From Antedon mediterranea (lineage: Eukaryota; Echinodermata; Crinoidea; Comatulida; Antedonidae): a stretch of 64,000 nt of DNA. This document shows positions 1 to 64,000 of this stretch, piece after piece (within the stretch, counting starts at the first letter, position 1; each line of letters starts with the position of its first letter). Location of the stretch: assembly GCF_964355755.1 (NCBI RefSeq), contig NC_092674.1:8687001-8751000 (forward strand), written 5' to 3'. The notes beneath the pieces are model-generated. The model was not told where the DNA came from, did no database searches, and saw only the letters and a program-made list of their open reading frames with translations. The translations under genes and the position numbers were made by a program.

Positions 1-228
1 CTGGCAAATCCAATGGTACTGCAATGTTTCGTTTTTTACGACTACGACCATATCGGTTGGTGTCGTGAAATCGAAACATTGACGTTTGATTCGCCGAACC
101 GGAACCGTGACAGAACAGGTGTAAAAGACCCTTAGGAATTTCTCAAACTTGATTCACGATGAATCTGGGATAAACCTGATCTTAGAGGAAGCATATCTCG
201 GCTCCAATGAATCTGCGGTTAACCAGCT
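1..228. repeat. Decayed units of a roughly 98-bp tandem repeat
   Basis: Bases about 130-228 resemble the units at 2413-2700 (shared words CTCAAACTT, GATTCA, GATGAATC, GGTTAACC, GGCTCC). An inserted element at 229-2409 separates the two parts of the array. Bases 1-130 hold nothing recognisable. Confidence 0.5.
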
Positions 229-2409
229 GGGCAATTCCATGGTCACTCGCATTACACATTACAGTCATTTTTGTTAGTCTAAGCTTTGTACTTTCTATAC
301 TAATTGGATTTTTAAGTCAATGTTTTATATGAACATACTTTAAGTGCAAGTCTTTAATAAAATACTATAAAAAAAATGTATGTCTTTTACTTCGACAATG
401 ACGGCATTGCGAAATTCTGTCACACGCATTACACAAAAAAGACACAACAAAAATTTGATTAAATTTGATAAGAACGTGTCCTTAAACTAAAAATATATGA
501 ATCAAAAGATCTTATATTTTTAATTGCTGTACTTTTAAAGTATAAAATAGGATAATAAAAAAATTCAACATTACATAGATTTTTAAAATATTTTACATTT
601 TAACAAAAAAGTCCCGTCACTCGCATTACTGTCACTCGCATTACCGTTAGAAGTGAACTTAGTATATACTAAGCAAAGCAGAAAGAAAAGTAGACAATAA
701 TTAAATAATGCAACATTAAACCACTCAAAGAATGTTATATCAATTTTCAAGTAAAAACTTTTATTTCAACTCATTTGGATGAAGTTCTAAAGGACATCAT
801 CTATTTTTAACACTAACAGAACATCTTGATTTTTTACAAACACAGTAACAGAACACTTATACGGTCACTAAAAATGAAAATAGAAAATTCAAACAGCCAT
901 TTTACAAATTATGGAACTCAAAGTTCTTCGCAAACCAGCATCAAGCATTCTTTTTGCCCTGGTAGTGGCTTTAGCAAAGCCATAGCACTTCTAAAAGGTG
1001 ATGGCCCGTCTGATGCCAAAGCAGCCTTCTTTGCTCTGAACTTAGCCACACGTTTTCTATTAGCAACTTTAAGAGCATCAATCTTCTGCTTCTTCAAAGC
1101 TGGTGGCAGAGCTAGAATTTTCTCTTTTCTTTTACTTTTTTACTTCTTTTCGAAATTTCATTTTGTTTGTTTCTGTATGAGGTGTATTTTCCCTCGGCTT
1201 TCAGTTTTTCTAGGTACTTTCTCTGTCGTTCGGCCATTTCTAAAGGCAGGATGCAAATTTGAATGATAATTTAAAATTATTTTTAAATAATAAGCAATTA
1301 TATATTTTGTTTTTAAAACTACAATGCTTTAGACCTGGTGGTTTAAAATATGCCTAGTAAATAATAATATATAAATAATAATATATAAATAAATTATTAT
1401 AGCCTTAGGCCTATGCGGTGTTTTCAAATTGTAGAATTTGAAATAATTAACACTAACAATATAAGAAAAAAAAACTTAAAAATTGTGATTAAATATAAAT
1501 GTATACTTATTCTTACCTTCTTATCTTCACAAAAGATTGTACCAAATTTGTTAAATCTCACCAGATTTAGTGTTTTTTATTTAATGAGCTCTTATAATGA
1601 TTTGATTTTTCAAATGATTTAACTGCAAAAAGGTCGTTGCTAAGGATTGTGCCCTCAACAAACCTAATGCTATAATTATTATACTGTAGTGCCTCCAAAT
1701 AAGGGCCAAATCACACATTGTATTATGAAATTAATGTATATACTAATTCTGGGACTAATTCATAACTAATGATAGATTAATTACTATTTTACTTTACAAA
1801 AAAAAGAGTTTTAGTAATGTCACTCGCATTACATTGTCCATTTTTTAACGTCACTCGCATTACATGTCACTCGCATTTCACTTTTCAATGTCTCAACAAT
1901 TTTGTATTTACGGGGATTTTTTATTTTTATTGTCAAATTTTAATTGTTCAAAGTAGTATAGCTAAATTATAAAATTTCATTAAAAAAAAATATCATCATG
2001 ATGGTATAAAAAAAAAAAATCATTTTTTTTGTCACTCGCATTACATACCCTAATATATAACAGAATATACACAGCACTCCTATATGGGATATTCAACATT
2101 TGTAGTTATATCATATTTTCCATATATCTTAAGTGTACTACCGTATTACTTAGACATGTTACTTTATAAATATTGCTTTGTTGGGAAAATAATAATCAGT
2201 TAACGTAATTACCTATTTTTCACACCTAAAAAAAAATATATATTCAACATTGAATAAACGTAATTTTTTGGCTGCAAAAAGTCATAAATGAATTGAAAAA
2301 GTTAAAAACCTAGTTCCCACATATTCAAAGAGTAACATAAACACAAATTTTGAGCTGACTAATTAATTTGAATTTTTTTGGTCATGTCCATGTTTGCATG
2401 GAATTGCCC
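229..2409. mobile_element. DNA transposon with GGGCAATTCCATG terminal inverted repeats
   Basis: The ends are GGGCAATTCCATG at 229 and CATGGAATTGCCC ending at 2409. The 4-bp word AGCT flanks both sides (225-228, 2410-2413), as expected for a target-site duplication. A 14-mer GTCACTCGCATTAC or a near match recurs about eight times, for example near 242, 617, 631, 1819, 1850 and 2031, including near both ends. The only coding trace is a broken minus-strand frame at about 900-1239. Superfamily not assigned. Confidence 0.65.
900..1239 (-). pseudogene. Lysine/arginine-rich transposon ORF remnant
   Basis: On the minus strand an ATG near 1230 starts MAERQRKYLEKLKAEGKY, then a Lys/Arg/Ser-rich stretch ending at an early TAG near 1110. 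A shifted frame continues as ALKKQKIDALKVANRKRVAK and ends at TGA near 915. One extra base in an A-run would join them. I associate this style of basic leader with uncharacterised transposon proteins but cannot name the family. It lies inside the 229-2409 element. Confidence 0.45.
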
Positions 2410-2412
2410 AGC

Positions 2413-2700
2413 TCTTGACAAGCATATATCAGGCTCCATTCATAATGGTTTAATCTGATCAAGTGAATATCTCAAACTTAATTCGCAATGAATCGGGGGT
2501 TAACCAGATCTTGGACAAGCATACCTCAGGCTCCATTCATAATGGTTTAACCTGATCAAGTGAATATCTCAAACTTAATTCGCAATGAATCGGGGGTTAA
2601 CCAGGTCTTAGACAAGCATACCTCAGGCTCCATTCATAATGGTTTAACCTGATCAAGTGAATATCTCAAACTTAATTCGCAATGAATCTGGGGTTACCTA
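2413..2700. repeat. About three copies of a 98-bp tandem repeat
   Basis: Three near-identical units share GACAAGCATA, CAGGCTCCATTCATAATGG and CGCAATGAATCGGGGGTTAA. Differences between units are few, so the amplification looks recent. Confidence 0.85.
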
Positions 2701-2726
2701 GATCTGGCTGTTCACTTACTACTACA

Positions 2727-2984
2727 CTGCCGTACTTTGAGAAAAGGCATTATCTACATTTTTTTCGAAATTGAGATTTTTGTCTTATTTGATTCTTAAG
2801 GGCATAACTTAACATCTGAATTGACCATACATGGCATATTTTTGTTTGATGTTCTTCTCAAGACTATACATTTAGAAATAGAATATTATTTGTATGTTTT
2901 TTATAATAAACAAAAACGCGTTTTGCTCATTTACTCAAAAGTACCTTTTTGTAGATAATGCCTTTTCTCAAAGTACGGCAGCAC
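2727..2984. mobile_element. Palindromic MITE, about 258 bp
   Basis: Left end CTGCCGTACTTTGAGAAAAG continues GCATTATCTACA; the right end (about 2953-2984) is its reverse complement. No coding content. Flanks carry CA on both sides. Confidence 0.8.
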
Positions 2985-3923
2985 AGTTCTCTACAAAAAG
3001 CTATAGAGTTTACAAATAGTTAAATCATATTAAATTCTGGTTTTCATCGGAATAAAGTTTGATCTATCACATATCAATCGTAATGAAAGCCAGTAGTAAT
3101 AGAAACAACTGGTTTAGAAAATCAAAGTTATGGGCAGGAAGCATCTAAAGTTCAATGAACTGTTAAAGTGTGATTGAGTCATTGGCCAAGTTTTATTTAT
3201 ATATTTATCCATTTCTTGAATTACATTTGAAATTGTTTTAATTAAAACCATTTAAATCAAAGGATTTTTGTCTCAGAATTTTTTTCTTTAGTAAACTGTA
3301 TATAAAAAAAAAATATGACTTTAAATGGATTGAATAATATCTGACGTTTTTTTGTTCTGAACTTAATTTCAATCTCCTTACTTCAATTTGGAAAAAGGTA
3401 ATCTGTTAATTTGATTGTACTATATTCAATGCCAACTCAACACAGGCTATTGTACAGTAAAAGAAATTGTCCTGACTGCTCTGCACTCATTAAAAAACTT
3501 CTATTAACATCATAGATAAAAATGTATTAATTTAATTTCTAGGAAAATCAACTTAAAATAATTCAATGTACGTTTCAGTTTCAGTTTATTTACCAATAGC
3601 AATTAAAAAATAGCATATAAAAAAAACAAATGATAATTATCATTTGTTTTTTATGTAAAGAGTTTAAACAAATTAAACTAGATTTAATTCGTCACTATGA
3701 CGAATTATAGGTTACAGTATATGCATTGATTTTAATAAAGATATATTGATTTGGTCATGATCTTTAATTATTTATAATGAAAGATATGATCTTTGTAGGA
3801 CAAATACAATATTTGATTTTGACAGAATCAATAGGGTTATATGCATGATAATGCATATAACCTTATTTATTTCGGTAATTGCATACAAGTGATGTAGAGG
3901 GGAAGAGGGCAGATCAAGGATTA
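2985..3923. other. Non-coding AT-rich stretch with two small palindromes
   Basis: No exon or element recognised. A palindrome around ACAAATGATAATTATCATTTGT lies near 3625-3655 and another around GTTATATGCATGATAATGCA near 3836-3861. Confidence 0.5.
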
Positions 3924-4858
3924 CCGTATATTTCGGTGTATAAGTCGCACCTGTGTATAAGACGCACCCCCTAACTGAGAGTAAAATATCGGTATTTTTT
4001 ATATCGTCGATGTATAAGACGCACCTTATTTTTCATCAAAACAATGTTTTTTTAAATTGTAATCAATATTATTGTAATAATATATTTTGTTATATCTACA
4101 ACGGCGTCCTTTATTTAGGTTTTTTCATACCTAGGCTCGGCCGCGTCCAGCCTCAACAAGTTCTTTCTAACTTGTTATTCATGAGTTTCGCCGCAACATC
4201 GAGTGCATGACCGTGTGTGTAACATGTACGTGTGTGGGCTAGCCTCGCTCGATCATTTCGAGAGGGCGCACGTTTTCACGGACAATCAGAGCCATACATA
4301 TGGCTCTGCGGACAATCGTATTCGATTAGTATCTATGTATCCGAGAAGTGTATACGCTAGGTCCATGCTATAATCAACTGGAGAATAGTCAAATACCGTA
4401 CACCATGTGGCCGCCAAGAAGGGTTTGCGCTAGGCTAGAGGTACGGCGGTCGTGCGTATAACTATAAATACACCATGTGGCCACCAAGAAAGGGCTTGCG
4501 CTGGGGGTACGGCGATCGTGCGTATAACTACTGTATAAATAAATACTATTCTAATCGTACGTAAACGTTTACAAATGAAATTTTATGGGAGCGCCATAAT
4601 GAACAAATCTTGTCATCATATTTAGTATAACATCATGCTAAAATGCCTTGAAAACTAGGCAGAAGCAGGTTGCCGTTACGTTAGTTAGTTAAACTGTAGC
4701 TAGGCCTAGCCTAGCAGTAGCAAACGAGGTGACGATAGCATATAGGCCTATGTACAATCTGTGTGGTGAGGCATTTATGTTCGGTGTATAAGACGCACCC
4801 TTAATTTAGAGGTCAAATTTGCGTGTCAAAAGTGCGACTTATACACCGAAATATACGG
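3924..4858. mobile_element. DNA transposon with 27-bp inverted repeats and TA target site
   Basis: Left end CCGTATATTTCGGTGTATAA followed by GTCGCAC; the right end is the exact reverse complement ending at 4858; TA flanks both sides. Subterminal copies of GTATAAGACGCACC occur at both ends. Inside is a tandem pair of about 70 bp (about 4402-4543) containing CACCATGTGGCC and CGTGCGTATAACTA. The TA duplication fits Tc1/mariner/pogo-like elements. No transposase seen; the 85-codon frame at 3953 reads through the repeat and is not a gene. Confidence 0.8.
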
Positions 4859-5032
4859 TATTTGCAATTGAGAAGCACTAACATATTGTATTCAAAGTCA
4901 AAAAGTACTTTTTTTTCCTAATTTTAGCTGTTAAAAGGGGAGCACATGCTCCTAACGCAACCTAAAAGCCTAAATTTTCTATGTACCCTGTTCATATTCA
5001 CACTACACAATTAGTACCCTTTAAAGAAGCTA

Positions 5033-5169
5033 AAGCTCTGTCTACACTATTAAACTAGTTTGACAAAAAAGTGTGATGTGCCCAAATATGGTAGTGATAT
5101 GACATCATCATGTCCATATATGGGTATCAAATTTTGTGTCACATAAAGTTTGATAGTGTAGACAGACCT
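5033..5169. mobile_element. MITE copy 1 of the AAGCTCTGTCTACA family
   Basis: Palindromic element of about 137 bp starting AAGCTCTGTCTACACTATTA and ending in the near reverse complement, with TA at the flanks. The centre contains TGATATGACATCATCATGTCC. Other copies lie at 15415-16146, about 17195-17300 and 61131-61288. Confidence 0.8.
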
Positions 5170-5626
5170 TAAGAGAGGTCTTCCCACTTTCCTTTAACTT
5201 TTTGGCACCAGGCGTATTATAATAGTTGACTTTAATAACGCCGTACATTTCTAGCAATTGCTCTAAATGGCTGAATGAGTAACAAATGGTATTTGACTTG
5301 AATTATCATTGTGACCTAATTCTAAGTTTCCTAAGAACTGAGGTTGAGTGATTCCTCATGTGTTCTCTTTTCATCAAAACTTCAACATGATTCACTATAG
5401 AGTAAAGTTATACTGTATAGAGTTTATTTACATTAGTAGGTCAGCAATACTAATTACTAGGTCAATTAATACCCATATAACATGTCTCATGTCACAGCTT
5501 TGACTGCAAGGGCCTAATGAATTACAAATTGTCGCGCGATATAATCAAAAGTGAATATCATCTCTTGGTTTGGCTTAGCACACAGGAAAATAGCTGAATA
5601 AATGTTAATATTTTTTTATTTCCTAG
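5170..5626. other. Intron or 5' flank immediately before the first recognised exon
   Basis: AT-rich, no recognised exon or element. It ends in a polypyrimidine tract and CTAG acceptor at 5623-5626. Confidence 0.4.
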
Positions 5627-8600
5627 GAAAACATATTCAGGAGATCCGGGAAGTTACCAGATTATGAAATCTATCTTCGTAAAAAACTGGTAAGTCTACA
5701 GACTAATCTAATACTATACTGCACAGTTCTTAACACCTTTGTGCTCAAAAGGCTTTTAACCCACTTGATGGATTGAAGTGATACTGTCATGAGAAAATAA
5801 TATTGGGACAGAATTAGATTCAAACCCTGGACTAGAATTAGTAGACAAGCATGTTAAATACAAAAATCAAATATTTTTAAATAAATAACCTTTTTAATAT
5901 AGTTAAAAGTATGTTGTACTTATGTATATCCAAATAGCATAAGAAACAATTATCACTATCAGTCTGCAATTACGACTCAGATTTTTCTGATGATTTTTTA
6001 TTTGGATCTCTCTTCTATCTAAACAAATAAATAGTTAATAATAATACTTCTTAAATTCTTTTAGGTTCAAAGGAAAGGAGATTATTATCTAAATTGCAAA
6101 CTAGTAAAACTACTGATCGAAATGCATAGGTTACGAGAAGCAGTCGACCATATCTTACTTACTCAAGATCTAGAGTCTGTTGCGGACCAACCAATCTGGT
6201 GGGAGAGCACAGTCCACACTTTAGAGGTAAGTATTGAGGTCAAGCATCACGGTACCCCCCTCAAAAAAGGCCTGTGGAGAACAGCGTACTTATATGTCAA
6301 TATCCAACAAAAATGTATTAGGTCTCGTACATCTTTATTGTGCTCATCTCATTGGACACCACACAAACAGGACGACACAGGCAGTAACTGGTATGTTTTG
6401 TCCTTACCACATGATTGGTTGTTTTTTGTTTTTTCTTTTTCATTTCCAAAAACACACGCGCGATTGGTTGGTTATGTATGTATATGTAAATGTCATGCAT
6501 TAGTTGGATTCACCCTCGCAAAATATATTTATTTTAATAGAGTATTTTCACACAAAAGATTAAAATGAAATGGCCATATCTTGCTGATTCAAGATTTATT
6601 TTTTCTTGTAGATTTACATAAAGAGCATAAGACAAGGTGAAGAGAAAACAGCCAATGAGGAGACGATAATGGAGATGCATAGTCACCTATTGGTGGCGCT
6701 ATCCAAGTGGATTTTGTTGAGTCTAGCGATGATGGATAAACCACCTCACAATGCCGTAATCCTCTTAAAGGGGTTAGTACTTTGTATATTTAAACTCAAT
6801 CAATCGATTCTCATACAGTAATCAATTACCACATTTTATACAACAAATTTACATGACAGTTTTATTCAATTCATATTTCTACTTTGCACTTAATCATCAA
6901 ATTTCATATAATTAAGGTAATTAAATTATATACCAATTACAGTTTAGACAAAAGGAAATATAATAAATACCACCCTCTATGAGACGTTTTTATCAATCAA
7001 TATGTTTGTATTTAATTTATATATGAATGATAAAATCCAGTAGCCAAAGGCCAATGACGGGATGCCTTAAAACAATATTGAAATGCATCAAAAACAAGAC
7101 AGACAGAATAACGGAAAAAAGACTCCATAAATTAAACCAACTTACAAGAAAAAAAAATTAATTCTAACGTCTATAGATAATTACAGAGTGTATTTTTTTT
7201 AACTTGCAGGCTTGATCAGTGCCTATTGAGAGCTAACAGCCTCAAGATCAATTCCAACTGGGACAGCATCTTGGATGAGATGTCCGCTCACCTGTACTAT
7301 TTGATAGGTCTACATCTGTGCCGCATGGCTGCAATGGTAATGTTAATACATTGTTGGATAGCCTGATTTTATGTTATAATGTCTAAACCACACTGGTGGC
7401 AAATCTGTTTCTGTCCCCTTAGCATGGGGAAATTATATAGATTGGTGCAGCGATAAATAGTGATTTCTTCTTTCAATCAAAAGAATTGATTGTGTAGCAT
7501 ATGATATATATGCTTGCTAAACACTGTAACAAATATATTTTCTTAGTAATAACCATCTTTCCCTCACTGGGTTAAATTTTGGTTATCTAAGCCTGGCAGA
7601 AATTAGCGACGGTGAAAATTAGGTTGTAGAATGTGCCTCTTTCCGATTGTATACTTTGAAGCTTCAAACTAACTAACTGCCAATGATGTATAAAAAACAT
7701 GACAAAATGTTTTCATTCATACAATGCACTTTTGCAGGGATCTTTTCGCTGGGCAGATATATTAGGATTCGTCACCAGTTGCTTTGCCCAGAGTGCCCAA
7801 GTGAAGCTACCAGACATGTCAGGGCGGCCCGAATATCAATCAAAATGGAAATTACTAGCGAGCGCTAGGCTTAGTGAAGTCTGTGAGTACCCACTTTTTT
7901 TATGTATTTCAATTTAGAAACTATAATTGTTATTCCTTTGTTTATTTTTAAAGGAGACCGAAAGACAAAATATCCTGAGAGTAAGAGATTGTGTTGAATA
8001 TGAGTCACTGGTGTTAATCATGCATAGCAGAATCACTCAACCATAGAAAATTTACTCATGTATAACCATGCATCACACTGACTAATGACACATTTTTCAA
8101 AAAAAAAACCCCAATCAACTAAATATTCTACGATTTTGAAAAACCGTATTCCTTTTAGATATCTGTTTTCTCTATGATTTTCGGTTTTTAGTTTTATAGT
8201 TTTATAGTTTGAACTAATTTAATTGCTATGATATATCTTTGTTTGTAGTCCATATGCTGCATGCTTTCAAGAAACAGTATGGACCAGATTGGTTGGAAAA
8301 GTGCCAAAGAAGTTCTGCAAACTTACAGGTAATGATGGTATTTCCTGTCATGAAGTGTTTCTCACTACCCTGGTGTTCAATCATCCATGAAAGAATTACT
8401 CAACCGTAGCAACAACAAAAATCCCAGATTTTATAGAGATTGACTGCAGATTTATTGTGACAACTGGCCAATTATAGTAGAATCATAGATGAATGTTACT
8501 GTTCCATAATGTATATTATTATTATTATTATATTTTGAAGATTAGTTTAGAGCTATGTTTAAATTCACCATTAACAATCATTAAACCTAACGGATAATGA

Positions 8601-11600
8601 CAATATACGTTATTTCTTCTTGTAGAGCCAGACACATTTGTTTCATGTTGTCTTTGGACAGGAAGCAGATCCAAATAAATCCTTCTTCATGTCGGACACA
8701 AACTTTGCCAAGTTGCAGGGGGTCATCTTAGATGACCTCGTTGGAGTAGTCCTTAAATATGATCAAGGTTAGCAAAACTATAGTAAAACCCCTATTAGGC
8801 GTCATCTACAAATTATTTCAGACCACAAATCAGCGTCCAGACGCGTTTTCTATTGTTTACCCAAAAACGCGTCTCAAAACCCGTCTGATTTGGCTGCGTC
8901 TAGACGCCAATATGCATGTTCGACTATGGCCCCGCCCCTATATACGGCTGACTGCACATTGTTATACACAGTACTGTGTACTGGTGTTAAACGCGCTACA
9001 TACAAGTGAATTCATTGAGAGCGTGATATTAAATTATTATTTACAACCGGCAGTAAGACAAACAAATCAGTACAGGTATACCCTTTAACCGCCGACAGAG
9101 TATACTGTAAAGCGCAAATTTTCGTTTCTATTTATTTGCGACCTTTTATTTTTGCGATTTTATTTTTCTTGTGCTAAAGAGTGAATTTACCACATGCAAA
9201 AACGTTAAAGTTAACTTTTGGAACATGGAATCACTCAAACTATTGACCTACAGTACAGAAAGAAAATACTGCAACTTTACCTACGAAGTAGCTTCGTAGG
9301 CTACGTTGTTGGCTTCGTAGGTTCCATTGTTTGGCTTCGTAACCTCAATAAACAACTTTCAATGAGCTACGTTCTGAACTTCGTAGGGAGTTCGTAACCT
9401 AAATAAACAACCCTACGATGTTCTTAGTGCAGTAAGAAGGTGTGAAATTAATGTGTTAAATTTAACTGGCGGAGGACCAAGTTGTAAATATATAATATTT
9501 TTTAATCGTAATCGTTTCCTTCGTGCGTGTTTACCTAATCAACGGCGAATATAAATATAAATTTCCCACGATGTAAAACGTAGAGACACGCGATCCAACA
9601 CAGGTGAACCTCAACGAACAGGCCAACTAATAAACATATTATAGCGAATGTCCAGTCCATCCAGAACGATGTAGTGAATATATTAGTTGGTTCCGAGCTT
9701 TCTCAGGCGTATATATTTCCACGCGACGTACACAGCTGTCACTGAATGATAACTCATACAAAAAGTATATTTAACTCAACTAGAACTTTTATTCCTTGTA
9801 ACGCAATTAATACATCTTACTTCCACTGTACCAGTCAAGCCTTATTTTCTTTATCATCTTTCCGTTTATCTACTCTGATCTTATTCTCTCTTCTCGTTTA
9901 TCTACTCTGATCTTATTCTCTCTTCTTCTAATATCTATTACATTCCACTTTTATACTGGACATGCAAATTTTAGGCTTCAGAGGAGGATAACATTTTCCC
10001 TCCACAAATTATACGATTTTGATTGGCTAATAATATAAGGCGGACCTGGTCTAAAGCATCCTTCTCTAAACACAGAGAATCACAACATAAATAATATGAC
10101 ATTCCCCTTTTTGGGAAAAAGATTGTGTCAATCTTTCCAAAAATTTAACATTTAAAACCATTTTACTATAAACTATCTACAAATAACACCTCTATAATAT
10201 ATTATGCACGGCTTAATCCATCTGCATTTCCATTTAATGATCCTTTCTTGTAAATAACTTTAAATTTATATCCTTGTAAAAACAGAGCCCATCTCATAAG
10301 TCTAACATTGGCACCCTTCATTGAGTCCATCCATCTCAATGCCTGGTGGTCAGTATGAACTTGAAATTTAAATCTGTAAGTCTCTGCGGACACATCATAC
10401 TTTTCTAAGATTGCCTTCTTTAAGGTATCATAATCTACACATTCTTTTACGGTTAAGGATGCATATGCTGTCCTAGCTTTACCAGACAGTTCAGGTGCTA
10501 ACCTAGCGGACCACGTATTTTTATCCCAACCTGTGGCTTCTGCCAAGTGTTCAAATGTTCTAAAATATATATCAATATCATCTGATTCCTTCAAATTAGG
10601 AACCTTTACCTTCATTTCATCTACTATATTCCTAGCATTACTGTAGCTAGACCTATTTTCTAATTCCATCATTTTCACTCTTTCTTGTGATTCAATTTTT
10701 CTTTGCTCTATATCTGCTTCTAATCTTAATTGGTCTTGTTGGTATTGTAATTCTAACTTTTTGTTTTCGGCCTTGGCCTCGAACTTCATTCGAAAATATT
10801 CGAGCATCATATCTTTAGGCATACCGCCGGGTATTTCGGGCAAATCAATATCCCTAGCCATTTTATCATATATTTCATTGACTTGGTCAACCTCTTCTTG
10901 GTCAACCATTTCTTCCCTAGTATCTTTTTCTGACATAGTCTTATCTATATTTTTACCCGATCTTAAAGTTGTCATGCTAATAACAATTTTATTAATGAAA
11001 TATGTAAACTTATGTATACAAAATATGTTATAAAAGTATTTGTACCTTGATTCCATTCAGATATGTAAAAATATGAAATCCACATAAATTTTTAAATGCA
11101 ATACAATCTAAGACATTAATTAGACATTAAATAATATGACAGATGCCGAGAAAAAAAGATCGTACACAATTCATTCTAAATATAGTATCAGAACGTTTTC
11201 AGTCGGTCGCTCAAAAAGACTGCCGACAGAAGACCGTAATAAATACAGACCTAGTTTTTTTTGTCACATGGCATGAAACGCGATACTCTGGCGGCTGCCG
11301 TCTGATGACAATAAAACAGTAATTAAGATCGTGTACCTGGATTTTGTGTCACATGACATGAAACATAATACTCTCTCTCTAGCTCTAAACTGCTCACATG
11401 TTTTTCCCCTCCAAATTCTGGTCGAGCCTTTTTCTTTACACATGTCGTAATCATTTTAAAAGGCCTATGTTAAATCTTAATATGGAACATATATTTATTT
11501 TTCATATCCTAGCCTAGGCCTAGGTGTCGTTGTTTTTATATTTCGCTAACCCAAGGTAGGAGCGTTAAATAATTTATAGGCGGCCTAGGCCTAGATAGTG

Positions 11601-14600
11601 TAGGCCGCCGAAACTAGGCTAGCCTAGACTTTCTTTCTCTCTGTCTGAGCTGAGGTCCACAGGCCCGATGTCGTCTCATCGGCGAATTTCCGTCCAAATT
11701 AGGATAACCTAGGCCTAGTCTCAGATTTGTTGGTTCTGTGAAATGATACCAATGTTGTTTCACCATACAAGCAATACAGACGGGTTTTAATCACTCAGAC
11801 GCGTTTTCTATTGTTTTACCTACTAAACAGCGAAAACGGGTTTTAATCACACAGACGCGTCTTCGCCGCGATTGGGTAGCTCATGAATATTCATAATAGA
11901 TCGTTAATGAGGTTCAGCATTGGACAGACGCGTCTGATGGGTTGCAAGTTTTCAGACGCGTCTCTGTGGTCTGAAATAATTTGTAGATGGCGCCTTAAGG
12001 AGATACCTTCTTGACTCAACAAAGTGTCCTCTTAATAATGTTGTCCCTATAAACCTATATTTGTTCATTAAAAAGGAAACGTGTCCCTTTAATGGGTGGA
12101 CGGAAAATGTCCTTTATGCTATTTTCCCAAGTGTGTCGCCTGCTTTCGTCGTTTTTTCTGGCTTGAGCTATTGTACATCTTAAATGTCTTGACAAAAAAG
12201 TAGACAAAATACAACATTATTTTTAGCATAAAACGTTGTTTTTAAAAAAAAGGAGGCGACATCCAAAAAGCAAGCGTGCAGGGATGCTAAACATTAATAT
12301 TTATTTTGCCTTATATGAATGTGTTGGCATATACAACGTAGAATGTTATATTAAAGCAATCTAACAAGAGGCTGCTAGCTCCGGAGGTAAAAGGGTTTAT
12401 CTGTGGCTGCGACACGATCAGTTCCACACTCCCTAACAGACACCGTCTGACATAAGATCAATGGACTGTTATGAATTCCTACCTTGGCAAGGCAAGCTCA
12501 GTTCCACACTCCCTAACAGACACCGTCTGACATAAGATCAATGGACTGTTATGAATTCCTACCTTGGCAAGGCAAGCTCAGTTCCACACTCCCTAACAGA
12601 CACCGTCTGACATAAGATCAATGGACTGTTATGAATTCCTACCTTGGCAAGGCAAGCTCAGTTCCACACTCCCTAACAGACACCGTCTGACATAAGATCA
12701 ATGGACTGTTATGAATTCCTACCTTGGCAAGGCAAGCTCAGTTCCACACTCCCTAACAGACACCGTCTGACATAAGATCAATGGACTGTTATGAATTCCT
12801 ACCTTGGCAAGGCAAGCTCAGTTCCACACTCCCTAACAGACACCGTCTGACATAAGATCAATGGACTGTTATGAATTCCTACCTTGGCAAGGCAAGCTCA
12901 GTTCCACACTCCCTAACAGACACCGTCTGACATAAGATCAATGGACTGTTATGAATTCCTACCTTGGCAAGGCAAGCTCAGTTCCACACTCCCTAACAGA
13001 CACCGTCTGACATAAGATCAATGGACTGTTATGAATTCCTACCTTGGCAAGGCAAGCTCAGTTCTACACTCCCTAACAGACACCGTCTGACATAAGATCA
13101 ATGGACTGTTATGAATTCCTACCTTGGCAAGGCAAGCTCAGTTCCACACTCCCTAACAGACACCGTCTGACAATGACATAAGATCAATGGACTGTTATGA
13201 ATTCCTACCTTGGCAAGGCAAGCTCAGTTCCACACTCCCTAACAGACACCGTCTGACATAAGATCAATGGACTGTTATGAATTCCTACCTTGGCAAGGCA
13301 AGCTCAGTTCCACACTCCCTAACAGACACCGTCTGACATAAGATCAATGGACTGTTATGAATTCCTACCTTGGCAAGGCAAGCTCAGTGTCCTTTTGTAA
13401 AGCTTTTCTACTTTGTTAGTAGTTTTTGAATCACGCTTATAATAATCTTAAAAATACAGTAAAGTTGGAGTATAGTGTATTATATCAGATATTTTCTTCT
13501 CCAGATGCTGTGATGGCTCAGCCACACAATCTGCAACTTCTGGTGTGGTTAGGCCTTCAATGGGACGTCAGAACGGATGGTATTTCTCCAGACCTTGGCA
13601 CTTTCATAGAGAAATCTTTTGATAAACTACATTTTTCTTCCAACAACTTGAAAATCACAAGCGTTGATAACTTACGACTCCTTGATATTGAGGTATTGAA
13701 TATACTGTGTATTATTTTTTTAATGTAATTATTTCTGATCTCTTGAAACAAATCCAATTCTTGTGGATATCCACTTGATCCAAAAACTACCGGGGTAATA
13801 ATAATAATATTGACAGCACTTAGAAGTTTCACAACATTGGGAGCTTTATAAATCCAGGATAAATATTATTATTATTATTATTAAACAGCTGATGATCTGA
13901 CAAATTAATTAACCCTCCAAATATTTAATATCACATCAATCAACCTAATTAAACATTTAATAATAATAATAATCATTTTTTATATAGCGCTTATTGCACA
14001 ATGCTTCTAAGCGCTTCACATTATTACCCCAGTCATTTTTTTGGACCAAACACAATGGAAACATACTCCCATAATGCAGCTAGTAATCAGCGCAAAGTTG
14101 TGCCTTGATCTAACCGGCTACTTATTTATACACCTGGGCTGAGAGAGGCAAACATAAGTAAAGTATCTTGCCTAAGGATACAAGCAATGTGGCAAGAGTG
14201 GAATTCGAACCACGATCTCACAATCGGTAGTCCAACGTCCAACACACTGCGCAACACGCCCTAATAATACTTGTTAAATATGACTAAAGTTGCGTGTTCT
14301 TTTTGCCTTAGGCTTTCTTGTACGTTCTGGTAAAATCTGCAAAGACTAAAAGAGATACTTTACTAGCAGAAGGTCGCACCAGTCCAGACCAACCATCAGT
14401 CCTACCTGTGGCATTATGCCAGATGCTGTATACTGAAGAACAAGAGAAATGGTTCAAGGCTGTATGCGCACTGTACACTGGAAATGCTAAGTAAGTAATT
14501 TTGATATTATTCTACTGCAGTTACTGCTTTAACTATATATTTTATCTCTTAAAACCTGTTTATGCAATTATTTAACAAGCCTGTTTTTGTAATCATACAT

Positions 14601-17600
14601 ACTTTTTATTGCATTAAAACAACCTAAATTCATGTTATTTTTGTATGTAGTTACTGCAGTAACTTCAGAAGAATAATTTTGACATGATATTTTAGAATAT
14701 TTTTGAATTGCACTATAAACCGACTGGCGGTTTTTAACATTGTGTGATATTTTCTTTTTCCACATATAATCTTCCAACTTTAGATGTTAAAATGTTTATT
14801 TCCATAGGTCTGAAGAGCGGGCCAAAATTCGTCTTGCAATCCAGAAGGGCTTAGAAGCCATTCGTAATTCGAACCAGTTTAACATTGACACACCACTGCT
14901 GATCCATCTTGCTAAAACTTTCAGGACCAGGGTAAGTTTAAATGAAGACCTTGAATGATAAAGTCTTTCACTTAAGTGATATTCACATAGATGAGAGCAT
15001 TTGTAAATTCTAAGGGTGTTTCCCGAATTGCCTAAATTAGAAATACGGACACTGGGATTCATATTTTAGGACAAAATTCTTTTTTCTCTTTTTGGAATTT
15101 TTACAAGTTAAATCTTACTTTCTGTATAAATTTGAAGGAAAAAAAACACAAAATCTTTTAGTTTACAATAACATTTTCAAGAAAAATTTGTCATAGTATT
15201 CAAGGATGTTTTAGAATGTATTTTTGGTTTATCTTTTGTTGTTAATTAAATTTTTTGTATTTTAATACCAGATGCTGGAAGAGAAGAAAGAAAATGATGT
15301 TCCAGGCAATGAACAGTTTCTAGCCTGCCAGCGTCTTAGTGTACACTACTGGCAAGCTGCTAGTGAACACCTCAAGTTGTTAGCAAGGTATAGAACATTT
15401 AATAAGGATGACTAAAGCTTTATCTACACTATCAAACTAAAAAAAATTAACCTTAAGCCCTGTGTAAAATATGAAGCTGAAGTTGACAAACAAGCATGAA
15501 TGTGCAATACTCGGGGTACAGCGAAAGAAGCTGTAATGACGTCATAAGACCGGATGTAACGTCACATACACATCAATAACTGCACTACCAAATACAGCTA
15601 TACGGTACCATCTTCGAGACGTGATATGGCTGCATCCGGTATGAAATTAAAAAATGCGGCTCTATAGCTTTGAGGACATGTCCCTGTAGTATATTCATGC
15701 TAAATCCGAGCTCAATACTACAACGAATAAGGGAGGAGTATTTACCGATTACACAAAATAAGTATTTAAATAAATAATAAAAATAAGATATACTGTGTAT
15801 AATTATCATATTGCGTATACACTACTTTTCACCATAAAGTTTTTAAAAAAAGTTTCGCCCGGGCTCGAATCAGGTACCTTCTGCGTGTTAAGCAAACGTG
15901 ATAATCACTACGCCAAGAAGCCGCATATAACTACATAACGCTGTGGTGTGTGTCACACATTGTGGCTTCTTAATTAAACAAATTAATTAACAAAAATCCT
16001 AGACTCGGGTACCCCGAGTAATAAAAAGTATGATGTTCCCAAATATGGCAGTGATATGGATATGGATAGGGATATGACATCATCGTGTCCATATATGGGC
16101 ACATCACATTTGTTTGTCATAAACTTTGATAGTGTAGACAGAGCTTTAGAGTTATATCAGAAACGTGCAAGTATTAGTTCCTAAACTAATAACTCGCCAA
16201 CATTTAAAAAAATAACTTGATATAACAAAATATCTAAATTGTTTAATAATAGAGAATGGAGATATATCAATATGCTTTAAAACTGTTGAAACTATAAAAC
16301 ATATGTGCAAGTTTTTAGAGGTTTTTTTTGTTACTTTACAGTGATAAAGCATTGACTCCTCCTAAACATGCATTCTTTGTAGCTTCACATGGAAAAATAA
16401 AGGTGAGATGAAAAATAATATATAGCTAGTTTATCTGTATACTACAGACCACATTGTAGAAAGATTTTGTATATATATTTTCCTAATTAATATAGGCATT
16501 ATTTTCTGGTGATTTATTAGTGGTTAGGTCATCTACAGCCAATCACTGGGCCTAAGCAAAACTAACTCAAGGATCCTGCTAGTCTTAACTGTGCATGCTA
16601 AATGTTTGTGTAACAGCAACAAATATTGTATCTTTGACCTAAGCTCCTCTTTCATTTTTCTATGGTTGAAAACTACATAAAGGAATAGACTGTAATTTAA
16701 TATTGATGTGTTTTCTAATTTAACAGAAAGAGGAGATATTTTATTTCCAAGAAGAAGCAGCTATAGCACTGTCAGAGTATGAGTTCCAGCAAGGACACCA
16801 TCAACAGGCCCTTAATCTTCTCTCCAAGGTGAAAGGTGTAACTGGACTTTTCACAAAGGCATTGGTAGGGACTATCTACAGTATTATGTTTATGATAAAT
16901 TGACTATATATTACCCAATGGCTTTCAATCCAAGATATTGACTTATATTATAAAGCACTGTTTTCAAAAGTCTTACTTATTCACAGATGTGTAAACAACT
17001 ATCGCAGATGGAGATTGATGGAAAGGAAGACAGTCAGATTACAGCCAACATGATCTTGGCACAAGGCACATATTTAGACCAGTGTACGTATGCCCTCTAC
17101 TCCGCTATGGATGCTATACAGGATGATCATAATAGTGTAAGTATTTTAGAGTTGCAGGTTGCTCACCACGATGTTAACCATGTATCTGACAATAGTTTCA
17201 AGTTCTGTTTACACTATCAAACTTTCGATGATGTGCCCATATATGGACATGATGACATATCACTACCATTTTTAGGCACACCACATTTGCCCTATATATT
17301 TTTTAACTTATTATACCACTTCCCAGCTTCTCATTATCAACCACTTAAATCCTGACATCCAACCCTCTAAACATCTCTTCCCCAACTTAGGAAATTAACA
17401 TTATTGTATCAAGCAAAACTTGAACCAAGGACACATCACATTAAACACACATCATGACACTACCTAGCACTATAGACTGACCATGGAGTCCTCCATAATA
17501 AAAATATCAATGTCTCTGCCTGATTAGACTCAAAACTAAACCTAATTACAATTTCAGTCTATGCATGAAGAAATTCAACAGCTGCTGGAAGAGGTAGATA

Positions 17601-20600
17601 CTGAAAAGCAGCAACTTGCTCATAAAGGTTTAGAAGAAACCGAAACATTTGATACACCACGCAGAATTAGTAACAGCACACCTATGAATAGGAGATCTTT
17701 GGGGAAGACTCCTGCATCTGCAAGAACATCGTCAGTTGCTGGCAGGGAAACATTGCCATCTATTGGTGATATGTCAACATTTCAGCAAGTAAGGAAAGAC
17801 TGCAGTAATACTACAAGAGTTTCTGCAGTAGTACTATGAAAGTTGCTGCAGTAATACGACTTGTGGTGTCACCCTAATTATATTACAGTTAATATTTGCA
17901 ATTGGGATAAGCCTTCCTCTCTAATTATATAAGGATAGGGTAAACTAATATCTAGGCCTTAGCAATCCCAAGATTGGATGAGTTTTTCTTGTATTACATA
18001 TAGACTGTAATTATGTATATTTTCAACAGGGGTTAAGTCCGGATCCAAGTCCACGACGACTAATGTCAGAGTTGCGTACAATGAACGCAAGTCAGACACG
18101 CCTTATCGACGAGAACTCGCAATTACGAACACTTGCATTGTCCCACAGTCGTTTACTTGAGCAGAATTCTGAGATTCTATCAAAACACAATGAGGTGATG
18201 GACCAGAATAAGTTTTTGATGGAACAGATTCTTCATTTAAATGTAAGTAAGACAGTATTTGTGTGTGTAAACTTTGGAATGCACATTAGTACTGTGTTAA
18301 GCTTGTATACCTGGTTTCACTTAGTGATTGAGTGGCCGAGCGGTTAAGACAGTGGAACCGTAATTACGAAGCCATAACATCGGTATGCTCGAAATAGGAC
18401 TATAAACCGTATGTCCAGTTTACACATCTAGCTCTTGTGCATCTTTCGAGGCAAGTAGGTGTTGTATTAGTACACACACAGCCACTGTCGCACACAGTCA
18501 CTGATCATAACTGGCTCATTGTTTGTCCCATCATTCACTAAATGTGTTATATCTAGTATTTCTCTGGATGAACAAGACATAGTAAGAATTTAAATTTTAA
18601 AAAAATAAATTCTACTAGACTCATACTTAACCGTACCAAAGTTAATTCATTTAATTTTCTATAAGTATGGTTGTCATTGCAGAAAGAATTACAAGAGTTA
18701 AAATTAAACAGTTCAATAAGCTCACCAAACCCAGCAAAAGAGAAGGATACTAGTACCATTAACACAGACCAAACCATCATTATTAACGCCGCTGATTGTA
18801 GAATTGAACATGCTGATGCCCCAAATTTAACAAATCCTCAACCTGTTATGTATTACCCACCACACACACCAATGTTTCCCCCTCAATTCATACCAGGCTA
18901 TATACCGGGAATTCCAATACCTGGATTGGCGGAACAGCAATACATACCTTCCATGATGAACTCAACCCCGGGACCACACTATCAAGGAGAGGAAGCATAC
19001 GAAGCAGAAGGTGATGCGTATAATATAGATCCACATGTGTCACTAAAACTGCGAGACAACAATGTGTTCTCCACCCCAGCACGCAATATTGCACAGAGTA
19101 GAACACCAGAGGCTAGTATTTCTTCAGAATCCACACGTATTGATGAAGGATTTGCAGGCTTCTCTGGACTCAATCAACCAACACCGTTCTTGCAGCAAAA
19201 CCCCTCAACAGGAATGCCTCAAGTGGCACCAAATGGAAGTGCTGGCATGAAACCTTCCATCTACCAACCAAAACTTAACATACCACAACCAGCATCCTCA
19301 CCAGTTGCTATGAGTAAAGATGAAACTGCTCCAGAGAGGTCTGCCAGTGATGCTCCATTGTTACGTAAAATACTAATAGGGTCAGATGTTGACCCACCTC
19401 CTGCTGTTACACAATCTTTTCCTGCTTTTTCATCTGTTTCTTCAAACTCCAGGTTTGGCGGAGGAGACAAATTATCTGAAAAATCTGCTGTTTCGCCTAA
19501 TTTTACATTTGGTACTCGTCTGGAGTCTGCGAAAGCAAAAGAAGCTGAGCATACTCCAGTTTTCACTCCAAGTGCATCTTTTGGAAGTAAATCTGATGCA
19601 AGTGGAAACCCACAAACAGTAACCTCTGGCTTTTCATTTGGAGGTGGTAATATCTTTACCCCAGTGTCTACTAATCCAGCTTCAACCATCCAATTCAACC
19701 AACCAGCAGCTCAGCCCACAAGCAGTGGACCTTTTAGTCAGCTAGTAGCAGCTACTGGTTTCAAGGGTCTCAATTCTAACTCAACAAAGGAACCTACCAC
19801 CACTTCACCATTTGCTGGGCTTAGTTTAGGTGCTCAAACCCCACCAACAGCAGCACCTCAGCCTAGAAAGCCTACCGAAGGCTCTTTATTTTCAGGTCAG
19901 GAGTCTGTAGTATCCAGTTCAACCTCAAAAAGCAGCGGTTAGTTTTTTGTTCTATTTTTCTTTTATTGCTTAAATAAGGGAGTACATAAATGTTAATTGA
20001 TCAACAAAATCTTCACCAATATGTTGAATAATAAAAACCTGCATCTTCTCCACTACAGTAGGTAAAAAAGGATGGAGTTACATATTGAAAATCTTCAAAA
20101 TAGTATATTGTTATGCAGTATATAGATATATCTAATGATTTGAAACTGTTTTCCTTAAGAAGATCTGACAAGCAAGACCCAGTTGGCTTGTGCTGCAATG
20201 AACAATTTTCTTAACCCCATTTAATTGTACTGTCTTATTTTTTAAATCAGAGGAGGATGATGTTATATTGATTTATGAAAGAAAACCAACTCCAGCACAG
20301 ATTGCGATGGCTCTCAAATTGAAGCTGCCTCCAACATTCTATCTCTATGAATACAAAAAACCGTGCCCTGGTTGTATTGGTTGTGAAGATATCAATCTGG
20401 CAATGTTGTATAAAAAGGAAAACAAAGTTTTCAAAGATGCCACTCAGGCCAGTACTACTATCTTGCAAGACCCTAAACCAACACAAGAATGTAAGTTTTT
20501 CATATATACAGAAAAATGTTTTTGAAAGGTATTTTTAGACCTTGTTTATATTTAATTTTTTATATATATATATATTCTTTTTCAGCAACTTCTACAGAAC

Positions 20601-23600
20601 CATTGATGTTTGGAGGAGGATCGTCCACCTCTTTGACCTTTGCGTCTGTCACAGCTGGCAAACAAAATACTCCAGATTTTATGAAACAACGTAATTCACT
20701 TTTTACTTCTAACTTTTTACAATTAACTCGGTACTCATTTGTTAATAGAACAACTTAAATAATAAAGTTCACTATTATTTATTATTCATTATTTCAGAAT
20801 CTGCAAAGGCATTCTCTTGGACAAGTGCTGGCGCACAGCTGTTTAGCTCTAGTGCAGGAGGTGATGATGAGTACGACCCACATTATGAAGCTATTGTGAC
20901 TTTGCCTGAAGTTGTCGATCTTAAAACTGGAGAGGAAGACGAAAAATGCCTTTATAAAGATCGTGCCAAACTGTACCGATTCAACAAAGATATAAACCAG
21001 TGGAAAGAGCGTGGAGTTGGAGATGTCAAATTCATGCAGAATAAGAACACTGGTAGGATACGTGTGCTAATGCGTCGTGATCAGGTATTGAAAGTGTGTG
21101 CTAACCACATGATCACAGCAGACCTTGATATGAAAGCTATGCAGTCATCAGATCGTGCCTGGGTCTGGAGTGCACTTGATTTCTCTGAAGGAGAAGCGCA
21201 AATGGAGCAATTGGCAATCAAGTTCAAGAAGCCAGAAATGGCAAAGGAATTTAAAGAGAAGTTTGATGAGTGTAAAGTCCTTGTTAAAGAAGCAGAAACA
21301 AAAGCAAATGAAAAGCCGGAAACTAAAAAGATCCCAGAAAAACCAAAAGAGGTTTGTACATTATTTAGCTTTAATGGGGAACTGAAAGTGTCTTCTGCCT
21401 GATAATGTTTTACAAACATTTTTATATAATCTTCGTTAAATGAAAATGATAATACATATACTTTATAATTATCCATAATTTACGATTATTAATTAGTTTT
21501 TGAATGTGTAGTGTATAATGTAGTTATCAGAGATTATGATATTTGTCTTCAAAGAATTTCATATGTTACATTAATGTTTCTATTTTAAACTTTTCCTGAT
21601 TAGACTTTTGCTGACAAGTTCAAACCAAAAGCAGGAACATGGATATGCGACACTTGTCTTGTTAACAATCCTCCTGACACAGTTAAATGTCTTGCTTGTG
21701 CTACACTCAAACCAGGAGCAGCACCACCTCAATCGGCAGCTGCATCAACTAAACCTTCCGGAGCTACTGGATTCAGGTTTGATGGTCCAACTAGTTCACC
21801 ACAAACTTCAAAATTCAGTTTTGGTGGAGGTTCTGGTCCTGCAAGTGATGTTAAATCTCAGTCTGGTTTTTCTTTTGGAAAGCCAGCAAATGTTGCAGAC
21901 AGTAAACCTTCAGAATTTTCTTTTGGAAAGTCCACTGGTGGTGCTGCTGCTCTCCCCTCCACAGGCTTCTCATTCGGACAAGCTAGTGGTACGCCTACCT
22001 CAGGCTTTTCTTTTGGTAAAACTGATGGTAATAAAGCAGACTCAACAACTAGCAAGCCATCTGGGTTCTCTTTCGGCCAGACAAGTGACAGTAGTCAGCA
22101 ACCACCAACTGGTGGATTTTCATTTGTTGCTGATTCAAGTAAAACAGCATCCCCAGTCCAATCGAAAGCAGCACCTGCTGTCACTACTGATGTTACTGCT
22201 GAAAAATCAATGGTAAACAATTTCAATATTCTTTCAATATAATATATTTTGTTCCGTAAAACAATAATACTATTTTGCTTTGATGGCCAATTGGGAGATA
22301 ATTTCTTTTTGATGCGTCATGGTTCCGACAAAACACTTCCCAACTCTTTTATTATTTAGTACATAAATATAATACCTTTATTAATTATCTTAACACTTTT
22401 TAGACTTTAGCAGAACGATTAAAACCTAAACCAGGATCCTGGTCTTGTCCTACATGTTACTGCCAGAATTCTGCCGAACAGAAGAAATGTCCAGCATGCC
22501 AAACCTGCCAACCAGGTAGTCAACCAGAAGCATCTAGTTCAACTGCACCTTCTAGCAGTTCTTTCCAATTTGGCAGCAGTTCAGCTTTCGGACAGTTGCA
22601 AGGAAGTAGCCAAGAAGGTGCTGTGGCACCAACAACACCTACAAAGACTTTCTCATTTGGTTCTTCTGGAAAGGTATTGCCGCAATTCTCTTTTGGTGAA
22701 GGTGGTGAAACTACTGGCGCCACTTCAAAACCCGTCTCAACTGGATTTACCTTTGGGGCAACACCAGCATCCAGTGGATTCATATTTGGAAATAACCAGA
22801 ATCAAAATGCATCCGAAGAACAAGCTCTTGATCTTTCATCACCAAAAAAGACAGGCAGCCCAAGCTGTAAATTTTCAGAGATACCAAAATCATTCACCTT
22901 TCAATTCAAAATGGATCCTTATGAAGCAGCAAATGCACCACCAGCATCTCCAACAAAATCACCTGGTATTCAGCGATCACCTGGTCTAATCAAATCACCA
23001 GGTCTAGATAAGTCAGGAGATGATTCTTATTACAAAGATGATGACAATGATGGTCTGCATTTTGAGCCAGTTGTTCAACTTGATCTGGTGGAACTTACAA
23101 CCGGAGAGGAAGATGAAGAAGCAGAGTTTTGCCATCGAGCAAAGATGTATCGATATAACAAGGAAACCAATGAATGGAAAGAACGTGGTTTGGGTGATAT
23201 TAAAATACTAAGACATAAAGTAACTGGACTATACCGCCTTTTAATGAGACGAGAGCAAGTTCTGAAGTTATGTGCAAACCATTTCATTCTCCCAGAGATA
23301 GTTCTTCGGCCAAATTCAGGTTCTGATCGGTCTTGGGTCTGGACAGCAATGGATGCTTCTGATGATGGACAAGTCAAATCTGAATTGCTGGCAGTTCGTT
23401 TCAAGACTGCTGAGACTGCTACTGAATTCAAAGAAGCATTTGAAAATGCAAAGGAAGCTGTCAAGAAGATTAAGAGTATTAAGAAGTCTGAGCCAGCAGA
23501 AGTAAAAGAGACACAGGAGATAAATAAAGATGAAGTGAAGGAGATCGAAAATGAAGAGGTAACAGAAGACCAAAAAAGGGAGGAAGTTGAAGATGATGAA

Positions 23601-24498
23601 GAATATGAAGATGACGACGATTATGAAGACTATGATGATGAAGATGATGATGACAATGATGGTGAAGATGACAATGTTGATGAAGATGTAGAAGAGGAAG
23701 AAAAACCGAAAGAATCTCAGGAGGAAAAAAAATTAGAAAAGCAGGAAGAAAAACAGGAGGAAAAGCCAGGAAACACAAAAGATAATACTGCAGGTATTGT
23801 TTGTTATTCCTTACGTATTAAATGTAGTTGTATAAGCCTAATTCCATATTTTTTCTAAGCCAGATTGGTGTACATAACACTTTTATTTTAATGTTTTCTC
23901 TTTAGCTGCTGCTGCACCTAAATTAACATTCAGTTTCGGAATGGACTTTGCATCGGCAGTCAGAAAATCAATGAACGAAGATAAAACTAAGCCCAGCTCA
24001 ATATTCAGTCCTGAAAAGAATTCTGGTTCCAGTCCCAATAAAGGTTCTGATCAAGGATTTTATCCAGAAGAAGAACGGGATGATCTGCAGTTTAAACCAG
24101 TTGTCACCTTGCAAGAGGTGGAGGTAAAGACTGGTGAAGAAGAGGAAGAACAGTTGTTCTGTCAACGTGCTAAGCTTTTCCGTTGGAATCGTGACGAATC
24201 CCAGTGGAAAGATCGTGGCGTTGGAGAGATTAAGATCTTAAAACACAATGTCTTGAATCGATGTCGTATTTTAATGCGCAGAGATCAAGTATTGAAAATA
24301 TGTGCCAACCATATCATCACACCAGAGATGGAGTTAAAACCAAATGCAGGGTCTGACAGATCCCTTGTTTGGAACGCTATGGATGCATCTGAAATGGAAC
24401 CGCAATTGGAACAGCTGGCTGTAAGGTTCAAAACTTCGGATATTACTTCTGAATTTAAATCAGTCTTTGAAAAATGTCAAAAGAGTCCAACCAATTAA
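5627..24498 (+). CDS. RANBP2: RanBP2/Nup358-like nucleoporin, copy A (5'-partial, 23 exons)
   Basis: Cytoplasmic-face nuclear pore protein that binds Ran-GTP and, in vertebrates, acts as a SUMO E3 ligase. Exons: 5627-5689, 6065-6226, 6612-6772, 7210-7336, 7738-7882, 8249-8328, 8626-8767, 13505-13692, 14312-14490, 14808-14931, 15272-15387, 16342-16402, 16727-16864, 16987-17136, 17558-17788, 18030-18242, 18683-19937, 20251-20490, 20586-20690, 20798-21351, 21604-22212, 22404-23793, 23906-24498. Every junction is AG/GT and codon phase is kept throughout, giving 2341 codons plus stop. Order: helical solenoid, coiled coil, FG region, IR repeat, RanBD1, two RanBP2-type zinc fingers with FG repeats, RanBD2, acidic linker, RanBD3. 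The extreme N-terminus (about 150 residues by comparison with the vertebrate protein) was not found upstream. Vertebrate RanBP2 has four RanBDs, more zinc fingers and a C-terminal cyclophilin domain; here there are three RanBDs, two fingers and no cyclophilin. Family assignment is very secure; exon edges come from reading, not transcripts. Confidence 0.93.
9737..10101 (-). mobile_element. LTR of a nested retroelement (3' LTR on the minus strand)
   Basis: A 365-bp segment bounded by TGTCA and TGACA on the + strand. On the minus strand it is preceded by the purine-rich AAAAAGGGGAA, a good polypurine tract placed directly before the LTR. It contains a tandem TTTATCTACTCTGATCTTAT repeat near 9865-9925. 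The other LTR is not clear; only a short AATAATATGACA match ends near 11142. Confidence 0.6.
10202..11056 (-). pseudogene. Internally deleted gag-pol frame of a Ty3/gypsy-like LTR retroelement
   Basis: A 284-codon minus-strand frame. The first about 230 residues are gag-like: acidic and coiled, then [20 protein letters not shown] and a helical end. From about residue 232 it reads [16 protein letters not shown], the RNase H region of reverse-transcriptase polyproteins, ending NADGLSRA. The protease, zinc knuckle and nearly all of the reverse transcriptase are missing, so a large deletion has joined gag to the RNase H end in frame. A likely start is the internal methionine of [11 protein letters not shown] near 10975. 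Such an element cannot move by itself. Confidence 0.75.
11995..12417 (+). other. Intronic stretch between transposon and minisatellite
   Basis: No exon recognised. Contains GTGTCC-type short repeats near 12025-12110 and otherwise anonymous sequence inside the intron of copy A. Confidence 0.4.
12418..13388. repeat. 80-bp minisatellite, 12 copies
   Basis: Twelve head-to-tail units of exactly 80 bp (one with 6 extra bases near 13172) containing CAGTTCCACACTCCCTAACA, CATAAGATCAATGGACTG and CCTTGGCAAGGCAAGCT. Units are almost identical; one has a C-to-T change near 13063. The array ends 116 bp before the acceptor of the 13505 exon. Confidence 0.97.
13955..14265 (-). repeat. tRNA-derived SINE (minus strand)
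   Basis: On the minus strand a degenerate tRNA head with B-box-like GGTTCGAATTCC lies near 14198-14210. The body leads to an AAGCGCTTAGAAGCATTGTG segment, AAGCGCTATATA, and a tail of TGATTATTATT repeats. It is inserted in the intron between 13692 and 14312. Confidence 0.7.
15510..16018. mobile_element. Nested TIR element with a tRNA-Val-like core
   Basis: Ends CTCGGGGTAC and GTACCCCGAG, flanked by TA on both sides (15508-15509, 16019-16020). Length 509 bp, no coding content. It carries a tRNA-Val-like sequence on its minus strand at 15852-15922. Confidence 0.65.
15852..15922 (-). pseudogene. tRNA-Val(AAC)-like sequence
   Basis: The minus strand reads GGCTTCTTGGCGTAGTGATT then ATCACGTTTGCTTAACACGC and GGTACCTGATTCGAGCC, closely following the layout of tRNA-Val with an AAC anticodon. 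Acceptor-stem pairing is imperfect and the T-arm differs from consensus, and it sits inside a transposon. It is a tRNA-derived relic, not a trusted tRNA gene. Confidence 0.55.
17195..17300. mobile_element. MITE fragment, copy 3 of the AAGCTCTGTCTACA family
   Basis: Contains TTCTGTTTACACTATCAAAC and CCCATATATGGACATGATGA in the reverse arrangement of the full copies. It is in the intron after exon 16987-17136. Confidence 0.6.
18030..19937 (+). other. RANBP2: RanBP2 coiled coil and FG-type linker (copy A)
   Basis: Exon 18030-18242 is a heptad-like coiled coil ([20 protein letters not shown]). Exon 18683-19937 opens with [11 protein letters not shown], almost identical to the vertebrate [10 protein letters not shown] anchor. 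It continues as a Pro/Ser/Thr/Gln-rich disordered region with scattered FG, FxFG and GFSFGGG motifs, as expected for a nucleoporin that contacts transport receptors. The long antisense and other-frame reading frames over this exon are composition shadows. Confidence 0.88.
18328..18540 (+). repeat. tRNA Ser/Leu-derived SINE
   Basis: Head reads GAGTGGCCGAGCGGTTAAGA, a good A-box of class II tRNA type, with a degenerate B-box (GGTATGCTCGAAAT) about 50 nt later and an unrelated body. Located in the intron between the coiled-coil and FG exons. Confidence 0.65.
20251..20490 (+). other. RANBP2: SUMO E3-ligase internal repeat (IR) exon of RanBP2, copy A
   Basis: This 240-nt exon encodes one IR unit: an acidic-hydrophobic stretch DDVILIYE, which fits a SUMO-interacting motif, then [20 protein letters not shown]. 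The vertebrate IR1 and IR2 repeats share the [16 protein letters not shown] pattern and bind SUMO and Ubc9. Only one repeat is present, and it lies before the first RanBD, whereas in vertebrates the IR pair lies between the third and fourth RanBDs. The unusual CPGCIGCED tail after the repeat is unexplained. The exon starts and ends in phase 1. Confidence 0.85.
20586..21351 (+). other. RANBP2: RanBD1 exons of RanBP2, copy A
   Basis: A short FG-containing exon (20586-20690) is followed by exon 20798-21351 carrying a full Ran-binding domain of about 120 residues. Hallmarks in order: [52 protein letters not shown] and SSDRAWVWS. The domain binds the Ran-GTP surface and the acidic Ran C-terminus in known structures. 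A lysine-rich tail ([17 protein letters not shown]) leads to a GTTTGT donor. The 107-bp intron between the two exons is the unoccupied version of a site that holds a transposon in unit C. Confidence 0.92.
21604..22212 (+). other. RANBP2: Zinc finger 1 and FG exon of RanBP2, copy A
   Basis: Starts [13 protein letters not shown], then a RanBP2-type zinc finger with W-x-C-x2-C-x10-C-x2-C spacing ([11 protein letters not shown] ... KCLAC). In vertebrates such fingers bind Ran-GDP or COPI. The rest is a phenylalanine-glycine repeat field with GFSFGK, EFSFGK, GFSFGQ and GGFSF motifs. Exon is 609 nt, phase 0 to 0, a symmetrical unit that can be duplicated without frame damage; that fits its multiplication in unit B. 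Confidence 0.9.
22404..23793 (+). other. RANBP2: Zinc finger 2, FG region, RanBD2 and acidic linker (copy A)
   Basis: A 1390-nt exon. Zinc finger: [12 protein letters not shown] ... [11 protein letters not shown] motifs follow ([24 protein letters not shown]). RanBD2 starts near [20 protein letters not shown] and includes [29 protein letters not shown] and GSDRSWVW. After it comes a Lys/Glu helix and a long run of Asp/Glu/Tyr, then a Lys/Glu tail. Acidic linkers beside RanBDs occur in the family, but this one is unusually long. The repetitive GAT/GAA codons make it prone to length change. Confidence 0.9.
23906..24498 (+). other. RANBP2: Terminal exon with RanBD3 (copy A)
   Basis: Encodes a short FG segment ([17 protein letters not shown]) and a third Ran-binding domain: [66 protein letters not shown]. 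It ends [10 protein letters not shown] and stop. A GTAAGT lies 3 nt after the stop and a poly-T tract with CAG at about 24652, so the 3'UTR is probably spliced. No cyclophilin domain, further RanBD or IR repeat follows. Confidence 0.88.
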
Positions 24499-24652
24499 AG
24501 TAAGTTGCTCATCATATACTCCTTATAGGCTCATTCACTAAAACACCTTTCCTACCCCATCAATGTTGCAATCAAAGTATGGCAATCCTTCATGATGAAT
24601 GTTTTCAAACACATTTGTGTTATAAATCTGTTTGATGTTTTTTTTTTTTCAG

Positions 24653-25240
24653 ATATTGGAGATGGCAGATTGATAATGTTATGTACGATGACACCCCTTT
24701 TGACGTGTAGTAACCCATTATGTAACATAATTAATAGAAATAAATTGTGTAACAATGAAGATTATAATTATGTTACAATGTAACATCTTATTAAAACTAC
24801 TAAAATGCCAATCACAATGTTGCCTAGCAACTAAAGTATTTTGCATATTTATGATTTTGCATGATTTATATCCTGTGAATTTTTGAAGATTTATCAAGGG
24901 GGAAGAACGAATACCATAGTTAAAAGGTTCAATAACAATAAAAGAAAACAAACATGAACAATTAAAATGGTTATTGACATCACAGTGTATCATAGATGAC
25001 ACAAATTTGTTTCTATTCATATTGAGATAATAATATGAAATTCCATTTACGAAAAAAGGTTGCTTCATGTAAAGGAATGTTGTAGGTACTTACTCTGTAT
25101 AATAGCCTTGCTTTGAGTTAAGAGTAAAATCTATTATAGTTAAGAGCTCTTTCATATAATATTGTGATCTACTTTCTCTGTTACACTTACAGCTTTTTAT
25201 TTGTACTTTATTTTATATAGAATAAATATGAGTAATTTTG
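24653..25240 (+). other. Probable 3'UTR of copy A with poly(A) signals
   Basis: After a CAG acceptor at about 24650-24652 comes non-coding AT-rich sequence with AATAAA at 24739-24744 and at 25221-25226. Much of this segment is repeated downstream of unit B (about 35630-37260), which marks it as part of the duplicated unit. Confidence 0.5.
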
Positions 25241-26230
25241 CCAATTAAACTTACTGGATGAAGTCTTATTTTTCGCATTCTTTTATAAATAGTATATAGA
25301 GTAAGTAGCAAGGGAACAAGTAGATAGCTTTTGATTTGATTATATCAATACACTATATAAAGAAAAAAAAGACAAAAGGAATATCATGTACATTGTATCA
25401 GTATCTATAATACTATGTACATTTTGGCGCTACTTTACTTTGGAATATGTACAGTACTATAGTTTAGTTTATGAATGATTATATTTTTGTTCTGTTCAGT
25501 AGGTCAGACTATATACAAATGTTTACTACTGATTAATTAATATAAATCATCATTTCTGAAGAAAGAACAATAATTAAAACTGTCAAAAAGTCGAGCTGCG
25601 TTTTAATTAAATTAATTATTATTTAAATATTTCTTGGGTTGAGCTCAAGCAATTGAGGTGCAAAATGGATGCGTGCCTCAACAAACTGTTTAAAGCTCAG
25701 GTACAGGCATGAATTTTAAATATAATATTTGGTTAATTGTACATAAATCAAATATGTGCAACATACATCATGACAAAAAAACATGAATTTCAATCAAAAT
25801 GGTAAAATAAAAAATTTAGAAAAATTCGGCTATAAAAACCATTTAGATAGTACTACCTGTAGTTAGGTAGTTAAACCTAATGTAATAACATGTCTGGTGA
25901 CTCTCTAGCAAGTGAAAAAATAAATGGTGGGTATACGGTGGATAATTTTTGCTATAGCACGAAAATAAAAACACCAGGAACGTAAAATTCAAGTTATATT
26001 ACGTATATTAAGCCATAACATTTTTTACCACACCGTTTATTTTTCATAGTATTTTAAAAATTCCTCTCTATTTACAACATTTGTGTACAAAAGAATAGAG
26101 ATTTTATCCCCCAACAAAGTGCTTATTTTCAACAAGATCCTGTAACACAAATAAAATTCCAAAAATTATGAAACATAATGATAATTATTGGAATGTATGA
26201 TCAATAGAAATGTTTTGCCCCACCTCACCT
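25241..26230. other. Spacer between copy A and unit B
   Basis: AT-rich, no exon recognised. Parts (around 25300-25345 and 25640-25690) are repeated at about 37220-37500 between units B and C, showing that the spacer belongs to the tandem duplication. The part 25700-26230 has no counterpart there. Confidence 0.6.
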
Positions 26231-26932
26231 GGCCTTTAAATCTTTAATGAAAGGTTAATTATTAATTGATTTAGCGTTTATCAGAATGTATTTGTATAAA
26301 ATGAAAATAATTAGATGTAGGCCTATACAGTGATAATACCATGGAGCTATAACATTTTTAATTGTATTGCTCCATTGTAATACGTTTCGTATAATGATTT
26401 GATTATCATAGACTGAGTTTTGGCCAACTTGGCTTACCATAGTGTAACTTGGGAATTTCCAGAACAATGACGTATCACTACATTCTGATCCCTTTCCTGC
26501 CCACACTGTACTGTACTATACTTTAATCGTTCTGAGGGGAACCACCACCACTAGGCAGGAATTTATAAAAGTTTAAATTTCATTTCAAGGTAAGCCTATG
26601 TTATTTGGTAAAAAGATTTTAAGTTGTATTGTTATTGCTCCTGTTACCGGTCCTTCCCGTACTTCCAAATTAGTACTCTAGCCGAGTTTAGGCCTACATT
26701 TAGGCAGCGCCTGCTTAGACCCATCAAGGTATTACAGTAGTACTGTAGGCGTGCTAAACGACCGCAGTGTATGCAACGCCCAAATGATTCGCTAATCCGG
26801 CCAAATATTTATCATGTTTGGCTTTATATTTTTAACTATAAACGGTCTATATAAGCTATCTATGAGAACTAATAAATTAGTAATAATTAGGTTATTTATA
26901 ATAATAGTCTAGACCTACCTTACTTTTCACAG
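26231..26932 (+). promoter_or_regulatory. 5' flank and probable 5'UTR intron of the unit B TRIM gene
   Basis: A good donor (TTTCAAG/GTAAGC) ends at 26589 and a polypyrimidine tract with CACAG ends at 26932, giving a likely 343-bp 5'UTR intron. TTATAAAAG near 26563 and TATATAAG near 26850 are TATA-like. Matching sequence occurs before unit C (37500-37850 and 39580-39800), including GAGGAACCACCACCACT-like and GGCCAAATATTTAT words, so both units inherited the same promoter. Confidence 0.55.
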
Positions 26933-26948
26933 GATTTTTTCAACTGCC

Positions 26949-26972
26949 ATGGGATGGCATCTAAAGAATTGA
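26949..26972 (+). other. Seven-codon uORF overlapping the TRIM start (unit B)
   Basis: GCCATGG at 26946-26952 is a strong initiation context 5 nt before the TRIM ATG and in another frame; it stops after seven codons at TGA 26970-26972. Unit C lacks this extra ATG. Confidence 0.6.
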
Positions 26973-27325
26973 TTGAAGTAATTGATGCAGCAGCACTTGA
27001 GTGTCCTTTATGTATGAACCACTTCACAAGCCCAAAGATTCTAGCATGTGTTCATTCATTCTGTCTTGAGTGTCTTGAGAAATGGATGAAGAAAAGCAAT
27101 GGTGTACTCAGCTGCCCAACATGTCGTGAAGTCTGCCAGATTCCAGAAGGAGGACTTCAAAACTTGAAGAATAACATATTCATCAGTGGCTTGTTGGACT
27201 ATGTCACTACATTAGAAGAGAAGACCGCTCCAACTTGTAGTCTTTGTAGTACAGCAACATGTTTCTGCTGTCGAGATTGTGATGAACAAATTGCACGTCT
27301 TGCAGAGATATCCATGCAAAAATGA
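26954..27325 (+). pseudogene. RING and partial B-box of a TRIM-type E3 ligase (unit B, frameshifted)
   Basis: A 123-residue frame with a complete C3HC4 RING (CPLCMNHF, CVHSFCLECL, SCPTC) and the start of a first B-box (CSLCSTATCFCCRDCDE). Compared with unit C, the next stretch has lost the B-box cysteine and histidines and is one base short, so the frame ends at TGA 27323-27325, overlapping the ATG of the following frame (27322). Either this is a truncated RING protein or, more likely, the 5' part of a broken TRIM gene. TRIM RING domains normally recruit ubiquitin E2 enzymes. Confidence 0.75.
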
Positions 27326-28465
27326 AGATATCACAACATCATCGCATCATCACGATGGAAGAATATACTGTTATCAACCCTGTGGAACATTTGGCTTCTA
27401 AATCTGTATATTGTTGCAACCATAATATGCCACTTCATTTCTTCTGTGGCAGCTGTAAGGTTCCAGTATGTGTAGGCTGTACATTAGTGGAACATCCAAT
27501 ATCTGATGGTCATAACATAATAAATATAGAAACTGCATTTGAGTCATTCGCAAAACTTTCAGAAAGTTTTATAAATAAAGCAGAAGAAAATTTGATTAAG
27601 TTTCATGACATTGCAAAGCAACTCAAAATAAAAGAGGAATTGGAAATGTCTAATTACAAAGAGTGTGAAGTAAAAATCACAGAAGAAGCTAACAAGGCAC
27701 ACCAATTGATTGATCGTTATAAGAAAGATCAACTCCAAGACCTTGAATCATCTCACCAACACAATCTTAAGTTAATCAGTGCCAATGAAAGTGAGGTTGA
27801 ATTGGCTATTGCTAAATTTTCTAGTACACAGGGAATTGTACGTACCTTGATACATAGCCCAAACCATGCTATGGCATTAAGATCAAGTTCTGATGTTACC
27901 AAACGAATGGACGAGCTTGTAGAACAAGATAACATTTCTGATGATATTCTCACACCAAATTTGGTGAAATATAAGAATACCAGATTTGAAGTGAAGACTG
28001 TTGATATTTTACATGGCAATGATGATTATGAAGCGATCATGACTTTACCAAAAGCCAGTCTAAAGACTGAAGATAGAATCAAAAACTGGTTATGGAAAGA
28101 TCTTGCCAAGTTGTGGACTTTCAACAAGGATACATATCCAAAGTGGAAAGAACATGAAGGTCATGTTGTCACATTTTGTCATACAAACTCTGGTAAGATG
28201 CAAATGTTAGTATTGAAAATTGAAATCTGTATTAGTCAGACAGTCACAGCAGACAGTGAGATGAAAGCAGTGAAGTCATCAGGACATGCCTGGGTCTGGA
28301 GTGATGCGGAAATGAAGAAATATGCACTCATATTCAAGGAGCCACAGTTCGCAAGAAAAATTAAAGATGATTTTGACGAGTATAAAAAGCTTGCTAATGA
28401 AGTAGAAGTAACAGCAAATGAGAAGCAGCAAACAAAGAAACAACCAAAAGAAACAAACAGAAAAG
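27322..28465 (+). pseudogene. B-box 2, coiled coil and degenerate RanBD in one exon (unit B)
   Basis: A continuous 381-codon stretch. It holds B-box 2 (CNHNMPLHFFCGSC, CVGCTLVEH, DGHNI), a TRIM coiled coil of about 150 residues and, with no intron between, a RanBD relative (YEAIMTLP, KDLAKLWTFNKD, WKEHEGH, SSGHAWVWS, FDEYKKL). The RanBD resembles RanBD1 of copy A most, including the ANEK-TKK tail and GTTTGT donor. The WKERGxG and LMRR motifs are lost, so Ran binding is doubtful. The donor at 28465 is phase 1, unlike phase 0 in copy A. The upstream frameshift makes the whole gene probably non-functional, though this frame alone is intact. Confidence 0.7.
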
Positions 28466-28589
28466 GTTTGTAAATTTATTACTTTATTAAGTACCTTTAT
28501 CTCAAACCCATTGCTTAAACATAGAAAGGGGAGAGAGGGATGTTAAGTTAATGAATGAAATTCTATATTCACAAATTAATTAATCTATT

Positions 28590-28858
28590 TTAATCATTCT
28601 GTTCCGGACAGTCTACTAGTGGTACCACTGCCTCCTCTCGAACCACAAGCTTCCGATTTCGACAGACTAGTGTTTTGCCTACCTTTTCTTTTTGTAAAAC
28701 TACTACAGCTATAAAACCTTGCTTCTCTTGGCAGCCAACAACTGCTAGTGACAGCCAACAAACTACTGGAATTTCATTTGATGTTGATTCAACTAGTAAA
28801 GAAGTGCAACAGAAAGCATTACCTGATTCAGCTGGTGTTAATTTTGGCAAATCAATGG
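28590..28858 (+). pseudogene. FG-region exon fragment (unit B)
   Basis: Degenerate FG-type sequence (TFSFCKTTTAIK, GVNFGKSM) ending at a GTAAAT donor-like site, matching the 3' end of the zinc finger 1/FG exon. The zinc finger itself is missing and the 5' boundary gives a stop in the expected phase. Confidence 0.55.
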
Positions 28859-29022
28859 TAAATAAAATGTAACTTTCTTCCCAGATACAGTATGTTCTAT
28901 AAGATAATGGTGATGGTTTATTTTATAATTAATTTGAACTGTAGTTATTCAGAGATAATGACAGTCTTCAAAGGATTTCATATGTTACATTAATGTTTCT
29001 ATTTTAAACTTTTCCTGATTAA

Positions 29023-29619
29023 ACTTTTCCTGACAAGTTCAAACCAAAAGTAGGAACATGGACATGCGACACTTGTCTTGTTAATAATGCTCCTGACACA
29101 GTTAAATGTCTTGCTTGTGCTACACTCAAACCAGGAGCAGCACCACCTCAATCAGCAGCTGCATCAACTAAACCTTCCGGAGCTACTGGATTCAGGTTTG
29201 TCGTTCCAACTAGTTCACCACAAACTTCAAAATTCAGTTTTGGTGCATGTTCTGGTGCATGTTCTGGTCCTGTAAATGATGTTAAATCTCAGTCTGGTTT
29301 TTCTTTTGGAAAGCCAGCAGATGTTGCAGACAGTAAATCTTCAGAATTTTATTTTGGACAGTCCACTGGTGGCTCATTCGGACAAGCTAGTGGTAAGCCT
29401 ACCTCAGGCTTTTCCTTTGGTAAATCTGATGATGGTAACAAAGCAAACTCAACAACTAGCAAGCCATCTGGGTTCTCTTTCGGTCATACAAGTGACAGTA
29501 GTCAGCAACCACCAACTGGTGGATTTTCATTTGTTGCTGATTCAAGTAAAACAGCATCCCCAGTCCAACCGAAAGCAGTACCTATTGTCACTACTGATGA
29601 TACTGCTGAAAAATCAATG
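29023..29619 (+). pseudogene. Zinc finger 1 and FG exon (unit B) with destroyed acceptor
   Basis: 199 codons in phase 0: [14 protein letters not shown] ... KCLACATLK finger followed by FG motifs (SGFSFGK, EFYFGQ, GFSFGKSDD, GFSFGH). The acceptor that reads GATTAG in copy A and unit C reads GATTAA here, so normal splicing into this exon is not expected. The donor ATG/GTAAAC is intact. A short GGTGCATGTTCT duplication is present near 29244-29266. Confidence 0.7.
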
Positions 29620-29810
29620 GTAAACAATTTCAATATTCTTTCAATATATTTTGTTTCGTAAAACAATATCACTATTTTGCTTTGATGACCAATTGGGAGA
29701 TAATTTCTTTTTGATGTGCCATGCTTCCTACAAAACACTTCCCAACTCTTTTATTATTTAGTAAATAAATATAATACCTTTATTAATTATCTTAAAACTT
29801 GGTATTTCAG

Positions 29811-30248
29811 ATTTTAGCAGAACGATTAAAACCTAAACCCGGATCCTGGTCTTGTCCTACATGTTACTGCCAGAATTCTACCGAACAGAAGAAATGTCCA
29901 GCATGCCAAACCTGCCAACCGGGTAGTCAACCAGAAGCATCTAGTTCAACTGCACCTTTTGGACAGTCCACTGGAGGTGCTTCCCTCCCCTCCACAGGCT
30001 TCTCATTCGGACAAGCTAGTAGTAAGCCTACCTCAGGCTTTTCCTTAGGTAAATCTGATGATGGTAACAAAGCAAACTCAACAACTAGCAAGCCATCTGG
30101 GTTCTCTTTCTGTCATACAAGTGACAGTAGTCAGCAACCACCAACTGGTGGATTTTCATTTGTTGTTGATTCAAGTAAAACAGCATCCCCAGTCCAACCG
30201 AAAGCAGCACCTATTGTCACTACTGATGTTACTGCTGAAAAATCAATG
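29811..30248 (+). CDS. Hybrid zinc finger 2 / FG exon (unit B)
   Basis: 146 codons, phase 0 to 0, with acceptor TTTCAG and donor GTAAAC. The 5' half is the zinc finger 2 exon start ([30 protein letters not shown]); the 3' half is the FG tail of the zinc finger 1 exon ([26 protein letters not shown]). The exon arose by recombination between neighbouring zinc-finger exons, probably at the shared [16 protein letters not shown] codons. Whether it is expressed depends on the damaged upstream exons. Confidence 0.65.
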
Positions 30249-30438
30249 GTAAACAATTTCAATATTCTTTCAATATATTTTGTTTCGTAAAACAATATCA
30301 CTATTTTGCTTTGATGGCCAATTGGGAGATAATTTCTTTTTGATGTGCCATGCTTCCTACAAAACACTTCCCAACTCTTTTATTATTTAGTAAATAAATA
30401 TAATTAATTATTAATTATCTTAAAACTTTGTATTTCAG

Positions 30439-31572
30439 ACTTTAGCAGAACGATTAAAACCTAAACCAGGATCCTGGTCTTGTCCTACATGTTACTGCCA
30501 GAATTCTGCCGAACAGAAGAAATGTCCAGCATGCCAAACCTGCCAACCGGGTAGTCAACCAGAAGCATCTAGTTCAACTGCACCTTCTAGCAGTTCTTTC
30601 CAATTTGGCAGCAGTTCAGCTTTCGGACAATTGCAAAGAAGTAGCCAAGAAGGTGCTGTAGCACCAACATCACCTACAAAGACTTTCTCATTTGGTTCTT
30701 CTGGAAAGGCATTTTCACAATACTCTTTTGGTGAAGGTGGTGAAACTACTGACGCCACTTCAAAACCTGTCTCAACTGGATTTACCTTTGGGGCGACACC
30801 AGCATCCAGTGGGTTCTTATTTGGAAATCTTTCATCACCGGAAAAGACCGGCAGCCCAAGTTGTAAATTTTCTGAGATACCAAAATCATTCACCTTTCAA
30901 TTCAAAATAAATCCTCAGGAAGCAGCAAATGTACCACCAGCATCTCCAACAAAATCACTTGGTATTATTCATTTTGAGCCAGTTGTTCAACTTGATCTGG
31001 TGGAGCTTACAACTGGAGAGGAAGATGAAGAAACAGAGTTTTGCCATCGAGCAAAGATGTACCGATTTAACAAGAAAACCAATGAATGGAAAGAACGTGG
31101 TTGCGGTGACATTAAAATACTAAGACATAAAGTAACTGGACTATACCGCCTTTTAATGAGACGAGAGAAAGTTCTGAAGTTATGTGCAAACCATTTCATT
31201 TTCCCAGAGATAGTTCTTCGACCAAATTCAGGTTCTGATCGGTCTTGGGTCTGGACAGCAATGGATGCTTCTGATGATGGACAAGTAAAATCTGAATTGC
31301 TGGCAGTTCGGTTTAAGACTGCTGAGACTGCTACGAAATTCAAAGCAGCATTTGAAAATGCAAAGGAAGCTGTCAAGAAGATTAAAAGTATTAAGAAATC
31401 TGAGCCAGCAGAAGTAAAAGAGACACAGGAGATAAATAAAGATGAAGTGAAGGAGATCGAAAATGAAGAAGGAACAGAATACCACAAAATGGTGGAATTT
31501 AAAGAAGATGAAGAATATGAAGATGACGACGACGATGATTATGAAATAATTAAATTTATCTTTGATTTATAA
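30439..31572 (+). pseudogene. Zinc finger 2, FG region and RanBD2 (unit B), 3' end replaced
   Basis: Starts [13 protein letters not shown] with the CPTCYCQN finger, then FG motifs and a near-complete RanBD2 ([57 protein letters not shown]). Compared with copy A it lacks a stretch of about 50 codons before the RanBD. The acidic linker is cut after EDDDDDDYE at about 31548, where foreign sequence adds a few residues and a stop. LINE sequence follows. Confidence 0.7.
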
Positions 31573-34370
31573 AAGAAAAAAGGGTTTACGAATTACTTTC
31601 TGAAATCAAATGCATAAGAATGGGTTTACTAAATTACTTTCTGAAATCAAATGCATAAGAATGGGTTTACTAATTACTTTATCATATTATATAATTTTCT
31701 AATAGATGTTTTTTATACAGTTTTCTAAATACATGAACATTTGTGGAGTTTTTAAGTTCAACGGAGAGTTTATTCCATATTAAAATTTCTTTATTTGATA
31801 ACACATTTGTTTGAACATAGTTTTCCTTAAATTGGTAATAAAATGTTCCATGCTGTCTGGTATTATAGGTATGAATATCTTTATTTTATTTAAAATACCG
31901 TTGGATTATAGAAGGAAGTTGTTGTGGGCTTTGTACATTATTATGGCAGTATTTAATTCAATTACATCAAATATATTTAATGTTTTAAATGTATACAAAG
32001 TGGGTTTAGTGTGAGCTAAATAGTCAGCTTTATAGACAATTCTAATTACCCTTTTTTGTAACAAAAATAAATGCTGTAATGTACTTTTATATGAGTTACC
32101 CCATATTTCACAACAATAATTAATGTATGGTAAAACTAATGAATTATACAGAATAAATAATACACTACTTTCAAGTAGTTTTCTTAATCTATAGCCTAAG
32201 TTATACTGATGTTTTTAGCAATTTTTGTGTTTAACATGTTTTTTCCAATTAGCTTACAATCAATTTCTATTCCAAGAAATGTAGTGCTATAAACCCGGTC
32301 AATTTCAACATCGTCTATTGTTACTTTGGTTTCACATGTAACGTTTTTGGAATGGAAGATTATATAATTTGTTTTTTAACGTTTAACGAAAGTTTATTCA
32401 CTGCAAACCATATGTGAAGTTTATTTAACTCATTACTGACAATACTGCAAACTTGTTTCACATTTTTGCCAGAGCAAATAAGATTTGTACCATCAGCAAA
32501 TAAGATAAAATTAAGCAATGGCGACACACGATAAATATCATTTATGTACAGCAAAAATATGGAGGGCCCCAAAATTGAACATTGCGGTACACCGCATATA
32601 ATTTCTATAGGATCCGATTTGATAAATAACTTTTTAACCACCTTGAAGCCACACTTCGAATTCCATAATATTCTAATTTTTTTAGTAAGATGTCATGGTC
32701 AATGGTGTCAAAAGCTTTCTTGAGATCTATAAAGACGCCAACCGAGTAATTAGACTTGTCTATTGCAAATGTAATGTCTTCATTAAGTTTAAATAACTTA
32801 TTTGGTTTTCGCCCAAATTATTCTACAACCCATGCCTTAATAAGCCATGGGTTGTAGAATAATTTGGGCGAAAGCCAAATTGTCCACTATATAATAAATT
32901 GCGTTTGTTTATAAATGTCATTAATCTATTGTTAAACATCTTTTCTAATATTTTTGAAAATTGCGGAAGTAAAGAGATTGGCCTATAGTTGTTAAAATCT
33001 TGTTTATCACCAGATTTATAAACAGGTATTACCTTTGCACTTTTGAGCATATTTGGAAATGTTCCACATTCTAATGACAGGTTACATATACGCGTTACAG
33101 GTTGAACAATTTCATATACAGGTATTACTCTTTTAACCATATACATATCGATATTATCAAGTCCATAAGAATATTTACTTTTAAAATTTAGAACTTCCCT
33201 TAAAACTTCCTCACATGAAACATTGTCTAAAAATAATGATTGTTGTACACTTTCATTCATATATGATCTAAAACTTGTATCATCAATATGTGGAATTTGC
33301 TTAGCTAAATTAGGTCCAACATTTGAAAAACCATTTGCAATATTTTTGGGATGAGACACAATTTCATTTCCCTGTTTAAATTCTCTTGGTAAATTATTTG
33401 TGGTATTCTTTCTGTTTGCGAAATCATTTAATATCTTCTAAGTACCCTTGATGTTCTTTTCTTTCTCTTTCAAGATTTTACTGTAGTATGTTTTTCTGCA
33501 TTTCTAAGAATTCTTGTTTGTTTTTATATGTTTTGTATTTATTTGCTGAAGCTAAACTTTGGTATTTTTAAGTCCCGTAGTAAACCATGGTTTATTTTCT
33601 CTTTTTTTAGATATATTAATTTTTTTCAATGGCAAATTTTTATTATACAAATCAGTAAAAACATTTATGAATTGATTATATGCCAAATCCGGGTCATTTA
33701 CATTTTCCAATATTTGCCAATTTGTATTTCTTAGGTCAGATTAAATTTTTTTATATTCTCGTCATTAATTACTCTTTTAAAAATAAAATTGGGTTCTTGT
33801 ATAGTTTCCACATTATAGTCAACAAGAGAAAAAACAAGTTGATCACTTATATCATTTATCAAAATACCACTTTTCATGGAGACTTCAATCTCTGGCGTAA
33901 ATATGTTGTCTATAATAAGCGAAGCACTAGTCTCAGTTACCCTTGTTGGTTTTGTTATAAGAGGGAAGGTGCCATTACTAATAATATATCCACAAAAAGA
34001 CTTGTGTACTTGTTACTTTCATATTTCAAAAGATCAATATTATAATCACCACATATGTATAATTGTTTATCTCTCTTTTCATGAAAAATGTTCAAATCCA
34101 AATCACTACCAGGTGCTCGGTAAATACAACTGACGATTATATTTCTTTTTGTATCATTGACAATTTCAACAGAAACACATTCGCAGCAATTTTTCTTTCT
34201 AAATGATACATTTTGTATTGTTTTGTGTTTAATTGAGCTTTTATAAACAATGCTATCCCACCCCCAGATTTGTCTTCCCTCGATGTAAAGTATGATTCAT
34301 AGCCATTTAAACTAAAGACATTTTCTTTGCTATCACTTGCCCATGTCTCAGATATTGCTGACTACAGCTA
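31573..34370 (-). mobile_element. Degenerate LINE (endonuclease and reverse transcriptase, Jockey/CR1-like)
   Basis: Read on the minus strand from about 34370. An endonuclease trace reads CGDYNIDLLKYES near 34050, ending IIDNIFTPEIEVS near 33880. A reverse-transcriptase frame (33359-32823) has YRPISLLPQFSKILEKMF and QFGFRPNYSTTH; another (32641-32360) has GVPQCSILGPSIFLLYINDI and FADGTNL. The catalytic FADD box reads FADG and the frames are interrupted, so it is dead. A 3'-terminal repeat (AATTACTTTCTGAAATCAAA twice) lies at about 31590-31680. Confidence 0.75.
32806..32878. repeat. Perfect-looking hairpin inside the LINE
   Basis: GCCCAAATTATTCTACAACC at about 32811 and its reverse complement near 32847 enclose a short CCTTAATAAG loop. 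This interrupts the reverse-transcriptase frame after STTHGLL. Confidence 0.75.
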
Positions 34371-34389
34371 TAAAAACCTGGGTTATCTT

Positions 34390-34970
34390 TCAAGATACCA
34401 AAATCATTCACCTTTCAATTCAAAATGGATCCTCAGGAAGCAGCAAATGTACCACCAGCATCTCCAACAAAGTCACTTGGTATTATGCATTTTGAGCAGT
34501 TGTTCAACTTGATCTGGTGGAGCTTACAACTGGAGAGGAAGATGAAGAAACAGAGAATTGCTGGCAGTTCGATTCAAGACTGCTGAGACTGCTACTAAAT
34601 TCAAAGCAGCATTTGAAAATGCAAAGGAAGCTGTCAAAGAGAAAAATTTAGTAAGAAGTCTGAGCCAGCAGAAGAAGTAAAAGAGACATAGGAGATAAAT
34701 AAAGATGAAATGAAGGAGATCGAAAATGAAGAGGCAACAGAAGACCACAAAAGGGAAGAAGTTGAACATGACGAAGTATATGAAGTTGACGATGATTATG
34801 AAGACTATGAGGATGAAGATGACAACGATAATGGTGAAGATGACGACGATGATGAAGAAGATGCAGAAGAGGAAGAAAAACCGAAAGAAACTCAGGTGAA
34901 AAAACAAATAGAAAAGTAGGAAGAAACAGGAGGAAAGCAAAAGATAATACTACAGGTATTGTTTGTTATT
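34390..34970 (+). pseudogene. RanBD2/acidic-linker remnant after the LINE (unit B)
   Basis: Begins in the middle of the zinc finger 2 exon ([20 protein letters not shown]), runs to [10 protein letters not shown], then jumps to the last part of RanBD2, a net loss of roughly 270 bp. It continues with frameshifts into the acidic linker (DEDDNDNGEDDDDDEEDAEE). The start point repeats sequence already present at 30876-30970 on the other side of the LINE, so this is a duplicated piece and not the simple far side of an insertion. Confidence 0.7.
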
Positions 34971-35089
34971 CCAAGGAAGAGTGAAATTTCACTCTTCCCT
35001 GGTCATTCCTTTTCCTTACATATTCAATGTGGTTGTATAAGCCTAATTCCATCTCATGTTAGCCCGGTTTGTGTACATAACACTTACCT

Positions 35090-35620
35090 AAATTAATATC
35101 AGCAGTCAGAAAAACAATGAATGACGATAATTATATAAGCGTAGCTCAACATTCAGTCCTGAAAAGAATTCTGGATCAAGTTCAAAGAGTTCTGATCAAT
35201 GATTTTATACAGAAGAAGAACGGGATGATCTGCAGTTTAAACCAGTTGTCACCTTGCAAGAGGTTGAGGTAAAGACTCATGGTGAAGAAGAGGAGCAAAA
35301 GTTGTACTGTCAACGAAGCTTTTCCGTTGGAATCGTGTGACGAGTTCCAGTGGAAAGATTGGCGTTGGAGAGATTAAGATCTTAAAAGACAATGGCTTGA
35401 ATCGATGTCGTATTTTAATGCGCAGAGATCAAGTATTGAAAATATGTGGCAACCATAATCATCACATCAGAGATGGAGTTAAAACCGAATGCAGGGTCTG
35501 ACCGATCCCTTAGAACGCTATATGCATCTGAAATGGAACTGCAAGCTTCAAAACTTCGGATATTGCTTCCGAATTTAAATCAGTCTTTGAAAAATGTCAA
35601 AAGAGTCCAATCACTTAAAG
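35090..35620 (+). pseudogene. RanBD3 exon remnant (unit B)
   Basis: Corresponds to exon 23906-24498 of copy A (GATGATCTGCAGTTTAAACC, GTCACCTTGCAAGAGG, AATGCGCAGAGATCAAGTAT) but with many small insertions and deletions, a lost [11 protein letters not shown] region and several stops. Confidence 0.8.
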
Positions 35621-36116
35621 TAAGTTGCTCATCATACACTCCTTCATAATAGGCTCATTCACCAAAACACCTTTCCTACCACACTCAATGTTGCAATCAA
35701 AGTAGAGTATGGCAATCCTTCATGATAAATGTTTTCATATTTTAAACATAATGTGTTACTGTACTATCTGTTTTTAGTCGCGTGGACGCGACTCTATAGT
35801 TTACTATGTCGGTCGGTCGGTCTGTCGGTCCAGTATCACTATGCGTTTTAGCACGCGGCTTATGGCTGTTGGCCTTGTTTTTATTAAAAATTAATTTACT
35901 ACTAAAAATGTTGCCTAGCAACTAACTCTTTTGAATATTTATGATTTTGCATGAGTGTATCCTGTGAAGTTTTGAACATTTATCAAGGGAGAAAAACGAA
36001 TACCATACTAAAAAGGTTAAATAAATAAAAGAAAACAAACGTGGACAATTACAATGGTTATAGACGTGAACAGTGTATCATAGATTACACACATTTGTAT
36101 CATAGATTACACACAT

Positions 36117-36380
36117 TTGTATCTTTTGGAATGGAGTTGTGGGTTGGTGGTTATGATGCTTGTCTACCACTCCAAGGGTCCTAGGTTCAAATCCCGTCAC
36201 ATGTCAGGATTTTTTCTAAGGACCAAATTACTCCACTCCCAAAGACTTGTAATAAGACTTTGTTTATGTAGAGCATCTTGTGTATATGTTTGTCTTGTGA
36301 ACCTCCGATGGTCCCTAATGATCAGCAATAGCTGGATGGATCACCACCCTCATTAAAAATATGGTTTTAAAAAAAATCAA
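36117..36380 (+). repeat. tRNA-derived SINE
   Basis: A-box-like GGTTGGTGGTTATGATGCTTG and B-box GGTTCAAATCCCG (about 36184) spaced as in a tRNA, then an unrelated body and an A-rich tail. Absent from the matching place after copy A (about 25005). Confidence 0.75.
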
Positions 36381-36396
36381 AAAAAAAATCTATATT

Positions 36397-36952
36397 AAAG
36401 ATGTATTGCCCCTTTGACTAATTCCAAAAAAATAAAAAATAAAATATTTCGAAAGAAAGGTGGGTCATTTTAAAGTATCATAATAGTTATTAACTATCAC
36501 CAAAACTTTTTCGAAAAAAAAAAATTTAACTGAAATACAGACTTTTTTTTGTTAAAAAAATAACTTTGACTTCCAGTCAAAGTTTTCAATCAAAACATAT
36601 CCCATAATGAAACGCACTTGTTTGGCTACTCTGTATGCATAATCATAAAACTTCCTCATGATCTGGGTGAAAATACCTTCTTAACCGTGACGAGTTGTAA
36701 ACAATCCTAATTTAGCATATGCATAATGCGTACTCATGGTTTGAAATCTTTGTTTACTTTCGCTCGTGACGATTTTCCAGATGAAATGTAATTAAACTAA
36801 TTTACCTGTTAATTACGTAAACTTGTTGTTTTTGGCTCGAATTTTCGACTTAAAGTGAATAACTTTAATATTACTTTGATATGGCCATTTTACATTTAGA
36901 ATATTTTGACCTTCATTTTTTTGTGTTTCAAGGGACAATACATCTTTAATAT
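36397..36952. mobile_element. piggyBac-like MITE (TTAA site)
   Basis: Ends AGATGTATTGCCCC and GGGACAATACATCT, each flanked outside by TTAA. Non-coding, AT-rich interior. Same family as 42809-43862 and a degenerate copy at about 48540-48845. Absent from the homologous position downstream of copy A. Confidence 0.75.
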
Positions 36953-37429
36953 AAGATAATAATATGAAATTCCATTTAGGAAAAAATAAGACAAGGATGC
37001 TCTTTGTAAAGGAATGGTATAAGTACTTATGTTTTTATTATTTAAGAGCAAAATATATTAATTTACCTCATATTATATCAGCAATTTATTGGGATCTACT
37101 GTTCCCTTTACTTATAGCTTTTTTAATTTTTGCTGTATTTTACATGTATATGGATAAATAAAAATGAGTAATTCTGCTAGAATTCTTACTAGATGAAGTC
37201 TTACTTTTCTTTTATCAATAGTATATACAGTAACAAGGGAACAAATAGATGGATTTTCGATTTGATTAGGCCTATATCAATACATTATTTTTTTTAAAGA
37301 CACATCATTTGCATTGTTTCAGAGATTGCCCAAAATATGTACATAATAATATTGAGGGGATTTTATTTATATTCTATCCATGTACATGTTGGTGCTACTT
37401 TACTTCGGCACCTAATTTGAAATCGTTGG

Positions 37430-37850
37430 GCACATGGTGAGCTCAAGCAATTGCGGGTGCAATATGGGTGCATACCTGATGGAAACCAACCTCAACAAAC
37501 TGCTTTAATCTTTAATGAAAGGTTCATTATTTCAGAATATAAATTAGCATTTGTCAGAGTGTATTAGTAAAAGATGAAAATAATTATATAGGCCTAACTA
37601 ATACGTTTCGTATAAATAGAGTTTTGGCCAACTTGGCTTACCATAGTATGTAACCTGGGAATTTCCAGAACAATGACGAACAGTTTTTTAACACTCTACA
37701 TTCTGATCCTTGGACCCTTTACCACCCCTTCATATTATTGAGAGGAACCACCACCACTCCTACCAGGAATTTGATTTCAAAGTAAACTTCTTTGGTAAAA
37801 CGATTTGTATATTTTGTTATTGCTCGTTCATAACATCTGTCTGTTGGTCT
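37430..37850 (+). promoter_or_regulatory. Duplicated 5' flank of the unit C TRIM gene
   Basis: Similar to 26230-26600 (TTGGCCAACTTGGCTTACCA, GGGAATTTCCAGAACAATGA, GAACCACCACCACT). It ends in TTTCAAAGTAAAC where unit B has a clean donor TTTCAAGGTAAGC, so the unit C donor is weaker. Confidence 0.6.
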
Positions 37851-37959
37851 TTCAAACTAGGCTAGTAGGCCTAGCTAGGCCTAGGCCTACTAGGCTAGCT
37901 AGTAGGCCTTCTAGTACTAGTAGAACTAGTCTACATTAGGATATTGCTTTTTTTAGGCG

Positions 37960-38990
37960 CCTTTTATGTAAATGGTGACGTTTTTTTCCATATAAAATAA
38001 AAGCTATACATTTTAAAGTAAAACTGGTGTGTGTATGTATGGCTACGTATCAGTTGGCAAATGAGATTGTTTTCTAATGTATTGAAAAGCTCGCAATCCT
38101 GTCGGTGAAAGCATCTAACAGTTGGAATGTATAAGGCTTAATTTAGGCTAGTGTCTTACCGTAATCATTCACAACAAGTAGCTGATAAATACCAAGTATT
38201 TATAAGAGACACTAGCTGCCCAACATGTCGTGATGTCTGCCAGATTCCAGAAGGAGGGCTTGAAAAGCTACAGAACAATATGTTCATCAATGGCTTTATT
38301 GGACTATGTTACCACATTGGAACGGAAGACCGCTCCAAATTGTAGCCTTTGTAGTACAGAAGCAAGTTTTTTCTGTCGTGACTGTGATGAGTTATATTGT
38401 ACAAGTCACAGAAATGACCACACAAAAATGAAGATGTCACAACATCATTGCATTATTACAATTGAAGAATATACTGTTATCAATCCTGCATAGTACATAA
38501 GCTGTTGACTGTTTCTACATTAGCTGGTGTTGATTTTTATTTACTACATAAGCTGGAGGTTTTACTACATAAGCAGAAGATTGCTCTACATTAACGGTTT
38601 TTTCGACATTAGCTGGCGTTTTCTACATTAGCGGTTGTAACAAGCCTTGTGTGGGGTATGTATGATAATAATATATGCAGAAATAAGAAAAGTATAATAT
38701 GCATATGATATTGAATGTAGTGGACACATCAAAACATTAAAACTAATGTCTCTTATAAATACTTGGTATTTATCAGCTACTTGTTGTGAATGATTACGGT
38801 AAAACACTAGCCTAAATTAAGCCTTATACATTCCAACTGTTAGATGCTTTCGCCGACAGGATTGCCCGCTTTTCAATACATTAGAAAACAATCTCATTTG
38901 CCGACTGATACGTAGCCATACATACACCAGTTTTACTTTAAAATGTATAGCTTTTATTTTATATAGAAAAAACGTCACCATTTACATAAA
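37960..38990. mobile_element. Foldback element with about 245-bp inverted repeats enclosing a TRIM fragment
   Basis: The left arm (about 37962-38208: TTATGTAAATGGTGACGTTT ... TATTTATAAGAGACA) and right arm (about 38746-38990) are near-perfect reverse complements. The loop holds a RING/B-box fragment (38213-38490) and a short tandem field of TACATTAGCTGG-like words (38500-38630). It lies in the probable 5'UTR intron of the unit C gene. Confidence 0.85.
38213..38490 (+). pseudogene. Captured RING-end/B-box 1 fragment
   Basis: Matches 39975-40250 of the unit C TRIM exon almost base for base (CTGCCCAACATGTCGTGATG, then the CSLCSTEASFFCRDCDELYC codons). One extra T near 38294 shifts the frame. 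It starts and ends abruptly at the arms and repeats of the foldback element. Confidence 0.85.
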
Positions 38991-39800
38991 AGGGGGAATC
39001 CCGGATTATTTAGTTTTAGCGGCAGCGCCTGCATGGCATGCGTGCAGCTCAATGCGATTGTTTCTTCCAGCCAAAACAAATATCGGTTAATTTTTCAACC
39101 AATAAAAGTGCGCATGATCAGTTATTACCAAACAACCAGATGCCCAATCACATTGCAACAATTTTCACGTCGCATTTATCCAATAATTATCTGATTTGAA
39201 TGAGAAAAAAAAGAATTTCCGCGTAATTGATTGAACCCTCTTCTTGAATATTTGGACAAACAAATAAACAATGCATCGCGCGTCATAGCATGTTTATTGA
39301 ATTCTTCAACTACAGTTTAAGTTTTAAAAAATCAAGCTAAGATACATAAGTTGATAGAAATACAGATCTATTTATCAACATAGTACTGTAATGTTGAACG
39401 CATTTTTGTTTGCGCTAGCAACCACGCAGCGCCATCTATCATTGTGACGTCACACTGCAGAACTCTATAAATCCTGACGTATGCAGTGCCCTACTGCATG
39501 GAAAACATTACTGTTGCACGAAAACAGCGGATTGCTCATTCTTCTGATATATACTGTATTCTTTGCCCTATATATAGGGTACTACTGTACTAGGAACTAC
39601 TACTAGGCATGCTGAAACGACGCAGGGTATGGAACGCCCACATTATGCGCCAACTAGGCCAAATATTTATGTTATATGTTAATTTCGCTTGGTATTTCTA
39701 ATTATGTATAAACTTTGCTCTATCAATGGAAAGATCTATAAGAAATGTATGAGTATAATAATTAGTTTAATTTATTATATAAAACTTTTACTTTTCACAG
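38991..39800 (+). promoter_or_regulatory. Remainder of the unit C leader region
   Basis: 38991-39580 holds no recognised feature. 39582-39730 matches the leader of unit B (GGAACGCCCACATTATGCGC, GGCCAAATATTTATG). A pyrimidine tract and CACAG acceptor end at 39800, 16 nt before the ATG. Confidence 0.5.
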
Positions 39801-39816
39801 GATTTTTTCATCTTCC

Positions 39817-42800
39817 ATGGCATCTAAAGAAGTAATTGAAGGAATTGAATCTGCTGCACTTGAGTGTTCTTTATGTATGAACCGCTTTACAAGACCAAAA
39901 GTTCTGACATGTGTTCATTCATTCTGTCTTCGATGCCTTGCGGAATGGGTGAAGAAAAGCGATGGGGTGCTCAGCTGCCCAACATGTCGTGATGTCTGCC
40001 AGATTCCAGAAGGAGGGCTTGAAAAGCTACAGAACAATATATTCATCAATGGCTTATTGGACTATGTTACTACATTGGAACAAAAGACCGCTCCAAATTG
40101 TAGCCTTTGTAGTACAGAAGCAAGTTTTTTCTGTCGTGACTGTGATGAGTTATACTGTACAAGTCACAGAAATGACCACACAAAAATGAAGATGTCACAA
40201 CATCATTGCATTATTACAATTGAAGAATATACTGTTATCAATCCTGTAGAGCGTTTGGCTTCTAAATCTGTATATTGTTGCAACCATAATATGCCACTTC
40301 ATTTCTTTTGTGGCAGCTGTAAGGTTCCAGTATGTGTAGGCTGTACATTAGTGGAACATCCAATATCTGATGGTCATAACATAATAAATATAGAAACTGC
40401 ATTTGAGTCATTCGCAAAACTTTCAGAAAGTTTTATAAATAAAGCAGAAGAAAATTTAATTAAGTTTCATGACATTGCAAAGCAACTCAAAATAAAAGAG
40501 AAATTGGAAATGTCTAATTACAAAGAATGTGAAGTAAAAATCACAGAAGAAGCTGACAAGGCACACCAATTGATTGATCGTTATAAGAAAGATCAACTCC
40601 AAGACCTTAAATCATCTCACCAACACAATCTCAAGTTAATCAGTGCCAATGAAAGTGAGGTTGAATTGGCTATTGCTAAATTTTCTAGTACACAGGGAAT
40701 TGCACGTACCTTGATACATAGCCCAAACCATGCTATGGCATTAAGATCAAGTTCTGATGTTTCTGAACGAATGGACGAGCTTGTAGAACAATATAACATT
40801 TCTGATGATATTTTCACACCAAATTTGGTGAAATATAAAATTAACACACACCAAACCATCATTGTTAACGCCGCTGACTTTAGAATTGAACATGCTGATG
40901 CCCCAAATTTAACAAATCCTCAACCTGTTATGTATTACCCACCACACACACCAATGTTTCCCCCTCAATTCATACCAGGCTATCTACCGGAAATTCCAAT
41001 ACCTGGATTGGGGGAACAGCAATACATACCTTCCATGATGAGCTCAACCCCGGGACCACACTATCAAGGAGAGGAAGCATACGAAGCAGAAGGTGATGCG
41101 TATAATATAGATCCGCATGTGTCACTAAAACTGCGAGACAACAATGTGTTCTCCACCCCAGCACGCAATATTGCACAGAGTAGAACACCAGAGGCTAGTA
41201 TTTCTTCAGAATCCACACGTATTGATGAAAGATTTGCAGGCTTCTCTGGACTCAATCAAACAGGAATGCCTCAAGTGGCACCAAATGGAAGTGCTGGCAT
41301 GAAACCTTCCATCTGCCAACCAAAACTTAACATATCACAACCAGCATCCTCACCAGTTGCTGTGAGTAAAGATGAAACTGCTCCAGAGAGGTCTGCCAGT
41401 GATGCTCCATTGTTACGTAAAATACTAATAGGGTCAGATGTTGACCCACCTCCTGTTGTTACACAATCTTTTCCTGCTTTCTCATCTGTTTCTTCAAACT
41501 CCAGGTTTGGCGGAGGAGACAAGTTATCTGAAAAATCTGCTGTTTCGCCTAATTTTACATTTGGTACTCGTCTGGAGTCTGCGAAAGCAAAAGAAGCTGA
41601 GCATACTCCAGTTTTCACTCCAAGTGCATCTTTTGGAAGTAAATCTGATGCAAGTGGAAACCCACAAACAGTAACCTCTGGCTTTTCATTTGGAGGTGGT
41701 AATATCTTTACCCCAGTGCCTACTAATCCAGCTTCAACCATCCAGTTCAGTCAATCCTCTTCTATATTCAACCAACCAGCAGCTCAGCCCACAAGCAGAG
41801 GACCTTTTAGTCAGCTAGTAGCAGCTACTGGTTTCAAGGGTCTCAATTCTAACTCAACAAAGGAATTTTTGCTGGGCTTAGTTTTAGGTGCTCAAACCCC
41901 ACCAACAGCAGCACCTCAGCCTAGAAAACCTACCGAAGGCTCTTTATTTTCAGGTCAGGAGTCTGTAGTATCCAGTTCAACCTCAAAAAGCAGCGGTTAG
42001 TTTTTTGTTCTATTTTTCTTTTATTGCTTAAATAAGGGAGTATATAAATGTTAATTGATCAACAAAATCTTCACCAATATGTTGAATAATAAAAACCTGC
42101 ATCTTCTCCACATACAGTAGGTAAAAAATGATGGAGTTACATATTGAAAATCTTCCAAATAGTATATTGTTATGCAGTATATAGATATATCTAATGATTT
42201 GAAACTGTTTTCCTTAAGAAGATCTGACAAGCAAGACCCAGTTGGCTTGTGCTGCAATGAACAATTTTCTTAACCCCATTTAATTGTACTGTCTTATTTT
42301 TTAAATCAGAGGAGGATGATGTTATATTGATTTATGAAAGAAAACCAACTCCAGCACAGATTGCGATGGCTCTCAGATTGAAGCTGCCTCCAACATTCTA
42401 TCTCTATGAATACAAGAAACCGTGCCCTGGTTGTATTGGTTGTGAAGATATCAATCTGGCAATGTTGTATAAAAAGGAAAACAAAGTTTTCAAAGATGCC
42501 ACTCAGGCCAGTACTACTATCTTGCAAGACCCTAAACCAACACAAGAATGTAAGTTTTTCGTATATACAGAAAAATGTTTTTGAAAGGTATTTTTAGACC
42601 TTGTTTATATTTAATTTTTTATATATATATATATATATTCTTTTTCAGCAACTTCTACAGAACCATTGATGTTTGGAGGAGGATCGTCCACCTCTTTGAC
42701 CTTTGCGTCTGTCACAGATGGCAAACAAAATACTCCAGATTTTATGAAACAACGTAATTCACTTTTTACTTTTAAATTTTTACAATTAACTCGGTACTGA

Positions 42801-44250
42801 TTTGTTAAAAATGTATTGTCCCCAAAAAACATGAAAAATGAAGATTAATTAAATCAGATTTGAATAGGTTATTTTGTAGTTTTAATAAAGTTAATCACCT
42901 CCGTAGAAAAAAATAATGTTTTCACTTATAACATAACATAATAAATAAATTACAGTTTTTTTCAGATAAATAAATTTTGTTTAGATCCAATTTTTTTTCA
43001 AAAGCCCCTTTCTCACAGAGCTGTGTGCCAGGAATATTGCGGGAATATACCATTACCATGCCGGTATGGTTTTCTGTGAGAACGGGTCGTCTTGGCATCA
43101 TGCCGGCATCGACATGACCTGCTTTAGACCTGTAATATTCTAGGTATATTCTGTGAGAACGTAACGCTGTTATATTCCGGGGTTATATTTAATTCCTGGT
43201 CGAGTCTTTGACACCTTGCGCGGTCAAATGTATCACTTTGGCGCCGATTCAATTCAATTAACAATAATAATGTCGAACTGGAGGGATAATGAGATAAGAG
43301 ATGTGCTTAAATAAGGCGACAAAAAGAAATTTGTAGCATAATTTATAGGCCTAGCCTCTAGGCCATAGCTCTTTTGTTGGTGCCTGACCCTTTGTCACCT
43401 TGTAAATTGTACAGCCTTCTAAGGTGTTTTACATATTGCTGATGACGGCTAATTAATTGCTGCTGGCTGTACCTGTATAATATATGCACAATATACTGTA
43501 CATAGCATGTATTGCATAAATATGCTATTAAGGAAGATAATAACCTGTAACTTAAAATAAGTACAAAAATACAACAACAAAAATAATAACAATAAAGGAC
43601 GCCCTCAATAATTATTTTGTCGGAGACTTTTATTGGCCGAATATGCCCGACTCCTTTCTCACAGAAAGCCAGTATATACCGGTTATATTTCCGGCACGAT
43701 AGTCCGATGAGAATGGGTATATGCGGGTAACGATACCGGCATGACGCCAACATAATACCGGTATATTGCAGGCACATCTGTGAGAAAGGGCTAAAGTGGA
43801 TAACTATTATGTGATATTAAAAAAAAATATTGTAAAAAATTTTTTAGGGGGACAATACATCTTTAATAGAACAACTTAAATAATAAAGTTCACTTTATTT
43901 CAGAATCTGCAAAGGCATTCTCTTGGACAAGTGCTGGCGCACAGCTGTTTAGCTCTAGTGCAGGAGGCGATGATGAGTACGACCCACATTATGAAACTAT
44001 TGTGACTTTGCCTGAAGTTGTCGATCTTAAAACTGGAGAGGAAGACGAAAACTGCCTTTATAAAGATCGTGCCAAACTGTACCGATTCAACAAAGATATA
44101 AATCAGTGGAAAGAGCGTGGAGTTGGAGATGTCAAATTCATGCAGAATAAGAACACTGGTAGGATACGTGTACTAATGCGTCGTGATCAGGTATTGAAAG
44201 TGTGTGCTAACCACATGATCACAGCAGACCTTGATATGAAAGCTATGTAA
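39817..44250 (+). CDS. TRIM::RanBP2 chimeric protein (RING, B-boxes, coiled coil, FG, SUMO-ligase IR, half RanBD)
   Basis: Exons 39817-41995, 42310-42549, 42649-42753, 43904-44250 join in phase to 956 codons plus stop. RING at residues 17-57 (C17, C20, C32, H34, C37, C40, C54, C57), B-box 1 about 95-121, B-box 2 155-187 (C155, H157, C165, C168, C173, C176, H181, H187), coiled coil about 190-335. At about residue 343 (base about 40845) the TRIM sequence turns in mid-exon into the RanBP2 FG exon (INTHQTIIVNAADFRIEHAD), which continues to the normal donor. Then come the IR SUMO-ligase exon, the small FG exon and the first half of RanBD1, ending at TAA after TADLDMKAM. The start MASKEVIEGIESAALE follows the acceptor by 16 nt. 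Predicted roles are inferred: RING ubiquitin ligase, TRIM oligomer, SUMO/Ubc9 binding. Expression is unproven. Confidence 0.85.
42310..42753 (+). other. IR SUMO-ligase and small FG exons in the chimera
   Basis: Nearly identical to 20251-20490 and 20586-20690 of copy A, with one Lys-to-Arg change in MALRLKLPPTF and an Ala-to-Asp change in SVTDGKQ. SUMO-binding-type DDVILIYE is intact. Splice sites are conserved, including the TA-repeat polypyrimidine region before 42649, which has gained TA units. Confidence 0.85.
42809..43862. mobile_element. piggyBac-like element in the chimera's intron, with nested MITE
   Basis: Ends AAATGTATTGTCCCC and GGGGGACAATACATCT, with TTAA at 42805-42808 and 43863-43866. 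The matching intron of copy A has a single TTAA at the same place (near 20742-20745) and no insert, so the boundary is exact. No transposase frame; contains the 43009-43793 element. Confidence 0.88.
43009..43793. mobile_element. Nested TIR element with CCGGTAT words
   Basis: Left end GCCCCTTTCTCACAGA, right end TCTGTGAGAAAGGGC. Interior repeats TGCCGGTAT-like and TCTGTGAGAACG words on both sides. The minus-strand frame 43777-43358 is not gene-like. No clear target duplication seen. Confidence 0.65.
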
Positions 44251-44527
44251 AAACCAAAAGAGGTTTGTACATTATTTAGCTTTAATGGGGAACTGAAAGT
44301 GTCTTCTGCCTCATAATGTTTTACAAACATTTTTATATAAATCTATATTTATATAATATATATAAATGAAAATAATAATACATATACTTTATAATTATCC
44401 ATAATTTACGATTATTAATTAGTTTATTAATGTGTAGTGTATAATGTAGTTATTCAGAGATTATGACATTAGTCTTCAAAGAATTTCGTATGTATTAATG
44501 TTTCTATTTTAAACTTTTCCTGATTAG

Positions 44528-45139
44528 ACTTTTGCTGACAAGTTCAAACCAAAAGCAGGAACATGGACATGCGACACTTGTCTTGTTAACAATCCTCCTG
44601 ACACAGTTAAATGTCTTGCTTGTGCTACACTCAAACCAGGAGCAGCACCACCTCAATCGGCAGCTGCATCAACTAAACCTTCCGGAGCTACTAGATTCAG
44701 GTTTGATGGTCCAACTAGTTCACCACAAACTTCAAAATTCAGTTTTGGTGGAGGTTCTGGTCCTGCAAGTGATGTTAAATCTCAGTCTGGTTTTTCTTTT
44801 GGAAAGCCAGCAAATGTTGCAGACAGTAAACCTTCAGAATTTTCTTTTGGAAAGTCCACTGGTGGTGCTGCTGCTCTCCCCTCCACAGGCTTTTCATTCG
44901 GACAAGCCAGTGGTACGCCTACCTCAGACTTTTCTTTTGGTAAAACTGATGAAGGTAATAAAGCAGACTCAACAACTAGCAAGCCATCTGGGTTCTCTTT
45001 CGGCCAGACAAGTGACAGTAGTCAGCAACCACCAACTGGTGGATTTTCATTTGTTGCTGATTCAAGTGAAACAGCATCCCCAGTCCAACCGAAAGCAGCA
45101 CCTGCTGTCACTACTGATGTTACTGCTGAAAAATCAATG
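44528..45139 (+). CDS. Zinc finger 1 and FG exon (unit C)
   Basis: 204 codons, phase 0 to 0, with intact TTAG acceptor and GTAAAC donor. Encodes [13 protein letters not shown], the CDTCLVNN ... CLAC finger and FG motifs as in copy A. It lies after the TAA that ends the chimera, so it is read only if that stop is bypassed or another start is used. Confidence 0.65.
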
Positions 45140-45330
45140 GTAAACAATTTCAATATTCTTTCAATATAATATATTTTGTTCCGTAAAACAATAATACTAT
45201 TTTGCTTTGATGGCCAATTGGGAGATAATTTCTTTTTGATGCGTCATGGTTCCTACAAAACACTTCCCAACTCTTTTATTATTTAGTAGATAAATATAAT
45301 ACCTTTATTAATTATCTTAACACTTTTTAG

Positions 45331-46030
45331 ACTTTAGCAGAACGATTAAAACCTAAACCAGGATCCTGGTCTTGTCCTACATGTTACTGCCAGAATTCTG
45401 CCGAACAGAAGAAATGTCCAGCATGCCAAACCTGCCAACCAGGTAGTCAACCAGAAGCATCTAGTTCAACTGCACCTTCTAGCAGTTCTTTCCAATTTGG
45501 CAGCAGTTCAGCTTTCGGACAGTTGCAAGGAAGTAGTCAAGAAGGTGCCGTGGCACCAACAACACCTACAAAGACTTACTCATTTGGTTCTTCTGGAAAG
45601 GTATTGCCGCAATTCTCTTCAAGGTGGTGAAACTACTGGCGCCACTTCAAAACCCGTCTCAACTGGATTTACCTTTGGGGCAACACCAGCATCCAGTGGA
45701 TTCATATTTGAAAATAACCAGAATCAAAATGCATCCGAAGAACAAGCTCTTAATCTTTCATCACCAAAAAAGACAGGCAGCCCAAGCTGTAAATTTTCAG
45801 AGATACCAAAATCATTCACCTTTCAATTCAAAATGGATCCTTATGAAGCAGCAAATGCACCACCAGCATCTCCAACAAAATCACCTGGTATTCAGCGATC
45901 ACCTGGTCTAATCAAATCACCTGGTCTAGATAAGTCAGGAGATGATTCTTATTACAAAGATGATGACAATGATGGTCAGTTTTTAGACTGGCTATTGCTT
46001 CGTAATCATCATCGCCATTTAAGATATTAA
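45331..46030 (+). pseudogene. Zinc finger 2/FG exon (unit C), frameshifted and truncated
   Basis: Starts [18 protein letters not shown] with an intact finger. A net 5-bp loss near 45617 (CTCTTCAAGG versus CTCTTTTGGTGAAGG in copy A) shifts the frame; the following FG and Pro/Ser region is otherwise well kept. RanBP2 similarity stops at GACAATGATGGT near 45976, just before RanBD2 should begin. About 55 bp of unknown sequence leads into a TRIM fragment. Confidence 0.75.
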
Positions 46031-46032
46031 TG

Positions 46033-47155
46033 AAGAGTCACAACATCATTGCATTATTACAATAGAATATACTGTTATCAATCCTGTAGAGCGTTTAGCT
46101 TCTAAATATGTATATTGTTGCAAACATAATATGCCACTTCATTTCTTTTGTGGTAGCTGTAAAGTTCCAGTATGTTTAGGATGCACACTTGTTGAACATC
46201 CTATATCTGATGGTCATAAAATAATCAATATAGAAAATGTATTTGAGCTATTCACAAAACTTTCAGAAAGTTTTAATTGCAAAGCAGCTGAAAGAGAAAG
46301 AGGAATTAGAAATGGTGAATTACAAAAAGTGTGAAGCAAAAATCACAGAAGAAGCTGACATCAATTGATTGATCATTATAAAAAAGTCCAACTGCAATCT
46401 CTCGAATCATCTCACTGGGTCCGTGGAGGGCCTAATCCAGTTAAACTTGATGACCAGTAATAATACATTTAACATTTAATCAGTGCCACTGTAAGTGATG
46501 TTGAATTAGCGATTGCTAAATTTTCCAGTATGCAGGGAATTGCACGTACCTTGATACATAGGCCAAACCATGCTATGGCACTAAGTTCAAGTTCCGATGT
46601 TTCTAAACAAATAGGCCAACTTGACAAACAACGTAACATTTCTGATGATATGCTCACATTAAATTTATCTGAATACAATAATACCAGATTTGAAGTGAAG
46701 CCTGTTGGTATTTTACACGGCGATGATTATAAAGCAGTAACCATGCCTAAAGATGGTCTAAAAACTGAAGAGGAAAGTGAAAACTGTTCTTTGAAAGATC
46801 TTACCAACTTATGGTGTTTTAATAAGGATGAAAATAAGTGGATAGAATATGACGGTGATACTGTCAAATTTATTCATACAAAGAAAACTGGTAGGATGGA
46901 AATGCAGATACTGAACATCAGTGAAAACAGCATAGTCACAGCAGACAGTAAGATAAAGGCTATTCCATCATCAGACCATGCCTGGGTTTGGAGTGAAGCA
47001 GGAATGAAGAAATATGCACTAATATTTAAGGAGCCAATATTGTTAGCACGAGAATTCAAAGAAAATTTGATAAGACGAAGAAAAAGCTTGTTAATAAAGT
47101 ACTTGAGGAAGAAAGGGTTCCACTTCTAGACCCCCTTGAGCCAGAAGAAAAGGTT
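46033..47155 (+). pseudogene. Second TRIM B-box/coiled-coil/RanBD fusion, degraded (unit C)
   Basis: Matches 27322-28465 but is more diverged. B-box 2 (HNMPLHFFCGSC, CLGCTLVEH) is recognisable. The coiled coil is broken by deletions and stops near 46300-46490, with an insertion around 46415-46475. From 46530 a 199-codon frame covers the coiled-coil end and the RanBD relative (FEVKPVGILHGDDYKAV, KDLTNLWCFNKDENKW, SSDHAWVWS, MKKYALIFKEP). One missing T near 47068 shifts the end; the shifted frame continues to a GAAAAG/GTTTGT donor near 47153. RanBD motifs WKERG and LMRR are absent, as in unit B. Confidence 0.75.
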
Positions 47156-47317
47156 TGTAAATCCAGTACCATTATTGAAAATGGAAAATAAAAATAATAT
47201 TATCATAAGTGATAAAAAATTTACATAAATACCTAAAATTGATGACTCGAAATTTAGTTATTCACAGATTCAGTTATTCTATTTTAAATTTCTTTTATTA
47301 GAAATAAAATCACATGG

Positions 47318-47454
47318 CAGAAAATTGGAAATGCCCTCTTTGCCGTAATATTAATAGGATTAGTATATTGTATTGTCGTATTTGTTGTGGCAAAAGACCA
47401 CTATCACTATCCAGTCTATACAGCAAGAACGCAACATGGCCCAACATTGCTTAA
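47318..47454 (+). pseudogene. Diverged RanBP2-type zinc finger exon
   Basis: After a TTTTATTAG acceptor-like site, a short frame reads AENWKCPLCRNINRISILYC and then RICCGKRPLSL, ending at TAA near 47453. Spacing W-x-C-x2-C and C-x2-C fits the RanBP2 finger and the position matches the exon after RanBD1. The phase expected from the upstream exon meets a stop just after the acceptor, so it is probably not joined functionally. Confidence 0.6.
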
Positions 47455-50020
47455 TTTTGGTGATGACGAGAAACGGTGTTTCAACACGCCATGGCCGTAA
47501 ATTAAAGATTTGAATATTATACTGTAATAACAGGATTAAAGCTGTTCACAATGATTAAAGATTTTAAGAAAACCTAGCAGTAAACTAAAGCTAAAATTAA
47601 AGTGTTAGAGACCATTTTATTTATTAGGGTTGATATGAACAAATATTATACATAAAATTATGTTATTGTCATTTTCTTGGCTTATCTACACTATATTTAA
47701 TTTTAAATTTACTTTATGTAAAAATACATAGTTATAACATTTATTACTGACATTTCAAATAAATACTGTACATTTAAAAAAGATTTTCCGGGAGAACACT
47801 AAAAGTTAATTTAGCTTATTTTCATTAAGAACCTTTTATAATCTGAAATAAATAGGCTAATCTAAAAATTTAAAAAGTATTATGTAACAGAAATTAATAT
47901 ATAAAACAAATTGATTAAAAATGATAATGATGACTAGTTATTTGATTTGAAAGTACTAAAATGTAATTTAACTTTTTTCTTTAAATTATTCTTGTTTTCA
48001 ATTTGCTGAATAGATTGAGGGATGTTATTCTATGCCATTATGCCTGTATAATAAAAAGATTTTTAGATATTTGATTTTAAGATTTAGGATCTTAAATAAC
48101 CATTAATACAACTAAATACTTCTAGTCATATATTGGTGGTTAGATGAAACTACTTAAAATTTTCCAGTCAAAAAAGGTACTGATTTCCCATAAAACATTT
48201 TATGAACATGGATAACTTGAAGTTGTTTTTCTATCCTCTAGACACGGTTACCCAATATGTTTGGTTGAAATTGTTTATCTAATATAAACCTAGAAACGTT
48301 ATTTTGAGTGGTTTGAAGACTTTGTTTAAGCTTTTGAGAAACACCTGAAAACCATAAGCAACATGCATAACCAATGTGACAATTATTGAGTGAAGAATGT
48401 TACATAAAAAAATGTAGACATGCAGAATGAACTCCAGAAGTTATTTGAGATCGTATCACGTCATCTTCATGTCAAACTTTAGGAAATGCTTTTTTTACAT
48501 TCTGCAAAATTTATGAATTCTCTCATTGCAAAATGATTAAAGATATATTTTCCCCATGAATTTTTTATTTTATTTTTTGTTTAATATGCCATTTTAATGT
48601 CACATATTAGTTATTAACTTTGACCAAAAATTGGATCGAAAAAAAACACATTAATTTACCTGAAAAAAATGTAATTTCAAGCAAAAATATCTAAATTGTT
48701 TTAGGTTACAATTAACAGTTTTCTTTTTATAAGTGAAAAACTTTTTTTTCTACACAAGTAAATATATATATATTTTTTTAAACTGCAAAATGGCCTATTC
48801 AAAGTCTTAGTAATCTTCATTTTTCATGTTTTGGGTGGACAATACAATCTTACATAGAACCCTGAGTATGCTAGTATTAGAGTCAATTGTAAATTCACTT
48901 TTAAAAATACCAATCTCCCAATTTTTTAACCAGCAATTCAACAGGTTAAGATGTTTTGATAGTGAATACCCACAAATGCACACTAATACATTTTTAACTG
49001 ACACTGTTTGGTCAAATTATATCATACATTTTTTTTAGGATTTTTTATCTATTTAACAAAAATAGAAATAGATTAGGTAGAATATTAATTATAAGTAGGA
49101 CAAGAAAAATAGAATGAAGACATTTTAATAATGATATTTGAATAATTAAAATGAGCTCCAAAAACATATTTAACAAGAAATATTTCTTACAAAAAATGCT
49201 GCTCGACTTGTTGACGTAACAGTTTAATTTTTTTAATTATTGTTCTTTCTTCATTAAATGATTCTTTTGTTTAAAATTGATATTCTATTTAATAAATTAA
49301 CAATAATTTTGTGTAATCCTAACGTAAACTATTAATTAGGCCTACTTTACATATTCCATGGTAGGGGGCTCCCTAAAGGTGGTAGTGACCCACATACTCC
49401 AACATTCCCAGTCAACAAAATATACCACTAGCCGTCAATAAACGTCTATCTATACACACCATTCGCCAAAAATATTTACCATAGAGGAGGAAGGATTGTT
49501 TTGACTATTAGTCAATGATAAATTGATGGTATTAATTTATACCCGGCCTACGTTAACGGCCAAAACAAAAACATTGTTTATATTGAGTCTGAGATGTCTT
49601 TACATACATCTCATAGACAGTTTACTACTGTATAACAAATGAACTACTATGCAAAATGTATAACTGCAGGTGGTGTTTCTACTCAATATTCAATTTTTCA
49701 ATAGCGCCCTCTATTGGAGTGTATAGGAGCTGTCAATTTCCGATCACCACGGGACGGGACGTACGTATAATTATTATATGAATTTCTTGGAAGGTGATCC
49801 TGCTATCCATATTAAAATACATGTCAATGACAAATACTGGATTGATAATGGAAACTAAATAAGTAATTGCTAATTAGAAAATAGCGTTGTACACTTTTAA
49901 ATGAAAAAATTAAGTTCAATAAAAATGTGGGACTCTTGTTTCTTGTTTATTATTTATTGTGCATGCAAAGCGCATGTTGAAAAAAAATTAATGTTATGAA
50001 AATCTAGCGCATGCTCATAC
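47455..50020. other. Intergenic AT-rich sequence
   Basis: No exon recognised. A degenerate TTAA-type MITE (AGATATATTTTCCCC at about 48542 and GGTGGACAATACAATCTT at about 48834) is present. The rest is anonymous. Confidence 0.5.
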
Positions 50021-50105
50021 TTAGAAGATGGCGGTCTGCTGCATAAACAATCACACAGTGTAGGGATGTATCGTCCATATTTTACTCATTATTTTCCAGT
50101 ATAAG
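50021..50105 (+). promoter_or_regulatory. Possible TATA-less promoter and first exon of a downstream gene
   Basis: AAGATGGCGG at 50025-50034 matches the YY1-type initiator found near starts of many animal genes. About 70 nt later a good donor (TATAAG/GTAAGA) ends at 50105. The short frame MAVCCINNHTV from the embedded ATG stops before the donor. No coding exon was found downstream in the window, so the gene is hypothetical. Confidence 0.35.
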
Positions 50106-52740
50106 GTAAGATTTAAGAATGTTTTGCTATTTTTGGACTTTACTTGAAGTAGATAGTTGTAAAACGTATTTTTAGTTATTGACTTACGGTGTGAACACTG
50201 AGTTTTCAGTTACTTTTCTGCGGTGACAGCCTACGCTGGCTCGATCGGGCAGCCTGAGTCTGAGAGTGAGCACCCCGCCAGCTGTTTGTATTGTGGGGTA
50301 TCGTATGCTTTTGAAAATAGAGCAATGTAGGTCTGAAAAATTAATCGTGTGTAACCGGATTACCACTTTTCTTTACATTAATTACATGTTGTATGTTATG
50401 AACATTTAAAATGAATTATGGTAAGACGTACGTCAAATAATTTTAGTTTGCATAATCGTCATTTCTGTTGTCACGTTCGTCTGTCACTTTAGCCTATGCC
50501 AACACAGTGAGTAACGTAATTAAACCGTCCGTGACCTCTCGTCGATAAAAATTCGGTCTCAATTTTCCATAACACACTGCAGTACACCGTCTGTCGGCTT
50601 ACTTCTGGAAAAGCCTTTACTATGAATGTTATACCTCCCATTTACTTACACTGCCTGGTATGCTGTACCTTAAATATGTAAGTGCAATTGAATTTTCAAA
50701 TCGTTATTGGAAGTTAAACGTCCATTGTCATCCTACATTCTGGCATTCACGAATGATAAGTACCTCAAGTGAAAATTCTTTATTTTTAACTATAAATAAT
50801 ATTTTTATATGGATTATCTGTCAAAGTTTACGAAAATGGTAAGTATGCACATTTATTATGTGTAGCCTAGATTTAGACCTTGTACAAAATCAAAAGGTCT
50901 GTTGTGATCCTTCCTGCTACATTGTCATTAATTGTTGAATCAATCACAGCATCAATAAATTTTTTTTTCAAATTTTTTTAGCAATTTTAGCCCGAGTTCT
51001 AAAAAGCTGTCTTTGCTATTAAAAATCAAAATGAACAATTCATTCATTTAATTTCTTTTTTTTTTCTAATTGAAAACCCATCCTTTTGCCAAAGAGTAAG
51101 TAACCATAGGAAGCATACAAGGTTGATAAAAGCTTTTGTGGTTCTGTTGTCATGGTGATGTCAGTCATTAATATTTTATTTCCCATAAGTCTCAAAGCAT
51201 AGTAATAATCAATTTTTATCATTCATTAACGTGATTTTTTAATGATCATCCGGCTAAATGTTGTTATTATATATTTTGGTTGGGTATTTCCCACTTTCCT
51301 ACAATTAATAATCACATGTTATAATTATGGATACCATCTGTATATGTATTCTAATAGTCATACTGTCCATTTCCATAATATTTTCCAATTACAAAATGGA
51401 ACTGTATTTGTTTGTATACAGTTTACCAATGTATAGTTGTCCCACAAGGCCTGTTGTATTGTTTAAAAAGTTGGCCTACAGTGATAAACCAACCTGTATG
51501 ATTACAGTATATTATCATAAAGAACAGAATATAATATTTTAAGCCAAAAACATCACCAGTTTTCGACAACATTAACCAACAATTAGATAAACTATTAACT
51601 ACCACACACTCAAATCTAATTGGCTAATTCATGTGGTGTACTTTAATCTTGTATCGTGTGTTACTTAGTAAAGAATTTAGTTGTTATGTTATTATGAAAC
51701 TATAATTACCTATTATTGTTTTATTACTTTATAATATTATAATAATAGTTGATGTACGGCTCTGAATATTCTACTGATTCCTCATCAATACAATTGTGAT
51801 GAACTAATGAAAGCAGTTAGAAATGGTGAAACTAAAATTAATGGTGAGACAAAAATTAATATTCAAGCAAATTGCAAACAATATCAAAGAACAATTTGCA
51901 AAATCTTAATGTGGACATTCAGGGCGATTTATGGACCTGTTTCTGTTGCATAAAAATAAATCGGTGTGAATAAATTAACTCCATTTTCTTGGGAGCAGAA
52001 ACAGATTTGTGGTAACCGGTTAAAAGGCAGCGCAAAATAACCGGTTAAAAACACCCATTCAATTTGGTGTAAGACTTTTTCTTAAAGAATGAAGAATTGC
52101 TAACACAATATTTATAATCTTTCAAAAAATTGAGGGAAAAAAAATGTTAAGTTACATTTTAGCTATCAAACTAGCGCTTCGCCTTGGCCAAGTGAGAGGC
52201 TGGTACCTACAGTACATTTTTTCCATCAAGAATAATTTTTCTTGTGTAGAAAAAATGTCCTCTCTATTCAAATTGGAGCTTAATAAAGTCAAATATGAAC
52301 TGCTATTTTGCGATTTATAACAAAAGCTATAACTTGTTTTTAGTACAGTATTATTTATAGTATTCCATCAAAGAATTTGACTGTGTTAAATTTAATTTTT
52401 TTCATTTAACTGGTCATTTTTGTAATTTGTCCCATTTCTGACGAAAGAAAGCAGTTATTTTCTCAAAGGAGAAACCAATTCTTAAAACTTGCACAAAGGA
52501 ATAAGGAAGTTTTTGTTTAAGGTCAGAAGTAGGTTGTACATGACAGGAAGCAATTGTTAATTTTAAATGTGCTACAGTAAAATGTTAGGGATTGTTCCAT
52601 CAAAAACTTTAACAATGGAAGCTACTCCATATTTTTTTTTAAAGAGAAAAAAACATTTACTGTATTTTAGTGTGAAGAGTTAAAATTTGGTATACAGTAA
52701 TCTTGTACATTACCCTATTGCCTATCCCACACCCTCATAT
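50106..52740. other. Anonymous sequence, possibly a long first intron
   Basis: Small frames only; none has recognisable protein content or conserved splice context. A donor-like ATG/GTAAGT at about 50838 is isolated. Confidence 0.4.
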
Positions 52741-52744
52741 CCTA

Positions 52745-52915
52745 TCCACCTCTTCGCTCCCTCTCTCTTCCAGTATCTCCCTCCCTCCCTACAGTACCTC
52801 CCTTCGTCCCTACAGTATCTTCCTCCCTCCCTACAGTACCTCCCTCTCTCCCTACAGTACCTCCCTACAGTACCTCCCTCCCTCCCTCCATACAGTACCT
52901 CCCTCCATTTGTCAC
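52745..52915. repeat. Pyrimidine-rich minisatellite with TACAGTACCTCCCTCC units
   Basis: Irregular repeats of CCTCCCTCCCTACAGTACCTC over about 170 bp. It produces two overlapping low-complexity frames that are not genes. Confidence 0.85.
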
Positions 52916-55900
52916 ATTTGTATTTTTGAGCAACTGTTTTAGCTTAATCAGATGAGGTGTGCATGTTTCAAATGAGGTCATAATTTATTAACCTACCCTG
53001 TATTTAAAGACCTTTAATAAAATCAATTAATTTTCATCTCGACGCCTGAAATTAATTATTGGTAAAACCTGTAGTACACCTGACTATTAACAGCTCAGTA
53101 CATGTGGTGTTTGCCTCCAGTAATTAAAAAGCAATTTAACAATTTAAAGTCGTTTTTTCTGATTCTTGTGTTAACATAAAAATAATTATTTGGTATACCA
53201 ATTTGTAGATTAATTATTGTGCTTCTGTAGATCAAACTAGCATGTGATATTGGTTCTTTTTTTCTTTTCTGTGCCATTGTATCTTTAGACAAGATATTCC
53301 AATTGCCTTGTCCTTCGGTTTGGACATAAATCTGTTGGTCATGTGTACATACATTGCTTGTGTGCACAATACTAAAGTACATTGTCTTTGAAAAGAGAAG
53401 TGGTCGCACTCTGTGCGCTGATCATGGTCCTGTATACTTGGCCCTCTAGGATTTAGTACATACTAAAGAAGTCACCCAGAAAGAAAATAAAGTAGAAATA
53501 AAATTATTGGAATTGATGATACATCAAAATATCTCTGTCTATAAATTAATTCCAAGTTTTTTTTTCTACTCTACTTTACTGTAAAATAAGATAATGTCAT
53601 TTTTCCGCATTTTTAAAGACAGTCTATTAAATGTTTAAAACCATTACAGTTTCCTGGAAAACTCAAAACCACATGGGACTGTTTTTAAATCTTTCTGTTT
53701 TATTTTATTTGATGGTCGGAACAGAACAGTACAGTAAGGTTATTAATGTTCCAATGGCAGGGTAATTATCTTGGTCACGTTAGCATCTACATCCTGAATT
53801 GGATTTCAAAACAGCAACAATATTTTGAGGTCACCAAATAAACCCATATGTTAAAATACAGTACAGCATATGATGGCTTATTGTGGTGAATGAGTGATTA
53901 CCAGGGCGTTTTTCTATTTACGATGACCAAACTAGTACTGTACGTCATGTTAGTACATTGTGCACATGCCGGAATATTTCTCACTCCTCAACACAGGTTC
54001 CATGGATTCTAGGTCCAATGACGACTGGCAACACATTAATTGACCTAGGTTGTTGGTCTGCCTAATATTGTGTACTGTACAGGATTTATTAGAATTTCAA
54101 TCAATTGGGGACCTTGGGTCCTGCAAAGGATCTGGTTTTTTCTCTTCCTACAGTACAGTAATAGTAATACAGAAAATATTCTGATTCATTTTTCTTGGCA
54201 GCTGATTTTACTGTATCTCACTAGTAATTGCCAAAAAATCTTAAACTGTATAGGATTCATGGTTCATTAAAACTCAGAGGAGACATTGGTGATAAATTAA
54301 CTTTATACAGTACAATCACAGACAAGTGAAAGCTGTGAGATAGTGACCACAGAAATGCAGACTTCAATTACCTGCTGGTATAGTACTCCTTTAAATAGCT
54401 GCAGAATGTTATAAACATTCCAATGTTTTTAAATTAATTTGATAAATGACCAATGGCTAAATAAAATAGATTAATGCACATTTTTCCAGACCTACAGAAA
54501 ACATTAGAAACTTTACATCATAGTCGTAATAAATAGAATAGGTGGCAACTTTCAATGTTGTTGGTTTTGATGAAATAAAAAGAAAAAATATTTTAAAAAA
54601 AAGAATAAAACATTTTAATGAAATTTTCACATAGTCTGATCAAATGATGTGATGATAAGAACGAATAAAATCATTAAATTGTTGTTTGTACCAGTACAGT
54701 ACTAACTGTATTAGTATCGGCCATTGGTGGTGCTAGCGAGATGCTAACTTCCTTCTCCCTCTTCTCCAACTCTAGTCTATTCCTTCATTAAACATACAGT
54801 ACAATATTGTATGCCGAGGGCTTTAGAAACTTTAACATAGTGCCAGTACATTAACCTGTGCTGGATGCGTACACTGAACTGAATACCGTACTTTAGACTG
54901 TAGCTGCTATTTAAGGGCTAAACATACTTTTTAAATTCACAATGCTACAGTATGTTTGAGTTGGCCGATTGCCTGTTTCTTGTTTTCAAGGTCATCGACC
55001 GTTTTGAAGTTTGTGTTTTGTTCATTCCATTCCAGCCACCAGCACATTAGGATAACTTGAACTGGATGTGGTTAATGTGTTCAGGACAGACTAAAACAAG
55101 ATGTTTGTTTGTATATTTTTGTTACCCCATGATAATTCCTTTGGCAAATAAATATTGTGGGAAAAAGTGTGTGTGTTTACAGTACTGATCAGAGGTAAAA
55201 GTAGTTGACAGAAGTTGCTGAAGAGAGTGAACACAAATTTTAAACTATAAAACATTTCAATACACTTTAAAAAAAAAATCTTATATTGATTGATCGATTG
55301 GTGTTTATTTCAGTTATCTGCAAAGTAAATTATTGCCTATACTGTAGGTAACCACCACAAGTTTGTAAATTTTACAAACATAATGAAACAATTGTATGTA
55401 GAGTGTGAAAGGATTCTGTAGGCTGGCAAAAACACTTTTACAATACTGACTGCATTTTCTGTGTGAAACGTACACTACCCTACCCAATTTGGATGTTACG
55501 CAACGATGTTCTATACAACAAAAGTAAGTTGCCACATCAAAACTGGCAGTTCAGATGAACTGTCGTCTTGTAACAGTACAGTAATGTGTATTGACAAACT
55601 CATGTTTATAAATATTTTCAGTAGTTTACTGTACACTATCCTAGTGGGTAATTTTTGTTGATTATAGATTTTGTTTACTGATACAGTATACAAATTTAAA
55701 AGAGATTACTATACTAATACTACTATGTTAATCAAACTATTATTGGCTAGGTGAATTCATTAACCTAAAAATGTAGTTTATTATCGCACACAATGACATT
55801 CTGGTTTCTACTGGAAGTTTAATGTGATTTGTTAACCCATTTTATAGTGTTCCCAAATGACTAAATGGTCGTTTAAGATTGTCTTAGCAGAATAACCTGT

Positions 55901-56697
55901 GATTTGTATGTCAATACATAATAAGGTACTGTAAACGGTAAACAATGTATTCAAATTAATAGCATGAATTATTCCTGATAATAATGTATCTAAATTAGTG
56001 AGCCTCATGAATAATTCATGAGTTTTTAAAAGTAATTATCTGTAGTGAGAACACCTTCTTTGATCTAACCGATGAGATTGTTCTTTTTGGAGATATTGTT
56101 GTTTTGTGGTTACTTTACATGTAAAAACGACTTCAGATTTTATCAGTAATAATGTAAGCTCCTAAAAGTATTACTTTAATTAAGACCTGAATATTTTTTC
56201 ATTCTTTAATTTTAATCTGTCTTATTGCCTTATTCCTTAAAATGCATGCATAATTCAATGTATAATTCATGATTTAATTTGAAAAATTTGTATTACTTGC
56301 TTTCAGTACAATACTATATTACTTCAATACTACCAAGGGAACTATAACTTGGTATAAGATTATGTCATTGTATTGTTCTAATCAGGAGCTAAATGAATGC
56401 ATTATGACAAGAAGTGGTTTCCGTTTTGGATAAAAGGACTTGATGAAAGATGGAAATTTACATTGTCTACCGGTAATTCTTTTAATAGACTGCAGTACTT
56501 CCACTCGACCATAGGAAACAATTTATTTTTGAATAATGGAAGCTTTTTTCGTGTAGCTTTATCAATGAAGTTAATAAATTATGCATGCAATAATTATAAT
56601 TATGAATTTTTTAAATTCTCCATCAATTATCTATTGTTAGTACCATTAATTTAATTTTGGGAGATTACCATAAGTACTATGAGTTGGACTATATGCA
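52916..56697. other. Anonymous AT-rich sequence
   Basis: No gene, RNA or complete element recognised. The words TACAGTA, GTACAGTAC and TACTGTA are frequent (for example near 53722, 53856, 54071, 54148, 54305, 54690). Confidence 0.4.
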
Positions 56698-56705
56698 TGA
56701 TTTTG

Positions 56706-57440
56706 GGGTATTGCTATAAAACACCGCAAACCCCGCAAACCCCCGCAAACCTCCAAAAAAAACATAGCAAACCCCATCGAACCAACATAAAAGTGATTGA
56801 ATCATGTACAGTAGTGTACAACCCACTGGGTATATCCATGTAAAATAATACATTTTTACTGTTAACTGATTATTTTTGGGGTAAAACATCATTTTTTGGT
56901 CAAAAATGATTGCTAAACCCTGCAAACCTCCAAAAAAATATAGCAAACCCCATCGAACCAACATAAAAGTGATTGAATCATGTAGTGTACAACCCACTGG
57001 GTATATCCATGTAAAAAAAATATTAAATTTCTACTGTTAACTACTTATTTTTGGGGTAAAACATCATTTTTTGGTCAAAAATGATTGCTAATTTTTAACC
57101 AAAAAATTATGTTTTATTCCCAAAAATAAGTAGTTAACAGTAGAAATTTAATAATTTATATACCGAGTGGGTCGTACACTACATTATTCAATCAGTTTTA
57201 CAGTATGTTGGTTCGGTGGGGTTTGCTATGGTTTTTTGGAGGTTTGCAGGGTTTAGCAATCATTTTTGACCAAAAAATTATTTTTTACCCCAAAAATAAG
57301 TTGTTAACAGTAGAAATTTAATTTTTTTTTTTACATTGATATACCCAGTGGGTTGTACACTACATGATTCAATCACTTTTATGTTTGTTCGATGGGGTTT
57401 GCTATGTTTTTTTGGAGGTTTGCGGTGTTTAGCAATACCC
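56706..57440. mobile_element. hAT-like foldback element built of four units
   Basis: Ends GGGTATTGCTA and TAGCAATACCC with an exact 8-bp TGATTTTG duplication at 56698-56705 and 57441-57448; 8 bp is typical of hAT elements. Inside are four diverged units of about 185 bp, two in each orientation, each with CTCCAAAAAAA-type, ACAACCCACTGGGTATATCC and TTTTTGGGGTAAAACATCAT words. The minus-strand frame 56997-56689 reads the repeat and is not a gene. Confidence 0.85.
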
Positions 57441-57544
57441 TGATTTTGTGTTCAATCTAACAATTAATATTCTGTCAAAAATAGATAACAAGTAGTTCAT
57501 GAATGTTATTTTCCTCTTTTAAGGAGAAATACTGTATGTTTAAC

Positions 57545-58018
57545 ACTACGACCAACCCATATTATATTAAGGGACACTTTGTTGGGTCCTGAAAGTGTCC
57601 CATTGATTGTACATAAAGTACTAGTAGTATATTATAATTGGTTTCTTTGTTTTCTTTATTGTTCCTTATAAAGCCAGGTCAAATATTTCAAATTTCATTA
57701 ATTGAACGAAAATGTTAAATGAACAAAATAATATCAAAATCTCCTTTGATGAATAAACATATTAATATTATATTACCATACAATCTGCTCAGTATTTTGA
57801 GTACCAGTGGGTACCACCCACATACAGTAAAGTACTAGTACACACAATCGCCAAATCAATTGCTTGATCAATAATGTCCACTTTACTGGCGTCTCGATGT
57901 ATCTCTTTTTTTATATTATTGAAATAAAATGAGACAAACTTATCTGTCCAATATAAGTTATAATATAACCCCTATTGAAGAGTCACCTTCAGGACCCAAC
58001 AAAGTTGGTTGTAGTGTT
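57545..58018. mobile_element. MITE with CACTACNACCAAC ends
   Basis: Left CACTACGACCAAC and right GTTGGTTGTAGTG, with TTAA or TTTAA just outside. A second inverted pair, GTTGGGTCCTGAAAGTG and CTTCAGGACCCAACAAAG, lies inside the ends. Non-coding. Confidence 0.65.
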
Positions 58019-58029
58019 TAAACATAGAG

Positions 58030-61000
58030 TATTGCTCACCCTTGTTTATTTCATGTTATATTTTAAACAATGAATGAATGAAAACAGAGGTTCAATTGAA
58101 ATATTGTGAGACTTATACAAAGCAAGTTCCGGGATGTTATCAGCAATTGGGATAATTGCACGTTTGGTGGAAGATGAGAGATGACTAGAAATTTAAGGAC
58201 TTAAGACTGTTCAGTGCAAAAGTAATTTTGTAAAAACATGTGTGAATGCGAAAAAATCTGTTTAACATGAAAAAAAATGTGTCTACCTGTATTTACTAAA
58301 GACATTTTTTGCCAAAAATACTCTACTGAAATTAACAATTTGAGAACTACAGTATGTGGTGTTTTTTTCCAGATTTCTGCTTGATTTCTCTTCAGTAATT
58401 TTGAAAAAAATTAATTGACATTTACACTGCAAATTCCACAACCTTAATTTATAAAAGGTGAAGGTCAAATGTCAAACATATGGTTTGTGTTTTAAAATAC
58501 CAATAACTTTATGATGTAAATTTTACATGCATTCATAAAATAATATTCTCACACTTATTAAATGTTTACGTGGTTAAACACGCTCTGTAACATGTTGGAA
58601 TAATTTTATTTTTGAGGAACTTTACACAGGTTGTCTAGTTCCTACATCACATGGTTGTGGTCAGCAAAAAAGTGTTTTCTTCTAAACCGATTTTGGTTCA
58701 GTAGTTTAAACCAAGATGGCGTGGTAGCTTGTTATACTACAGCAAAAATGTGTCCATTAGATGACCGAGTTCTGTGCACTGGCCGCAAATTGAGACAGTG
58801 GTTGCATTGCACCAAAAAATATCTCCATGGAAACCAGTTTAATAGTTAAAACCATTTTAAACATGGTTTATGATTTTTATGTGGACTAACAGTTTTAAAA
58901 GCTCATTCTCCTGCTCAATTGAAACAGGCCCAAACAAAATTCGTTAGTATGTATTTTCTGTAATTAAATAAAATATGTAAAGTACAATAGTAACCTCTTG
59001 ATTTATCACTCATATTCATTAACATAATCTTCAATATGACATTAGTTGCGTTAATGTTGTCTGAGTCATAGCTTTTAAAATACAAATTGTGAATATTGTG
59101 ATAAAATCGCTATTCAGACTTTATAGTTGACAGTCTCTTGTAAACGTTATTGATGTCTAGCTTGTTGAATTACTGAAATAATTTTCTGTCTCAATAAAAT
59201 TGTTCAATTTCATTTTGCTTTTTTTTTACATACAGTTACATAATAAATGCAGTCTGGTCTGAATGAAATTCACATTCAAACACGTATACTTTACTTCAAT
59301 CTCATCAAATTTCATTCAAGTCATTAGCAAATCCTGTGGAATTGAGGGTAACACAGTAACACACTACTTATGGCGCAATTTTTATCTGCAGTGAACAAGT
59401 CAAAACATAAAAAAAGAGCCAACCGCCTGTCTTTTATTCGGACACGTTTATCATTTAATGCACAAGAGAGCCAAAATATCTACTTATCATGTCGCCCAAC
59501 TATTACTATCCGTAGAACCCTTTTAAGGGGACATTTTGGGACAAAAAAAAGTGCCCACTTAAGGCCAATTTACTTTTAAAATCCTTAGCTTGTCTCACAT
59601 AGAATCTGTATCTATCCTGAGCGAAAACCGTCGCCGTTCCTTGTTGTGCATAAATGGTCATAAGAACATACCGTAGATTCTATAATTTCACTGTTACCGC
59701 TCATCTGTGTTAAATTGGCTTTAGAAGTTTCACTTGAGTAGGGGTTGGCCATAAAAGTGTTAAAAATTGCTCCTCTTTCGTTTCACACTAAATAGAGTTG
59801 TGCAAAAGGAGTGCTTCTCTACTGTATACACTATTGTCATGATCTCATATTTTGATATAATTTTGTATCAATTTAACTCCAAAAACAATGATAGCAAATT
59901 TTGCCATTCCTGACATTGTTTCTGTAAATGGTTACTATGGTAACCTCCCTTCAGGCAACAGTACCTGCTTGGACAGCTTACAGTGAAATTAAATCCATGG
60001 CATTTTTTTTTTGAAATTACAATTTTTGGTTTCTTTTGAGCACCTGTTTATGAAATCTTGTATCAGAATATAATTTTCATATTGAATATTTTATATATAG
60101 CACCGATATTAGGTACATTCATATTGCCAATAACGATGCTTTTGCATAACTGAAATTACTTCTACCTTATTATAAGTACTGTAGGTTATATTGTAAATAA
60201 TAGACAATTTACTGCTAAGAAGTCTCTGGAGTAAATGTACTAGGAATGTAATGATGCACTAGCTAGCGTTCTAGACGCAATAACTTTTTAACTCGCAAAT
60301 GTATACCCGAAACATGGTGGACAGATGAAACAAAACGCCCTTCATTCAAAAACATTTTGCATTACAATAATGACCAACTATTTTTTGGTAGCGAGATTAC
60401 ACTATTGTTGGTAGTGTAATCTACAGCATGGCCAGTTTTACAGTATATTATTATGAGTATGTCTAGTTGATTGAAAGTTAATATTTTAACTAGGGCGCAA
60501 ATTGGCATAAGCAGTAGACACCATGCACGTCAAACTCTGCATCGCTACAGTAGGTGTTTGGAAAGTTAAATGGCACAGAATGGTTGTGATACATTTTTTT
60601 AGCAGTACTGTACAGTACAGACTAGTAGACAATTTTACTCTATTGTCTCTTTATCTTAAATCATCTTTATCTTAAATCATCTTTATCATCATCATCTTTA
60701 TTATCATCAGTTCAGTTTTCTTAGAATTATTTCCATGTCCTATACACAGCCGTTGTGAGCAATATGTAAATAATATATTCTGTATATAAACATATCATGT
60801 AGAGTTGTGTTGGATGGTTTACAAGACACCTGTAGACATGCACAAATTCTCACCTGTGACAGGTGTGTCAGGGGTCATTAGCGGTATACACTTAAAACCG
60901 TCCATCCATTTATTGCTTTTAATGTCGTTAAATGGTACTTGCAATTGAAGATGCGCAATCCACATTTTGAAAAGATGTAAACTATGCATGGAAAAATAAT

Positions 61001-61128
61001 AAGGATTGTTAATTATTTGATGTTGATTATTATATTATACAATTACAAATAAAGAAGAAAATATTCAAGTTCAGTGATATATTTCTTAACAGGCATTGTA
61101 CAGTGGAAATGAGGATGCTAACTGTATA
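58030..61128. other. Anonymous sequence
   Basis: No gene recognised. The 69-codon frame at 59370-59579 has no recognisable domain. A TTATCTTAAATCATCTTTATC simple repeat lies at about 60648-60705. Confidence 0.4.
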
Positions 61129-61130
61129 TA

Positions 61131-61288
61131 AAGCTCTGTCTACATTATTAAACTATTTTGACAAAAAAGGTGTGATATGCTCAAATACCTGTACAGTATG
61201 GTACTGGTAGTGATATGACATCATCATGTCCATAATGGGCATGTCATATTTTTTTGTCACATAAAGTTTGATAGTATAGACAGAGCTT
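61131..61288. mobile_element. MITE copy 4 of the AAGCTCTGTCTACA family
   Basis: Complete palindromic element, AAGCTCTGTCTACATTATTA to its near reverse complement GATAGTATAGACAGAGCTT, with TA at both sides (61129-61130, 61289-61290). The interior shares TGATATGACATCATCATGTC with the 5033 copy. Confidence 0.85.
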
Positions 61289-61290
61289 TA

Positions 61291-64000
61291 GAGTAAATCT
61301 TAAAAAACCCTTAAATAAACCATGATTGAGTTATAGTTAGTTATCTAATCTTAGTAAAATTATATTAATATTATTTTAAAAAAATTTACAATTTAGTAGC
61401 TTCAGATTTTTATAAATTGATACCATTTTAATAATCAGAAAAATTTAAATCATTAATATATTAAGGAATTTATTGTTATTTTACTTGAATGAAAGTTTTG
61501 TTCAAGTTTGTGATAAAGAAAGAAATTTGATACAATTGCGATTTGTTATATAATGCATTCCTCGATTAAAATGGTATTCCCTTAGTCCGTTGTCATGGTA
61601 ATTGACTAGACTATTTCCCAGACTGCTTCCGTTATATCTCTATGTCATTTGAATGTCCCTTTTGAGCATTTTGTCTTTAGACAGGGTTGCTATAGACAAT
61701 TATTTATCTTCAGTCTTTGTTGACTGGTCAACTTTAAACATTTTACTTTACTAATTTGTGACTTTACTGTACATCCCAATATTGAGATTTCAAGTTTTTT
61801 GTTGAATTTAGATTCAAAATTTGTACCTAAAAAATCAATAATTTTCATGTAATCAATATCCAATCTGAAAAAACATTGACAAAAAATACAATAGAATGTG
61901 AAACACTGTAATTGTGAAAATGTTCAAATTACACAGTATCTTTTAGGACCACTATACTTCATACCATTTAAATCATATGTACAGTATAAGAAAAAAGTAT
62001 AAAACCAACAGGAATAAACATATTGTCACTCAATATAACCAATTTCATGTCATTTAATTTTAATTCTTTATTCCGATTTTAATGCCTTTTTTATTCACTT
62101 TTTGAGAACCATGATACAGTGGTACTTGAAGTAATGCAGCAGTACCTGTACTAGAAAGATGAAGGGAAATACTTTGGAAATGGACCTGACAACATGGTTG
62201 ACACAGCTTGGATTACCATAAGTTGGCTTAAGGGGATCAGGTGAACACAGCACATTCCTTTTCCAAGGACACATTTTAGCCTAGGCTAGCCAATAAGCTA
62301 CTGTCTGGAAACAGAGAATTTTATGAAATTACTTTGTTGTGAAGAATTTGTATAAACTTTAAAAATAGTTTATTCAATCAATTATTTTAACATCTCCAAT
62401 ACAATATCGGTAATTATCTTCTCTGGTCTAGTGGTGAAGGTGCTCACCAAAAGTCAGAAGTCAAAAGTTTAAGTCCAAACAGAGGATTTGTAAAGAATTA
62501 GTTAAAATTGAATTTATGATTGAATATATTAAATGATTAAAATAGCTATGTTTGTTTGCATGCTCTATCGAGTTATACAGTCAAGTAGGTACAGTACATA
62601 AGGTTTTTATTGTAACTGTACTACACTAGTTTAACAACATGGAGTTACTGTACTATACTGTATAATCAGTAACTCTGGTATGGTTTATTAGTTCATTGTA
62701 AATTCATTCTATGCAATTCTAGTGTGTGTAGGACATACTTTGTTAATGTTACAGAAAAGTTCCGAACTGGAAATTTAGGATGGATATGTTTAGTACAATA
62801 CAGTAGCTTTGATATATAGATGATCTCAGATATATGATTGTCAATCACTGTAAATCCTGGGGGATTAGTGGTCGAGAGGAAGACAATGTGAACTTTGGTC
62901 GATATTGTATGGCCGAACTATAACCTTAAATAAACTATAGTAACATTTTTCTTTCTGTCAAAAATTCTATTAATATAATTTGCCATCTTGATTCAATGGC
63001 AGATTTGGAAATATTAGCTTACACAGTACTGTAGTACTGTACGTTATAAAAGTTAATGCCTAATATGGTATACTATTAGTGTATATTAAAGTAAAGTGTG
63101 TTAGGTGAAACATTAGTAATGTTCCGGCTTAACCACACACAGGACATGTATGGGTTTTAAATCCATAATTAAACGGATAATGGGAGACTGTAATAAATAA
63201 CTATTTATGGACAGGATTTGTACTTTACAATATATTATTTCTTGGAAAGGATATTAAAAAAAATGTACACAGTAGTTCCATTAATTTGGAAATAAGAAAA
63301 CTAAAAATGAAAACATTTTTTAAATTTAACAATTTAAAAAAAAAAATACTGACTAAATAGTTTTAAGATTAAGAAATGAGTCCAAAAGGAGACTACTATA
63401 AACAATGGAAGTAGTGAGACGTTATTTAATTTATTATATTACTGTACATAGCCTATGTAAATAGGTGAACTTGATTGGATGAAACTGCATCACTACTGCT
63501 GCAAAATCGTAAATCGTATATTTCCTCGAGTACAATGATATTAACTGAGTAATTTTAGCGTGATTATCGTGTCCCTGTCAATCATTGAACATATAAAATT
63601 CAGTAAATTTTGGAGGAGTTTGATATTCACTATAAAATTTGCGTGTGGCAACACTCACGTTTTACACGCCACGCCATGTATCTTGCTTGAAGAAATTTTT
63701 TTGTTATGCGCCCTCTATAGATCTGACAAAAGACTGTTTGTGATTGGTCAATACTAAAACTCACAGTACTAACCTGGCACGCGTGACGCGCTGAACATCC
63801 GGTGAATTATATTTCCCTCGAGCAAAATATCATTCCCTCAGGGATGTCAAATCTTATATTTTACCGTTAAGCAGGCAATATCTGTATAATTATTAATAAT
63901 TTATAATGTATAAAGTGATACGTCTGACAAGAAATCTTTACTGTATCTTTTTTTTTATGACTGTGTCATTGCAATTTTTTGCATAAACAGGCAAAGATTC
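61291..64000. other. Anonymous sequence to the window end, with one SINE-like head
   Basis: A tRNA-like head with TGGTCTAGTGGTGAAGGTGC and AAAGTTTAAGTCC lies at about 62424-62485 (weak SINE call). Nothing else is recognised. No poly(A) signal or exon could be tied to a gene. Confidence 0.35.

Follow-up and report, generated by a model that had tools for sequence, protein, structure and literature searches.

Structure of the chimeric locus

The 64,000-nt stretch of DNA from the crinoid Antedon mediterranea analysed here (hereafter, the window) contains a TRIM exon joined in frame to RanBP2 FG sequence, at a locus that we designate copy B. Its open reading frame (39817–42000) comprises 727 codons. 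Joining exons 39817–41995, 42310–42549, 42649–42753 and 43904–44250 at AG/GT sites gives 956 codons and a stop, which bears out the fitting splice sites and product length of the initial annotation. Related copies in the window are designated A, C, D and E.

7208..24499, + strand: copy A, RanBP2 gene with RanBDs, ZnF and IR; parent of the RanBP2 half of copy B
26954..31572, + strand: copy C; RING/B-box1 part (26954–27286), one-base frame break, then TRIM(B-box2-CC)::RanBD::ZnF::FG::RanBD
38214..38488, + strand: copy E, a piece of TRIM with 97.8% identity to copy B, flanked by inverted repeats
39801..41995, + strand: chimeric exon of copy B; acceptor CACAG ends at 39800, ATG at 39817, donor GTTAGT at 41996
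39817..40839, + strand: TRIM half of copy B, assigned from Pfam, ligand patterns, PDB relatives and a predicted helix
40839..40840: TRIM/RanBP2 junction of copy B, within the reading frames of both parents
40840..41995, + strand: RanBP2 FG-region segment of copy B, copied from A 18758–19937
42310..42549, + strand: IR1 amino-terminal motif exon of copy B (DDVILIYE...LKLPPTF), assigned from Pfam IR1-M and human RanBP2 IR1 (3uin_D, 1z5s_D)
42649..42753, + strand: small exon of copy B, copied from A
42809..43862: insertion of ~1.05 kb in an intron of copy B, missing from A; inverted motifs near 43005 and 43789 (CCCTTTCTCACAGA/TCTGTGAGAAAGGG)
43904..44250, + strand: shortened RanBD exon of copy B; stop TAA at 44248–44250
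44247..44249: scar in copy B where 196 bp present in A (21142–21337) are deleted; one inserted T creates the stop
44249..45977, + strand: remaining copied RanBP2 (ZnF/FG exons) of copy B; splice sites retained, 5-bp deletion near 45620
46029..47129, + strand: copy D, TRIM::RanBD; a pseudogene with stops and frame breaks; same junction as copy C

The junction of copy B is sharp. The sequence tracks TRIM copy C, with which it has the acceptor of the chimeric exon in common, to ~40839 and RanBP2 copy A from ~40840 (18758 in A), and at most one or two bases at the join are common to both parents. Together with the open frame, these parent copies confirm the in-frame TRIM::RanBP2 chimera proposed in the initial annotation. 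Chance joining of unrelated frames is ruled out by the ligands and long identities, and a retrocopy origin of the RanBP2 part by the introns retained in the copy.

The TRIM half has a complete C3HC4 RING ligand pattern, with all eight ligands at residues 17–57 (39865–39987), and complete patterns for B-box1 (from residue 95, 40099) and B-box2 (from residue 154, 40276–40377). Pfam also detects the RING (PF15227, 1.3e-7) and a B-box (PF00643, 1e-5), in agreement with the earlier reading that all these ligands are present. A coiled coil follows at ~40390–40791, with a helix at residues 192–301 in the predicted structure, so that copy B combines the features of a TRIM (RBCC) protein: a C3HC4 RING, B-boxes and a long predicted helix after them. 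The predicted structure is of modest quality (mean pLDDT 62.6, RING poorly modelled), and TM-scores are low for each of its four fold matches at E ≤ 0.001 (two to TRIM28 chains, two to Toxoplasma conoid chains). PDB relatives of the TRIM half are TRIM2, TRIM3, TRIM56 and TRIM28.

The RanBP2 part is ~2% diverged from copy A. Its FG segment is modest: the 383 residues contain four FG motifs, two of which are FxFG. Copy A has equally many, and the segment differs from it by indels of −30, +21, −16 and +1. The amino-terminal TPR/helical region of RanBP2/Nup358 is absent from copy B, with TRIM in its place. Helical exons are present in parent A, where exons 7208–18245 match residues ~260–900 of starfish and acorn-worm RanBP2; the first ~260 residues of the copy A protein were not located within the window.

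The IR exon, annotated initially as a SUMO-ligase repeat, matches Pfam IR1-M (1.4e-6) over the first part of the model alone (positions 1–28 of 61), as do copy A and Patiria RanBP2. A phmmer alignment to the human IR1-M chain 1z5s_D extends over residues 4–65 of the exon (E 8.8e-7), and Asterias RanBP2 is 55% identical to the exon over 60 residues. A second repeat, IR2, was not seen. The RanBD is recognized by Pfam (4.7e-32, model positions 1–78 of 122); this match extends three residues into and past the stop, leaving ~75 of 122 positions before it and no complete Ran-binding domain. The 'half RanBD' first described is a RanBD truncated through deletion, and not a module; the deletion limits were taken from BLAST and direct sequence inspection. 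Two introns with intact sites follow the stop, so that nonsense-mediated decay is likely if they are spliced. The intron insertion looks like a mobile element in its sequence. No cyclophilin domain (PF00160) was found in the + strand stretches of the window that were scanned.

Copy C, represented by NCBI protein model P0003 (27322–31569), is a second, older TRIM::RanBD fusion. The TRIM::RanBD stretches of C (27322–28470) and D (46029–47101) have a common junction that differs from that of B, and dS between them is 0.42 in TRIM and 0.64 in RanBD. Neither can be the same fusion event as B, as TRIM sequence in both continues beyond the B junction and on into RanBD. The older copy suggests that the TRIM::RanBP2 combination persisted in this lineage. 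No database protein equal to copy B was found among candidates of 400–1272 aa, an absence that is weak because Antedon RanBP2 itself is missing among the matches listed (best 120 of 436).

Selection and frame retention

The initial annotation had proposed a dN/dS comparison of the chimeric exon with copy A. For the FG half this gives ~0.9, with 5 synonymous and 14 nonsynonymous changes in 372 codons; the TRIM half was measured against copy C and gives 0.22–0.23, consistent with past constraint that may predate the join. FG regions may also outpace TRIM parts in evolution for general reasons. Between B and A, synonymous and nonsynonymous changes before the stop number 3 and 2 in the RanBD and 1 and 1 in the IR, compared with 2 and 5, and 2 and 1, in exons beyond it, giving no clear difference in constraint. 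The A/D comparison of RanBD1, which contained 10 stops, was left out of these estimates.

The four indels in the FG exon keep the frame of copy B open, and two of them (−16 and +1, ~15 bases apart) form a frame-restoring pair. In neutral simulations the frame stays open in 5.1% of runs with the same indels placed randomly plus 18 substitutions, in 1.7% with four random indels and in 58% with the 18 substitutions alone, figures that are affected by ascertainment because the finding was chosen for its open frame. The fused frame of copy C (383 codons) is open, an outcome seen in 0.04% of 5,000 neutral runs at 0.20–0.25 changes per site, in a simulation that ignores gene conversion, of which there are signs between B and C.

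TRIM–RanBP2 models in other animals

A protein search for TRIM and RanBP2 domain pairs, suggested in the initial annotation, found further cases: among the 120 listed matches to RanBP2 A (436 in all), the Pfam column shows 5 with RING, B-box and RanBD together. Four are from salmonids (P0043, P0045, P0056 and P0091) and one is from the annelid Owenia fusiformis (P0096). In all of them TRIM occupies the place of the amino-terminal part of RanBP2. The salmonid models, annotated as 'E3 SUMO-protein ligase RanBP2-like', represent four species in three genera with an identical junction position; pairwise identity is 91.3–97.1% in the TRIM parts and 84.1–93.5% in the adjoining RanBP2 stretch. As in copy B, TRIM replaces the front of RanBP2 (in the salmonid models about the first 971–978 residues) and FG sequence comes next. 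Unlike copy B, these predicted models (2349–2740 aa) have a TRIM of the class with a PF25600 coiled coil and retain four RanBDs, ZnFs, IR1-M and CypA, the Pfam IR1-M match covering 1–56 to 1–59 of the 61 positions versus 1–28 in B. In the O. tshawytscha model, Arg replaces the RING His. The Owenia model resembles copy B in having RING and B-box followed by FG, RanBD and ZnF, with no TPR found, but it is a 3083-aa predicted model with a Nup98 GLEBS motif and five RanBDs. The TRIM halves of the salmonid and Owenia models are only 24–26% alike, so their origins are probably independent.

The initial annotation had held that no TRIM protein with RanBP2 FG and IR modules was described. This needs narrowing, given these database models and a published relative, zebrafish ftr52, an RBCC–RanBD–CypA chimera (Boudinot et al. 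2011, PMC3137616), although the available passages on ftr52 mention neither FG nor IR. As in copy B, TRIM RBCC exons are there joined to a later, carboxy-terminal part of a RanBP2-like gene, and ftr52 is reported as transcribed with a premature stop; it differs as a vertebrate gene of the finTRIM subfamily with RanBD–CypA (PMC3137616). Copy B has the in-frame RBCC and later RanBP2 part of an ftr52-type gene; of the terminal RanBD and cyclophilin, the former is truncated and the latter was not found in the + strand stretches scanned. Among the matches listed in the open papers searched, PMC3137616 alone treats ftr52 or the TRIM, RanBD and CypA combination, and no description of a crinoid, annelid or salmonid TRIM::RanBP2 was found in titles or abstract openings. 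The O. tshawytscha RING Arg, the ftr52 stop and pseudogene D indicate that such fusions are often lost.

Primate TRIMCyp is a well-known restriction factor built through domain capture. According to the excerpts available, TRIM5–CypA of owl monkey and macaques is, like copy B, an RBCC whose recognition part was exchanged for a captured one, and has arisen recurrently; unlike copy B, it captured cyclophilin A through retrotransposition and its antiviral action is proven. The passages available from three papers describe laboratory RBCC–nucleoporin fusions that restrict HIV-1 (PMC3795039, PMC5843284, PMC3751554). Synthetic Trim-NUP153C, an RBCC with an FG-nucleoporin region as in copy B, though laboratory-made from TRIM5alpha and NUP153, is described as restricting HIV-1 5–10 fold, and a two-FG piece is enough against EIAV (PMC3795039). 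TRIM-RanCyp fusions are likewise described as restricting HIV-1, and synthetic TRIM-RanBP2Cyp as not restricting SIVmac or the circulating SIVs tested (PMC5843284, PMC3751554). RanBP2 zinc fingers and RanBP2-domain proteins are the subject of passages in PMC9334734.

Interpretation

Our tentative reading, at a little under even confidence, is that copy B is a genuine gene copy, chimeric and young, and is predicted to encode a RING–B-box–coiled-coil ligase with a substrate end from RanBP2 FG and IR1. Within a tandem RanBP2 (A) and TRIM cluster, break-and-join would have placed a TRIM exon in frame in the middle of the large FG exon, omitting the RanBP2 amino-terminal part. By analogy, the product may mimic the nuclear pore in soluble form. 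It would dimerise through the coiled coil, bind RanBP2-docking partners (viral capsids, SUMO-modified proteins, transport complexes) through FG and IR, and ubiquitinate them through the RING. The sequence itself establishes the junction, the open frame, the splice sites, the ligand patterns and the parent copies, from which we infer no more than a possible expression, ligase activity, set of partners and antiviral role. The broken RanBD means that copy B either works in a shortened form or has begun to decay.

Pseudogene status is accordingly a serious rival, and almost as probable: segmental duplication may have left copy B as a by-product without function. On this view the parts were joined in frame through chance (as about one-third of joins would be), the frame is still open because the ~2% diverged copy is so young, the RanBD is already broken, and no stable protein would be made. 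The near-neutral FG half, the 58% of substitution-only simulations that stay open, the stop-creating deletion, the further 5-bp deletion, the intron insertion and the pseudogene state of sister D all fit this account. It explains less well why the TRIM half of B is intact with its ligands, when the frame is broken in C and interrupted by stops in D, and why the splice sites and the closely spaced frame-restoring indel pair are found. An assembly or haplotype artefact, in which the junction would be absent from the animal, is very improbable; A/B blocks are 94–99% alike, a range in which copies can be misjoined, but the window is without N, the junction lies inside an uninterrupted exon, and B carries an insertion and a deletion not seen in A and is flanked by the distinct TRIM copies E and D.

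Improbable, too, is a dual-activity, SUMO-directed ubiquitin ligase that would SUMOylate targets through IR and ubiquitinate them through RING. The retained SUMO-interaction motif and LKLPPTF stretch, the alignment to 1z5s_D and the Asterias identity to the exon favour it, as does the published account that RanBP2 SUMOylates TRIM5alpha and that this is needed for restriction (PMC6237768). Against it stand the short Pfam IR1-M match of B, A and Patiria, compared with the longer salmonid one, and the failure to see IR2.

The recurrence in a crinoid, salmonids and an annelid suggests that the combination was built more than once, perhaps, by analogy, as a trap for viruses that exploit nuclear pores. 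The idea that copy B would be a decoy or restriction factor gains from this recurrence and from the laboratory fusions that restrict HIV-1. Our best reading is a design that recurs, in which a TRIM ligase carries RanBP2 as bait; this locus adds a crinoid example, with an old copy and a young one that may be decaying. A broader version, rather unlikely, is that a TRIM head on a RanBP2 transport-factor-binding tail, its pore anchor lost, was kept independently in echinoderm, chordate and annelid as a soluble ligase decoy against Nup358-docking viruses, with the Antedon locus as a nursery holding old C and new, RING-bearing B.

If TRIM::RanBP2 does recur in crinoids, annelids and salmonids, RanBP2 would be a second recurrent bait after the cyclophilin-type capture of TRIMCyp. 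The laboratory fusions TRIM-RanCyp and Trim-NUP153C would then have counterparts in nature, and the recurrence would point to Nup358-using viruses far beyond primates. The idea is open to direct test in the salmonid gene models, which three genera have in common.

Organization of the locus and its RanBP2 gene

The layout of the locus rests on self-comparison, Pfam scans and tblastn searches with the RanBP2 proteins of starfish and acorn worm, in a window that contains no N; Pfam scanning covered the + strand up to 36 kb and from 38 to 47.7 kb.

Helical exons matched from 7.2 kb, end 24499, + strand: copy A, RanBP2 gene (FG exon at ~18671, IR at ~20253, RanBD at ~20880, then ZnF, RanBD, RanBD)
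26954–31572, + strand: copy C, TRIM::RanBD::ZnF::FG::RanBD
38214–38488, + strand: copy E, TRIM fragment
39801–45977, + strand: copy B, the chimera under study
46029–47129, + strand: copy D, TRIM::RanBD

Copy A appears to be a functional gene. In tblastn with the starfish and acorn-worm proteins, no match to the first ~260 residues was seen in the window, and + strand scans gave no Pfam domain in 8–9700 or 9501–16502 at the cut-offs used. Antedon and Anneissia RanBP2 are absent among the best 120 of 436 matches to A (lengths 1241–3950 aa); the RanBP2 of these crinoids is possibly missing from the database or modelled otherwise. The IR precedes the first RanBD in A (20253–20491) and in two starfish, and lies between the third and fourth RanBD in trout RanBP2 (P0029). 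An array of ~80-bp tandem repeats lies within the gene at 12253–13518. Elsewhere, minus-strand frames at 32360–33359 resemble, by eye, a LINE-type reverse transcriptase fragment, and a 95% inverted repeat (37960–38215/38743–38993), whose inner end adjoins fragment E, could represent an element that has picked up TRIM sequence.

Copy B is an in-frame TRIM::RanBP2 chimera

The initial annotation was right in describing copy B as an in-frame TRIM::RanBP2 chimera: the 727-codon exon and the predicted 956-aa spliced product were recovered as described, with complete ligand patterns in the RING and B-boxes. Among solved structures, the TRIM half is closest to the RINGs of TRIM2, TRIM3 and TRIM56, and next to TRIM28. 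An AlphaFold model built from a ten-sequence input has strands that fit two B-boxes and a helix at 192–301, with a mean pLDDT of 62.6 and a low-confidence RING; a fold search with this model gave 318 matches, 4 of them at E ≤ 0.001 (two TRIM28 chains, two Toxoplasma conoid chains) and each of these with a low TM-score.

The SUMO-ligase module attributed to B holds as a similarity to IR1 and is overstated as a ligase. In the IR exon, similarity to human IR1 takes in the SUMO-interaction motif and the LKLPPTF stretch; an alignment to chain 1z5s_D covers residues 4–65 of the exon, whose product could plausibly bind SUMO or Ubc9. In B the Pfam IR1-M match ends at position 28 of 61, as it does in A, Patiria RanBP2 and the Owenia fusiformis (annelid) model P0096; it reaches position 56–59 in salmonid RanBP2 and salmonid fusions.

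Copy B follows A from ~40840, entering within an exon of A and sharing no more than one or two bases at the join, which looks like illegitimate recombination within the tandem array rather than exon shuffling at introns; the chance of such a join being in frame is about one in three. Compared with A, the RanBP2 part of the chimeric exon has 5 synonymous and 14 nonsynonymous changes over 372 codons, as well as indels of −30, +21, −16 and +1 whose net effect leaves the frame intact; past this exon, through introns and two exons, 10 of 809 sites differ. The TRIM half is 93–100% identical to C in windows of 40209–40808 and 78–88% in 39788–40268, an unevenness that points to gene conversion or to a mosaic origin.

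Relative to A, the RanBD exon of B has lost 196 bp, and one inserted T creates the stop at 44248, leaving ~75 of 122 RanBD model positions before it. A RanBD requires its full fold, and RanBP2 is anchored at the pore by its TPR/helical part. Since the splice donors and acceptors 3′ of the stop are intact, a B transcript spliced like that of A would carry a premature stop. Truncation, a 5-bp deletion in a later exon and constraint that does not clearly differ between exons before and after the stop favour a shortened product or early pseudogenization.

An older fusion in copies C and D

Copies C and D have a common TRIM::RanBD junction, different from that of B, and differ from each other at dS of 0.42 (TRIM) and 0.64 (RanBD). 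D carries stops and frame breaks; C keeps an open 383-codon frame spanning TRIM and RanBD, which remained open in 0.04% of 5000 neutral simulations at 0.20–0.25 changes per site, modelling substitutions alone without gene conversion. The RING part of C is open, but a one-base frame break (27286–27292) splits RING and B-box1 from B-box2 and coiled coil. The NCBI model P0003 from the crinoid Antedon mediterranea (Echinodermata), which matches the window exon by exon (99.3–100%), starts after this break and therefore lacks the RING. The long-kept fused frame suggests that a B-box–coiled-coil::RanBP2 protein was probably useful for some time in the Antedon lineage.

TRIM::RanBP2 models in salmonids and Owenia

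Five of the best 120 of 436 matches to A list RING and B-box domains (Oncorhynchus mykiss, O. tshawytscha, Coregonus clupeaformis, Salmo salar and Owenia fusiformis), and hmmscan confirmed both in all five; the B-box is absent from the matches to P0003 (n = 75), P0003 itself excepted. The salmonid models, annotated as RanBP2-like (P0043, P0045, P0056 and P0091), are predicted TRIM::RanBP2 fusions from three genera with a terminal CypA, a layout like that of TRIMCyp. No paper on them appears among the literature matches listed.

All the salmonid and Owenia fusions are known as gene models and may be merged predictions. The four salmonid models have the same junction position and nearly the same sequence; pairwise, 316–336 of 346 TRIM residues are identical, and the next RanBP2 stretch is less conserved (84.1–93.5%). 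In the three of these four that were compared with trout RanBP2, the main alignment begins after the TRIM, at P0029 residue 972–979. P0056 is flagged as low quality, and in P0045 the RING His is replaced by Arg. Owenia is the case most exposed to a merged prediction. P0096 joins TRIM, FG, RanBD, ZnF and a Nup98 GLEBS motif (residues 923–960), and is possibly a three-way TRIM–RanBP2–Nup98 chimera or a merged gene model. In local alignments the crinoid B, salmonid and Owenia TRIM halves have 24–26% mutual identity, B matches two crinoid TRIMs at 71% and 52%, and PF25600 occurs, among these three groups, in the salmonid halves only. The simplest reading of these sequences is that the fusions would have arisen independently.

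Precedents and implications

This kind of fusion is already known, and the crinoid locus is a further case. The account of zebrafish ftr52 in Boudinot et al. 2011 describes a transcribed RBCC–RanBD–CypA gene that has a RanBP2-like gene as its fusion partner and contains a stop, and speculates about a transient antiviral benefit (PMC3137616). Synthetic TRIM-RanCyp is reported to restrict HIV-1, and the TRIM-RanBP2Cyp experiments described there gave no restriction of SIVmac or the circulating SIVs tested (PMC5843284, PMC3751554). Synthetic Trim-NUP153C is likewise reported to restrict HIV-1, and for EIAV a fragment bearing two FG motifs was enough (PMC3795039); TRIM5alpha is described as complexed with and SUMOylated by RanBP2 (PMC6237768). 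The restriction-type role suggested for B is reasonable and unproven. The value of the locus lies in the pattern: two separate TRIM::RanBP2 fusions at one crinoid locus, and similar fusions in other phyla.
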